Source of the DNA: a virus
Virus record (IMG/VR): IMGVR_UViG_3300035204_002396
Coordinates: 1-37,883 of that record
DNA: 37,883 bases
Strand: one strand, 5' to 3'
In this document: positions 1-37,883 of the stretch, piece after piece
Numbering within the stretch: the stretch's first letter is position 1
Layout of the letters: each line of letters starts with the position of its first letter
Notes under the pieces: generated by a model
What the model saw: the letters and a program-made list of their open reading frames with translations, nothing else
Told to the model about the DNA's origin: nothing
Database searches by the model: none
Made by a program: the position numbers and the translations under genes

Positions 1-446
1 AAGATAAAAACTTAATACGACCATGCTTGGTTAGTCATGCTTCAATAAAAAGAAAAACAACTAATGGAAGATACTGGGTAGAAAAAACGGATAAACACAT
101 AAAAAATCATATTTTTGAACAAGTAAAAACGGGCGATATAAACGAATACTCCTGTATAACTGACATAAGGTATAATCAATATGAAAAAGATGAGGTGTAT
201 TGGCTTAAGGAAGAGTTAAATGGAATATTAATTCATATTTCTCAATTCACTATAGGAGCTAATAAAAGAAAAATATTCGTCCCTCCAGCTAATGAAGAAG
301 AAGCTTCTCAAAACGAAAATTTAAAAGCGGAGGCAGATTATATAATTGAATGTGAAAAATTCGTAGGGAATAGAGAGAAAATAGAAAACATTTACTATTA
401 CTCTGTAATAAAACCATTTTTGAGATTCTTACAAAAAATAAATTGA
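1..446 (+). CDS. Unknown protein, 5'-truncated by the window edge
   Basis: The frame is open from the first bases of the window to the TGA at 444-446, so the true start lies upstream. The TTG at 27 is only the first start-like codon and has no convincing ribosome binding site. About 148 residues are visible. The chain is charged and mixed alpha/beta in character, rich in Lys, Glu, Ile and Tyr, with no transmembrane segment and no motif I recognise. A basic N-terminal stretch (SIKRKTTNGRYW) is followed by an acidic region and a C-terminal helix-like segment. Its stop codon overlaps the -35 box of the promoter for the next gene. I assign no function. Confidence 0.6.
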   Translation, partial: DKNLIRPCLVSHASIKRKTTNGRYWVEKTDKHIKNHIFEQVKTGDINEYSCITDIRYNQYEKDEVYWLKEELNGILIHISQFTIGANKRKIFVPPANEEEASQNENLKAEADYIIECEKFVGNREKIENIYYYSVIKPFLRFLQKIN

Positions 447-471
447 CAAGCCTAAAAAATATATATATCCT
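443..471 (+). promoter_or_regulatory. Sigma70-type promoter with predicted start site next to the ATG at 480
   Basis: TTGACA (443-448) is a perfect -35 box. A 17-base spacer leads to TATCCT (466-471), which matches four of six -10 positions. The usual initiation distance puts +1 at about 478-480, on or next to the ATG at 480, so the mRNA would be leaderless or nearly so. No Shine-Dalgarno sequence precedes the ATG. The same layout recurs at 8282, 25128 and 29959. Confidence 0.55.
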
Positions 472-479
472 GTTTACTC

Positions 480-779
480 ATGAGTGATACCAAACAAAAC
501 GAAAACAAGGGCGATTGGAAAAATCGCGAAGTCGGTGCTCTATGGCTTAGGACTAGCGCTGCTGGTACTAAATATCTTTCAGGTCATGTAACTCTCGGTG
601 GAGAAGATGAGTTGGAAGAGAACAAGGAAAGGGTGGTTGTTTTTTCTAACAAAGACAAGAAAAACGACAAGGCTCCAGACTATAGAATGTATAGGTCTAC
701 GCCCCCCCAAGAAAAAGCCGCTTCTTCCGACGAGAAAGAAGTGTCTGATGAAACTGAAGATGATCTAGACGTTCTTTAA
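480..779 (+). CDS. Small DUF736-like protein
   Basis: A 99-residue hydrophilic protein. Residues about 15-70 resemble the small phage/plasmid DUF736 type: a short beta-rich segment with GALWLR, a Gly-Thr-Lys-Tyr turn, a VVVFSNKDKK strand-loop and a closing KAPDYRMYRS that matches the typical N-x-PDYRV ending of DUF736. The last 30 residues are acidic and low complexity (SDEKEVSDETEDDLDVL), a type of tail also seen on single-stranded DNA-binding proteins, but no nucleic-acid-binding role can be proven. It starts with ATG directly below a TTGACA promoter and has no Shine-Dalgarno sequence. The next gene begins one base after its stop. The family assignment rests on recalled motif similarity only. 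Confidence 0.7.
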   Translation: MSDTKQNENKGDWKNREVGALWLRTSAAGTKYLSGHVTLGGEDELEENKERVVVFSNKDKKNDKAPDYRMYRSTPPQEKAASSDEKEVSDETEDDLDVL

Positions 780-780
780 C

Positions 781-1866
781 GTGAAATTCTCAGTTAATCT
801 ACCGATTAATCAAGTCTCTTTTGGGCAAGTCTCGTGCTTGCTCATGAGAGGTTTTTTTAAAAGAAAAATCTTTCCCCATTTATTTAGTATATCTAACCCT
901 ATAGATGTTAATGCTCAAAGTAATGATGAAGATTTTTATAAAAATATACAAAAATGCGCTCAAAAATCTTACGCAGAGCACTCTAGAGATATCCCCACAT
1001 TAAAGCTCTGGCATTTCAATGGAGGTTTGGAATCTTTTTCTAAACACCATTCTTTATTAACTTTCTACGAGCTCGATCAGCCTACGGAAATAGAACTAAA
1101 TGTAGCTAAAAATTGCGATAATTTAATTTTCACAAGTCACTATGCTCAAAAAATATTTAAAGACTTAGGGGTTGACAGCAAGGTGATTCCTTTAGCGTTC
1201 GATTCGTACCACTTTAAGAATATAGACAAAAAATACTTTAACGATGATAGGATTGTTTTTAATCTTTGCGGTAAATTCGAAAAAAGAAAGCATCACGCAA
1301 AAATTATAAAAGCGTGGGCTAAGAAATTTGGAAATAACAAAAAATATTTCCTTCAATGCAGTATTTACAATCAACATCTAAACGAAGAACAAAATAAATC
1401 TCTTTTTCAACAAACTCTCGAAGGGAAAGAGTATTTCAACATACAATTTTTAGGATATTTACCTACAAATGTTATGTATAACGACTACCTTAACTCTTCT
1501 AGTATAGTTATAGGTATGTCTGGAGGCGAAGGCTGGGGGCTCCCAGAATTTCATTCTGTAGGCTTGGGAAAACACGCGGTAATTCTAGATGCTTCTGGTT
1601 ATAAAGAGTGGGCTAACGAAGATAACTCTGTATTAGTAAAACCTTCTGGAAAAATAGAAGTATATGATGGGATGTTTTTTAATAAAGGTCAGCCGTTTAA
1701 CCAAGGAAATATATTTGACTTTAATGAAGACGAATTCATTGCTGGATGCGAAAAAGCTATTGAAAAATATGAATCTAATCCCATCAATGAAGAGGGTAAA
1801 AAAATTCAAAAAGACTTTACTATTGACAAAACTATAGATAAACTTCTTGAAATAATGGAATCTTGA
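781..1866 (+). CDS. GT-B glycosyltransferase, GT4-like
   Basis: A 361-residue probable sugar transferase using a nucleotide-sugar donor in the cytoplasm. The C-terminal half has the GT4 signature: GKFEKRK (about 164-170), where basic residues usually contact the donor phosphates, then GEGWGLPEFHSVGLG (about 249-263), the E-x7-E-like donor site, then an ASGYKEW segment. The N-terminal Rossmann-like half includes LWHFNGG and LTFYELDQP, common in phage and giant-virus members. The start is GTG at 781, one base after the preceding stop, so translation is probably coupled. Its TGA overlaps the next ATG (TGATG). Donor and acceptor are not predictable. Confidence 0.85.
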   Translation: MKFSVNLPINQVSFGQVSCLLMRGFFKRKIFPHLFSISNPIDVNAQSNDEDFYKNIQKCAQKSYAEHSRDIPTLKLWHFNGGLESFSKHHSLLTFYELDQPTEIELNVAKNCDNLIFTSHYAQKIFKDLGVDSKVIPLAFDSYHFKNIDKKYFNDDRIVFNLCGKFEKRKHHAKIIKAWAKKFGNNKKYFLQCSIYNQHLNEEQNKSLFQQTLEGKEYFNIQFLGYLPTNVMYNDYLNSSSIVIGMSGGEGWGLPEFHSVGLGKHAVILDASGYKEWANEDNSVLVKPSGKIEVYDGMFFNKGQPFNQGNIFDFNEDEFIAGCEKAIEKYESNPINEEGKKIQKDFTIDKTIDKLLEIMES

Positions 1867-2222
1867 TGCCTGTATATATATTCCAACACCCAACAACTCA
1901 AGAAGTCTTAGAACTTGTTCAAAAAATAGCTGATCCTCACGAATATGTTGATGAAAAAGGCGTAAAGTGGGATCGTGTATTCACGGTTCCTCACGCTAGT
2001 GTCCCTATGTTGGGCACGATTGACCCTAATTCCGCACAAGACTTCACTTATAAAACTGGAAAAAGCTCTGGTACAGTAGGCGACCTTTGGGACATGTCCA
2101 AAGAACTAAGCGATAAAAGAAAAGCTCAAAGTGATGACGGTGTAGACCCCGTAAAAAAACAGAATTTTAAAAACTACTCTAAAAAAAGAAAGGGGATGAA
2201 GCATCCCAAAGATAAATCATGA
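1866..2222 (+). CDS. Small FmdB-like phage protein
   Basis: 118 residues from the ATG at 1866, which overlaps the previous stop. A TTG three bases earlier is in frame but less likely. The opening MPVYIFQHPTTQEVLELVQKI matches in layout the small FmdB-like proteins common in marine phages (MPxYxF, a degenerate zinc-ribbon region, then 'PHEY..W.R.FTVPHASV'). The Cys pairs of true FmdB zinc ribbons are absent, so metal binding is unlikely. The C-terminal half is basic (KKQNFKNYSKKRKGMKHPKDK) and could bind nucleic acid or a structural partner. The role of this group is not known to me. Overlaps the next gene by ATGA. Confidence 0.7.
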   Translation: MPVYIFQHPTTQEVLELVQKIADPHEYVDEKGVKWDRVFTVPHASVPMLGTIDPNSAQDFTYKTGKSSGTVGDLWDMSKELSDKRKAQSDDGVDPVKKQNFKNYSKKRKGMKHPKDKS

Positions 2223-3484
2223 AATTTTCCCTTTTCACTCCCTCTCATAATTTAAAAAGAATTGATCGCACCATAGAAAGCGTAAAAAATCAGTCCTTTA
2301 AAGATTTTGAATGGATTATTTGTTTAAATAACGAAGCTGTAAATCATAAAGAAGAATTAATAAATAAATTAAATAAAGCTGGTATTGATCACAAAATATT
2401 AACTTGGAGTGGAGCTACAGATAAAATAGGAGCACTAAAAAAAGAATGCTGCAAGAACGCTTCTGGTGAATTTTTAGTAGAATTAGATCATGATGATGAA
2501 TTATCTTCCGATTGTCTGGAAGAAATAAACATAGCAGATATTAATAATCAAGCCGACTTTTACTACTCAGACGATATAGATATAGTAGAAGAGACGGGAG
2601 AATCAATCGCTCCTTATCCAGAAAGCAATGGCTGGAGATACTATAAATGCCCCAAAACCGGACATGTCGCTAGCAAAGCTTTTGAACCCGACCCTTTAAC
2701 TTTTGGATACATTTGGTTTGCTCCCAACCACGTTAGAGTATGGAAAAAAAGTTTTTACGATAAAATTGGCGGTCACAATGAGGCGATGGACGTTTTAGAT
2801 GATCACGAATTGTTGCTTCGTACTTATATAAACGGAAGCACTGTTCATATTTCAAAGCCTTTATATATTTACTGGCGTCATAACGAAAACACTTGTTACG
2901 GAGAAAAAAATGAAAAAATTCAAATCTTAACGCAAGAACTACATGACAAATATATCGAAGATTTATGTATTAAATGGAGCGATTTAAATAATCTAAAAAA
3001 AGTAGATTTATGTTGCCACGAAAATCCTCTAGAGAATTTCATTGGAGTTGACGCTTACCCTTATCCAAAAGTTGACGTAGTTTATGATTTAAACAAACCC
3101 TATTGGCCATTCGAAGACGGTAGTGTTGGGGTATTCAGAATGCAAGACGCTTTAGAACATTTGAAAGACCCTATACAGACAATGAAGGAACTATATAGAT
3201 GCTTGGCTCCTCATGGTTGGGTTTTAATTGAAGTACCCAATACTGACGGGAGAGGAGCTTTCCAAGACCCAACCCACGTTACATTTTGGAATAGTAACAG
3301 TTTTTGGTATTACACTAAAGCTCAACAAGCTCAATTTATTAATACTCCGGTTAAATTTCAATTAAATAGAATAGCTAATTATTACCCTAGTGAATGGCAT
3401 AAAATGCATTTAATTGAATACACAAAGGCTCATCTAGTAAAATTGCAAGACGAAATAATCCCCCCCGGTGGTAGAGAGATTTAA
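2219..3484 (+). CDS. GT2 glycosyltransferase fused to a SAM methyltransferase
   Basis: 421 residues with two enzyme domains. Residues about 1-230 are a GT-A family 2 transferase: FSLFTPSHN and SVKNQSFKDFEWI at the N-terminus, the metal/nucleotide DHDDE at 90-94, and a 'VLDDHELLLRTY' acceptor-side motif near 192-203. Residues about 255-421 resemble a Methyltransf_11-type class I methyltransferase: FIGVDAYPYPKVDVVYDL (274-291), DALEHLKDPIQTMKELYRCLAPHGWVLIEVPN around 310-341, then DPTHVTFW. One protein could add and methylate a sugar. Preceded by an ATGA overlap and followed by a 103-base gap that ends this gene group. The fusion reading needs no frameshift. Confidence 0.85.
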   Translation: MKFSLFTPSHNLKRIDRTIESVKNQSFKDFEWIICLNNEAVNHKEELINKLNKAGIDHKILTWSGATDKIGALKKECCKNASGEFLVELDHDDELSSDCLEEINIADINNQADFYYSDDIDIVEETGESIAPYPESNGWRYYKCPKTGHVASKAFEPDPLTFGYIWFAPNHVRVWKKSFYDKIGGHNEAMDVLDDHELLLRTYINGSTVHISKPLYIYWRHNENTCYGEKNEKIQILTQELHDKYIEDLCIKWSDLNNLKKVDLCCHENPLENFIGVDAYPYPKVDVVYDLNKPYWPFEDGSVGVFRMQDALEHLKDPIQTMKELYRCLAPHGWVLIEVPNTDGRGAFQDPTHVTFWNSNSFWYYTKAQQAQFINTPVKFQLNRIANYYPSEWHKMHLIEYTKAHLVKLQDEIIPPGGREI

Positions 3485-3504
3485 CCCTCTTACACTTTAT
3501 TTTT

Positions 3505-3540
3505 CTCTTAAAAAGTATTTTAACGTTACGAGAGTTTTTT
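3505..3540 (+). terminator. Weak terminator-like hairpin with T-run
   Basis: TTAAAA (3508-3513) pairs with TTTTAA (3518-3523) around an AGTA loop, and CTCT (3505-3508) can pair with AGAG (3531-3534) immediately before six Ts (3535-3540). The stem is AT-rich and interrupted, so termination would be partial. The position, between the glycosyltransferase group and nrdA, fits an operon boundary. Confidence 0.35.
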
Positions 3541-3545
3541 CTTTA

Positions 3546-3573
3546 TTTAGAATAAAAAATATGTAAATATAAT
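3546..3573 (+). promoter_or_regulatory. Promoter for nrdA
   Basis: A perfect TATAAT (3568-3573) is preceded at 16 bases by TTTAGA (3546-3551), four of six matches to TTGACA. The predicted start near 3580 leaves about eight untranslated bases before the ATG at 3588, with no Shine-Dalgarno sequence. Confidence 0.5.
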
Positions 3574-3587
3574 AGGCAGTATAACAA

Positions 3588-6035
3588 ATGAAATCTTCAA
3601 ATTTACAGGTTAAAAAAAGAAATGGAAGACTAGAAAAGTTAGATATCTCAAAAATCAATAGATGCGCGGAAAGAGCTTGCGAAGATTTAGAGAACGTTTC
3701 TGCAAGCGAAGTAGTGCTCGACGCTCACGTACAACTTTATGATAAAATCACCACTACCGAGATAGATCAAGCTTTAATTATGTCGGCTCGACAAAAAATG
3801 GAAAAAGAGCCTAATTATTCTTATGTAGCCGCTCGTCTCCTTTTGGGAAACATTCATAAAGAAGTTTTCGGTTTTAGTGTAGACAAAGACGCTTTTGATC
3901 ACCAATACAGACTTTCTTTCGTAAAAAATATAAAACTTTTAGTAAAGGAAGGTATTTTAGATGAAAGATTATTAGAGTTTGATTTAAAAAAGCTCGCTGA
4001 ATCTTTGGACTTGAACAGAGACTTTAAATTTAAATACCTTGGATTACAAATTCTACACGACAGATACTTCCACAAAGTTAACCACAGAAGGCTTGAGTCT
4101 CCTCAATCATTTTGGATGAGAGTAGCTATGGGGCTTGCTCTCAATGAGAAAGATAAAAATGAAAAAGCTATTGAGTTCTACGATACAATTTCTAAATTTT
4201 TGCTTTGTTGTTCTACTCCTACTTTGTTTAATAGTGGTAGTTCTCATAGTCAGCTTTCCAGTTGTTATCTTAATACTTTTGATGATTCTATCGACGGCAT
4301 TTTCGACGGCGCTTGGCAGGAAGCTAGAAAATCGAAATATGCTGGAGGATTAGGCTTTGATGTTTCTAATTTTAGATCGGCTGGTTCTCACATTAAAGGT
4401 ACTAACGGTACATCAAGTGGTCTTGTGCCGTGGCTTAAAATCTACAACGATCTTTTAGTAGCCGTTAATCAAGGGGGCAAACGTCCGGGTGCTGGATGCG
4501 CTTATTTAGAACCTTGGCATTTAGATATAGAAGATTTTCTTGATTTGAAAAAGAATACAGGGGATGAACGCCGTCGTTGTCATGATCTAAATACAGCTAA
4601 CTGGATACCTAATTTATTTTTAGAGAAAGTCGCTAAAAATGAAGATTGGTATTTATTCTCCCCTTCCGATGTTAGGGATTTGCATGAAATTTATGGCGAT
4701 AAATTTGATAAAAAATACAAAAAATACTGCAAGATGGCTGACAACGGGGAAATAGATAATTTTAAAATTATTAAAGCTAAAGACTTGTGGAAAAAAATGC
4801 TTAGAGTTCTATTTGAAACTGGCCATCCTTGGATGACATTCAAAGACAATGCTAATTTACGTTATTCTAATTCTCATGAAGGAGTAATTCATAGCTCTAA
4901 TTTATGCACAGAAATATTTTTACATACTAAGCCTTCTAGATTTAACGAGGGTGAAAAAAGCGAAATTGGTGAAACGGCTGTCTGCAATTTAAGTTCGGTA
5001 AATTTAAAAGAACATTTAAAAGAAGATAATTCTATAGATTACGACACTTTAAGTAAAACTATCGCCGTTCAAATGAGAATGTTGGACAACGTTATCGATT
5101 TAAATTTTTACCCTACTGCCGAAGCTAAAAAATCTAACTTAAATCATAGACCAGTGGGCGCGGGATCAATGGGGTGGCATGATGTTATTCACGCTTATGA
5201 ATTAGATTACTCTTCTGAAGAGGCTGTTAAACTAAGTGATGAATTATATGAATTTATTTCTTATCATTGCATATTAAACTCCAGCAAAATAGCCAAAGAA
5301 AAGGGGAGCTATCCTACATATACTGGTTCGTTATGGGATCAAGATATTTTACCTATTGATACTTATAAAAATTTAATGGCATATATGGAGCAGAAACCAA
5401 TCTCTCATAGAGGTAAAAAATACGCCCCAGAAGTAAACTGGAAGACTGTAAGAACACACATAAAAGAAAGTGGTATTCGTAATAGCAACACGATGGCTAT
5501 TGCTCCCACGGCGACTATCTCTTATATACAAGGATGTTCTCCGTCTATCGATCCTGATTTCTCTACTTTTTTTGTTTATGAAAATAAAAGTGGAAACTTA
5601 TTTATAACTAATGAATGGTTTGTTGCAGAATGTAAAAAAAGGGGCGTATGGACACCTCAGTTCGTAGAAGCTCTTAAAGCTGTAGATGGAGACGTTGCTT
5701 TACTTAGTGACGAAATAATTCCCGAAGATTTAAAAAATAATTATAAAACAGCGTTTGATCAAGATCAGTTTAAATTAGTTGATTGCGCTGCTGCTAGACA
5801 AAAGTGGATTGACATGGGACAATCTTTAAACTTGTTCAATAACTCGACCTCTTTAAAACACTTAAATGATTTATATTTTCACGCAAAAGATAGAGGTCTT
5901 AAAAGTACTTATTATTTAAGGAATAAATCTGCAAGTAAAATTGAAAAATCTACAGGAATTAATACTCAGAACTCTAGTGGAGAATCCGCTTCAGCCTGTT
6001 CAATTTTAGACCCTTCTTGTGAAAGTTGTCAATAA
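3588..6035 (+). CDS. nrdA: Ribonucleotide reductase class I, large (alpha) subunit
   Basis: 815 residues; reduces ribonucleoside diphosphates to deoxy forms for phage DNA synthesis. An ATP-cone occupies about 6-95, opening with VKKRNGRLEKLDISKI. Active-site residues are visible: Cys226 (QLSSCYL), Asn438-Cys440-Glu442 (SNLCTEIFL), Cys466 (AVCNLSSVNL), the paired tyrosines of the radical path (STYYLRNK, near 780) and a C-terminal redox tail CESC at 811-814. Further family blocks are GGLGFDVSNFRS, GGKRPGAGCAYLEPWHLDIEDFLDLKKNTG and NSNTMAIAPTATISYIQG. The length fits the family. It has its own promoter and is followed at once by nrdB. The presence of the ATP-cone suggests allosteric activity control is kept, unlike some phage enzymes. 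Confidence 0.97.
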   Translation: MKSSNLQVKKRNGRLEKLDISKINRCAERACEDLENVSASEVVLDAHVQLYDKITTTEIDQALIMSARQKMEKEPNYSYVAARLLLGNIHKEVFGFSVDKDAFDHQYRLSFVKNIKLLVKEGILDERLLEFDLKKLAESLDLNRDFKFKYLGLQILHDRYFHKVNHRRLESPQSFWMRVAMGLALNEKDKNEKAIEFYDTISKFLLCCSTPTLFNSGSSHSQLSSCYLNTFDDSIDGIFDGAWQEARKSKYAGGLGFDVSNFRSAGSHIKGTNGTSSGLVPWLKIYNDLLVAVNQGGKRPGAGCAYLEPWHLDIEDFLDLKKNTGDERRRCHDLNTANWIPNLFLEKVAKNEDWYLFSPSDVRDLHEIYGDKFDKKYKKYCKMADNGEIDNFKIIKAKDLWKKMLRVLFETGHPWMTFKDNANLRYSNSHEGVIHSSNLCTEIFLHTKPSRFNEGEKSEIGETAVCNLSSVNLKEHLKEDNSIDYDTLSKTIAVQMRMLDNVIDLNFYPTAEAKKSNLNHRPVGAGSMGWHDVIHAYELDYSSEEAVKLSDELYEFISYHCILNSSKIAKEKGSYPTYTGSLWDQDILPIDTYKNLMAYMEQKPISHRGKKYAPEVNWKTVRTHIKESGIRNSNTMAIAPTATISYIQGCSPSIDPDFSTFFVYENKSGNLFITNEWFVAECKKRGVWTPQFVEALKAVDGDVALLSDEIIPEDLKNNYKTAFDQDQFKLVDCAAARQKWIDMGQSLNLFNNSTSLKHLNDLYFHAKDRGLKSTYYLRNKSASKIEKSTGINTQNSSGESASACSILDPSCESCQ

Positions 6036-6040
6036 ACCAA

Positions 6041-6052
6041 AGGAGAAAAATG
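6041..6052 (+). promoter_or_regulatory. Strong Shine-Dalgarno fixing the nrdB start
   Basis: AGGAG (6041-6045) lies four bases before ATG 6050-6052. This decides the start against an in-frame TTG at 6026. It is one of the few clear ribosome binding sites in the window. Confidence 0.75.
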
Positions 6053-7060
6053 AATAAGGATGGATTATTATTGGGAGAAGAAATAGCGGGGGTTAATCAA
6101 ATCTTGCCACATAAACACCCTGCTGTATGGGACATGTTTATTAAAGGCGTGGCTAATAATTGGTCGCCATCTGAGATAAATATGTCCGACGATGTGGATC
6201 AATGGAAGAATGATGGATTAACTAAAGATGAAAAATTACTCGTAAAAAGATGTCTTGGTTTTTTTGCTGGAAGCGAGTCTCTGGTTGGTAATAATTTACT
6301 TCTTACTGTTGCGAGATGGGTAACTGATCCTGAATGTCGTCAATATATCCTCAGACAAGCTTATGAAGAATCATTACATAACTGGACCGTAGTAACATGC
6401 TGTGATTCGTATTCACTTAAGGTCGCTGATGTTTATGAAGCTTATATTAACATTCCTTCCATAAAAGCTAAAGACGATTTTCTAATGGAAATCACTACAG
6501 ACGTGAACAGGCAAGATTTTTCCACTAAAACTGCAGAAGGAAAAAGAGAGTTTCTGAGAAATTTAATTAGTTACTATATAGTATGCGAAGGAACTTTTTT
6601 CTTTAGTGGATTTGCTATGCTGCTCGCTCTAGGAAGACAAAATAAATTACCGGGACTTTCTGATCAAATTAGATATACCTTAAGAGACGAAAGTTTGCAT
6701 ATTAAATTTGGCACTTATTTAATCAATACTATAAAAGAACAATATCCTTCTGTCTGGACAAAGAAATTTGAACAAGAAACCACTAATCATATTAAAAAAG
6801 CGGTTGAACTTGAGATAGCTTACGCTCATGACGTTCTTCCAAGGGGGATATTGGGGCTCAACGCTAAAATGTTTGTAGACTACATGCAATATATAGGCAA
6901 TAGAAGACTCGAAGGGATAGGGATAGATTTCAGATTCGATAGCGACGAAAATCCGTTCCCGTGGTTATCCGAAGTGGTAGATACTGGAGCTATGACTAAT
7001 TTTTTTGAAAGAAAAGTAAAAGACTATCAAAACTCAGGAGTATTAGAAGATGATTTTTAA
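6050..7060 (+). CDS. nrdB: Ribonucleotide reductase class I, small (beta) subunit without the radical tyrosine
   Basis: 336 residues from the ATG with AGGAG. It is a ferritin-like diiron/dimanganese subunit that should generate the radical for NrdA. Metal ligands are visible: Glu76 (SESLVGNN; Asp84 in E. coli), Glu107 and His110 (EESLH), Glu180 (CEGTFFF), Glu214 and His217 (RDESLH). The radical tyrosine position, four residues after His110, is Val114 (EESLHNWTV) and not Tyr. The Asp-to-Glu change plus loss of Tyr is the pattern of class Ic, known from the Chlamydia enzyme, which has Phe there and uses a Mn/Fe centre. Trp38 (NNWSP) and a C-terminal Tyr (KDYQNSG) for electron transfer are kept, so the protein is probably active. 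The class Ic reading is inference from residues. Confidence 0.95.
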   Translation: MNKDGLLLGEEIAGVNQILPHKHPAVWDMFIKGVANNWSPSEINMSDDVDQWKNDGLTKDEKLLVKRCLGFFAGSESLVGNNLLLTVARWVTDPECRQYILRQAYEESLHNWTVVTCCDSYSLKVADVYEAYINIPSIKAKDDFLMEITTDVNRQDFSTKTAEGKREFLRNLISYYIVCEGTFFFSGFAMLLALGRQNKLPGLSDQIRYTLRDESLHIKFGTYLINTIKEQYPSVWTKKFEQETTNHIKKAVELEIAYAHDVLPRGILGLNAKMFVDYMQYIGNRRLEGIGIDFRFDSDENPFPWLSEVVDTGAMTNFFERKVKDYQNSGVLEDDF

Positions 7061-7280
7061 TCCAAGCGATCCAAGTAATCAAGGCAATCAGAGCTATCAA
7101 CTCGAAACCCCTTCGTGCTGGAAATGTGATACATCGGAATGCGAAGAGTATTATTATGGACTCAAAGATGATGCAGAAACATTTTGTGCGGCCAATTGTG
7201 GCGGTAGCCCTTATGTAAAAATCATTGACTGTCCACAAGGTCCACAAGGGGAACGTGGAGAACAAGGATACAGAGGGTAG
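7050..7280 (+). CDS. Short cysteine-domain protein with a collagen-like stub
   Basis: 76 residues. AGGAG at 7036-7040 precedes ATG 7050, which overlaps the end of nrdB by 11 bases. After a Ser/Gln-rich lead comes a small Cys domain: ETPSCWKC, a variable loop, AETFCAANC and ending IIDCPQGPQG, then only a few Gly-X-Y triplets (GERGEQGYRG) before TAG. The same layout, ETPQCWEC...C...CLQGPTG, occurs inside the long collagen-like protein on the other strand at 36920-37078. It could be a small complete protein, or the 5' stub of a larger collagen-like gene cut when the minus-strand methyltransferase arrived at 7281. The domain is extracellular-looking (paired cysteines). Confidence 0.6.
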   Translation: MIFNPSDPSNQGNQSYQLETPSCWKCDTSECEEYYYGLKDDAETFCAANCGGSPYVKIIDCPQGPQGERGEQGYRG

Positions 7281-7916
7281 CTATTTTTCTAGCACTAATA
7301 TTTGAGCATGAAAATGAAAGGCTCTCCAATCACTTCGTCTACCATCTAACTCTTTTATTAGATCAAACATCATTTTGTTAAAAGCGGGGCGACTTACGGA
7401 ATTATCTGCTTGAAGATTTTTATTCTGGCTCATTCCGGGCCATGATAAAACGTTGTGATCGTTTAAATTTATATAGCTATTAGCTAAATCCTCTATAATA
7501 TAAAAATTTTCAACATATTTATTTAATACATTAAAACTTTTCATAATCATAGTATTTATATGGCTTCCATCATCTAAAATAACTTTAAAAGATTTATATT
7601 TTTCTATTATTTCATTAAGAAACTCTTCATCCTCTTGAGAGCCTATTTCAATGTTAATATTGTCGCGTCCTTTTTCTACATCTTTGCAGCTTGGGTCTAT
7701 ATCGAGCCCTATTATAGTAGCGTTAGGAAAATAATCACTCCACATACGCATGGACGCTCCATCTCTAACCCCTATTTCTAGAAAATTAAAGGCTTCTTGT
7801 CTAAAGGATTTCACATATTCATGATAGATATCTAAATAATTTTGGTCTTTAAATGTGTGACCAGAATCGCCCTTATCAGTGCCATATTTAGCGCCTATAG
7901 CGTTTAGTTTTTTCAT
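7281..7916 (-). CDS. SAM-dependent methyltransferase, macrocin O-methyltransferase-like
   Basis: 211 residues on the minus strand in an otherwise plus-strand region. It begins AKYGTDKGDSGHTF and continues FNFLEIGVRDGASMRMWSDYFP (about 44-64), the SAM-binding loop, then IIGLDIDPSC, and IGSQEDEEFL with VILDDGSHI at 112-120. These blocks match the cephalosporin hydroxylase / demethylmacrocin O-methyltransferase-like group often found near sugar genes; sugar O-methylation is likely but the substrate is unknown. The ATG (complement of 7914-7916) follows GAGAG, and an extended -10 lies at 7928-7936. Its stop abuts the stop of the short collagen-like gene, so the two converge. It looks like an independently acquired cassette. 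Confidence 0.85.
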   Translation of the reverse strand: MKKLNAIGAKYGTDKGDSGHTFKDQNYLDIYHEYVKSFRQEAFNFLEIGVRDGASMRMWSDYFPNATIIGLDIDPSCKDVEKGRDNINIEIGSQEDEEFLNEIIEKYKSFKVILDDGSHINTMIMKSFNVLNKYVENFYIIEDLANSYINLNDHNVLSWPGMSQNKNLQADNSVSRPAFNKMMFDLIKELDGRRSDWRAFHFHAQILVLEK

Positions 7917-7927
7917 CTCTCAAGGAG

Positions 7928-7936
7928 AATATATCA
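7928..7936 (-). promoter_or_regulatory. Extended -10 promoter for the minus-strand methyltransferase
   Basis: On the minus strand TGA-TATATT reads as an extended -10 (TGn plus five of six matches to TATAAT). There is no good -35. The start site would fall about five bases before the ATG, again giving a very short leader. Confidence 0.35.
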
Positions 7937-7985
7937 TAAAAATAAAAAAAATATACTTTTTGTTTTTTGAAGTGTAAATATTTAT

Positions 7986-8285
7986 ATGGAAACTATTGAT
8001 TTTCAGTTCTTTTTTAATACCATTGCTGGTATCTTTACTTTCTTTTTAGGTATAGTTATTAAGTCTTTTTGGGAGAGGATAAAAGAGACGGAAAAAGCCT
8101 GTGAAGAGCTCGAAAGACATCACGAGAAAGACTTAAAGGAGGCGAGAGCTCAATTAAACCATTTAGCCCTAAGTTTGCCCGAAAAATATGTTTCTAAAGG
8201 AGATTTTGATAATCTTGTAAAAACTGTTCATCACCGATTTGACAGATTAGAGGAGAAAATAGACCATTTATCCGAAAGAAATTGA
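7986..8285 (+). CDS. Small membrane-anchored coiled-coil protein
   Basis: 99 residues. Residues about 6-27 (FQFFFNTIAGIFTFFLGIVI) form one strongly hydrophobic transmembrane segment with no cleavage site. The rest is charged and heptad-like (ETEKACEELERHHEKDLKEAR, then VHHRFDRLEEKIDHLSER), predicting a cytoplasmic or periplasmic coiled coil. The LPEKYVSKGDFDNLVKTVHHRFDRL segment resembles small phage membrane proteins often seen near lysis genes, but no endolysin or spanin partner lies here, so a holin or spanin role is only a possibility. It starts with ATG in a divergent gap without a clear Shine-Dalgarno sequence. Its TGA overlaps the -35 box of the next promoter. Confidence 0.7.
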   Translation: METIDFQFFFNTIAGIFTFFLGIVIKSFWERIKETEKACEELERHHEKDLKEARAQLNHLALSLPEKYVSKGDFDNLVKTVHHRFDRLEEKIDHLSERN

Positions 8286-8310
8286 CTCTAATTAAAAAAC
8301 ATCCTAAACT
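8282..8310 (+). promoter_or_regulatory. Promoter with predicted +1 at the GTG start 8317
   Basis: TTGACT (8282-8287), 17-base spacer, TAAACT (8305-8310), then six bases to GTG 8317. The predicted initiation point is the start codon itself. It would drive the long unit 8317-25126. The downstream part overlaps the inverted repeat 8300-8317. Confidence 0.5.
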
Positions 8311-8317
8311 CAGGATG
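8300..8317 (+). repeat. Perfect inverted repeat ending on the start codon
   Basis: CATCCT (8300-8305), loop AAACTC, AGGATG (8312-8317). The repeat spans the -10 box and ends on the first base of the GTG. In a leaderless mRNA it would not be transcribed, so it could be an operator. In read-through RNA it would form a hairpin that hides the AGG and the start codon. Confidence 0.5.
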
Positions 8318-9174
8318 TGCGTTATATTTTAATAAACGACTTTTTTTCTGAGGACTTAGCTGGGGGCGGTCATGCTGGGGGAGCAGCGTTAAATGACGAA
8401 ATAATCCTCGATATTTTTACCAGAAAAGGGGAAGATATACTCAAAATTAAAAGCTCTAAACTGTCCGAAAGCTTTCTAGAGCAGCAAAAAGATTCCTTTT
8501 TTATTATTTCCAATTTTTTTCAAATACCTCCTAACATATTCGAAAAACTAAAAGAATTAAATTATTTAATATATGCTCATGATTACAAGTTTGTAGGGCA
8601 TATGAACCCCGCTGTATATGATAATTTTTTAGTTCCCAAAGAAGAGCTTATATTTGTAGATTTCTTTGAAAAAGCTAAAAGCATTATATGCCAAACTAAT
8701 TTCCAAAAATTAATTTATGATAAAAATTTGGGCCATGATAATACAGTAAATTTTTCAGGGAATTTATGGGATAAAGAGTCTTTTGACTTTATGAGACGGA
8801 AATCTCGAAACAAAAAAAGGAAAGAGGTTTTTTCTGTAGTTAAATCTATGTACGACCAAAAAGGTGTGCCCGAAGCAATAAAATTTTGCATCCATAATCG
8901 TCTAGACTACGAGCTTATTTTTGATAAAAATCATAACAATTTTTTAAATAAACTTTCAACAAATAAAGGCTTAGTTTTTTGGCCCAAAACGCCAGAAACT
9001 TGTGGCAGAATGATTTTAGAGGCTAAAATGATGAACTGTATCGTCTTCACTAATGAATTATTAGGAGCCTCTCATGAACCTTGGTATTCTCATGACGGGG
9101 AGACTCTTATATCCGTAATGGAATCCAAACATGACGAAATACATGAATTAATAAAAAATATCGCTGAAAATTGA
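8317..9174 (+). CDS. GT-B glycosyltransferase-like protein
   Basis: 285 residues from GTG 8317; an ATG two bases earlier is out of frame and quickly stopped. The N-terminus MRYILINDFFSEDLAGGGHAGGAALND resembles GT4-type enzymes with an acceptor-binding Gly loop. The middle IICQTNFQKLIYDKNL is the usual hinge and VFSVVKSMYDQKGVPEAIKF begins the donor lobe. The C-terminal PETCGRMILEAKMMNCIVFTNE matches the E-x7-E-type donor site of this fold (consensus 'pE.fGr..lEA...G'). It is shorter than typical GT4 enzymes (350-400). First gene of the long unit; overlaps the next by TTGA. Confidence 0.75.
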   Translation: MRYILINDFFSEDLAGGGHAGGAALNDEIILDIFTRKGEDILKIKSSKLSESFLEQQKDSFFIISNFFQIPPNIFEKLKELNYLIYAHDYKFVGHMNPAVYDNFLVPKEELIFVDFFEKAKSIICQTNFQKLIYDKNLGHDNTVNFSGNLWDKESFDFMRRKSRNKKRKEVFSVVKSMYDQKGVPEAIKFCIHNRLDYELIFDKNHNNFLNKLSTNKGLVFWPKTPETCGRMILEAKMMNCIVFTNELLGASHEPWYSHDGETLISVMESKHDEIHELIKNIAEN

Positions 9175-9962
9175 CACGCTTTAAACATAAATATTTATGC
9201 GGTAATGCATTTAAAGAGCTATGTAAATACTCTTGTTCTCATTACACTGACGCTCGTAGTCATGATTTTGATTTCAGAGTTAAACATGAAGTTGAAAACA
9301 ATTATGTTTTTGTCAAAACAGAATATTTAGGTCATTTTTTTAAATATATAAAATTAGATTTTCCATTCGTTTTATTTACTCATAATTCTGATTTACCAAT
9401 AGATGAAAATTTTTTAAATTACATAGAAAATCCTCAAGTTCAATTATGGTACGGTCAAAACATAAACATAGATCATCCTAAAGTTAAATCTATACCAATA
9501 GGATTAGCTAATCCAAAGTGGGCTCACGGCAATCCTAATAATATGGATAAAGCTATAAATAGAGCTCACTGGAAGGATAAAGAAAATCTAGTATATTGCA
9601 ATTTTGACATAGGTACTAACCCGTTCGAACGTAGTGTTTGCCTAGAGGAGACAGGTCTCGAAATGGCTGCTAGAGTTAGCTCTGAAGAGTATTTAAAGCA
9701 AACTGGTAAATCTTATTTCACTCTTTCGCCAAATGGCAACGGTATTGATTGCCATAAACATTGGGAATCTTTTCATTTAAAAACTATCCCAATCGTTACC
9801 AAAAGTAAAAATATAGATTTTTATAACCACTTACCTTTTTTAGTGATTGATAGCTGGAAGGAATACAGAAATTTAGATTTATCCCAAGAACTTTACGATA
9901 AAATTTGGGGAAACTTTGATCCATCGACTTTATTTTTCGAAAATTACGTTAAAAATATATGA
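9171..9962 (+). CDS. Exostosin-like (GT47-type) glycosyltransferase
   Basis: 263 residues. The start is TTG at 9171, overlapping the previous stop (TTGA). No other start codon gives a complete domain, so coupling is assumed. The diagnostic block is SPNGNGIDCHKHWESF with KTIPIV (about 186-208), the donor-site region of exostosin-like proteins that are frequent in aquatic viruses. VKSIPIGLANPKW (105-117) is the typical preceding strand. LFTHNSDLPID lies in the N-terminal lobe. A transfer role onto a glycan or protein is expected; donor unknown. Ends with an ATGA overlap. Confidence 0.75.
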   Translation: MTRFKHKYLCGNAFKELCKYSCSHYTDARSHDFDFRVKHEVENNYVFVKTEYLGHFFKYIKLDFPFVLFTHNSDLPIDENFLNYIENPQVQLWYGQNINIDHPKVKSIPIGLANPKWAHGNPNNMDKAINRAHWKDKENLVYCNFDIGTNPFERSVCLEETGLEMAARVSSEEYLKQTGKSYFTLSPNGNGIDCHKHWESFHLKTIPIVTKSKNIDFYNHLPFLVIDSWKEYRNLDLSQELYDKIWGNFDPSTLFFENYVKNI

Positions 9963-10666
9963 GCATTTTAAATGTAGATAAAATTTTTGTTCTTCACTAC
10001 ACGAAGCTGGAAGAAAGAAAAAAAAGGCTAGATGAATACTTAAATCTTAATAATATAGATGTTGAATATATATTAGATTTTGACCAAGAAGAACTTACTA
10101 AAGAAATTATTGATGAATGGTATAACGCTGATCCAACAAAATACCACAAAACTATAGACCAGTGCTATAAAGAAAGAAGCGCTCCTTACAGAGAAATTAA
10201 TAAAGCGGAAATATCTTGCACGATTAAACATTATTTAGGAATAAAATCTGTAGCTGAAAAATGTGATAATTATGGTCTTGTGCTGGAGGATGATGTTATT
10301 TTTGTAGAAGAATTCCCAAAACATTTTAATAATTTTTTAGAAAAGACACCGAGTGATTGGGGTGCTATATTTATGGGTTGTTGCGCTGGATTAAGAGTAC
10401 CTAAATCTTATTTAAAAGAAGGGGTAATAGCTTACGAAATACCTCATCCAGCGTCAAGAGGTGGAGATTCGTATATCTTAAAGAAAGAAGTGGCTAAAAA
10501 GATAGCAGAGACAATGAAGCCTTTTAATACTATAAGTGATTGGGAATTAGCCTATCAGCTTTACTTGCATGATGTTAAAACTTACTGGTGGGAACCCCCA
10601 TTAGTGGTGCAAGGTTCGGAAACTGGTCTTTACCCGACAACTCTTAACGATGATCATCATAGGTAA
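9959..10666 (+). CDS. GT25-family glycosyltransferase
   Basis: 235 residues. KIFVLHYTKLEERKKRLDEYL (8-28) is the opening of family 25 (LPS galactosyltransferase / procollagen galactosyltransferase family). INKAEISCTIKHYLGIKSV follows, then GLVLEDDVIF (106-115) with the metal-binding EDD, and a HPASRGGDSYILKKEVAKKI acceptor-side segment. Known family members transfer galactose or glucose to LPS and, in eukaryotes and mimiviruses, to hydroxylysine of collagen. That is suggestive beside a collagen-like gene, but no lysyl hydroxylase is seen here. ATGA overlap before; the next ATG abuts its stop. Confidence 0.88.
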   Translation: MSILNVDKIFVLHYTKLEERKKRLDEYLNLNNIDVEYILDFDQEELTKEIIDEWYNADPTKYHKTIDQCYKERSAPYREINKAEISCTIKHYLGIKSVAEKCDNYGLVLEDDVIFVEEFPKHFNNFLEKTPSDWGAIFMGCCAGLRVPKSYLKEGVIAYEIPHPASRGGDSYILKKEVAKKIAETMKPFNTISDWELAYQLYLHDVKTYWWEPPLVVQGSETGLYPTTLNDDHHR

Positions 10667-11326
10667 ATGAGCAAAAAAATCATTAGCTATTGTTTATGGG
10701 GGGATAACCCTAAGTACACTATTGGCGCTTTAAAAAATGCCGATTTAGCTTTAAAAATTTACCCCGATTGGACTTGTAGATATTACATAGGCAAATCGAC
10801 GCCTAACACTATTATAAATGATTTAATTAATAAGGAAAATACTGAAGTATTTGTAATGAGTGAAGAAGGAGATTGGAGGGGGATGTTTTGGAGATTTTTC
10901 CCTGCCTCTGAACCAGATGTAGAAGTTATGATTTCTAGAGATACAGACTCTAGATTAGGAGAAAGAGAAAAAGCGGCTGTAGACGAATGGATGGAGAGTG
11001 AAAAGTCCTTTCATATAATGAGAGATCACCCTCTTCATTTAACGGAAATATTAGGTGGAATGTGGGGTGTAAAAAGTGGCGTAATTCCAAACATGCAATC
11101 ATTAATTAAAGATTTTGACAAAGGGGATTTTTGGCAAGTAGATCAACAATTTCTTAAACGGCAAATTTATCCTTTAGTATCTCAAAAAAATTTAATTTGC
11201 GTGCATGATGAATACTTTGAAAAAAAACCCTTTCCCACTCGTCGCCCCGAAGGAATTGAAAAGCTTAATTACCCAATTCATTATGTGGGAAAAGCTTTTG
11301 ATGAAAATGATAACCCCTGCCAATGA
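10667..11326 (+). CDS. Putative glycosyltransferase with DTD motif
   Basis: 219 residues. ISYCLWGDNPKYTIGALKNADLA at the N-terminus, then GMFWRFFP (72-79) and ISRDTDSRLGERE (89-101) with a DxD-like DTD at 92-94, HIMRDHPLH and ILGGMWGVKSG. This set of blocks defines a small GT-A-like group common in aquatic viruses and bacteria, whose donor is not known to me. The ATG directly follows the preceding TAA with no gap; a weak AGG is seven bases upstream. ATGA overlap with the next gene. Confidence 0.75.
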   Translation: MSKKIISYCLWGDNPKYTIGALKNADLALKIYPDWTCRYYIGKSTPNTIINDLINKENTEVFVMSEEGDWRGMFWRFFPASEPDVEVMISRDTDSRLGEREKAAVDEWMESEKSFHIMRDHPLHLTEILGGMWGVKSGVIPNMQSLIKDFDKGDFWQVDQQFLKRQIYPLVSQKNLICVHDEYFEKKPFPTRRPEGIEKLNYPIHYVGKAFDENDNPCQ

Positions 11327-11940
11327 GCACTGTATTAATAACACCAACCAGTAGTGGTTCTGGTTTAATTAGAGATTTAATTACCCCGCCTGTAGCAAAC
11401 GGTGGAGAAGGTAGTAGGATAAAAAGGCATCAATTAAATCCTGAAATGCCTGATCACATCTCTAGAGTATTATATTTATATTCTCATCCTTACAACTGTC
11501 TTATTTCCTACTTAAAAAGAGGCTTTGCTAGAATGGGAGGAATTTTTTCGCCTCCAGAACTTCAAGACGAATTTGAAGGAATAATGGCTGGCAATAAAAA
11601 CGGAATGGGGCTTTATGATTACTTGAGCAGAGGTAAAGACTACGCGGGTATAGAAAATCATTTTCAATCTTATTTTTCCTACGAAGAAAGAAAATATGAT
11701 ATAATGTTCGTAAAATATGAAAGTCTCCCTGAGACAATTGAAGACGTGTTGGATTGGTTTCAATTATCCGAAGCAGAAAAACAACGTTGTTTGAAAGAAT
11801 TTAATTTTACGGAAAGAAAATCTGATTGGAATACTGAAAACGAAGACGTTAAAAAGGCGTTAGAAACAATATTGGGAAATCATGCATTATTTATATCTAA
11901 CCTTCCCGATGTGACAATTAAATTAAGGCGCACTGAATGA
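11323..11940 (+). CDS. Sulfotransferase-like protein
   Basis: 205 residues. The region LYLYSHPYNCLISYLKRGFARM (about 49-70) has the shape of the 3'-phosphate-binding region of sulfotransferases (R/Y-x-P-x-x-x-x-x-S), and MFVKYESLPETIEDVLDWFQL (about 127-148) matches the 'vkYEdL' segment that follows it. The N-terminal TPTSSGSGLIRDLI replaces the usual P-loop-like PAPS motif (TxxSGSt) in a recognisable form. Sulfate transfer from PAPS to a sugar is therefore plausible but the protein is short and divergent. It lies inside the glycosyltransferase run with ATGA overlaps at both ends. Confidence 0.55.
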   Translation: MSTVLITPTSSGSGLIRDLITPPVANGGEGSRIKRHQLNPEMPDHISRVLYLYSHPYNCLISYLKRGFARMGGIFSPPELQDEFEGIMAGNKNGMGLYDYLSRGKDYAGIENHFQSYFSYEERKYDIMFVKYESLPETIEDVLDWFQLSEAEKQRCLKEFNFTERKSDWNTENEDVKKALETILGNHALFISNLPDVTIKLRRTE

Positions 11941-12887
11941 AAATAGCTTTTCATACAAATGAAATTAATGTAAGAGGCACAGAATTGGCTACCTATAGGT
12001 ATGCGGATTATAATGAATCTATTTTAAATAATGAATCAATTTACATTGCTGGCCCTACTACTTCCAAATTCGAACATCCTTTAGCGGCAGAGAAATTTGG
12101 AAAAAGATTTAATGTATTTAGATATCAAAAATGGGACGAAGTTCAAGATATTCTTGATGAAGAAAAAGTTGATGTATTGTACATGCAAAAAGGTGGGGAA
12201 TTTGATGGAAAAGTTTCTAAAAAAACAAAAACATGCATACACTCCATTTTCCAAAACTATGATCCCCACGGAGACGTATATGCCTATATCTCTGAGTGGC
12301 TTTCTGAGAAAATGACAAAAGGTTCAAGCCCCTATGTTCCTTATATCGTTGAATTAGAAAACATTAAAGGAGACCTTCGAGAAGAATTAGGTATACCCGA
12401 AAACGCTACTGTATTCGGGAGAACTGGCGGCCCAGACCAATTTGACATTCCATTTGTTTACCAAGCTATAACGGATATTTTAGATAAAAGAAATGATATT
12501 TACTTTTTATTTTTATATACTAATGAATTTTATAATCACGAAAGAATAAAATACATAAAAGCAACGGCTGACGAACAATTTAAAGTTAAATTTATAAATA
12601 CCTGTGACGCTATGATACACGCCAGACGTATGGGTGAATCATTTGGAATGGCAATAGCAGAGTATTCTCTTAAAAATAAACCAGTGGTAACCGCATTAGG
12701 CGGTAACGACTTAGCTCATATACATATGCTTCAAAGAACGGGTGTTTATTATAACGATTATAATAGCCTTTTGAAAGTATTATCAGAAATGAAAAAAGGA
12801 GATTTCGAACATTTAGATTGGAATATGTATAAAAATTATACGCCCGAATTAGTTATGGCAAAATTTCAAGAAGTTTTTCTTTCGTAA
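11937..12887 (+). CDS. GT-B glycosyltransferase, GT4-like
   Basis: 316 residues. The N-terminal MKIAFHTNEINVRGTELATYRYADYNESIL is a signature of a phage/algal-virus transferase group (RGTE acceptor loop). The interlobe VPYIVELE is followed by a donor lobe with VFGRTGGPDQFDI (159-171), INTCDAMIHARRMGESFGMAIAEYS in pieces around 220-244 (E234 and E242 of the donor site) and NKPVVTALGGND. Complete and slightly shorter than average for the family. Cytoplasmic. ATGA overlap at its start; TAATG at its end. Confidence 0.82.
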   Translation: MKIAFHTNEINVRGTELATYRYADYNESILNNESIYIAGPTTSKFEHPLAAEKFGKRFNVFRYQKWDEVQDILDEEKVDVLYMQKGGEFDGKVSKKTKTCIHSIFQNYDPHGDVYAYISEWLSEKMTKGSSPYVPYIVELENIKGDLREELGIPENATVFGRTGGPDQFDIPFVYQAITDILDKRNDIYFLFLYTNEFYNHERIKYIKATADEQFKVKFINTCDAMIHARRMGESFGMAIAEYSLKNKPVVTALGGNDLAHIHMLQRTGVYYNDYNSLLKVLSEMKKGDFEHLDWNMYKNYTPELVMAKFQEVFLS

Positions 12888-13816
12888 TGAAAAAAATAAG
12901 AGTCAATTTTGTTGATTTTTGGCCCGATTTTCAAAAAGATAATAATTATTTTTATCATTTATTATCTCAGAAGTATGATGTTCAAATAGATGAAGAAGGC
13001 TTAAATCCTGATTTGCTATTTTTCTCAGTTGATTACGACAAAATAAACGAAAGAGAGAGGTATAAAAATCAAAAATGTAAAAAAATATTTTTTACGGGAG
13101 AAAGCGTCTCGGCTAATTTTGATAATGAAAATTCTATAGATATTTCTAATCACCAAGCTGTTTATAGCATAGGTAAATGTGATTACGCTTTTACTTTTGA
13201 TTTCTCAAATGATCCTAGACATTTTAGGCTTCCTTTGTGGGTATTACAAATAGATTGGTTTAATAAAGAAGGATACGGAAACCCCGAGTATCTTTTGCCT
13301 TTAGATAAAATTCATGATAATGAATTTATAGCTCACCCTAAATCAGCTTTTTGCGCTTTCATATTTAATAATCCTATACCAGAAAGAGTAAACGCATTTA
13401 ATAAATTCTCTAGCTATAAAGAAGTGCATGGATACGGCAATCCTTTTAAAAATTGGTTTTATGGAGAAAGCAAAAAGTATAATATATTAAAAAATTACAA
13501 ATTTTCTATATGTTTTGAGAATAGACTATACGCGGGATATTACACAGAAAAACTCTTTCACGCTAAAACTGCGGGCACAGTACCCATCTATCATTCTGAT
13601 GAAAATGTTAAGCTTGACTTTAATGAAAAAAGTTTCATAAATTATAATGATTTTAATTCTTTAGATGAGTTAGTGAAATACGTTAAAGAAGTGGATTCTA
13701 ATGATGATCTTTATCTTAAATACGTTAATGAACCCTTATTTAAAGAACATACCGTAGACTCTAATTTCTACCCAGAAAATGTGTTGAAATTTTTTGATGA
13801 TGTTATTTTAAAGTAA
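12887..13816 (+). CDS. GT10 fucosyltransferase-like enzyme
   Basis: 309 residues. The diagnostic alpha-1,3-fucosyltransferase block lies at about 204-236: YKFSICFENRLYAGYYTEK followed by LFHAKTAGTVPIYHSD (consensus FENS..GYvTEKl..a...G.vPiY.G). The N-terminal half (KIFFTGESVSANF, CDYAFTFDF, RLPLWVL) also matches GT10, which transfers L-fucose from GDP-fucose to a GlcNAc or glucose residue. A GDP-mannose 4,6-dehydratase at 17490 makes the precursor of GDP-fucose, but a clear GDP-fucose synthase is not in the window. Overlaps the previous stop by one base. Confidence 0.88.
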   Translation: MKKIRVNFVDFWPDFQKDNNYFYHLLSQKYDVQIDEEGLNPDLLFFSVDYDKINERERYKNQKCKKIFFTGESVSANFDNENSIDISNHQAVYSIGKCDYAFTFDFSNDPRHFRLPLWVLQIDWFNKEGYGNPEYLLPLDKIHDNEFIAHPKSAFCAFIFNNPIPERVNAFNKFSSYKEVHGYGNPFKNWFYGESKKYNILKNYKFSICFENRLYAGYYTEKLFHAKTAGTVPIYHSDENVKLDFNEKSFINYNDFNSLDELVKYVKEVDSNDDLYLKYVNEPLFKEHTVDSNFYPENVLKFFDDVILK

Positions 13817-14914
13817 ATGAAGGTTTTAATAACAGGCTCGGGAGGCTTAATCGGAAGCCAAGCTGTTGATTTTTTTTATAAAAAAGGATTCGATATCATT
13901 GGTATAGATAATGATATGAGATCATATTTTTTTGGGCAAGAAGGCTCTAATAAGTCCAATATAGAGTCTCTTAAAACATGCTACACTAAGTACGAACACC
14001 ATTCTTTAGACATTAGAGACTACAAAGCTCTAGAAGAAATTTTTAAAAAAAATAAAATTGATATTATTATACACACAGCGGCGCAGCCTTCTCATGATTG
14101 GGCTTGTAAAGAACCTTTGACTGATTTTAGCGTAAATGCTAATGGCACTTTAAATTTATTGGAGTTAACTAGGAATTACTGCAAAGATTCTACATTTATT
14201 TTTACATCAACTAATAAAGTCTACGGCGATAGACCTAATTTTTCTTATGAGAATAAAGCTCCCGACTCGACTTATAAAAATTTATTTATTAAAGAGAAAA
14301 AAAATTGCTACGAAGCATGTTTTTACTCACAAGAAAAAGGGTGGCAAAATGATGCGTCTATAGATGAAACAATGCCCATTGACAACTCTAAGCATTCTAT
14401 ATTTGGAGCTTCTAAAGTAGCGGCAGACATCATGTGTCAGGAATACGGAAAATATTTTGATATGAATGTAGGCGTTTTCAGGGGCGGCTGCTTAACTGGA
14501 CCACATCATTCTGGGGTTGAGTTGCATGGGTTTTTGTCTTACTTAATTAAATGCGTTAAAAATAACAAGCATTATAAAATTTTTGGGTACAAAGGTAAAC
14601 AAGTTAGGGACAACATTCATTCCTTTGACCTCGTAAATATGTTTTGGCATTTTCACAATAGCCCCAAAAAAGGAGAAGTTTACAATGTTGGCGGCGGCAA
14701 AGAAAACGCTATTTCTATTTTAGAAGCTATCACAACAACGAATCTATTATTAGGAGTTAATTACGATAATTTCTCCATACAAAAAGAAAATAGAGAAGGA
14801 GACCATATTTGGTATATTTCAGATTTGTCCAAATTTAAATCTCATTTTCCTAAATGGTCTCTTAGGTACTCTTTAATTGATGTCATTCAACAAATTCTAG
14901 CTTCAAATAAATGA
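13817..14914 (+). CDS. NAD-dependent epimerase, CDP-paratose 2-epimerase-like SDR
   Basis: 365 residues. NAD-binding GSGGLIG at 7-13; ThrSer-Thr-Asn block TSTNKVYGD (130-138), typical of the CDP-paratose/CDP-tyvelose epimerase branch; substrate-side GVFRGGCLTGPHHSGVELHGF and QVRDNIHSFDLV, then GEVYNVGGG. The active-site YxxxK motif reads FGASK (196-200), so the catalytic tyrosine is replaced by Phe; I recall that close relatives share this, but could not check. A role in converting a nucleotide sugar is likely. Substrate uncertain; GDP-sugar or CDP-sugar both possible. Adjacent to the fucosyltransferase with zero spacing. Confidence 0.8.
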   Translation: MKVLITGSGGLIGSQAVDFFYKKGFDIIGIDNDMRSYFFGQEGSNKSNIESLKTCYTKYEHHSLDIRDYKALEEIFKKNKIDIIIHTAAQPSHDWACKEPLTDFSVNANGTLNLLELTRNYCKDSTFIFTSTNKVYGDRPNFSYENKAPDSTYKNLFIKEKKNCYEACFYSQEKGWQNDASIDETMPIDNSKHSIFGASKVAADIMCQEYGKYFDMNVGVFRGGCLTGPHHSGVELHGFLSYLIKCVKNNKHYKIFGYKGKQVRDNIHSFDLVNMFWHFHNSPKKGEVYNVGGGKENAISILEAITTTNLLLGVNYDNFSIQKENREGDHIWYISDLSKFKSHFPKWSLRYSLIDVIQQILASNK

Positions 14915-15615
14915 TCTTCACTAATACTAATGGCAAAAGGTGTTGCTTTGTCCATATTCCCCGCACTGGCGGCACTTACATAGAGCAAGCTATTTGTAAG
15001 ACTTATAGTATCAAATATGATCGTTCTAATGTTAAGTTTCTTTTGGGCATACAGAGCCTCACTGAACTTAATAAATGGTTCATGATGCAGCATTTGACAC
15101 TTAAAGAGATTCGTCTTTTTATTGAAAATAAACTTATCAAAGAATGCGATAGTTATTTTTCTATAGTCCGTAATCCCTACGATAGATTTGTGTCTTTATT
15201 TAAATACTGGAGCAAAAATAAGGGGGAAAATGGCTTAAACGAATTTTTGAGTAAAGTAGAGGGCATGGACCTTAATTCTTACGAGCATAAAGGAATTTTT
15301 TCGCAAAAAGAACATTTTCAAGCATTAAGGCTTGAAGATTGCAAGTATCACCTGTTACCTCAATTTGTTTATTTATCCGAGAATGATGGTATAGTTACAC
15401 CGGAAGTATTTAAATACGAAGAAATGAAAAAGATTAAAAAATACAGCGAAATACAAGTTGATATAAATTTCAACAAAGAACGCGCTAAAAATGCTCGTAA
15501 AAGTAATTTAATTTTTTTAACAGAGGGGCAGAAAGAAAGAATATATTCCTTATACAAGGATGATTTTCAAAATTTTAACTATACCAAACATTTAGAGAGA
15601 GGAAGCGATTTTTAA
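14911..15615 (+). CDS. Sulfotransferase (carbohydrate type)
   Basis: 234 residues. The 5'-phosphosulfate-binding loop is CFVHIPRTGGTYIEQAI (about 12-28), matching the Sulfotransfer_2 family (heparan/chondroitin sulfotransferases). The 3'-phosphate-binding block is YFSIVRNPYDRFVSLFKYW (82-100) with Arg88 and Ser95. Later segments (LLPQFVYLSEN, VFKYEEM) also fit. It should transfer sulfate from PAPS to a sugar hydroxyl in the cytoplasm. No PAPS synthase is in the window, so the donor would come from the host. ATGA overlap before; one base between its stop and the next ATG. Confidence 0.88.
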   Translation: MIFTNTNGKRCCFVHIPRTGGTYIEQAICKTYSIKYDRSNVKFLLGIQSLTELNKWFMMQHLTLKEIRLFIENKLIKECDSYFSIVRNPYDRFVSLFKYWSKNKGENGLNEFLSKVEGMDLNSYEHKGIFSQKEHFQALRLEDCKYHLLPQFVYLSENDGIVTPEVFKYEEMKKIKKYSEIQVDINFNKERAKNARKSNLIFLTEGQKERIYSLYKDDFQNFNYTKHLERGSDF

Positions 15616-15616
15616 A

Positions 15617-16522
15617 ATGAAAAATGTTATTGTCACCGGGGGTCAAGGTTTTATTGGAAGCAATTTAGTCGATAAATTAGTAGATGAAGGCTATAATGTA
15701 AGAGTAATAGATGATCAGTCTTCAGAAGCTAACGAACAATTTTACACAAATAATAAAGCGGAATATTTTAAAATATCTATTACTGATAAAGAACAATTAA
15801 TTTCAAAAAAAGTCTTTGAAAATGTTGATTTAGTTTTTCACTTAGCCGCAGAAGCTAGAATACAGCCAACTTTAGAGAGACCCGAAGAAGCTTGTTATAT
15901 TAATTTTTATGGAACTTGCGTAATTTTACAATTATGTAGAGAATTTGGGGTAAAACGTCTTGTATATTCAAGTACGTCATCCGCTTATGGATTAAAAAAT
16001 TCTATCCCTCTAAAGGAAGAGATGCCGAAAGACTGTCTCAATCCTTATTCTGTTTCCAAAAGCGCTGCTGAAGACTTATGCAAAATGTACTATACGCTTT
16101 GGGGTCTTGAAACGGTTAACTTTAGATATTTTAATGTTTACGGAGAAAGACAGCCATTAAAAGGTCAATATGCGCCTGTTATCGGAATTTTTCTTAGGCA
16201 AAGAGCCGCTGGACAACCAATGACTATTATTGGAGACGGAACACAGACTAGGGATTTTACTCATGTAAGTGATGTAGTTAAAGCTAATATTCTTGCTGCA
16301 ACATCCGCTAATAAAAATATTCTAGGAGAATTGTTTAATGTCGGCGCTGGAAGAAATCATTCTATTTTAGATATAGCCAAAATGATGGGTGGCGAATATG
16401 AATTTTTACCTCCTAGACTTGGAGAATCGCAAGATACTTTAGCTGATATTTCAAAAATTTCCACTATGCTTGATTATAATCCCTCTGTAAGATTAGAGGA
16501 TTGGATAAATGCAAATAAATGA
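15617..16522 (+). CDS. NAD-dependent UDP-sugar 4-epimerase (GalE/WbpP-like SDR)
   Basis: 301 residues. Complete SDR: NAD-binding GGQGFIG (8-14), HLAAEARIQPTLERP (75-89), catalytic Ser/Thr in VYSSTSSAYG (117-125), YSVSK at 144-148 with Tyr144 and Lys148, substrate block NFRYFNVYGERQP and a GDGTQTRDFTHVSDV segment. The pattern is that of UDP-glucose or UDP-GlcNAc 4-epimerases; exact sugar not determinable. It could provide UDP-galactose for the mutase encoded next. ATGA overlap with that gene supports a joint pathway. Confidence 0.87.
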   Translation: MKNVIVTGGQGFIGSNLVDKLVDEGYNVRVIDDQSSEANEQFYTNNKAEYFKISITDKEQLISKKVFENVDLVFHLAAEARIQPTLERPEEACYINFYGTCVILQLCREFGVKRLVYSSTSSAYGLKNSIPLKEEMPKDCLNPYSVSKSAAEDLCKMYYTLWGLETVNFRYFNVYGERQPLKGQYAPVIGIFLRQRAAGQPMTIIGDGTQTRDFTHVSDVVKANILAATSANKNILGELFNVGAGRNHSILDIAKMMGGEYEFLPPRLGESQDTLADISKISTMLDYNPSVRLEDWINANK

Positions 16523-17493
16523 AAGCCGTTATAGCTGGCTGCGGTTTAAGTGGAATAATAGCCGCTATCTTACTAAAAGAAAAAGGCTATGATGTAGAAG
16601 TATTTGATACTCGTTATCATATCGGCGGCAACTGTTATGATAAAAAAATAGAAGGGGTAATGGTTCATCAATACGGACCTCATGGTTTTCACACAAACAA
16701 CGAAAAAGTATGGAGCTTCTTAAATAGATACTCTAAATTCAACGATGTCTGCTTGGAAGTGAAAGCTAATACAAAGGAAGGGACAATATCCTTACCTTAC
16801 TCACCAGCAGTAGAAAAACAAATTGGATACAAAACTCCGGAGCAAATAAAAGATTTAATATTTAAAGATTATAGTGAAAAAATGTGGGGTATTCCTTGGG
16901 AAGAATTACCAAAATCAATAAGCTCTAGAGTACCCAATAAAAGAGATGATCCTAGCTCTTGCTTTCATCTAGATAAATATCAAGGCATACCTGTCGATGG
17001 CTATACCGTCATGTTTAATAACATGCTTGAAGGAATTAAAGTAAATTTAAATTGTGATCCTCAAGAATACAAAAAGCAAAAATGTGACTTATTGGTATAT
17101 ACTGGAAAAATTGATGAATTTTTTAATTATAAGTATGATTGGTTAGAGTATAGATCATTGAAAATACAATTTGAAACAGCGGCTAAAAGAAAAGATATAT
17201 TTCAATTAAATGAATGCAATAGTCATAACGCTTGGACTCGTAGCGTGGATCATTCTCATTGGCATAGACAAAATGTGGTTCAAACTGTTATTTCTAAAGA
17301 ATACCCTTGTGAGCACACCAAAAATAATATACCATTTTATCCTAAGCCGTTTAACGACAATAATAAGAAATACAAAAAATACAAAAAAATTGCTGATTCT
17401 TTAAATAATGTTATTTTTATTGGTAGATTAGCTACTTATAAGTATTTAGATATGGACGATGCCATAGCGCAAGTCTTTAACAAAATTAAATGA
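16519..17493 (+). CDS. glf: UDP-galactopyranose mutase
   Basis: 324 residues; FAD enzyme that converts UDP-galactopyranose to UDP-galactofuranose. FAD-binding AGCGLSG (6-12), VEVFDTRYHIGGNCYD (26-41), HQYGPHGFHTN (50-60), then DYSEKMWG with IPWEELP, and the C-terminal NVIFIGRLATYKYLDMDDAIAQ, the family's second FAD/substrate block. It is about 40-50 residues shorter than bacterial Glf, with the loss in the middle region; the main blocks are intact. Preceded by a sugar 4-epimerase, it points to galactofuranose in the product glycan. ATGA overlaps on both sides. Confidence 0.9.
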   Translation: MKAVIAGCGLSGIIAAILLKEKGYDVEVFDTRYHIGGNCYDKKIEGVMVHQYGPHGFHTNNEKVWSFLNRYSKFNDVCLEVKANTKEGTISLPYSPAVEKQIGYKTPEQIKDLIFKDYSEKMWGIPWEELPKSISSRVPNKRDDPSSCFHLDKYQGIPVDGYTVMFNNMLEGIKVNLNCDPQEYKKQKCDLLVYTGKIDEFFNYKYDWLEYRSLKIQFETAAKRKDIFQLNECNSHNAWTRSVDHSHWHRQNVVQTVISKEYPCEHTKNNIPFYPKPFNDNNKKYKKYKKIADSLNNVIFIGRLATYKYLDMDDAIAQVFNKIK

Positions 17494-18563
17494 AAAAAAT
17501 ATTAGTTACCGGAACATTGGGTCAAGACGGGGCCAATATGTGCGAGTTTTTACTGAAAGACCCCGAAAATGAAGTCTTTGGGATGATTCGCAGGGCTGCC
17601 GCGCCCAACTTCACAAATTGTAAAAATTTTTTAACCCATAATAGGTTTAATTTGGTTTATGGAGATTTAGTTGATGAAGTAAGTATTTGTAATTTAGTTA
17701 AAGAAATACAACCTGATTATTTTATTAATTTTGCGGCTAACAGCTTCGTGGGCTGTAGTTGGAAAATGCCTCTCCAAGTCTTTGATGTTAATTCCACGGG
17801 TGTATTAAGATGCTTAGAGGCTATTAGGGCTTATCAACCAACCTGTAGGTTTTACAGCGCTGGAAGTAGTGAGGAATTTGGAGATGTAGATTATTCTCCA
17901 CAAGACCTTAAACATCCTTTGAAACCCAGAAGCCCTTACGGAGCTTCTAAGTGCGCCGCTAGACATTTAGTAAAAGTCTATCGAGAATCTTATGATATGT
18001 ATGCTGTTCACGGTACTTTGTTTAATCATGAAGGGGTGAAACGTGGAGAAGAATTTGTAACTCGAAAAATTACAAAAGGAGTTGCTAGAATAAAAAAAGA
18101 AATAGAACTAAGTAAGCACGTAAACCCTATCGAACTTGGAAACATATACGCCAAAAGAGATTGGAGCGATTCAGAAGACTTCGTAGAAGGGGTATGGTTA
18201 ATGCTTAATTGCGATAAACCTAAAGATTATTTACTTGCAAGCGGAGAAACCCATACTATTAAAGAGTTTGTTGAGAGAGCTTTTTATGCAGCTAAAATAG
18301 AAGGCAATTGGTGCGAAAATGAAAATAACCCCTTAGAAACTAAATTTCACAGAAACTCTAGCTGCGGAGAAACTCTAGTAAAAATAAATTCTAAATTTTA
18401 TAGACCTAATGAAGTGCAACTGTTGTTGGGAGACCCCACGGATATAAAACTTGAATTAGGATGGAGCCCTAAAGTTTCTTTTCGTAATTTAGTCAAAAAA
18501 ATGGTAGAACATGATCTAGACGAAGTCGGAATCAAAATAGATGAAATCGGAACCGAAATTTAA
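17490..18563 (+). CDS. gmd: GDP-mannose 4,6-dehydratase
   Basis: 357 residues; converts GDP-mannose to GDP-4-keto-6-deoxymannose, precursor of GDP-fucose, GDP-rhamnose and related sugars. NADP-binding GTLGQDG (8-14), INFAANSFVGCSWKMP (79-94), SAGSSEEFGDV (123-132) with catalytic Ser and Glu, YGASK at 150-154, GTLFNHEGVKRGEEFVTRKIT and IELGNIYAKRDWSDSEDFVEG. Length and all blocks fit. Two bases differ from the usual substrate loop (FYRPNEVQLLLGDPTD present), so function is expected. The 3' end overlaps the next gene by 23 bases. Confidence 0.94.
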   Translation: MKKILVTGTLGQDGANMCEFLLKDPENEVFGMIRRAAAPNFTNCKNFLTHNRFNLVYGDLVDEVSICNLVKEIQPDYFINFAANSFVGCSWKMPLQVFDVNSTGVLRCLEAIRAYQPTCRFYSAGSSEEFGDVDYSPQDLKHPLKPRSPYGASKCAARHLVKVYRESYDMYAVHGTLFNHEGVKRGEEFVTRKITKGVARIKKEIELSKHVNPIELGNIYAKRDWSDSEDFVEGVWLMLNCDKPKDYLLASGETHTIKEFVERAFYAAKIEGNWCENENNPLETKFHRNSSCGETLVKINSKFYRPNEVQLLLGDPTDIKLELGWSPKVSFRNLVKKMVEHDLDEVGIKIDEIGTEI

Positions 18564-18975
18564 ATTAGGTAGAAAAATTAAAAGTCGCACGACCAAAAAA
18601 CAGGTGCAGCCTAAAAATAAATTTGCAGTCATAATTTGGCAATTAATAAAAGACCCCAATGACTTTTCTGCTGTAGATTGGAGCAGAGAAACTAAGGCTG
18701 CTAAAGATTTATTTAATACTTACCCCAATATTAAATTTTGGAGTCAAATTAATTTAGGATTTTATTTAAATTCTTTAAACTTTTTTAATGGGAAAGATGG
18801 TGTAAAATATCTAAGAAATGCTGTTGATGAATTTGAAAGAAATTTAAAAATAAATTTTCAACAAGCTCAAAAAGAAGAATTTAATGATAACGCTAATTTT
18901 CATAAGAATATAGATAAATCAACTAAACCCATGTCTTTAAGTTCTATCTTCAAAAATGGCAAAAAAACAAAATGA
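18541..18975 (+). CDS. Unknown basic protein overlapping gmd
   Basis: 144 residues starting at ATG 18541, 23 bases inside gmd, in another frame, and ending 20 bases inside the next gene. The first 30 residues are strongly basic (FKLGRKIKSRTTKKQVQPKNK). The core (AVIIWQLIKDPNDFSAVDW, FWSQINLGFYLNSLNFF) is aromatic and helical, with a Ser/Lys-rich tail. No Cys pairs, signal or transmembrane segment. I recognise no family. It sits between the sugar genes and the replication genes, so it could belong to either. Long overlaps at both ends and even codon use suggest it is real. Confidence 0.65.
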   Translation: MKSEPKFKLGRKIKSRTTKKQVQPKNKFAVIIWQLIKDPNDFSAVDWSRETKAAKDLFNTYPNIKFWSQINLGFYLNSLNFFNGKDGVKYLRNAVDEFERNLKINFQQAQKEEFNDNANFHKNIDKSTKPMSLSSIFKNGKKTK

Positions 18976-20119
18976 AGTAAAACTTTGTTTGTGGACTCAT
19001 GTTCAAAACGAAGCTCATATTATTGAGAAAATGCTTACTACCGCTGCGCCCTATATTGATTATTGGGTTTTAGTGGATAACGGTTCTACGGACGGCACTC
19101 AAGATATAATTAAAAAGTTTTTTGAAAAAGAAAAGATACCCGGAAAACTTTATCAAAGCGAAATTGGGTGGAAAGGGCATGGCGTTAATAGGCAGCATTC
19201 GTGGGATTTTTTAAAAAAAACAGATCATGGTTGCGATTGGATTTTAAGAATAGACGCCGACGAAGGAATTGAGGTCGCTGACGATTTTGATTGGTCTATT
19301 ATAGAAACGGCTGAAAAAGCATGGTCAGTTATTTTTCATCCGGGGGATCATATAATCCCTCGCATGTGGCTGTGGAGAGCTAATTTACCTTGGTTTTGGG
19401 CTACAGATACCGCTCATGAAACTATTCATTTACCCGATAACGAAAATCCACGCGAAGAAAATCTCCCCATGTCTTTTAAACATATCGCCGTGGGAGGGGG
19501 TAAAAGCTATGAAAATCCAATTAAATATATACAAGATGTTCTAAGATTAGAAAATCAATTACATGAAAAATTTCGCGATGGAAGCACGTTGGAGGACGAG
19601 AGATATCATTTATATTATTTAGCTATTTCTTTTAATTATTCTGGAGTAGCGGTTGGGCAAGAATGGTGTGAAAAATTATTTCCTTACGGAAGAGAGCATG
19701 TAAAAATTTTCTTAGAAAGGGGGATTTTCTACCATACTCAATTATTAGAAAGCTTTACAGATAGAGGAGAAGATTTTTGGACTTTAAAATTAAGAGCAGA
19801 ATTGTATGAACGTATTGGCGATCATGAAGCGGCTGAGAAAGACTTGTGGGCTTCTTATGAAAAAAGGCAATATAGAGGAGAGTCTATAACTCAACTATTT
19901 TGGAAGTATTGCAAAAAAAATAATTTAAAAATGGCATTTAAATGCGCTCAAATAATAAAAAACCAAAAATTTCCCATTGACTATGATCAATGGAATTTAT
20001 CTTATAGCGCTTATTACGAAAATAACTCCAAGCTTAGAGAAGCCATTAAGCAATGTTATGAAGATGTGGCTCAACAAGAGCTAAATGAAAAAGCTTTAAT
20101 CGAATCAATTAAATTATAA
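18956..20119 (+). CDS. GT2 glycosyltransferase with TPR-like C-terminus
   Basis: 387 residues. GT-A family 2 domain: LWTHVQNEAHIIEKML (12-27), VLVDNGSTDGTQDII (38-52), WILRIDADEGIEV (95-107) with DADE at 100-103. After about residue 230 the chain is helical with repeat-like Tyr/Ala spacing (LRAELYERIGDHEAAEKDLWASY, AFKCAQIIKN), typical of TPR repeats and as in other 'glycosyltransferase plus TPR' proteins. The acceptor is unknown. The ATG lies within the previous gene. Its TAA overlaps the recombinase ATG (TAATG), so the last sugar gene is joined directly to the first replication gene. Confidence 0.87.
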   Translation: MAKKQNEVKLCLWTHVQNEAHIIEKMLTTAAPYIDYWVLVDNGSTDGTQDIIKKFFEKEKIPGKLYQSEIGWKGHGVNRQHSWDFLKKTDHGCDWILRIDADEGIEVADDFDWSIIETAEKAWSVIFHPGDHIIPRMWLWRANLPWFWATDTAHETIHLPDNENPREENLPMSFKHIAVGGGKSYENPIKYIQDVLRLENQLHEKFRDGSTLEDERYHLYYLAISFNYSGVAVGQEWCEKLFPYGREHVKIFLERGIFYHTQLLESFTDRGEDFWTLKLRAELYERIGDHEAAEKDLWASYEKRQYRGESITQLFWKYCKKNNLKMAFKCAQIIKNQKFPIDYDQWNLSYSAYYENNSKLREAIKQCYEDVAQQELNEKALIESIKL

Positions 20120-21225
20120 TGAGAAAAAAGAAAAAAGAAAATGCCGAAAACGCAGAAGGGAATAGCTCTCTAGAGCAAATACAAGCCTATTTAGAGGAAA
20201 ACAAAGCCGACCATTACAACTTTGAAGAAGAAAGGGACTATACAGTATCTAGCGGCAGTTTAAAACTGGATATAGAAATGGGAGGTGGAATTAAGCCCGG
20301 AGTTATAAGAGCTTCGGGGGTAACAGAAGGGGGTAAGACTTCTTGCGCTCTATCTTTTGCTAGGAATTTTCAAAAAATGGACAATTCCATGATCGTTTAT
20401 ATAAAGTCGGAAGGAAGACTTTCTGATGAAATTTTAAAACGTTCGGGGATAGATACATCTCCTAAGAAATGGTTTGTTTATAAATGCAATATTTTTGAAT
20501 CGGTAATTGATTTATTGAGGCGTCTTGTTCATGACAACCCAGACGATACACGTTACATGTTTATCATTGACTCAATGGACGCCTTAATGCCTAGAAATGA
20601 CTTACAAAAGGGCTCTGATGAAGCCGTTAAAGTAGCTGGGGGGTCATTATTAACTTCAGACTTTTTAAAAAGGATGGCTTTGTCTTTCGCTAGCAAGGGT
20701 CATGTATGCTATATGATTTCTCAAGTTAGGAGCACGATAAAGCTTAACCCCTACGAAAAGGGTGACCCACAAATTACCAATGCATCAGGAGGTAATGCCG
20801 CATTACATTACAGTGATTGGATTTTAGAATTCCAGCCTCGCTATAATAAGGATATAATTTCCACTCAGCCTAATGGGAAGGGAGAGCATTTGGGACATTG
20901 GTGCAAAATAATTTTCAGAAAAAGCGCTAATGAAAAAACAGGAATCGAAGTTAAATATCCGATTAGGTACGGAAGGGTAGATGGAAAAAGTATCTGGGCT
21001 GAGTATGAAGTAGTGGAAATGATGTTAATGTGGGATATGGCGAAAGCGAAAGGAGCTTGGGTCACTATCGAAGATGAAACCATAGAAGATGTTAAAGAAA
21101 ACTTGGATTTCGAATTAAAAAAACAACATCAAGGAATAGATAAGCTTAGGATATATTTTGAAGAAAATCCAGAAGTAGGAAAATATTTATTTAAAAAATT
21201 TATAGAAGTATTGAAAAAGTCTTAA
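20119..21225 (+). CDS. RecA/UvsX-like recombinase
   Basis: 368 residues; ATP-dependent strand exchange in phage recombination and recombination-driven replication. Walker A GVTEGGKT at 67-74 (Lys73), preceded by a RecA-like LKLDIEMGGGIKPGVI segment; a catalytic-type Glu98 in YIKSEGRL; Walker B MFIIDSMDAL (147-156, Asp151); VCYMISQVR (motif 3, about 195); and the DNA-binding L2 region NASGGNAALHYSDWIL. The basic N-terminus (RKKKKENAENAEG) is an extension. Distant from bacterial RecA, closer in layout to phage UvsX-type proteins. No Shine-Dalgarno sequence; TAATG junction. Confidence 0.9.
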   Translation: MRKKKKENAENAEGNSSLEQIQAYLEENKADHYNFEEERDYTVSSGSLKLDIEMGGGIKPGVIRASGVTEGGKTSCALSFARNFQKMDNSMIVYIKSEGRLSDEILKRSGIDTSPKKWFVYKCNIFESVIDLLRRLVHDNPDDTRYMFIIDSMDALMPRNDLQKGSDEAVKVAGGSLLTSDFLKRMALSFASKGHVCYMISQVRSTIKLNPYEKGDPQITNASGGNAALHYSDWILEFQPRYNKDIISTQPNGKGEHLGHWCKIIFRKSANEKTGIEVKYPIRYGRVDGKSIWAEYEVVEMMLMWDMAKAKGAWVTIEDETIEDVKENLDFELKKQHQGIDKLRIYFEENPEVGKYLFKKFIEVLKKS

Positions 21226-21227
21226 GT

Positions 21228-21644
21228 ATGAGACTTTACAATATATATGGTAATCTACAAAACAAAAACGTTTCTAAATATTTAATAGATTGGGATGGTA
21301 AATCTAAATCTAAATTACAATTCAATGTAAAGCAGTTTTTCAAAAATTTTTGGAGTAAACAGATAGTTTACGAAGAATTTCCAGTTTTTGGGTCTAAAAT
21401 GAAGGTAGATTTCTTAAATGCTACCAAGAAAATCGCTATAGAAGTTAACGGCCCTCAACACGGCAATTTCAATAAATTTTTTCACTCTAATTCTAGAGTT
21501 AAATATCTAGACTCAATTACTAGAGACCATCAAAAAGCCTTGTGGTTAGAGCAAAATAATTATAAGCTCATCGAACTAGAACAAAAAGATGTTCCGTTGC
21601 TCAATAAAGCATTTTTTAAAGAGGAGTTCGACGTTTTGATATAA
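21228..21644 (+). CDS. Small PD-(D/E)XK endonuclease, Vsr/DUF559-like
   Basis: 138 residues. VDFLNATKKIAIEVNGPQH (about 60-78) is a one-piece nuclease core with Asp61 and Glu72-Val-Asn, then Gln77-His78. The following KYLDSITRDHQKALWLEQNNYKLIELEQKDV is the usual helix and final strand (R-D-x-x-K-x-x-x-L). This is the layout of very-short-patch-repair and DUF559/DUF2726 nucleases. Placed directly after the recombinase (two-base gap) and overlapping the helicase, it could process recombination intermediates. The target is unknown. Confidence 0.75.
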   Translation: MRLYNIYGNLQNKNVSKYLIDWDGKSKSKLQFNVKQFFKNFWSKQIVYEEFPVFGSKMKVDFLNATKKIAIEVNGPQHGNFNKFFHSNSRVKYLDSITRDHQKALWLEQNNYKLIELEQKDVPLLNKAFFKEEFDVLI

Positions 21645-23191
21645 TGAAAGAGGATTTTTCACAAGAGACCGAGAGAGATGTGCTGGCGGGTATATTAGTT
21701 TATCCTGATTCGCTTATTCGCTATAAAAATGTTATACATAGAGATTTATTTTATTATCCTGACCACAAGACCATTCTCGATGTTATCATCAGAAGCTTAG
21801 AGGAAGAAAGATATGTAGACCCAACTACAATATCCGCTAAAATTTCACAAGCGGGGTATACGGATTCAAATAATAGAAGTCTAGCTCCTTATGTGAAGCA
21901 TATGAGCGCCTCTCCCATTCCTGAAGAAAGTTTAGAAGAGCTTATTTATCAATTAGTTGATTTACATTATACGAGACAAGGTAAAACAACTTGCCAGCAA
22001 ATCCAATCAATACTTTCGAAAGATTTACCTTTAGCTGAAAAATATAATAAGGCTAATGAAATTTTTGTTGATGGATTAAGAATTCCCGTTAATGAAGGTA
22101 ACAAACCCGTTAGACTTTGGGACGGCTATATGGACAAATTAGAATATATGGCTGCGAATCCTGATGAATTTGAAGAGATAGGTTATGAATGGCCCTATGA
22201 AACAGTGACTCAATCTTATGGTAAATTAAGAAAAGGGTGTGTTCATGTAATTGTAGCTAGAGGAGGGGTAGGTAAAAGCACGATCTTAAATCATGTAGGA
22301 CAACATTTATTGACTAAATATGATCTACCCATTTTAATCCTTGATACCGAAATGAAAACCGAGGTCGTACAACATAGAATGTTTGCGTCTTTAGCGGGAA
22401 CTAGTGTTTATTCTTTGGAAGAAAATAAATGGTTCCAAAACACCGAAACGAAAAATAAAGTTTATTCTGCCGCAGAGAAAATACCTTCAAATGCAGATAT
22501 ATATCATTTATATGTTGGAGGTAAAAGTATTGAGGAGATTGAAGCGTTGGTGCTTGATTTCTATTATACTAAAGTAGGCAGCGGTAACACTTTTGCTTTG
22601 ATGTACGATTATGTAAAATGCGACTCGTCAGCATTGAAAAATAATTGGGCCGAACACCAAGCTCTGGGTGATCATATGGATAAATTACATCAATTAGCTC
22701 ATTCTTTAGATTGCGTAGTGTTGACCGCCGCTCAAGCTAATAGATCGGGAGACTCTTTTAACAGAAATTCTGCGGGTATTGCTGATGACAGTACGGCCAT
22801 CGCTGATTCTGATCGTATCCAACGTTACGCCGAATTTGTTGCTATTTTAAGGACTAAAACAGTAAATGAAATAGCTTTGGACGAGGGAGTAGAAGAGGAA
22901 GACGCGGATTTACAAAGGGCCATTAGCCCATTAGATTTACGTCGAGGAACTCACATGCTTACCATTATTAAAAGTAGACATGGGGGAGAAAGGGCTGCGG
23001 GTCACATCGACTTTGTTACTAGAATAGGGGAAAATAATAAATTGGTCTCTACTAGAAATTATGTCAATCTATCTATACATAACTTTGACGTTGCAGATAG
23101 GGGGGACTTAAGAGCTATTATCGCTGAACAATCCGAAGACCATGAGGTTCATGATGACAATGGCGATTTTCTAGAAGAAGATTTATTATAA
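21644..23191 (+). CDS. dnaB: Replicative DNA helicase, DnaB type
   Basis: 515 residues. N-terminal DnaB_N-like helical domain (ETERDVLAGILVYPDSL... HRDLFYYPDHKTILDVI, 8-50). RecA-like motor domain with Walker A ARGGVGKST (205-213, Lys211), LILDTEMK, Walker B-like FALMYDYVKCDSS, VVLTAAQANRSG (motif 3) and a C-terminal HMLTIIKSRHGG with an arginine finger-like segment. The acidic tail (DHEVHDDNGDFLEEDLL) is rare and could bind partners. It should unwind the fork 5'-3' and recruit the primase encoded next, with which it shares a TAATG junction. Confidence 0.92.
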   Translation: MKEDFSQETERDVLAGILVYPDSLIRYKNVIHRDLFYYPDHKTILDVIIRSLEEERYVDPTTISAKISQAGYTDSNNRSLAPYVKHMSASPIPEESLEELIYQLVDLHYTRQGKTTCQQIQSILSKDLPLAEKYNKANEIFVDGLRIPVNEGNKPVRLWDGYMDKLEYMAANPDEFEEIGYEWPYETVTQSYGKLRKGCVHVIVARGGVGKSTILNHVGQHLLTKYDLPILILDTEMKTEVVQHRMFASLAGTSVYSLEENKWFQNTETKNKVYSAAEKIPSNADIYHLYVGGKSIEEIEALVLDFYYTKVGSGNTFALMYDYVKCDSSALKNNWAEHQALGDHMDKLHQLAHSLDCVVLTAAQANRSGDSFNRNSAGIADDSTAIADSDRIQRYAEFVAILRTKTVNEIALDEGVEEEDADLQRAISPLDLRRGTHMLTIIKSRHGGERAAGHIDFVTRIGENNKLVSTRNYVNLSIHNFDVADRGDLRAIIAEQSEDHEVHDDNGDFLEEDLL

Positions 23192-24117
23192 TGGATGTAA
23201 AAGAAATTTTACAAAAATTAGGTTATACCAATTTGAAAGATAACGGTAAAGAATTTAGAACGAAACCGTTATACAGAGACTCCGGTAATCCTACGTGTTT
23301 GTGCGTGTATAAAGATTCTGGTTATTTTGTAGATTATGGAAGAGAGGGCGAACTTAGGGGGCCAATTGAACAATTAGTAAAGTTAACTTTGGATTTCAAT
23401 ACGCTTAAAGAAGCTCGTGAATGGCTCGGCTTAAAAGGCGACGGTACTTATAATGACGCTCGTAACACAACTCCGAAACAAGTGTCAATTTATCAAGATA
23501 AATATTTTGATGAAGAAAATTTGGATTTAATAAATAAAAATTACGCCTATTGGAACTCAAGAGGCATTTCTTCTGATACTTTAGAAAATTTTGAGTCTGG
23601 CGTAGACAATGGTGTTGAAGGGGGAAAAATGCAAAATAGATATGTTTTCCCCATCTTCTCGACGGATAAAAATTTTATAATCGGATTCTCTGGCAGAAAA
23701 CTAGAAAACGTTTCTAATCGTCCTAAATGGCTCCATAGAGGAGCTAAAAATAAATGGGTTTACCCCTCCTTTCTAAATGATTCTGTATTAAAGGAAGATC
23801 GCGAAGTTATACTTGTGGAAAGTATAGGGGATATGCTATCTTTATGGGATGCGGGCATTAAAAATTCTCTAGTTACCTTTGGAACAAGCATAAGTGATTC
23901 TTTAATTTATTATTTAATAAGTATCCGTCCCGAAAAAATACTTATTGCCTTAAATAATGATGGAGAAAATAAGGCGGGAAATAAGGGCGCAGCTAAAATA
24001 TTTAAAAATTTAAAATATTATTTTCAAGAAAAAGAATGCAAAATAGCATTACCTCCTAAAAATGATTTTAATGAGATGTCAAAATTAGAAATTTTAGAAT
24101 GGAAAAATAATGCCTGA
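23191..24117 (+). CDS. DnaG-type primase, Toprim fold
   Basis: 308 residues; makes RNA primers at the fork. The N-terminal zinc-finger-like region (RTKPLYRDSGNPTCLCVY, DSGYFVDYGREGELRGPIEQLVKLT, about 23-66) has the shape of a CHC2 domain but lacks the full set of four zinc ligands. The centre (FPIFSTDKNFIIGFSGRKL) matches the RNA-polymerase-like subdomain. The Toprim domain follows: ILVESIGDMLSLWDAG (207-222; Glu210, Asp214), GTSISD, and ALNNDGENKAGNKGA (253-267) with Asp257. It is much shorter than bacterial DnaG (about 580) and has no helicase-binding tail. The next gene's ATG lies eight bases inside. Confidence 0.85.
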   Translation: MDVKEILQKLGYTNLKDNGKEFRTKPLYRDSGNPTCLCVYKDSGYFVDYGREGELRGPIEQLVKLTLDFNTLKEAREWLGLKGDGTYNDARNTTPKQVSIYQDKYFDEENLDLINKNYAYWNSRGISSDTLENFESGVDNGVEGGKMQNRYVFPIFSTDKNFIIGFSGRKLENVSNRPKWLHRGAKNKWVYPSFLNDSVLKEDREVILVESIGDMLSLWDAGIKNSLVTFGTSISDSLIYYLISIRPEKILIALNNDGENKAGNKGAAKIFKNLKYYFQEKECKIALPPKNDFNEMSKLEILEWKNNA

Positions 24118-25126
24118 AGAAAGTATTTTATCCGCTTCGAGAATCAATTGCTACGAAACTTGTTCGTGGAAATTCTGGTGTACCTATACATTAAAACTTC
24201 CAAGAGTGAAAAACGATGGAAATGTAAGGGGTAATGCGTGCCACTTAGCTTTGGAATGTTTACTTGACCCAAGGAGAAGTAAATACGTAACTAAACTTAA
24301 AAAAACAAAAACCATCACCTCCATCCCCTCTATCTCTAAACTAGTTAAAGACTATCTCTCCAAAAATGGTTTTTATAGCGAAGAAAATTTTGAACTTTGT
24401 GATAAGTGGATTTGTTTCGCTTTAACCTTAAATTTCAAGGGTGGCAAAGGCGCTAAAATTGACAAGCCTGAAGAAAAGTTTTTTCTAGATACTACTAAAA
24501 ATGAAAATGGTCCAAAATATAAATTAACTGGATTTATAGATAAGCCTATACAATACCCCAGCCAAGGCAAAGTAAAAATTGTAGACTATAAAACTAATAA
24601 AGATAAATATACAGAGAGTGAAATTGAAAGCAATACTCAAGCAATGTGCTACATCTTGGCAGCAAGACAGGTGTGGCCCGATTTAAAAGACGTATCTGTA
24701 GAATTTCAATTTCTTAAGTTCGACGAAGACCCGTTGATGACAGTTAAATTTGATCAAGATCAATTAGAGGGCTATGAGTATTATTTGGAATATGTTTATA
24801 ATAAAGCAAACGCTTTTACCAGAGAAGATGCCGTAGCGGATATGGCGATAAAAAAACCTTTTCCTAAAGATGGAAGCTTCAGTGGTCCATTAAGTTGCGG
24901 TTTTGCAGATTACCCCGGACATCTCAAAAAAAATGGTTTACCAAGATGGTTTTGCGAACATAAATTCCCTTTTGAATATTATGCTTTGCTCAACGAAAAA
25001 GGGGATGTTGTATCTACTTCAAAAAACAAAAATGACTTGATTCCAGAGAAAAATCAAAAAGTCATAAAAAAACAATATGAAGGCTGTCCTGCTCATTGTG
25101 AAAAGGATAAAGAATTCCCGATTTAA
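24110..25126 (+). CDS. RecB/Cas4-like PD-(D/E)XK nuclease
   Basis: 338 residues. ILSASRINCYETCSWKFW (6-23) with GNACHLALE (41-49) opens the fold. Catalytic residues are His45, Asp144 (GFIDKP), Asp159-Tyr160-Lys161 (KIVDYKTNK), then Gln177 and Tyr181 (NTQAMCYILAA), the RecB QxxxY motif. Cysteines at 14/18/24 and in the C-terminus (GPLSCGFAD, RWFCEH, GCPAHC) could hold a 4Fe-4S cluster as in AddB/Cas4-type nucleases, but the spacing is irregular. It probably resects DNA ends for the recombinase. Last gene of the 8317 unit; the next promoter begins two bases beyond its stop codon. Confidence 0.88.
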   Translation: MPEESILSASRINCYETCSWKFWCTYTLKLPRVKNDGNVRGNACHLALECLLDPRRSKYVTKLKKTKTITSIPSISKLVKDYLSKNGFYSEENFELCDKWICFALTLNFKGGKGAKIDKPEEKFFLDTTKNENGPKYKLTGFIDKPIQYPSQGKVKIVDYKTNKDKYTESEIESNTQAMCYILAARQVWPDLKDVSVEFQFLKFDEDPLMTVKFDQDQLEGYEYYLEYVYNKANAFTREDAVADMAIKKPFPKDGSFSGPLSCGFADYPGHLKKNGLPRWFCEHKFPFEYYALLNEKGDVVSTSKNKNDLIPEKNQKVIKKQYEGCPAHCEKDKEFPI

Positions 25127-25142
25127 ATTGACTTGATTTAAA
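25120..25142 (+). repeat. Direct repeat flanking the -35 box
   Basis: GATTTAAA occurs at 25120-25127 and again at 25135-25142, on either side of TTGACTT (25128-25134). The spacing of the copies is 15 bases. It could be an operator pair or arise by chance in AT-rich DNA. Confidence 0.3.
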
Positions 25143-25156
25143 AAAATATTTATAAA
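25128..25156 (+). promoter_or_regulatory. Strong promoter with predicted +1 at the ATG 25163
   Basis: TTGACT (25128-25133), exactly 17 bases, TATAAA (25151-25156), then six bases to ATG 25163. Both boxes match five of six consensus positions. The predicted +1 is the A of the start codon, so the polymerase mRNA would be leaderless. Confidence 0.7.
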
Positions 25157-25162
25157 TTAAAT

Positions 25163-25924
25163 ATGGACTTAGTTCCTCTTTTTAAATCTCATTATAGTAT
25201 TGGAAGGTCTATTTTAAACCTTAAGTCTCCCGATGACGTTTCAGAGGATGGGGCAGACTCTATAATTGATATTTGCGTCAAAAATGATCTCGAATCTTTT
25301 TTTCTGGTAGATGATAGTATGTCTGGTTTTTTAGAGGCTTATTCTAACGCCCAAGCTCATAAATTAAAATTTATATTTGGCTTAAGAATCTCTGTATGTA
25401 ATGATTTAAACAGGAAAGATCAAGAAAGCTTAAAAGAAGAGTGCAAATATGTTATTTTTGCTAGAAACGTTAGTGGATACGAAAGATTAATGAAAATATC
25501 TTCTCAAGCAGCGAAGGAGGGCTTTTATTATCAACCTCGTACAGACTTTAAGCAGTTGGATAAACTTTGGGATAATGAAGATTTACGTTTAAGCGTGCCG
25601 TTTTACGATTCCTTTATTTATAAAAATCGCTTACGTGGCTCTTCTTGCTCTTTACCTCCGAAAAGTTATGAATTAGATTTTTTTATTGAAAATAATAATT
25701 TACCATTCGATGATCTATTGGCTTCAAGAATCAGGGAGTATTCTGAAAATATAATCAATACGCAAAGTATTTATTATAAAGATAAATCCCACTTTAAATC
25801 ATATTTAACTTTTAGAGCAATCGATAAAAGAACCACTCTAAGTAAGCCCAACTTAGACCACATGGGAAGCAATGAGTTTTGTTTCGAAAGCTGGAAAGAA
25901 AAAAATGAAAAAAAAGCTTCTTAG
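25163..25924 (+). CDS. dnaE: DNA polymerase III alpha, N-terminal PHP piece
   Basis: 253 residues. It corresponds to roughly the first 270-280 residues of DnaE: VPLFKSHYSIGRSIL (4-18), KFIFGLRISVC, CKYVIFARNVSGYERLMKISSQA, FYYQPRTDFKQLDKLW, and near the end LSKPNLDHMGSNEFCF, which matches the stretch just before the palm in intact DnaE. The usual metal-binding start (HxHSxYS) reads LFKSHYS, so two of the histidines are gone and PHP catalysis is unlikely. The polymerase part is a separate gene 1.5 kb downstream. A probable proofreading exonuclease begins inside its 3' end. Confidence 0.85.
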   Translation: MDLVPLFKSHYSIGRSILNLKSPDDVSEDGADSIIDICVKNDLESFFLVDDSMSGFLEAYSNAQAHKLKFIFGLRISVCNDLNRKDQESLKEECKYVIFARNVSGYERLMKISSQAAKEGFYYQPRTDFKQLDKLWDNEDLRLSVPFYDSFIYKNRLRGSSCSLPPKSYELDFFIENNNLPFDDLLASRIREYSENIINTQSIYYKDKSHFKSYLTFRAIDKRTTLSKPNLDHMGSNEFCFESWKEKNEKKAS

Positions 25925-26543
25925 ATACGAAAAAAATAAAACCTTTGTCTTTATTGATTGCGAGACCTTAAACTTATGTTTGAATTATTGCCATAACTTA
26001 CCTTGGCAAATAGCTATGATTAAAGTCAAAGGAGATAAAATTATAGACTCAAAAGACTTTTATGTAAAATGGCAAACTAAGCTTAAAATAACTGAAGAAG
26101 CAGCAAGGATTACTAGATACAGTCAAGCTACAGTAGATAAAAAAGGTATTGCTCCTGAGAAAATTTACCCTACGATAAAGCAATGGTTAGATGATGCCGA
26201 TTATATCGTTGGACATAATATTTTAGGTTTTGATATTTATCTCATAAAGGGCTTATATGAACACATGGGGGATAGTTACAAGCATTTAACTCACAAAATA
26301 ATTGATACCTATGCTATAGCTAAAGGGATACGAAGCGAAAGATATTACGATAGTAAAACTGATTTTCTTGAGTATCAATATCAAATTACATCACAAATTA
26401 TAAAAGGAATAAAAACCAACTTAACTGCGGTGGGTAAATACTATGATATTGAACATGATTACGCTAACTTGCATAATGCATTAGTTGATTTGGAGTTAAA
26501 TGTAAAAGTCTGGAATAAATTAAAATGGGAAATTGATATATGA
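25905..26543 (+). CDS. DEDDh 3'-5' exonuclease (DnaQ-like proofreading subunit)
   Basis: 212 residues from ATG 25905, which has GGAAAG six bases upstream; an in-frame ATG at 25872 would add 11 residues. Catalytic residues are all visible: Asp18 and Glu20 (FIDCETL), Asp110 (GHNILGFDIYL), His190 and Asp195 (LHNALVD). It also has the ITGHNI-like VGHN motif of DnaQ. It is located between the two polymerase pieces and should proofread for the polymerase, replacing the inactive PHP. No clamp-binding tail is evident. The start lies 20 bases inside the PHP gene; ATGA overlap with the next gene. Confidence 0.88.
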   Translation: MKKKLLRYEKNKTFVFIDCETLNLCLNYCHNLPWQIAMIKVKGDKIIDSKDFYVKWQTKLKITEEAARITRYSQATVDKKGIAPEKIYPTIKQWLDDADYIVGHNILGFDIYLIKGLYEHMGDSYKHLTHKIIDTYAIAKGIRSERYYDSKTDFLEYQYQITSQIIKGIKTNLTAVGKYYDIEHDYANLHNALVDLELNVKVWNKLKWEIDI

Positions 26544-27394
26544 AATATGAAGATGGTCGCCTTCACATCTTTACTCCTTCGTGTTGGTGGGGAGATCAAA
26601 TATTAAATTTTTATGCTATTAAATATTGTTTGGAAAAATATGAAAAATCAAAAGTAATTATTCATGCCAGTAAGAGAGCTTACAACCCTCATTTAAAAAA
26701 AATTATACCAATGGACCAAGGCATTTTAAAATTTTGGTCAACATTTAACTTTGTAGAAGGCATTTTATTTGACTGCGATCCAGAAACACTTTATGAAGAT
26801 GCGGAAGAAAGTAATTATAAATGGTTTCCATTTTTAAATGAACAAGTGCCCGATGATTACAATGTTGATTTATCAAAAGAAATAAATTTTTCTTTATTCC
26901 CTAAAAGATTCAAAAAATTTGAAGATTCTAAGATAGCGGTTTTCCAGCCGATTTCTTTAAAAAATAAACCCGATAACTTAAAAAAAGATTTTTTATGCTC
27001 ATGGGATCAAAGTTTTCAAGAATTAATTAAAAAAAAGTATTCTATATATCTTATTGGATCAGTTGAAGATTTAAATCAATGTGAAATATTTTACCCAGAG
27101 TTATTAAAAAATAATAATATAATTAATTTAATGGGAAAAATAAATATGTTCGAAGCCATTGATTTAGTAATGAATCACGCCTCATTCGTGCTATCTTGTT
27201 GTAGCTGGAGTGCATGGTATGGCATCGCTTCTCGCACTCCTACAGCTTTCGCGGCTGGCCCTATACTAGAGAGCGGCCATGATAATAAATACGTAAAACT
27301 AATCAAAAATAAAGATATTTTTTATATGGACTATTCTTCAAAAAAAGAAGAAGCTGATTCAAATATCCAAGAATGGATAATGTTAAACGCATGA
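26540..27394 (+). CDS. GT9-like (heptosyltransferase-type) glycosyltransferase inside the polymerase locus
   Basis: 284 residues. N-terminal HIFTPSCWWGDQILNFYAIKYCLEKY parallels the GGLGDxxL...LK opening of ADP-heptose transferases. The donor lobe has SKIAVFQPISLK (131-142), YSIYLIGSVEDLNQCEIF, IINLMGKINMFEAIDLVMNHASFVLSC in pieces, then CSWSAWYGIASRTPTAFAAGP, the usual donor-binding Ser/Gly region. The product is a cytoplasmic sugar transferase of unknown specificity. It has no link to replication, yet sits between the exonuclease and the polymerase core with overlaps on both sides, so it looks like an insertion. Confidence 0.75.
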   Translation: MKYEDGRLHIFTPSCWWGDQILNFYAIKYCLEKYEKSKVIIHASKRAYNPHLKKIIPMDQGILKFWSTFNFVEGILFDCDPETLYEDAEESNYKWFPFLNEQVPDDYNVDLSKEINFSLFPKRFKKFEDSKIAVFQPISLKNKPDNLKKDFLCSWDQSFQELIKKKYSIYLIGSVEDLNQCEIFYPELLKNNNIINLMGKINMFEAIDLVMNHASFVLSCCSWSAWYGIASRTPTAFAAGPILESGHDNKYVKLIKNKDIFYMDYSSKKEEADSNIQEWIMLNA

Positions 27395-29985
27395 GCGCTT
27401 ACGCCGACCAATTTGAGACTCTAGACCTTAACCTTCATGGGGTTAGACTGCCTAGTTTTACTATAGATAATAAATATAAACATGAGCTTAAAGTAAGCGA
27501 AGATACAAATAATTTTGAATTCTTAAAAGCACTCTGCTTGCATGGATTAAAAAAGAAAAAAATAAAATCAAAAGACTATACAAAAAGATTAAATTACGAA
27601 CTTGAAACTTTAGAAGAATTAGGGTTTACCGATTATATCTTATTGGTATGGGATGTAATCAATTTTTGTAATGAAAACAACATTGCATATAATTTGGGAA
27701 GAGGAAGCGCTGCTGGTTGTTTAGTATTATTTCTTATCGGGGTTACCGGAATTGACCCATTAAAATATGAACTTTTCTTCGAAAGATTCGTATCTAAGGT
27801 TAGAGCCAAAAAGAAAATTGTAAAAGGCATAACTTATCTCGATGGATCATTAATGGTTGATGTGGATATAGATATCTGTTATTATAATCGCCAAAACGTT
27901 ATAAATTATTTAAATACTAAGTTCACGGGTAAGACTAGCAAAATTCTAACTTTAAATACCTTAAATACTAGATTATTAATAAAAGAATGTGGTAAAATAA
28001 TAGGGGAACATAGCGAGCAAGAAATGAATAAAGTTTCCGCTATGGTTCCAAAGTTATTTGGACAAGTAAGGGACTTGCAGGAGACTTATGAAGAAGTTGA
28101 AGAATTTAAAAAATGGTGTGATGAGAACCCAGAGGTTTATAAAACAGCTTTAAAATTAAGAAGCTTAAATAAAAACAAAGGCATTCACCCTTCGGCAATA
28201 GCCATTTCCTACGGTCCTCTTAATAAGAGTTGCCCCACTGAATTATCATCTGACAAGAAAAACTCTGTATGTTCTTATGATATGAATTGGGTTTCCTTAT
28301 CTAATGTAAAGCTAGATGTTTTAGGTCTGAGGTGTGTTTCTGTTGTAGATGATGTCTGCAAACAACTTGGGATTAAACTTCACGATATCGATTTAGATAA
28401 TCCTTTTATCTATCAGCAACTCCAAAATTTAGAGAATCCTCATGGATTATTTCAAATTGAAGCAGAAACTAATTTTAAAGTATGCCAAAAGGTAAACCCC
28501 AAGAATCTAGAGCAATTAAGCGGCGTTTTAGCCTTGGCTCGCCCCGGAGCTCTATCTTATGTTGATCAATACGCAAATTATACCAATAATGGTACATACG
28601 ATGTGATCCATCCTTTCTTCGATGATATTTTATCAAGTACAGGAGGCGTTGCCTTATACCAAGAACAATTAATGAAAATGGCTCATAAAGTAGGTTTTAC
28701 TTTGGATGAAGCTGAAATTTTACGTCGCATCGTTGGTAAGAAAAAGGTGTCCGAAGTAAGAAAATGGAAGAAAAAAATTAAAGATAAAATAGCGGAAAAT
28801 AAATTAGATAAAGAAGTTAGCGATGTACTTTGGAAAGTTTTAGAAGATTCGGCTAATTATTCTTTTAACAAGTCTCACTCTTTGGCTTACGCAGCTTTAT
28901 CTGCAATAACTATTTATCTTAAGTTTAAATATCCCAAGGAATTTTTTCTAGCTTTATTAAAGATGAGTAGGCACGAACCTGAATCTATAAAAGAAATTTC
29001 TAAAATTCATAAAGAAATGAACTCTCTTAACGTAGAGTTGCTTTCTCCTCATTTGATTAAATCTCAAATGGATTTTTGCATCGAGGGAGATAATATAAGG
29101 TTTGGCTTGTTATCGATTAAAAAAATTGCTGATAAATCAATTGAAAAATTAAATAAATTTAAAGATAACTATTCTACAAAATTTGAAGTTTTTGAAGCTG
29201 CTAATAAATCAGGATTAGGAATAGGCATGTTGTCAGCCTTAATACAAGCGGGAGCTTTCGAGGGTTTTTCTCAGTCTCGTACTAGGGTAGTTTATGAAGC
29301 TCAAATTTGGGGCATTCTAACCACTAGAGAAAAAGTACTAGTCCACGAATTGGGTGAAGAATTTGATTATGACTTAATAAAAATAATTAAACATCTTTAT
29401 ACCACTTTAGATAAAACTCATGCAGACCCTAAAAAACATAAATTGTTTATTAAAGAAAGTCGGCAAAAAACAATTAAAAAGAAAGCTGAAAATTTTGGAA
29501 AAATATATCAACAAAATAAGAAGTCTGCATCTTTTGCGAATTGGTATTACGAAAAGAAATTATTAGGTTATACTTCTGGAATTACTTTGTTAGACATATG
29601 GAGTGAATATACCAGTGGCTTATCATCCATCTCAACAGCGCAAAACTCTCCCATAAATAGTCGCATAAAAATAATTGGATTTATCGAAGGAAAACCTTAC
29701 AGAAGCGTCTCTAGAAAAGGAAGCTCATACTTAAGATTCCAACTCTCAGACGAAGACAAAGAGGTTAAAATCATGATCTTTAATGACAAGATGTGGAATT
29801 GCATTGGTAAAGATGGCTCTAGGGTTCCCAAAGAAGGAGAGATAGTCATCGTTAAAGGTGTCGTAAAAGATGAAGTAATTTTCGCTGACGAAATTTTCCC
29901 CCAAAGGAAGAATAGCATATATACAAGCTTGGCTGAGTTAAAAGAAAAAAATCCGACCTTGACAAAAGACCAAGATGTTCTATAA
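27391..29985 (+). CDS. dnaE: DNA polymerase III alpha, catalytic piece (palm to OB fold)
   Basis: 864 residues from ATG 27391 (ATGA overlap with the previous gene); an in-frame ATG at 27373 would add six. Palm: GFTDYILLVWDVINF (78-92), GRGSAAG (103-109), ERF then DVDID (157-161) with catalytic Asp157 and Asp159; third Asp309 in KLDVLGL. Further blocks: GLFQIEA, LALARPGA, ALYQEQLMKMAHKVGFTLDEAEILRR in pieces, NKSHSLAYAALSA. Helix-hairpin-helix region near FGLLSIKKIADKSIEKL and an OB domain near the end (IGFIEGKPYRSV, SSYLRFQLSDEDKEVKIMIF in pieces). An insertion of about 15 residues lies between ERF and DVDID. With the PHP piece it forms one normal DnaE. Confidence 0.95.
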   Translation: MSAYADQFETLDLNLHGVRLPSFTIDNKYKHELKVSEDTNNFEFLKALCLHGLKKKKIKSKDYTKRLNYELETLEELGFTDYILLVWDVINFCNENNIAYNLGRGSAAGCLVLFLIGVTGIDPLKYELFFERFVSKVRAKKKIVKGITYLDGSLMVDVDIDICYYNRQNVINYLNTKFTGKTSKILTLNTLNTRLLIKECGKIIGEHSEQEMNKVSAMVPKLFGQVRDLQETYEEVEEFKKWCDENPEVYKTALKLRSLNKNKGIHPSAIAISYGPLNKSCPTELSSDKKNSVCSYDMNWVSLSNVKLDVLGLRCVSVVDDVCKQLGIKLHDIDLDNPFIYQQLQNLENPHGLFQIEAETNFKVCQKVNPKNLEQLSGVLALARPGALSYVDQYANYTNNGTYDVIHPFFDDILSSTGGVALYQEQLMKMAHKVGFTLDEAEILRRIVGKKKVSEVRKWKKKIKDKIAENKLDKEVSDVLWKVLEDSANYSFNKSHSLAYAALSAITIYLKFKYPKEFFLALLKMSRHEPESIKEISKIHKEMNSLNVELLSPHLIKSQMDFCIEGDNIRFGLLSIKKIADKSIEKLNKFKDNYSTKFEVFEAANKSGLGIGMLSALIQAGAFEGFSQSRTRVVYEAQIWGILTTREKVLVHELGEEFDYDLIKIIKHLYTTLDKTHADPKKHKLFIKESRQKTIKKKAENFGKIYQQNKKSASFANWYYEKKLLGYTSGITLLDIWSEYTSGLSSISTAQNSPINSRIKIIGFIEGKPYRSVSRKGSSYLRFQLSDEDKEVKIMIFNDKMWNCIGKDGSRVPKEGEIVIVKGVVKDEVIFADEIFPQRKNSIYTSLAELKEKNPTLTKDQDVL

Positions 29986-29986
29986 T
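29959..29986 (+). promoter_or_regulatory. Perfect consensus promoter with predicted +1 at the ATG 29994
   Basis: TTGACA (29959-29964), 16 bases, TATAAT (29981-29986), then seven bases to ATG 29994. Both hexamers are perfect. It lies inside the 3' end of the polymerase gene. The predicted +1 is on or one base before the start codon. No Shine-Dalgarno sequence is present. Confidence 0.75.
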
Positions 29987-29993
29987 TAAGACA

Positions 29994-30608
29994 ATGAATG
30001 TACAATTTTATAAGCCAAATGCAAAAGGCACGGGTACGGCATGTTCGTTCTGGCGCGATGAAAGAGATAACAGTTTTTGGGCGAGTATGATTAGACAAGA
30101 CTCGGCAACTGCAAAGACTTTTGGGAAAAATAAAGATAATCCTAAAAAAAATGTAAAAACAAAATTCCAAGCAGTCGAAGTCGCGGGTATCATAGACGCG
30201 ATTGAAAGAAACGCAGAATACAAAGGCTATCATAAAAGCAGGAATCAAGAAATTAGTTTTTTCTTTAAGCCTTATTTTAAAGGTGAAGAAACAGAAGAAT
30301 TAGGCGAAGTGGCAGGAGACGTTGAGGTTAGCAATAAAAAGAGTAAGTTAAATGGAAATCTAAACGGAAAAATTTCTAAAACGAAACCTACTCAAGTAGG
30401 CTTTTCTTTTTCAATTAATCGTACCGACATAGAAGACACTACTGATAAACAGTCTTATTTAATTGGTTTTTATTATCCCGAAGCAACTCTATTAAAAAAT
30501 TATCTACAAACCATTCTTCAAGATAGCTTTAGGGTTCCGTTTAACAAAGGGTCTTCAGAAAAGAAACCTACGCAATCCAAAAACACCAAAGACGAGTACG
30601 ATTTTTAA
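29994..30608 (+). CDS. Probable single-stranded DNA-binding protein
   Basis: 204 residues. MNVQFYKPNAKGTGTACSFW, KNKDNPKKNVKTKFQAVEVAGIIDAIERN in pieces, and QVGFSFSINR with SYLIGFYYPEATLLKNYLQTIL define a phage group I know as uncharacterised, with a layout like PC4/Whirly ssDNA-binding folds (beta-sheet plus long helix). The C-terminal region is Lys/Ser/Thr-rich and ends in an acidic-aromatic DEYDF, as SSB proteins do. A perfect promoter and a place right after the polymerase suit an abundant SSB. No other SSB is seen in the window. The function is inference. Confidence 0.65.
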   Translation: MNVQFYKPNAKGTGTACSFWRDERDNSFWASMIRQDSATAKTFGKNKDNPKKNVKTKFQAVEVAGIIDAIERNAEYKGYHKSRNQEISFFFKPYFKGEETEELGEVAGDVEVSNKKSKLNGNLNGKISKTKPTQVGFSFSINRTDIEDTTDKQSYLIGFYYPEATLLKNYLQTILQDSFRVPFNKGSSEKKPTQSKNTKDEYDF

Positions 30609-30616
30609 TATTAAAG

Positions 30617-32500
30617 GTGAGAAAGAAAAAAATATTTTTCCAAAGCGATTTTTCGCTTATTAAAACAGGATTTGCTAGAAGCGCCAAAGCGCTTTTGTCT
30701 TACCTCTACAAAACAGGCAAATATGATATCGTTCATTACTGCGTAGGAATGGATGAAAAATCTGCCGACTTATTACGTACCCCTTGGAAATCTATTGGAT
30801 GTTTACCTAATGCGCCCGACAAAAGAAACCAAATAAACAGAGACCCCTCTTTAGCCAAAATCGCAAATTATGGAGCTTATTACCTTGACGAAGCGATTGC
30901 TAAGGAAAAACCAGATGTTTATATAGCGGCCCAAGATATATGGGGAGTAGATTTCGCAGTAAAAAAACATTGGTTTAGTAAAATTACTTCGGTTATTTGG
31001 ACGACATTAGATTCTTTACCCCTTTTACCTTCGGCTTTAACTATAGCTCCTAAAGTAAAAAATTATTGGATGTGGAGCGATTTTGCTACTAAAGAAATGC
31101 ATCGACTTGGCCATAAACAAGTCAAAACTATGCATGGGATTATTGATACTCATAATTTCCACAAATTAAGCCCGACAAAACGTGACGAACTCAGAGCTAA
31201 TCACGGTATAGAAAAAGATGCTTTTATTATCGGGTATGTTTTTAGAAATCAAATGAGAAAATCCGTACCTAATCTCATTGAAGGATTTAAACTTTTTAAA
31301 ACGAATAATCCAAACATTAAGGACGCTAAATTATTATTGCATACTGATTTTAGAGAAGGCTGGGACATTAAAAGATTAGCGGAAGAACATAATGTAGATT
31401 GGAGTGATATATTAACACCTCAAATATGTGGAAAATGTTTAAATTATCAAGTCAAGCCTTTCGAAAAACCCGATTCTAATTGCTCCTTTTGCAAAGCTCA
31501 AAATACTGTTAATCCCACGGGCGTAGGCTTGGGAGTTACTGAGCCTCAATTAAATGAAATTTATAATTTGATGGATGTTTATTGTCATCCTTTCACTTCG
31601 GGCGGTCAAGAAATTCCAGTTCAAGAAGCTAAACTCGCTGAGTTAATCACATTAGTTACTAACTATAGCTGTGGTGAAGAAATGTGCGGTAAAACGGCGA
31701 ATTCTTTACATTTGAACTGGAGCGAATATAGAGAGTTCGGGACAAACTTTATAAAAGCCTCTACGGACCCTGTGCATATAGCTACTCAACTTTTTAAAGT
31801 CTATTCTATGGACGATAAACAGAAAAATAAAATGGGGGAAGCGGCTAGAAATTGGGCGCTTCAAAATTTTTCTGTAGAAAGTGTGGGTAAGAAAATAGAA
31901 AGCTTTTTAGATTCCGCGAAGTTTATAGATGAAAAAAAATATCCGAAGGTGGAAAAAAAAGACCCTAAAGTAGAAATACCGCAAATAGAAAATAATGGAG
32001 AGTGGATTAAAACTTTATATTCTGAAATATTAAAAACCGAAGTGGATGATCTAGATGATGGGTTTAAATATTGGATGACCGAACTTGACAAAGGGGCTTC
32101 TAGAGAAAAAATAGAAGAGTATTTTAGGGGGGTTGCTACAAAATCTAACGCAGAAGAGCAAGCTAAAGACATAAAAAATCAATTAGATAAAAATACCAAA
32201 AGAATTTTATACGTAATTCCTGAAAATGAGTTAGATATTTTTATTTCTTCGAGCTTATTTGAATCAATTAAAGAGTTATATCCCGAACACGATCTCTATG
32301 TGGCCACTAATAGCTCTTATGCCCCCCTTCTTTACGCTAATGATTATGTTCACAAAGTCTTACCCATTAATGAAGAGTTCAATAATCTTCAAAATTTCAA
32401 AGACAGCGAAGGGAACGATTTGTTCGAGACAATCTACACTCCCTCTTTAAATAAAAGTAATTACCAACAAATAACTAAAACTAATATTTGTTACAAATGA
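30617..32500 (+). CDS. GT4 glycosyltransferase with zinc ribbon, DUF4214 and half of a GT9 fold
   Basis: 627 residues from GTG 30617, preceded by AAAG. Domain order: GT4-like N-lobe (FFQSDFSLIKTGFARSAKAL, 7-26); a donor lobe from about 200 (GYVFRNQMRKSVPNLIEGF) interrupted by a zinc-ribbon-like CGKC at 271-274 and CSFC at 289-292; GGQEIPVQEAKLAELI around 329-344. After a Lys/Pro linker comes a DUF4214-like unit (WIKTLYSEILKTEVD... YWMTELDKGASREKIEEYF, 463-504), seen in surface proteins. Residues from 528 (RILYVIPENELDIFISSSLFES) match the N-lobe of GT9 transferases. The C-lobe is in the next gene. A three-part sugar transferase of unknown acceptor. Confidence 0.8.
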   Translation: MRKKKIFFQSDFSLIKTGFARSAKALLSYLYKTGKYDIVHYCVGMDEKSADLLRTPWKSIGCLPNAPDKRNQINRDPSLAKIANYGAYYLDEAIAKEKPDVYIAAQDIWGVDFAVKKHWFSKITSVIWTTLDSLPLLPSALTIAPKVKNYWMWSDFATKEMHRLGHKQVKTMHGIIDTHNFHKLSPTKRDELRANHGIEKDAFIIGYVFRNQMRKSVPNLIEGFKLFKTNNPNIKDAKLLLHTDFREGWDIKRLAEEHNVDWSDILTPQICGKCLNYQVKPFEKPDSNCSFCKAQNTVNPTGVGLGVTEPQLNEIYNLMDVYCHPFTSGGQEIPVQEAKLAELITLVTNYSCGEEMCGKTANSLHLNWSEYREFGTNFIKASTDPVHIATQLFKVYSMDDKQKNKMGEAARNWALQNFSVESVGKKIESFLDSAKFIDEKKYPKVEKKDPKVEIPQIENNGEWIKTLYSEILKTEVDDLDDGFKYWMTELDKGASREKIEEYFRGVATKSNAEEQAKDIKNQLDKNTKRILYVIPENELDIFISSSLFESIKELYPEHDLYVATNSSYAPLLYANDYVHKVLPINEEFNNLQNFKDSEGNDLFETIYTPSLNKSNYQQITKTNICYK

Positions 32501-33654
32501 AATTATCCACTCTCTACTCTTCCACTACTGGATTAAAAATAAATAAACCATCTTTATGGGAACTTTATTATCCAATTGTAGAAGATAAATTTATAACCAT
32601 TGACACCAAGGACTCTTTTTATTTTCAATGGCAATTAGTATTAGACATGGTACTACCTTTACTTCAGGAAAAAGGTATTTCAGTCTTTCAGCTAGGTAAT
32701 ACAGATGACCCTATTTTGCAAGGCGTAAATCGCTCAAATGGTAACGTAAACCCTAACCAACTGCCTCATATTTTAAATAAATCTTTGCTCCATTTAAGTT
32801 CTAATAACTTCAGTACTCATGTCGCCGCCTCCTTAAACACTAAGCTTATATGTCTGTTATTTAAAGAAAAAGAAAAATTTGCATTTGATTGGGGAAACTC
32901 TAAAAATCAACATTTTGTTCATCCCGTTAAAAATGATAACTTTATTAAACCCGAAAATATCGCTAAAAAGATTTGTGATGTTTTAAAAATAAAATTTTCA
33001 TTTGATTACGAAACTATTTTTTGCGGAGAAAGATGCAAGGACGGAGTTGAATTCGTGGAGACATCTCCTTTATCTTCGGTTTCTTTACAAGAAATAGGCG
33101 TTCCTCACGTAATAGTCAGGATGGATTTTGATTTTGACGAACAAGGGTTAATAAACCAATTAAATAATGGACCCGCCGTTATTGTCACAGATAAACCTAT
33201 AAACAATGAAATTATTACTAACTTTAAAAATCGTATCAAAGAAGTAATTTATATTATAAAAGAAGATAACGATAATCCTGATTTTTGTTTAAATATTGTA
33301 AATTCGGGAATAAATATAATTCTAATATCTTACCTTCCTCAAGAAGATATAAACGCAAAAAAAATTCATTATATGGAAATGGGTAATATAACGCAGCAAT
33401 CAATCCATTCTATTAAATCCTTACCAAATTGGGAAAAATTAAATTTAAATGATTTATATTACAAAAGCAAAAAATACTTTTTAAAAGACGGCAAAGTCCA
33501 TCAATCGGACGCAGCTTGTCGGGAAGGAATTTCTTGCGCTCAAAAAAATCAATTACAAAAAGTCATAGATTCCCCACTTTTTTGGAAGAATTTAGATTTA
33601 TTAACTATTTTTAAAAAAAAGGTTGATTCCTCTTCAAAAAAAGATAAAAATTAA
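32497..33654 (+). CDS. GT9-like donor-lobe protein
   Basis: 385 residues from ATG 32497 (ATGA overlap); an in-frame TTG at 32488 is less likely. The first 150 residues look like the C-lobe of a heptosyltransferase: VEDKFITIDTKDS, FYFQWQLVLDMVLPLLQEKG, ISVFQLGNTDD, LPHILNKSLLHLSSNNFSTHVAASL in pieces and LICLLF. The N-lobe of the same fold appears at the end of the preceding protein, so the two may assemble. The second half (VIVRMDFDFDEQGL, AVIVTDKPINNEI, then a Cys-containing CREGISCAQK) is not recognised. Complete and without frameshift. Confidence 0.65.
   Translation: MKLSTLYSSTTGLKINKPSLWELYYPIVEDKFITIDTKDSFYFQWQLVLDMVLPLLQEKGISVFQLGNTDDPILQGVNRSNGNVNPNQLPHILNKSLLHLSSNNFSTHVAASLNTKLICLLFKEKEKFAFDWGNSKNQHFVHPVKNDNFIKPENIAKKICDVLKIKFSFDYETIFCGERCKDGVEFVETSPLSSVSLQEIGVPHVIVRMDFDFDEQGLINQLNNGPAVIVTDKPINNEIITNFKNRIKEVIYIIKEDNDNPDFCLNIVNSGINIILISYLPQEDINAKKIHYMEMGNITQQSIHSIKSLPNWEKLNLNDLYYKSKKYFLKDGKVHQSDAACREGISCAQKNQLQKVIDSPLFWKNLDLLTIFKKKVDSSSKKDKN
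33623..33650 (+). promoter_or_regulatory. Weak candidate promoter before ATG 33658
   Basis: TTGATT (33623-33628), 16 bases, TAAAAA (33645-33650), seven bases to ATG 33658. Four of six matches in each box. The geometry copies the stronger promoters, but AT-rich sequence makes chance matches likely. Confidence 0.25.
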
Positions 33655-33657
33655 TGC

Positions 33658-34368
33658 ATGGGTAAGATAAAGACTATTAAGAGAGACGCAAACGGTCTAC
33701 TTCCTAATGTTGATTATACATTCAATGATGACGGACTCATCGATTGGAGAAAAATGATCAAAACAGAGCATTTGGTAGCTAATAAAGAGAGAACTAATGA
33801 AACCGACGTTACCAAACTAAAAGATTACCAATTAATAATTCTTCTTAATGGAATTAAAGAATTAGCTCAAATTAGAGGTTATACAGATGTTAAATACGAA
33901 GTAGTTTCGCCTTCTCCCGATTATGTAATTGCGACTTGTAGTATTACTTGGACTCCAAATTTCGAAACAGAAGCGAAACAGGTCACTTTTTCAGCCATCG
34001 GAGATGCGTCTCCTAGTAACACCACCGGATTTGGTCAATATTTTTTGGCGGCTTGCGCTGAAAATCGAGCATTTGTAAGATGTGTTCGTAGTTTTTTAAG
34101 GGTTGGTATTGTGAGTCAAGAAGAACTTGGCGATACTAATAAAACCAATACACCCAGAAAACAAGCTTTTGAAGAAACTCCAGACAAAGGAGACCCTCAT
34201 TCTCTTCTGGAGGCAGCTATGAAAGAAAAGAATGTTCCCTTTGAAGTTATTAAACAAAAGCTCATAGAAGAGAATTATGATGATGCAGAAACCGTATCAA
34301 AAATTAAGGATATTTCAAAAGGAAAAGTTTTTCAGTTAATATCAAGAATAAAAAATATAAAAGAATAA
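33658..34368 (+). CDS. Phage protein, possible Rad52-like annealing protein
   Basis: 236 residues. The core around 90-155 (VIATCSITWTPNF, QVTFSAIGDASPSN, YFLAACAENRAFVRCVRSFLRVGIVSQEELG in pieces) has the alternation of beta-strands with a final 'A..RA..R..R.fL' helix seen in Rad52/Sak-type annealing proteins. This likeness is from pattern memory only. The C-terminal 70 residues (DPHSLLEAAMKEKNVPFEVIK, then ISKGKVFQLISRI) look like a small helical UBA-like domain. The ATG has no Shine-Dalgarno sequence and follows a three-base gap. If correct, it would complement the RecA-like recombinase. Confidence 0.6.
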   Translation: MGKIKTIKRDANGLLPNVDYTFNDDGLIDWRKMIKTEHLVANKERTNETDVTKLKDYQLIILLNGIKELAQIRGYTDVKYEVVSPSPDYVIATCSITWTPNFETEAKQVTFSAIGDASPSNTTGFGQYFLAACAENRAFVRCVRSFLRVGIVSQEELGDTNKTNTPRKQAFEETPDKGDPHSLLEAAMKEKNVPFEVIKQKLIEENYDDAETVSKIKDISKGKVFQLISRIKNIKE

Positions 34369-34374
34369 AAAATT

Positions 34375-34977
34375 ATGATTAAATATTTACCTATATTTTT
34401 ATTACTTACTTCGTCTTTGCACTCCGCTACTCTATCTTTAAAAGACGGGACGGTTATTAAAGGGCATATATACGAAAATGGAAATTGTTTGGGGAACCCT
34501 AATAGTCAGGGAGTATTTTTAGTTGTAAATAAAAAAATTTATCTTCACCATTACCCATTAAAAACTAAGGAGAAAAATGTTAATCTTCCAAACAGAGTAT
34601 ATACTGTAACCGAAGAAATTGCCCCTACTCCTGCTCCCCCTTTATCTCTCGACTATGAAGGCATTAACCCTCATTTTGTCCCTCAGTGCGTTCCCGCTAG
34701 GATAAACTTTATTCAGTTTAGTAAGCCCTCTCTAGTGAAAATGCACAATCATTTTTCGGAAAGAGCCGCTTTTTTTGAAAAAAGATATCCCTTAACTAGA
34801 AGTGGAAATGATTTATTTTATAAAAAATATAATAAAACCATAGCCTCATCTATTTATAAAGCTTACTACGCAACGAATTATAAAAAAAATAATCCAAAAT
34901 TAAATAAAGAATGGAGTGAGAAAATTGATAAATATGCTTCTTCCGAATTCTTTACGGTGGGCTCTAAAATTAAATAA
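34375..34977 (+). CDS. Secreted protein of unknown function
   Basis: 200 residues. MIKYLPIFLLLTSSLHSA (1-18) is a clear Sec signal peptide with probable cleavage near Ser17-Ala18; no lipobox Cys. The mature start TLSLKDGTVIKGHI is a short SH3-like strand motif seen in small bacterial envelope proteins. Two cysteines (NCLG, QCVPAR) could form a disulfide. A Pro-rich segment (APTPAPP) separates this from a Lys/Tyr-rich helical C-terminal half. It may act in the periplasm or outside the cell, for example against competing phages, but nothing shows this. It converges with the collagen-like gene, four bases apart. Confidence 0.75.
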   Translation: MIKYLPIFLLLTSSLHSATLSLKDGTVIKGHIYENGNCLGNPNSQGVFLVVNKKIYLHHYPLKTKEKNVNLPNRVYTVTEEIAPTPAPPLSLDYEGINPHFVPQCVPARINFIQFSKPSLVKMHNHFSERAAFFEKRYPLTRSGNDLFYKKYNKTIASSIYKAYYATNYKKNNPKLNKEWSEKIDKYASSEFFTVGSKIK

Positions 34978-34988
34978 TATTTTATTTA
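34971..34988. repeat. Perfect AT-only inverted repeat over two convergent stop codons
   Basis: TAAATAA (34971-34977), TATT, TTATTTA (34982-34988). It contains the stop of each convergent gene. It has no GC, so it is a poor intrinsic terminator despite its position. Confidence 0.4.
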
Positions 34989-37883
34989 GCTTGCCAAGTT
35001 GACCAGAACGCTTCGTTTCTTCTTGCTTCTTCCTCGGAGAATGTAGCGAATCTTTTACCACTTCTACCTTTTCTAATTCCCGATAACTTTATAACTATTT
35101 CTTTTGGCGTTTGAACGGCGTCTATTGTAATTTCTATTTTATCATTTATTACTCTTATGCCGCACATGCATGGATGAGAAGTCGTATGACTTACTGGAAC
35201 TATTGAATTTTTGTCACATACGAAAATAAATTCGGGATCAATATCTAAAATTACTTTTTTATCTCCATCTTTAGGATTAACTCTTATAACGTCTTCAAAA
35301 CGAGTCTCAGGCATCTCTACGCACGCCAAAGCTACGTATTCTTTGGGAGTTGAACCCGGAACTATAGCATATTTATCACCGTGAGAACCATGAGCGCCTT
35401 GATCTCCTTGGGCTCCACCCGTATCGCCTTGAGCACCCGCAGCGCCTTGAGCACCGCTTCCGATAGCTCCTTGATTGCCTTGCTCACCCGCATCGCCTTG
35501 ATCGCCTTGATTACCTCGATCACCTTGCTCACCCGCAGCACCTTGCTCACCCGCATCGCCTTGATCGCCTTGATCGCCTTGATCACCTTGCCATCCTTGT
35601 CTGCCTTGATCACCTTGCTCACCCGCATCGCCTTGATCGCCTTGATCGCCTTGATCGCCTTGCCATCCTTGTCTGCCTTGATCACCTTGATCGCCTTGAT
35701 CGCCTTGATCGCCTTGGAATCCTTGGTAACCTCTATATCCTTTATCGCCTTGATCGCCTTGATCGCCTTGATCGCCTTGGAATCCTTGGTAACCTCTATC
35801 GCCTTGATCGCCTTGCCATCCTTGGTAACCGCTACCGCCTTGATCACCTTGATCACCTTTATCACCTTGGCAAATACGTACAGTATTAGTATCATCGCAT
35901 GTGTAACCACCTACACTACACTCTGTTGCGGCATCAAGAGTGTTAGTAGCATAGACTCTTCCCAGTATGGTCTGCTCGCCCTCGGGGTCCGTACATACAC
36001 ATTCGTAACAAGTTAAAGCATCTGTACCTTGGTCACCCTGATATCCTTGTCTGCCTTGATCGCCTTGCCATCCTTGTCTGCCTTGATCACCTTGAGCACC
36101 CGCAGCACCTTGAGCACCCGCATCGCCTTGAGCACCCGCATCGCCTTGGTAACCTCTATCGCCTTGATCGCCTTGATTGCCTTGATCGCCCGCAGCGCCT
36201 TGATCGCCTTGCCATCCTTGGTAACCTCTATCGCCTTGATCGCCATCTGGGTGACCTTGAACTCCTTGTGGTCCTATATCGCCTTGATTGCCTTGATTGC
36301 CTTGGTAACCTCTATCGCCTTGATTGCCTTGATCGCCTTGGAATCCTTGATAACCTCTCCCTTGGTCGCCTTGATTGCCTTGATTGCCTTGATCGCCTTG
36401 CCATCCTTGGTAACCTCTATCGCCTTGATTGCCTTGATCGCCTTGGAATCCTTGGTAACCTCTCCCTTGGTCGCCTTGATTGCCTTGATCGCCTTGGAAT
36501 CCTTGGTAACCTCTATCGCCTTGATTGCCTTGATCGCCTTGGAATCCTTGGTAACCTCTCCCTTGCTTACCTTGCCATCCTTGATAACCTCTATCGCCTT
36601 GATTGCCTTGATCGCCTTGCCATCCTTGGAATCCTATGCGTCCTTGGTCACCTTGCTTGCCTTGCCATCCTTGCTCGCCTTGCCATCCTTGATTTCCTTG
36701 CTTGCCTTGCCATCCTTGATTTCCTTGGTTGCCTTGCCATCCTTGATTTCCTTGCTTGCCTTGCCATCCTTGATTTCCTTGCTTGCCTTGGAATCCTTGA
36801 TTACCTTGGAATCCTTGATTTCCTTGCTTGCCTTGCCATCCTTGATTTCCTTGCTTGCCTTGGAATCCTTGATAACCTTGATTTCCTTGGTAGCCTTGTT
36901 CTCCGGTTGGTCCTTGGAGGCATAAAGCACCATTCGCTACATGAGGACCGAAACTATTCCAACCACCTACCGCTTCACATTCATTCGCAGCCGCACCTGA
37001 TGACCCGAAAACAAAATAAAACGTTCCATCATCGGGATAAATTGGACCATCCATGCACTCCCAGCATTGAGGAGTCTCCCCATCAACTCCCTGAGCCCCT
37101 TGATATCCTTGATCACCTTGATAACCTTGATAACCTCTGTCGCCTTGATAACCCCTGAAGCCTCTATCGCCTGTATCGCCTTTTTCGCCTTTAGCGCCTT
37201 GATACCCTCTATCGCCTTGATCGCCTTGATCGCCTTTTTCGCCTTGATATCCTCTATTGCCTTGAGCGCCTTGGGGGCCATTAGGGTCTCCTTGGACGCC
37301 TTGGATACCTTGAATACCTTGAATACCTTGGACGCCTTGATTACCTTGGTTGCCTTGATTGCCTTGGAATCCTTGGTAGCCTCGTTTACCTTGAAGCCCT
37401 TGTTTACCTTGTTTACCTTGCCACCCTTGGTTGCCTTGCTTACCTTGCCATCCTTGGCGTCCTATACGTCCTTGGTCACCTTGTTTGCCTTGGAATCCTT
37501 GGAATCCTTGGTTGCCTTGAGGGCCATCGAATCCTTGGTATCCTCTCCCTTGAACCCCTTGGAACCCTTGATATCCTCTATCGCCTTGATTACCTTGAAA
37601 TCCTTGGTATCCTTGATTGCCTTGATTGCCTTGATCGCCTTGATCGCCTTGGAATCCTTGGAATCCTTGGTATCCTCTATCGCCTTGAAATCCTTGATAC
37701 CCTCTCCCTTGAACCCCTTGGAATCCTTGGTAACCTTGGTCTCCTTGATCGCCTTGAAATCCTTGGTATCCTTGATTACCTTGCTTACCTTGATCTCCTT
37801 GAAATCCTTGGTAACCTTGGTCTCCTTGATCGCCTTGCCATCCTTGGAATCCTTGTCTACCTTGCTTACCTTGGTATCCTTGA
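34982..37883 (-). CDS. Long collagen-like (Gly-X-Gln) surface protein, 5'-truncated
   Basis: At least 966 residues; the frame stays open to the window end, so the start lies beyond 37883. The ATG at 37054 is internal. N to C: collagen-like segment (37883-37079), Cys mini-domain (37078-36920), second collagen-like segment (36919-36026), second Cys mini-domain (36022-35870), third segment (35869 to about 35385), and a globular C-terminal domain of about 130 residues (PGSTPKEYVALACVEMPETR, IDPEFIFVCDKNSIVP, CMCGIRVINDK, IVIKLSGIRKGRSG). Gln fills nearly every Y position; X is Asp, Asn, Lys, Arg or aromatic (GWQ, GYQ, GFQ); Pro is scarce. Likely a phage fibre or capsid decoration. It is on the opposite strand to nearly everything else. 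Confidence 0.85.
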   Translation of the reverse strand, partial: QGYQGKQGRQGFQGWQGDQGDQGYQGFQGDQGKQGNQGYQGFQGDQGDQGYQGFQGVQGRGYQGFQGDRGYQGFQGFQGDQGDQGNQGNQGYQGFQGNQGDRGYQGFQGVQGRGYQGFDGPQGNQGFQGFQGKQGDQGRIGRQGWQGKQGNQGWQGKQGKQGLQGKRGYQGFQGNQGNQGNQGVQGIQGIQGIQGVQGDPNGPQGAQGNRGYQGEKGDQGDQGDRGYQGAKGEKGDTGDRGFRGYQGDRGYQGYQGDQGYQGAQGVDGETPQCWECMDGPIYPDDGTFYFVFGSSGAAANECEAVGGWNSFGPHVANGALCLQGPTGEQGYQGNQGYQGFQGKQGNQGWQGKQGNQGFQGNQGFQGKQGNQGWQGKQGNQGWQGNQGNQGWQGKQGNQGWQGEQGWQGKQGDQGRIGFQGWQGDQGNQGDRGYQGWQGKQGRGYQGFQGDQGNQGDRGYQGFQGDQGNQGDQGRGYQGFQGDQGNQGDRGYQGWQGDQGNQGNQGDQGRGYQGFQGDQGNQGDRGYQGNQGNQGDIGPQGVQGHPDGDQGDRGYQGWQGDQGAAGDQGNQGDQGDRGYQGDAGAQGDAGAQGAAGAQGDQGRQGWQGDQGRQGYQGDQGTDALTCYECVCTDPEGEQTILGRVYATNTLDAATECSVGGYTCDDTNTVRICQGDKGDQGDQGGSGYQGWQGDQGDRGYQGFQGDQGDQGDQGDKGYRGYQGFQGDQGDQGDQGDQGRQGWQGDQGDQGDQGDAGEQGDQGRQGWQGDQGDQGDQGDAGEQGAAGEQGDRGNQGDQGDAGEQGNQGAIGSGAQGAAGAQGDTGGAQGDQGAHGSHGDKYAIVPGSTPKEYVALACVEMPETRFEDVIRVNPKDGDKKVILDIDPEFIFVCDKNSIVPVSHTTSHPCMCGIRVINDKIEITIDAVQTPKEIVIKLSGIRKGRSGKRFATFSEEEARRNEAFWSTWQAK
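35385..37883 (-). repeat. Nine-base tandem repeat array coding Gly-X-Gln
   Basis: On the plus strand the unit reads xCC-TTG-xxx, on the coding strand CAA-GGx. Units group into longer modules such as GYQGFQGDQGNQGD, repeated with small changes, which suggests duplication by slippage. The array is broken only by the two Cys domains and a few short interruptions. It produces long Leu-rich open frames on the plus strand that are not genes. Confidence 0.85.

Follow-up and report, generated by a model that had tools for sequence, protein, structure and literature searches.

A DnaE-type DNA polymerase III alpha encoded by separate PHP and catalytic genes, with an exonuclease gene between them, in uncultured phages

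All C-family DNA polymerases described so far carry the PHP, palm, thumb and fingers domains in a single polypeptide (PMC3666897). The PHP domain is not known to be lost from them, even when catalytically dead. In Escherichia coli, the dead PHP domain contributes to the stability and activity of Pol III as a major structural element, and it is involved in binding the epsilon subunit (PMC3666897). Dead PHP domains accompany an active DnaQ in bacteria (PMC12926913). Among phages, replicative polymerases encoded by two genes are known from the B family: the products of the split gene 43 of Aeromonas phage 25 and of other T4-like splits co-purify and are active (PMC2988022). Together with the intein-split dnaE of cyanobacteria (cited in PMC3919608), split gene 43 is the closest precedent. 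No report of a split between PHP and palm in phages was found in the open-access literature. Here we describe a large group of uncultured phages that makes a DnaE-type replicase from separate PHP and catalytic genes, with an exonuclease gene between them.

Compared with the DnaE of bacteria and other phages (E. coli 2hnh, T. aquaticus 2hpi; phrog_405), these polymerases have the same domains in the same order, and share the palm fold, invariant catalytic-type Asp residues and an OB-fold after the polymerase domains. Bacterial and phage DnaE is one chain, whereas here two polypeptides are found and the C-terminal tau-binding domain is missing. As in the E. coli alpha-epsilon core (alpha PHP and DnaQ), a dead PHP occurs with an exonuclease whose DEDDh site is intact, but here the PHP is a protein of its own, the exonuclease lacks the tail of epsilon, and docking is a proposal. 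In PolC, exonuclease sequence also lies between the start of the PHP and the palm; there, however, it sits inside the PHP in a single chain with an N-terminal OB, whereas the phage exonuclease has its own gene, placed behind a complete PHP, and the OB is C-terminal. Split gene 43 likewise places a phage replicative polymerase in two genes, but it belongs to another polymerase family, breaks at another site and has a homing endonuclease or an untranslated insert at the split, unlike the stable, clade-wide split described here, which encloses a functionally related gene. Cyanobacterial DnaE with split inteins is encoded in two genes too, whereas the DnaE studied here has neither intein sequence nor room for it.

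Two proteins in place of one alpha subunit

The window, that is, the whole stretch of 37,883 nucleotides analysed (IMG/VR virus record IMGVR_UViG_3300035204_002396), contains four tightly overlapping reading frames in the following order:

25163..25924, + strand: PHP gene, 253 aa, encoding the N-terminal PHP domain of DnaE as a protein of its own, with a degenerate metal site (Pfam, structure model)
25905..25924, + strand: overlap of the PHP and exonuclease genes, 20 nt (sequence)
25905..26543, + strand: DEDDh 3'-5' exonuclease gene, 212 aa (RNase_T, phrog_192, conserved residues)
26540..27394, + strand: GT9-like gene, a variable insert that is probably outside the polymerase (weak Glyco_transf_9 match)
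27391..27394, + strand: ATGA overlap of the GT9 stop with the palm start (sequence)
27391..29985, + strand: catalytic gene with palm/thumb/fingers, HhH and OB-fold, 864 aa (DNA_pol3_alpha, fingers)

Two starts were moved from the listed ORF starts. The exonuclease most likely begins at 25905 (Met12) instead of 25872, where its homologues begin, and the palm gene likely at 27391 (Met7) instead of 27373, near where its homologues begin. The GT9-like gene has ATGA overlaps at both ends. Pfam searches assigned PHP to the first gene (6.8e-13), RNase_T to the exonuclease (2e-19), and DNA_pol3_alpha (3.1e-55), fingers (7.5e-31) and HhH (1.1e-12) to the catalytic gene, in which a weak OB match (3.3e-4) lay under the cut-off. 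Fingers and HhH follow the palm, as expected of a DnaE-type C-family polymerase. In the PHROG database, the exonuclease matched phrog_192, 'DNA polymerase exonuclease subunit' (1.1e-26), and both pieces aligned to phrog_405 (DNA polymerase, 1190 long), the PHP gene covering 63-256 and the palm gene 312-1078. An earlier note on this DNA had described an exonuclease and a GT9-like gene with tight overlaps between the two pieces, and both are seen; the Glyco_transf_9 match of the latter (E 0.0059, 16.4 bits) is under the cut-off of 22.

Structure models were then compared with known alpha subunits. The AF2 model of the PHP piece (pLDDT 88.7, pTM 0.87) aligned over residues 1-253 with E. coli alpha 4-252 (Z 22.5) and T. 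aquaticus alpha 5-264 (Z 23.3) by VIA structure alignment, and also over its full length with M. tuberculosis DnaE 9-277. The model of the catalytic piece has a pLDDT of 76.4, with a palm that is partly low-confidence; from residue 14 onward it corresponds to E. coli alpha from 271-272 to ~1073, OB region included (Z 29-37, VIA). The OB region, on the C-terminal side, aligned with OB-folds at Z about 11-12, and the tau-binding domain, which is positioned beyond the OB fold, is absent. In the palm, D157, D159 and D161 (catalytic-type Asp) and D309 are invariant in 28 sequences.

In E. coli alpha numbering, the break sits in the PHP-palm linker at approximately residues 253-271. The same picture came from aligning the pieces directly with fused homologues: the PHP piece stops just past a segment that most members show as 'SxEFCxESW', and the catalytic piece begins within the next linker helix, which is ~15-20 residues shorter than in fused DnaE. 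The earlier proposal that a DnaE is split at the PHP/palm border is therefore borne out by both kinds of alignment. Its further claim of a complete polymerase agrees with the models, from which the PHP and palm pieces together are predicted to form a complete alpha minus a ~20-residue linker and the C-terminal tau-binding domain. It is thus confirmed that two genes of the window, for proteins of 253 and ~864 residues, together encode a DnaE-type DNA polymerase III alpha.

Distribution and age of the split

Scanning viral contigs with the catalytic piece yielded 64 loci, of which 60 have PHP and palm in separate frames; at the other four (L025, L059, L063, L065) the contig ends before the PHP would come. 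Once scans with the PHP family, scans of GTDB genomes and scans that used the deep relative L067 were added, the number of loci with all three genes rose to 132, or 92 distinct arrangements after deduplication. PHP and palm, which are one polypeptide in DnaE, occupy separate open frames in every one of these arrangements (fused, 0/92), and the gene order is always PHP-exonuclease-palm. The PHP gene was kept at every locus with sufficient sequence, and the pieces recur with the same break in contigs from many metagenomes.

According to the earlier note, an intact DnaE elsewhere in the genome would speak against a split polymerase. No second palm match was found on the window contig, and no intact DnaE in the sequenced parts of this contig and of 12 related contigs (84-178 kb), each of which matched palm once (in a frame of 855-889 aa) and PHP once (250-276 aa).

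No close unsplit relative was detected among viral contigs or in the GTDB genome scan, and all fused homologues are distant, with ~27-32% identity (L069, L071 and following, L223-L230). Among INPHARED phages, the palm search gave no match above ~32% identity and the exonuclease search no match at all; PHP matches had 25-39% identity, and those fetched were fused proteins. A tree of the palm region placed all 33 split rows on one side of a branch with an SH-aLRT of 100 and 17 fused rows on the other; the joining branches are long, which makes the nearest fused sister uncertain. The split/fused state changed once on this tree, compared with 14.3 changes in shuffles. The three genes are already adjacent in L066 and L067/L222, the members of the split clade that branch deepest (44-47% identity to the family). 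Since the fused homologues are distant and fall outside a well-supported split clade, the split is judged from the sequences to have had a single origin and to be old. An unsplit ancestor and the position of the junction had been suggested as things to look for in related phages: the junction is shared by all split relatives, but the only fused homologues are the distant ones above.

Proposed assembly of the polymerase pieces

In the family alignment, the metal motifs of the PHP are gone: HxH is replaced, DD or ED stands in place of DH, and GLR in place of GxE. Loss of the PHP metal site occurs in many true DnaE proteins too and does not decide membership. Of 47 homologues, at least 97% share the exonuclease residues D18, E20, D110, H190 and D195 (DEDDh). 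As read from these residues, the exonuclease site is intact and the PHP site catalytically dead. E. coli epsilon extends about 75 residues past its last catalytic Asp; the exonuclease here ends ~17 residues past it and so lacks the PHP-binding tail, and docking would need another surface.

The PHP has a dN/dS of 0.03-0.08 in pairs with unsaturated dS, which indicates strong purifying selection, and its C-terminal segment leading to the palm is conserved family-wide, with M234, S236, F239 and E242 invariant. The PHP diverges faster than the palm (76% vs 85% identity between L002 and L044).

We propose, with a probability of roughly 0.8, that the replicase core consists of three proteins (a dead PHP, a DEDDh exonuclease and a palm/fingers/HhH/OB subunit) that would assemble after translation. 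Given the dead PHP, the intact exonuclease, the selection on the PHP and the parallels in E. coli and other bacteria, such a core is the most economical reading. The three proteins would be co-produced by translational coupling and come together post-translationally; the PHP would take the place against the palm that it has in one-chain DnaE, and would keep the exonuclease beside the polymerase site in the way that epsilon is kept by the E. coli PHP. Counting against an assembled core are the tail-less exonuclease, the faster evolution of the PHP and the linker shorter by ~15-20 residues. A bolder version, which we hold only tentatively and think rather doubtful, is an obligate three-subunit C-family core in which the PHP serves as the docking subunit for the tail-less exonuclease, and in which loading or releasing the PHP-exonuclease module switches proofreading or polymerase activity. 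A clade with a separate PHP makes it possible to add or omit this domain and thereby probe its role in polymerisation, stability and proofreading.

One contig provides a natural separation of the pieces. In G013 (57 kb; locus L165/L232), the PHP gene, one insert and the exonuclease gene come first. Three genes of 126, 1848 and 696 aa on the opposite strand separate them from a small acidic protein, the palm and an SSB-like gene; the palm is ~8 kb away, on the strand of the PHP. This contig, where the PHP stays by the exonuclease and far from the palm, together with the faster evolution of the PHP, would fit a separate adaptor outside the polymerase fold (acting, for example, only in exonuclease docking or regulation), with a palm that works without PHP. 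Such an adaptor is unlikely, since the protein has a full-length DnaE-type PHP fold (Z 22-23), retains the conserved segment leading to the palm, and is present wherever enough sequence is available.

It is far less probable that splicing of the RNA, trans-splicing inteins or a programmed frameshift rejoins the pieces before they function, a route with precedents in cyanobacterial DnaE and other split genes. In G013, barring misassembly, splicing, read-through or frameshifting could hardly join the pieces across ~8 kb of opposite-strand genes. In addition, the region 24000-30700 of the window has no Rfam match and hence no known RNA element, and tight members of the family overlap by a few nt. 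The PHP ends a few residues past its conserved motif and the palm starts ~15 before its own, which leaves no room for an intein; the absence of inteins stated earlier is upheld, with no extra sequence on the PHP C-terminus or the palm N-terminus.

Genes between the pieces

Besides the proposed three-protein core, we examined what lies between its genes. The exonuclease is the only gene between PHP and palm in 17/92 arrangements, the deepest branches (L066 and L067/L222) included, and these no-insert arrangements mostly have overlaps of 1-8 nt. Among 38 tight relatives, the commonest exonuclease/palm spacing is -4 (the ATGA overlap; 25 cases), and the PHP/exonuclease border overlaps in most. 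Inserts occur at the PHP-exonuclease border in 59/92 arrangements and at the exonuclease-palm border in 53/92. An 86-aa acidic protein (43 cases) is confined to the latter; a ~168-aa protein (25 cases), one representative of which had no Pfam or PHROG match, and a cupin (19 cases) are confined to the former. A GT9-type gene is present in six arrangements, including that of the window. Other inserts are GT17, GT2, LAGLIDADG and HNH endonucleases, and IMPDH-like and GlmS-like enzymes. LAGLIDADG or HNH genes are confined to scattered relatives (L215, L201), and no homing endonuclease or intron was found at the split in the window or in the tight deep branches.

The origin first suggested for this locus, insertion of a cassette of exonuclease and GT9 genes into an intact dnaE, matches the window and five relatives, which carry both genes between the pieces; the survey leaves this origin scarcely credible, as the exonuclease is found in 92/92 arrangements and GT9 in 6/92, and the deepest branches hold the exonuclease alone, near or overlapping both neighbours. 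With the exonuclease constant even in these branches, the distribution of the genes points to an old split with the exonuclease as its fixed member, and to GT9 as a late, optional passenger. The exonuclease gene alone may originally have been inserted at the dnaE linker, splitting dnaE. The two gene borders would later have taken harmless inserts (sugar genes, homing-type endonucleases and others), of which the GT9-like gene in the window would be one.

Some broken dnaE genes in databases are errors, and such cases were joined in PMC3919608, but a sequencing error, a misassembly or a pseudogene in decay is a negligible prospect here, with 92 distinct arrangements from many metagenomes sharing the break under strong purifying selection. 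This large phage group can be overlooked by annotation pipelines and surveys in which fragmented dnaE genes are merged or PHP-less palms are scored as partial.

Two loci that had seemed to have lost the palm were rejected as such cases: L159, which lacked a palm near the PHP, is truncated at the contig end, and L165 has its palm ~8 kb off. The mid-palm splits in KLEB27-3 and phiT1 were also set aside as separate events, as they lie at another position, that of KLEB27-3 with an HNH gene.

Genes inserted between the polymerase pieces

The two gene borders, PHP-exonuclease and exonuclease-palm, are insertion hot spots across the loci L002-L222. Among the genes inserted there are sugar genes, IMPDH-like and GlmS-like genes and homing-type endonucleases, and each recurrent insert type is confined to one of the two borders. 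An acidic protein of ~86 aa was detected in 43 of the 92 arrangements with separate PHP, exonuclease and palm genes, only directly before the palm gene; its representative, in locus L052, had no match in Pfam or PHROG:
L052:7685-8032, ~86-aa acidic protein
At the palm locus L232, a similar acidic protein adjoins palm although PHP lies 8 kb away. It is possible that this small protein is a polymerase partner.

Other DnaE breaks and doubtful contig labels

DnaE is also interrupted in Bacillus phage KLEB27-3 and Rossellomorea phage phiT1 (L226, L227). These breaks differ from the PHP/palm split in lying mid-palm, and are probably of intron type; in KLEB27-3, an HNH gene is located between the two DnaE pieces.

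In the tree, the DnaE of L112, on a contig labelled Vibrio cholerae 35D, clusters with Arthrobacter on a zero-length branch beside L110, and this assembly is probably mislabelled or contaminated. The polymerase set of this phage group was observed on contigs binned as Lokiarchaeota and Woesebacteria (L068, L070), which are likely phage contigs mis-binned into MAGs.

Other genes in the window

Besides the polymerase genes, the window contains a ribonucleotide reductase, a large sugar cluster and a long collagen-repeat frame, which runs open at the contig end and may perhaps encode a tail fibre:
3588-7060, both subunits (large and small) of ribonucleotide reductase
8317-20119, sugar cluster: GT25, GT10 fucosyltransferase, GDP-mannose dehydratase, epimerases, UDP-galactopyranose mutase, sulfotransferase, GT2
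34982-37882, - strand, long frame containing ten stretches of collagen repeats (Pfam Collagen, 9.4e-106)
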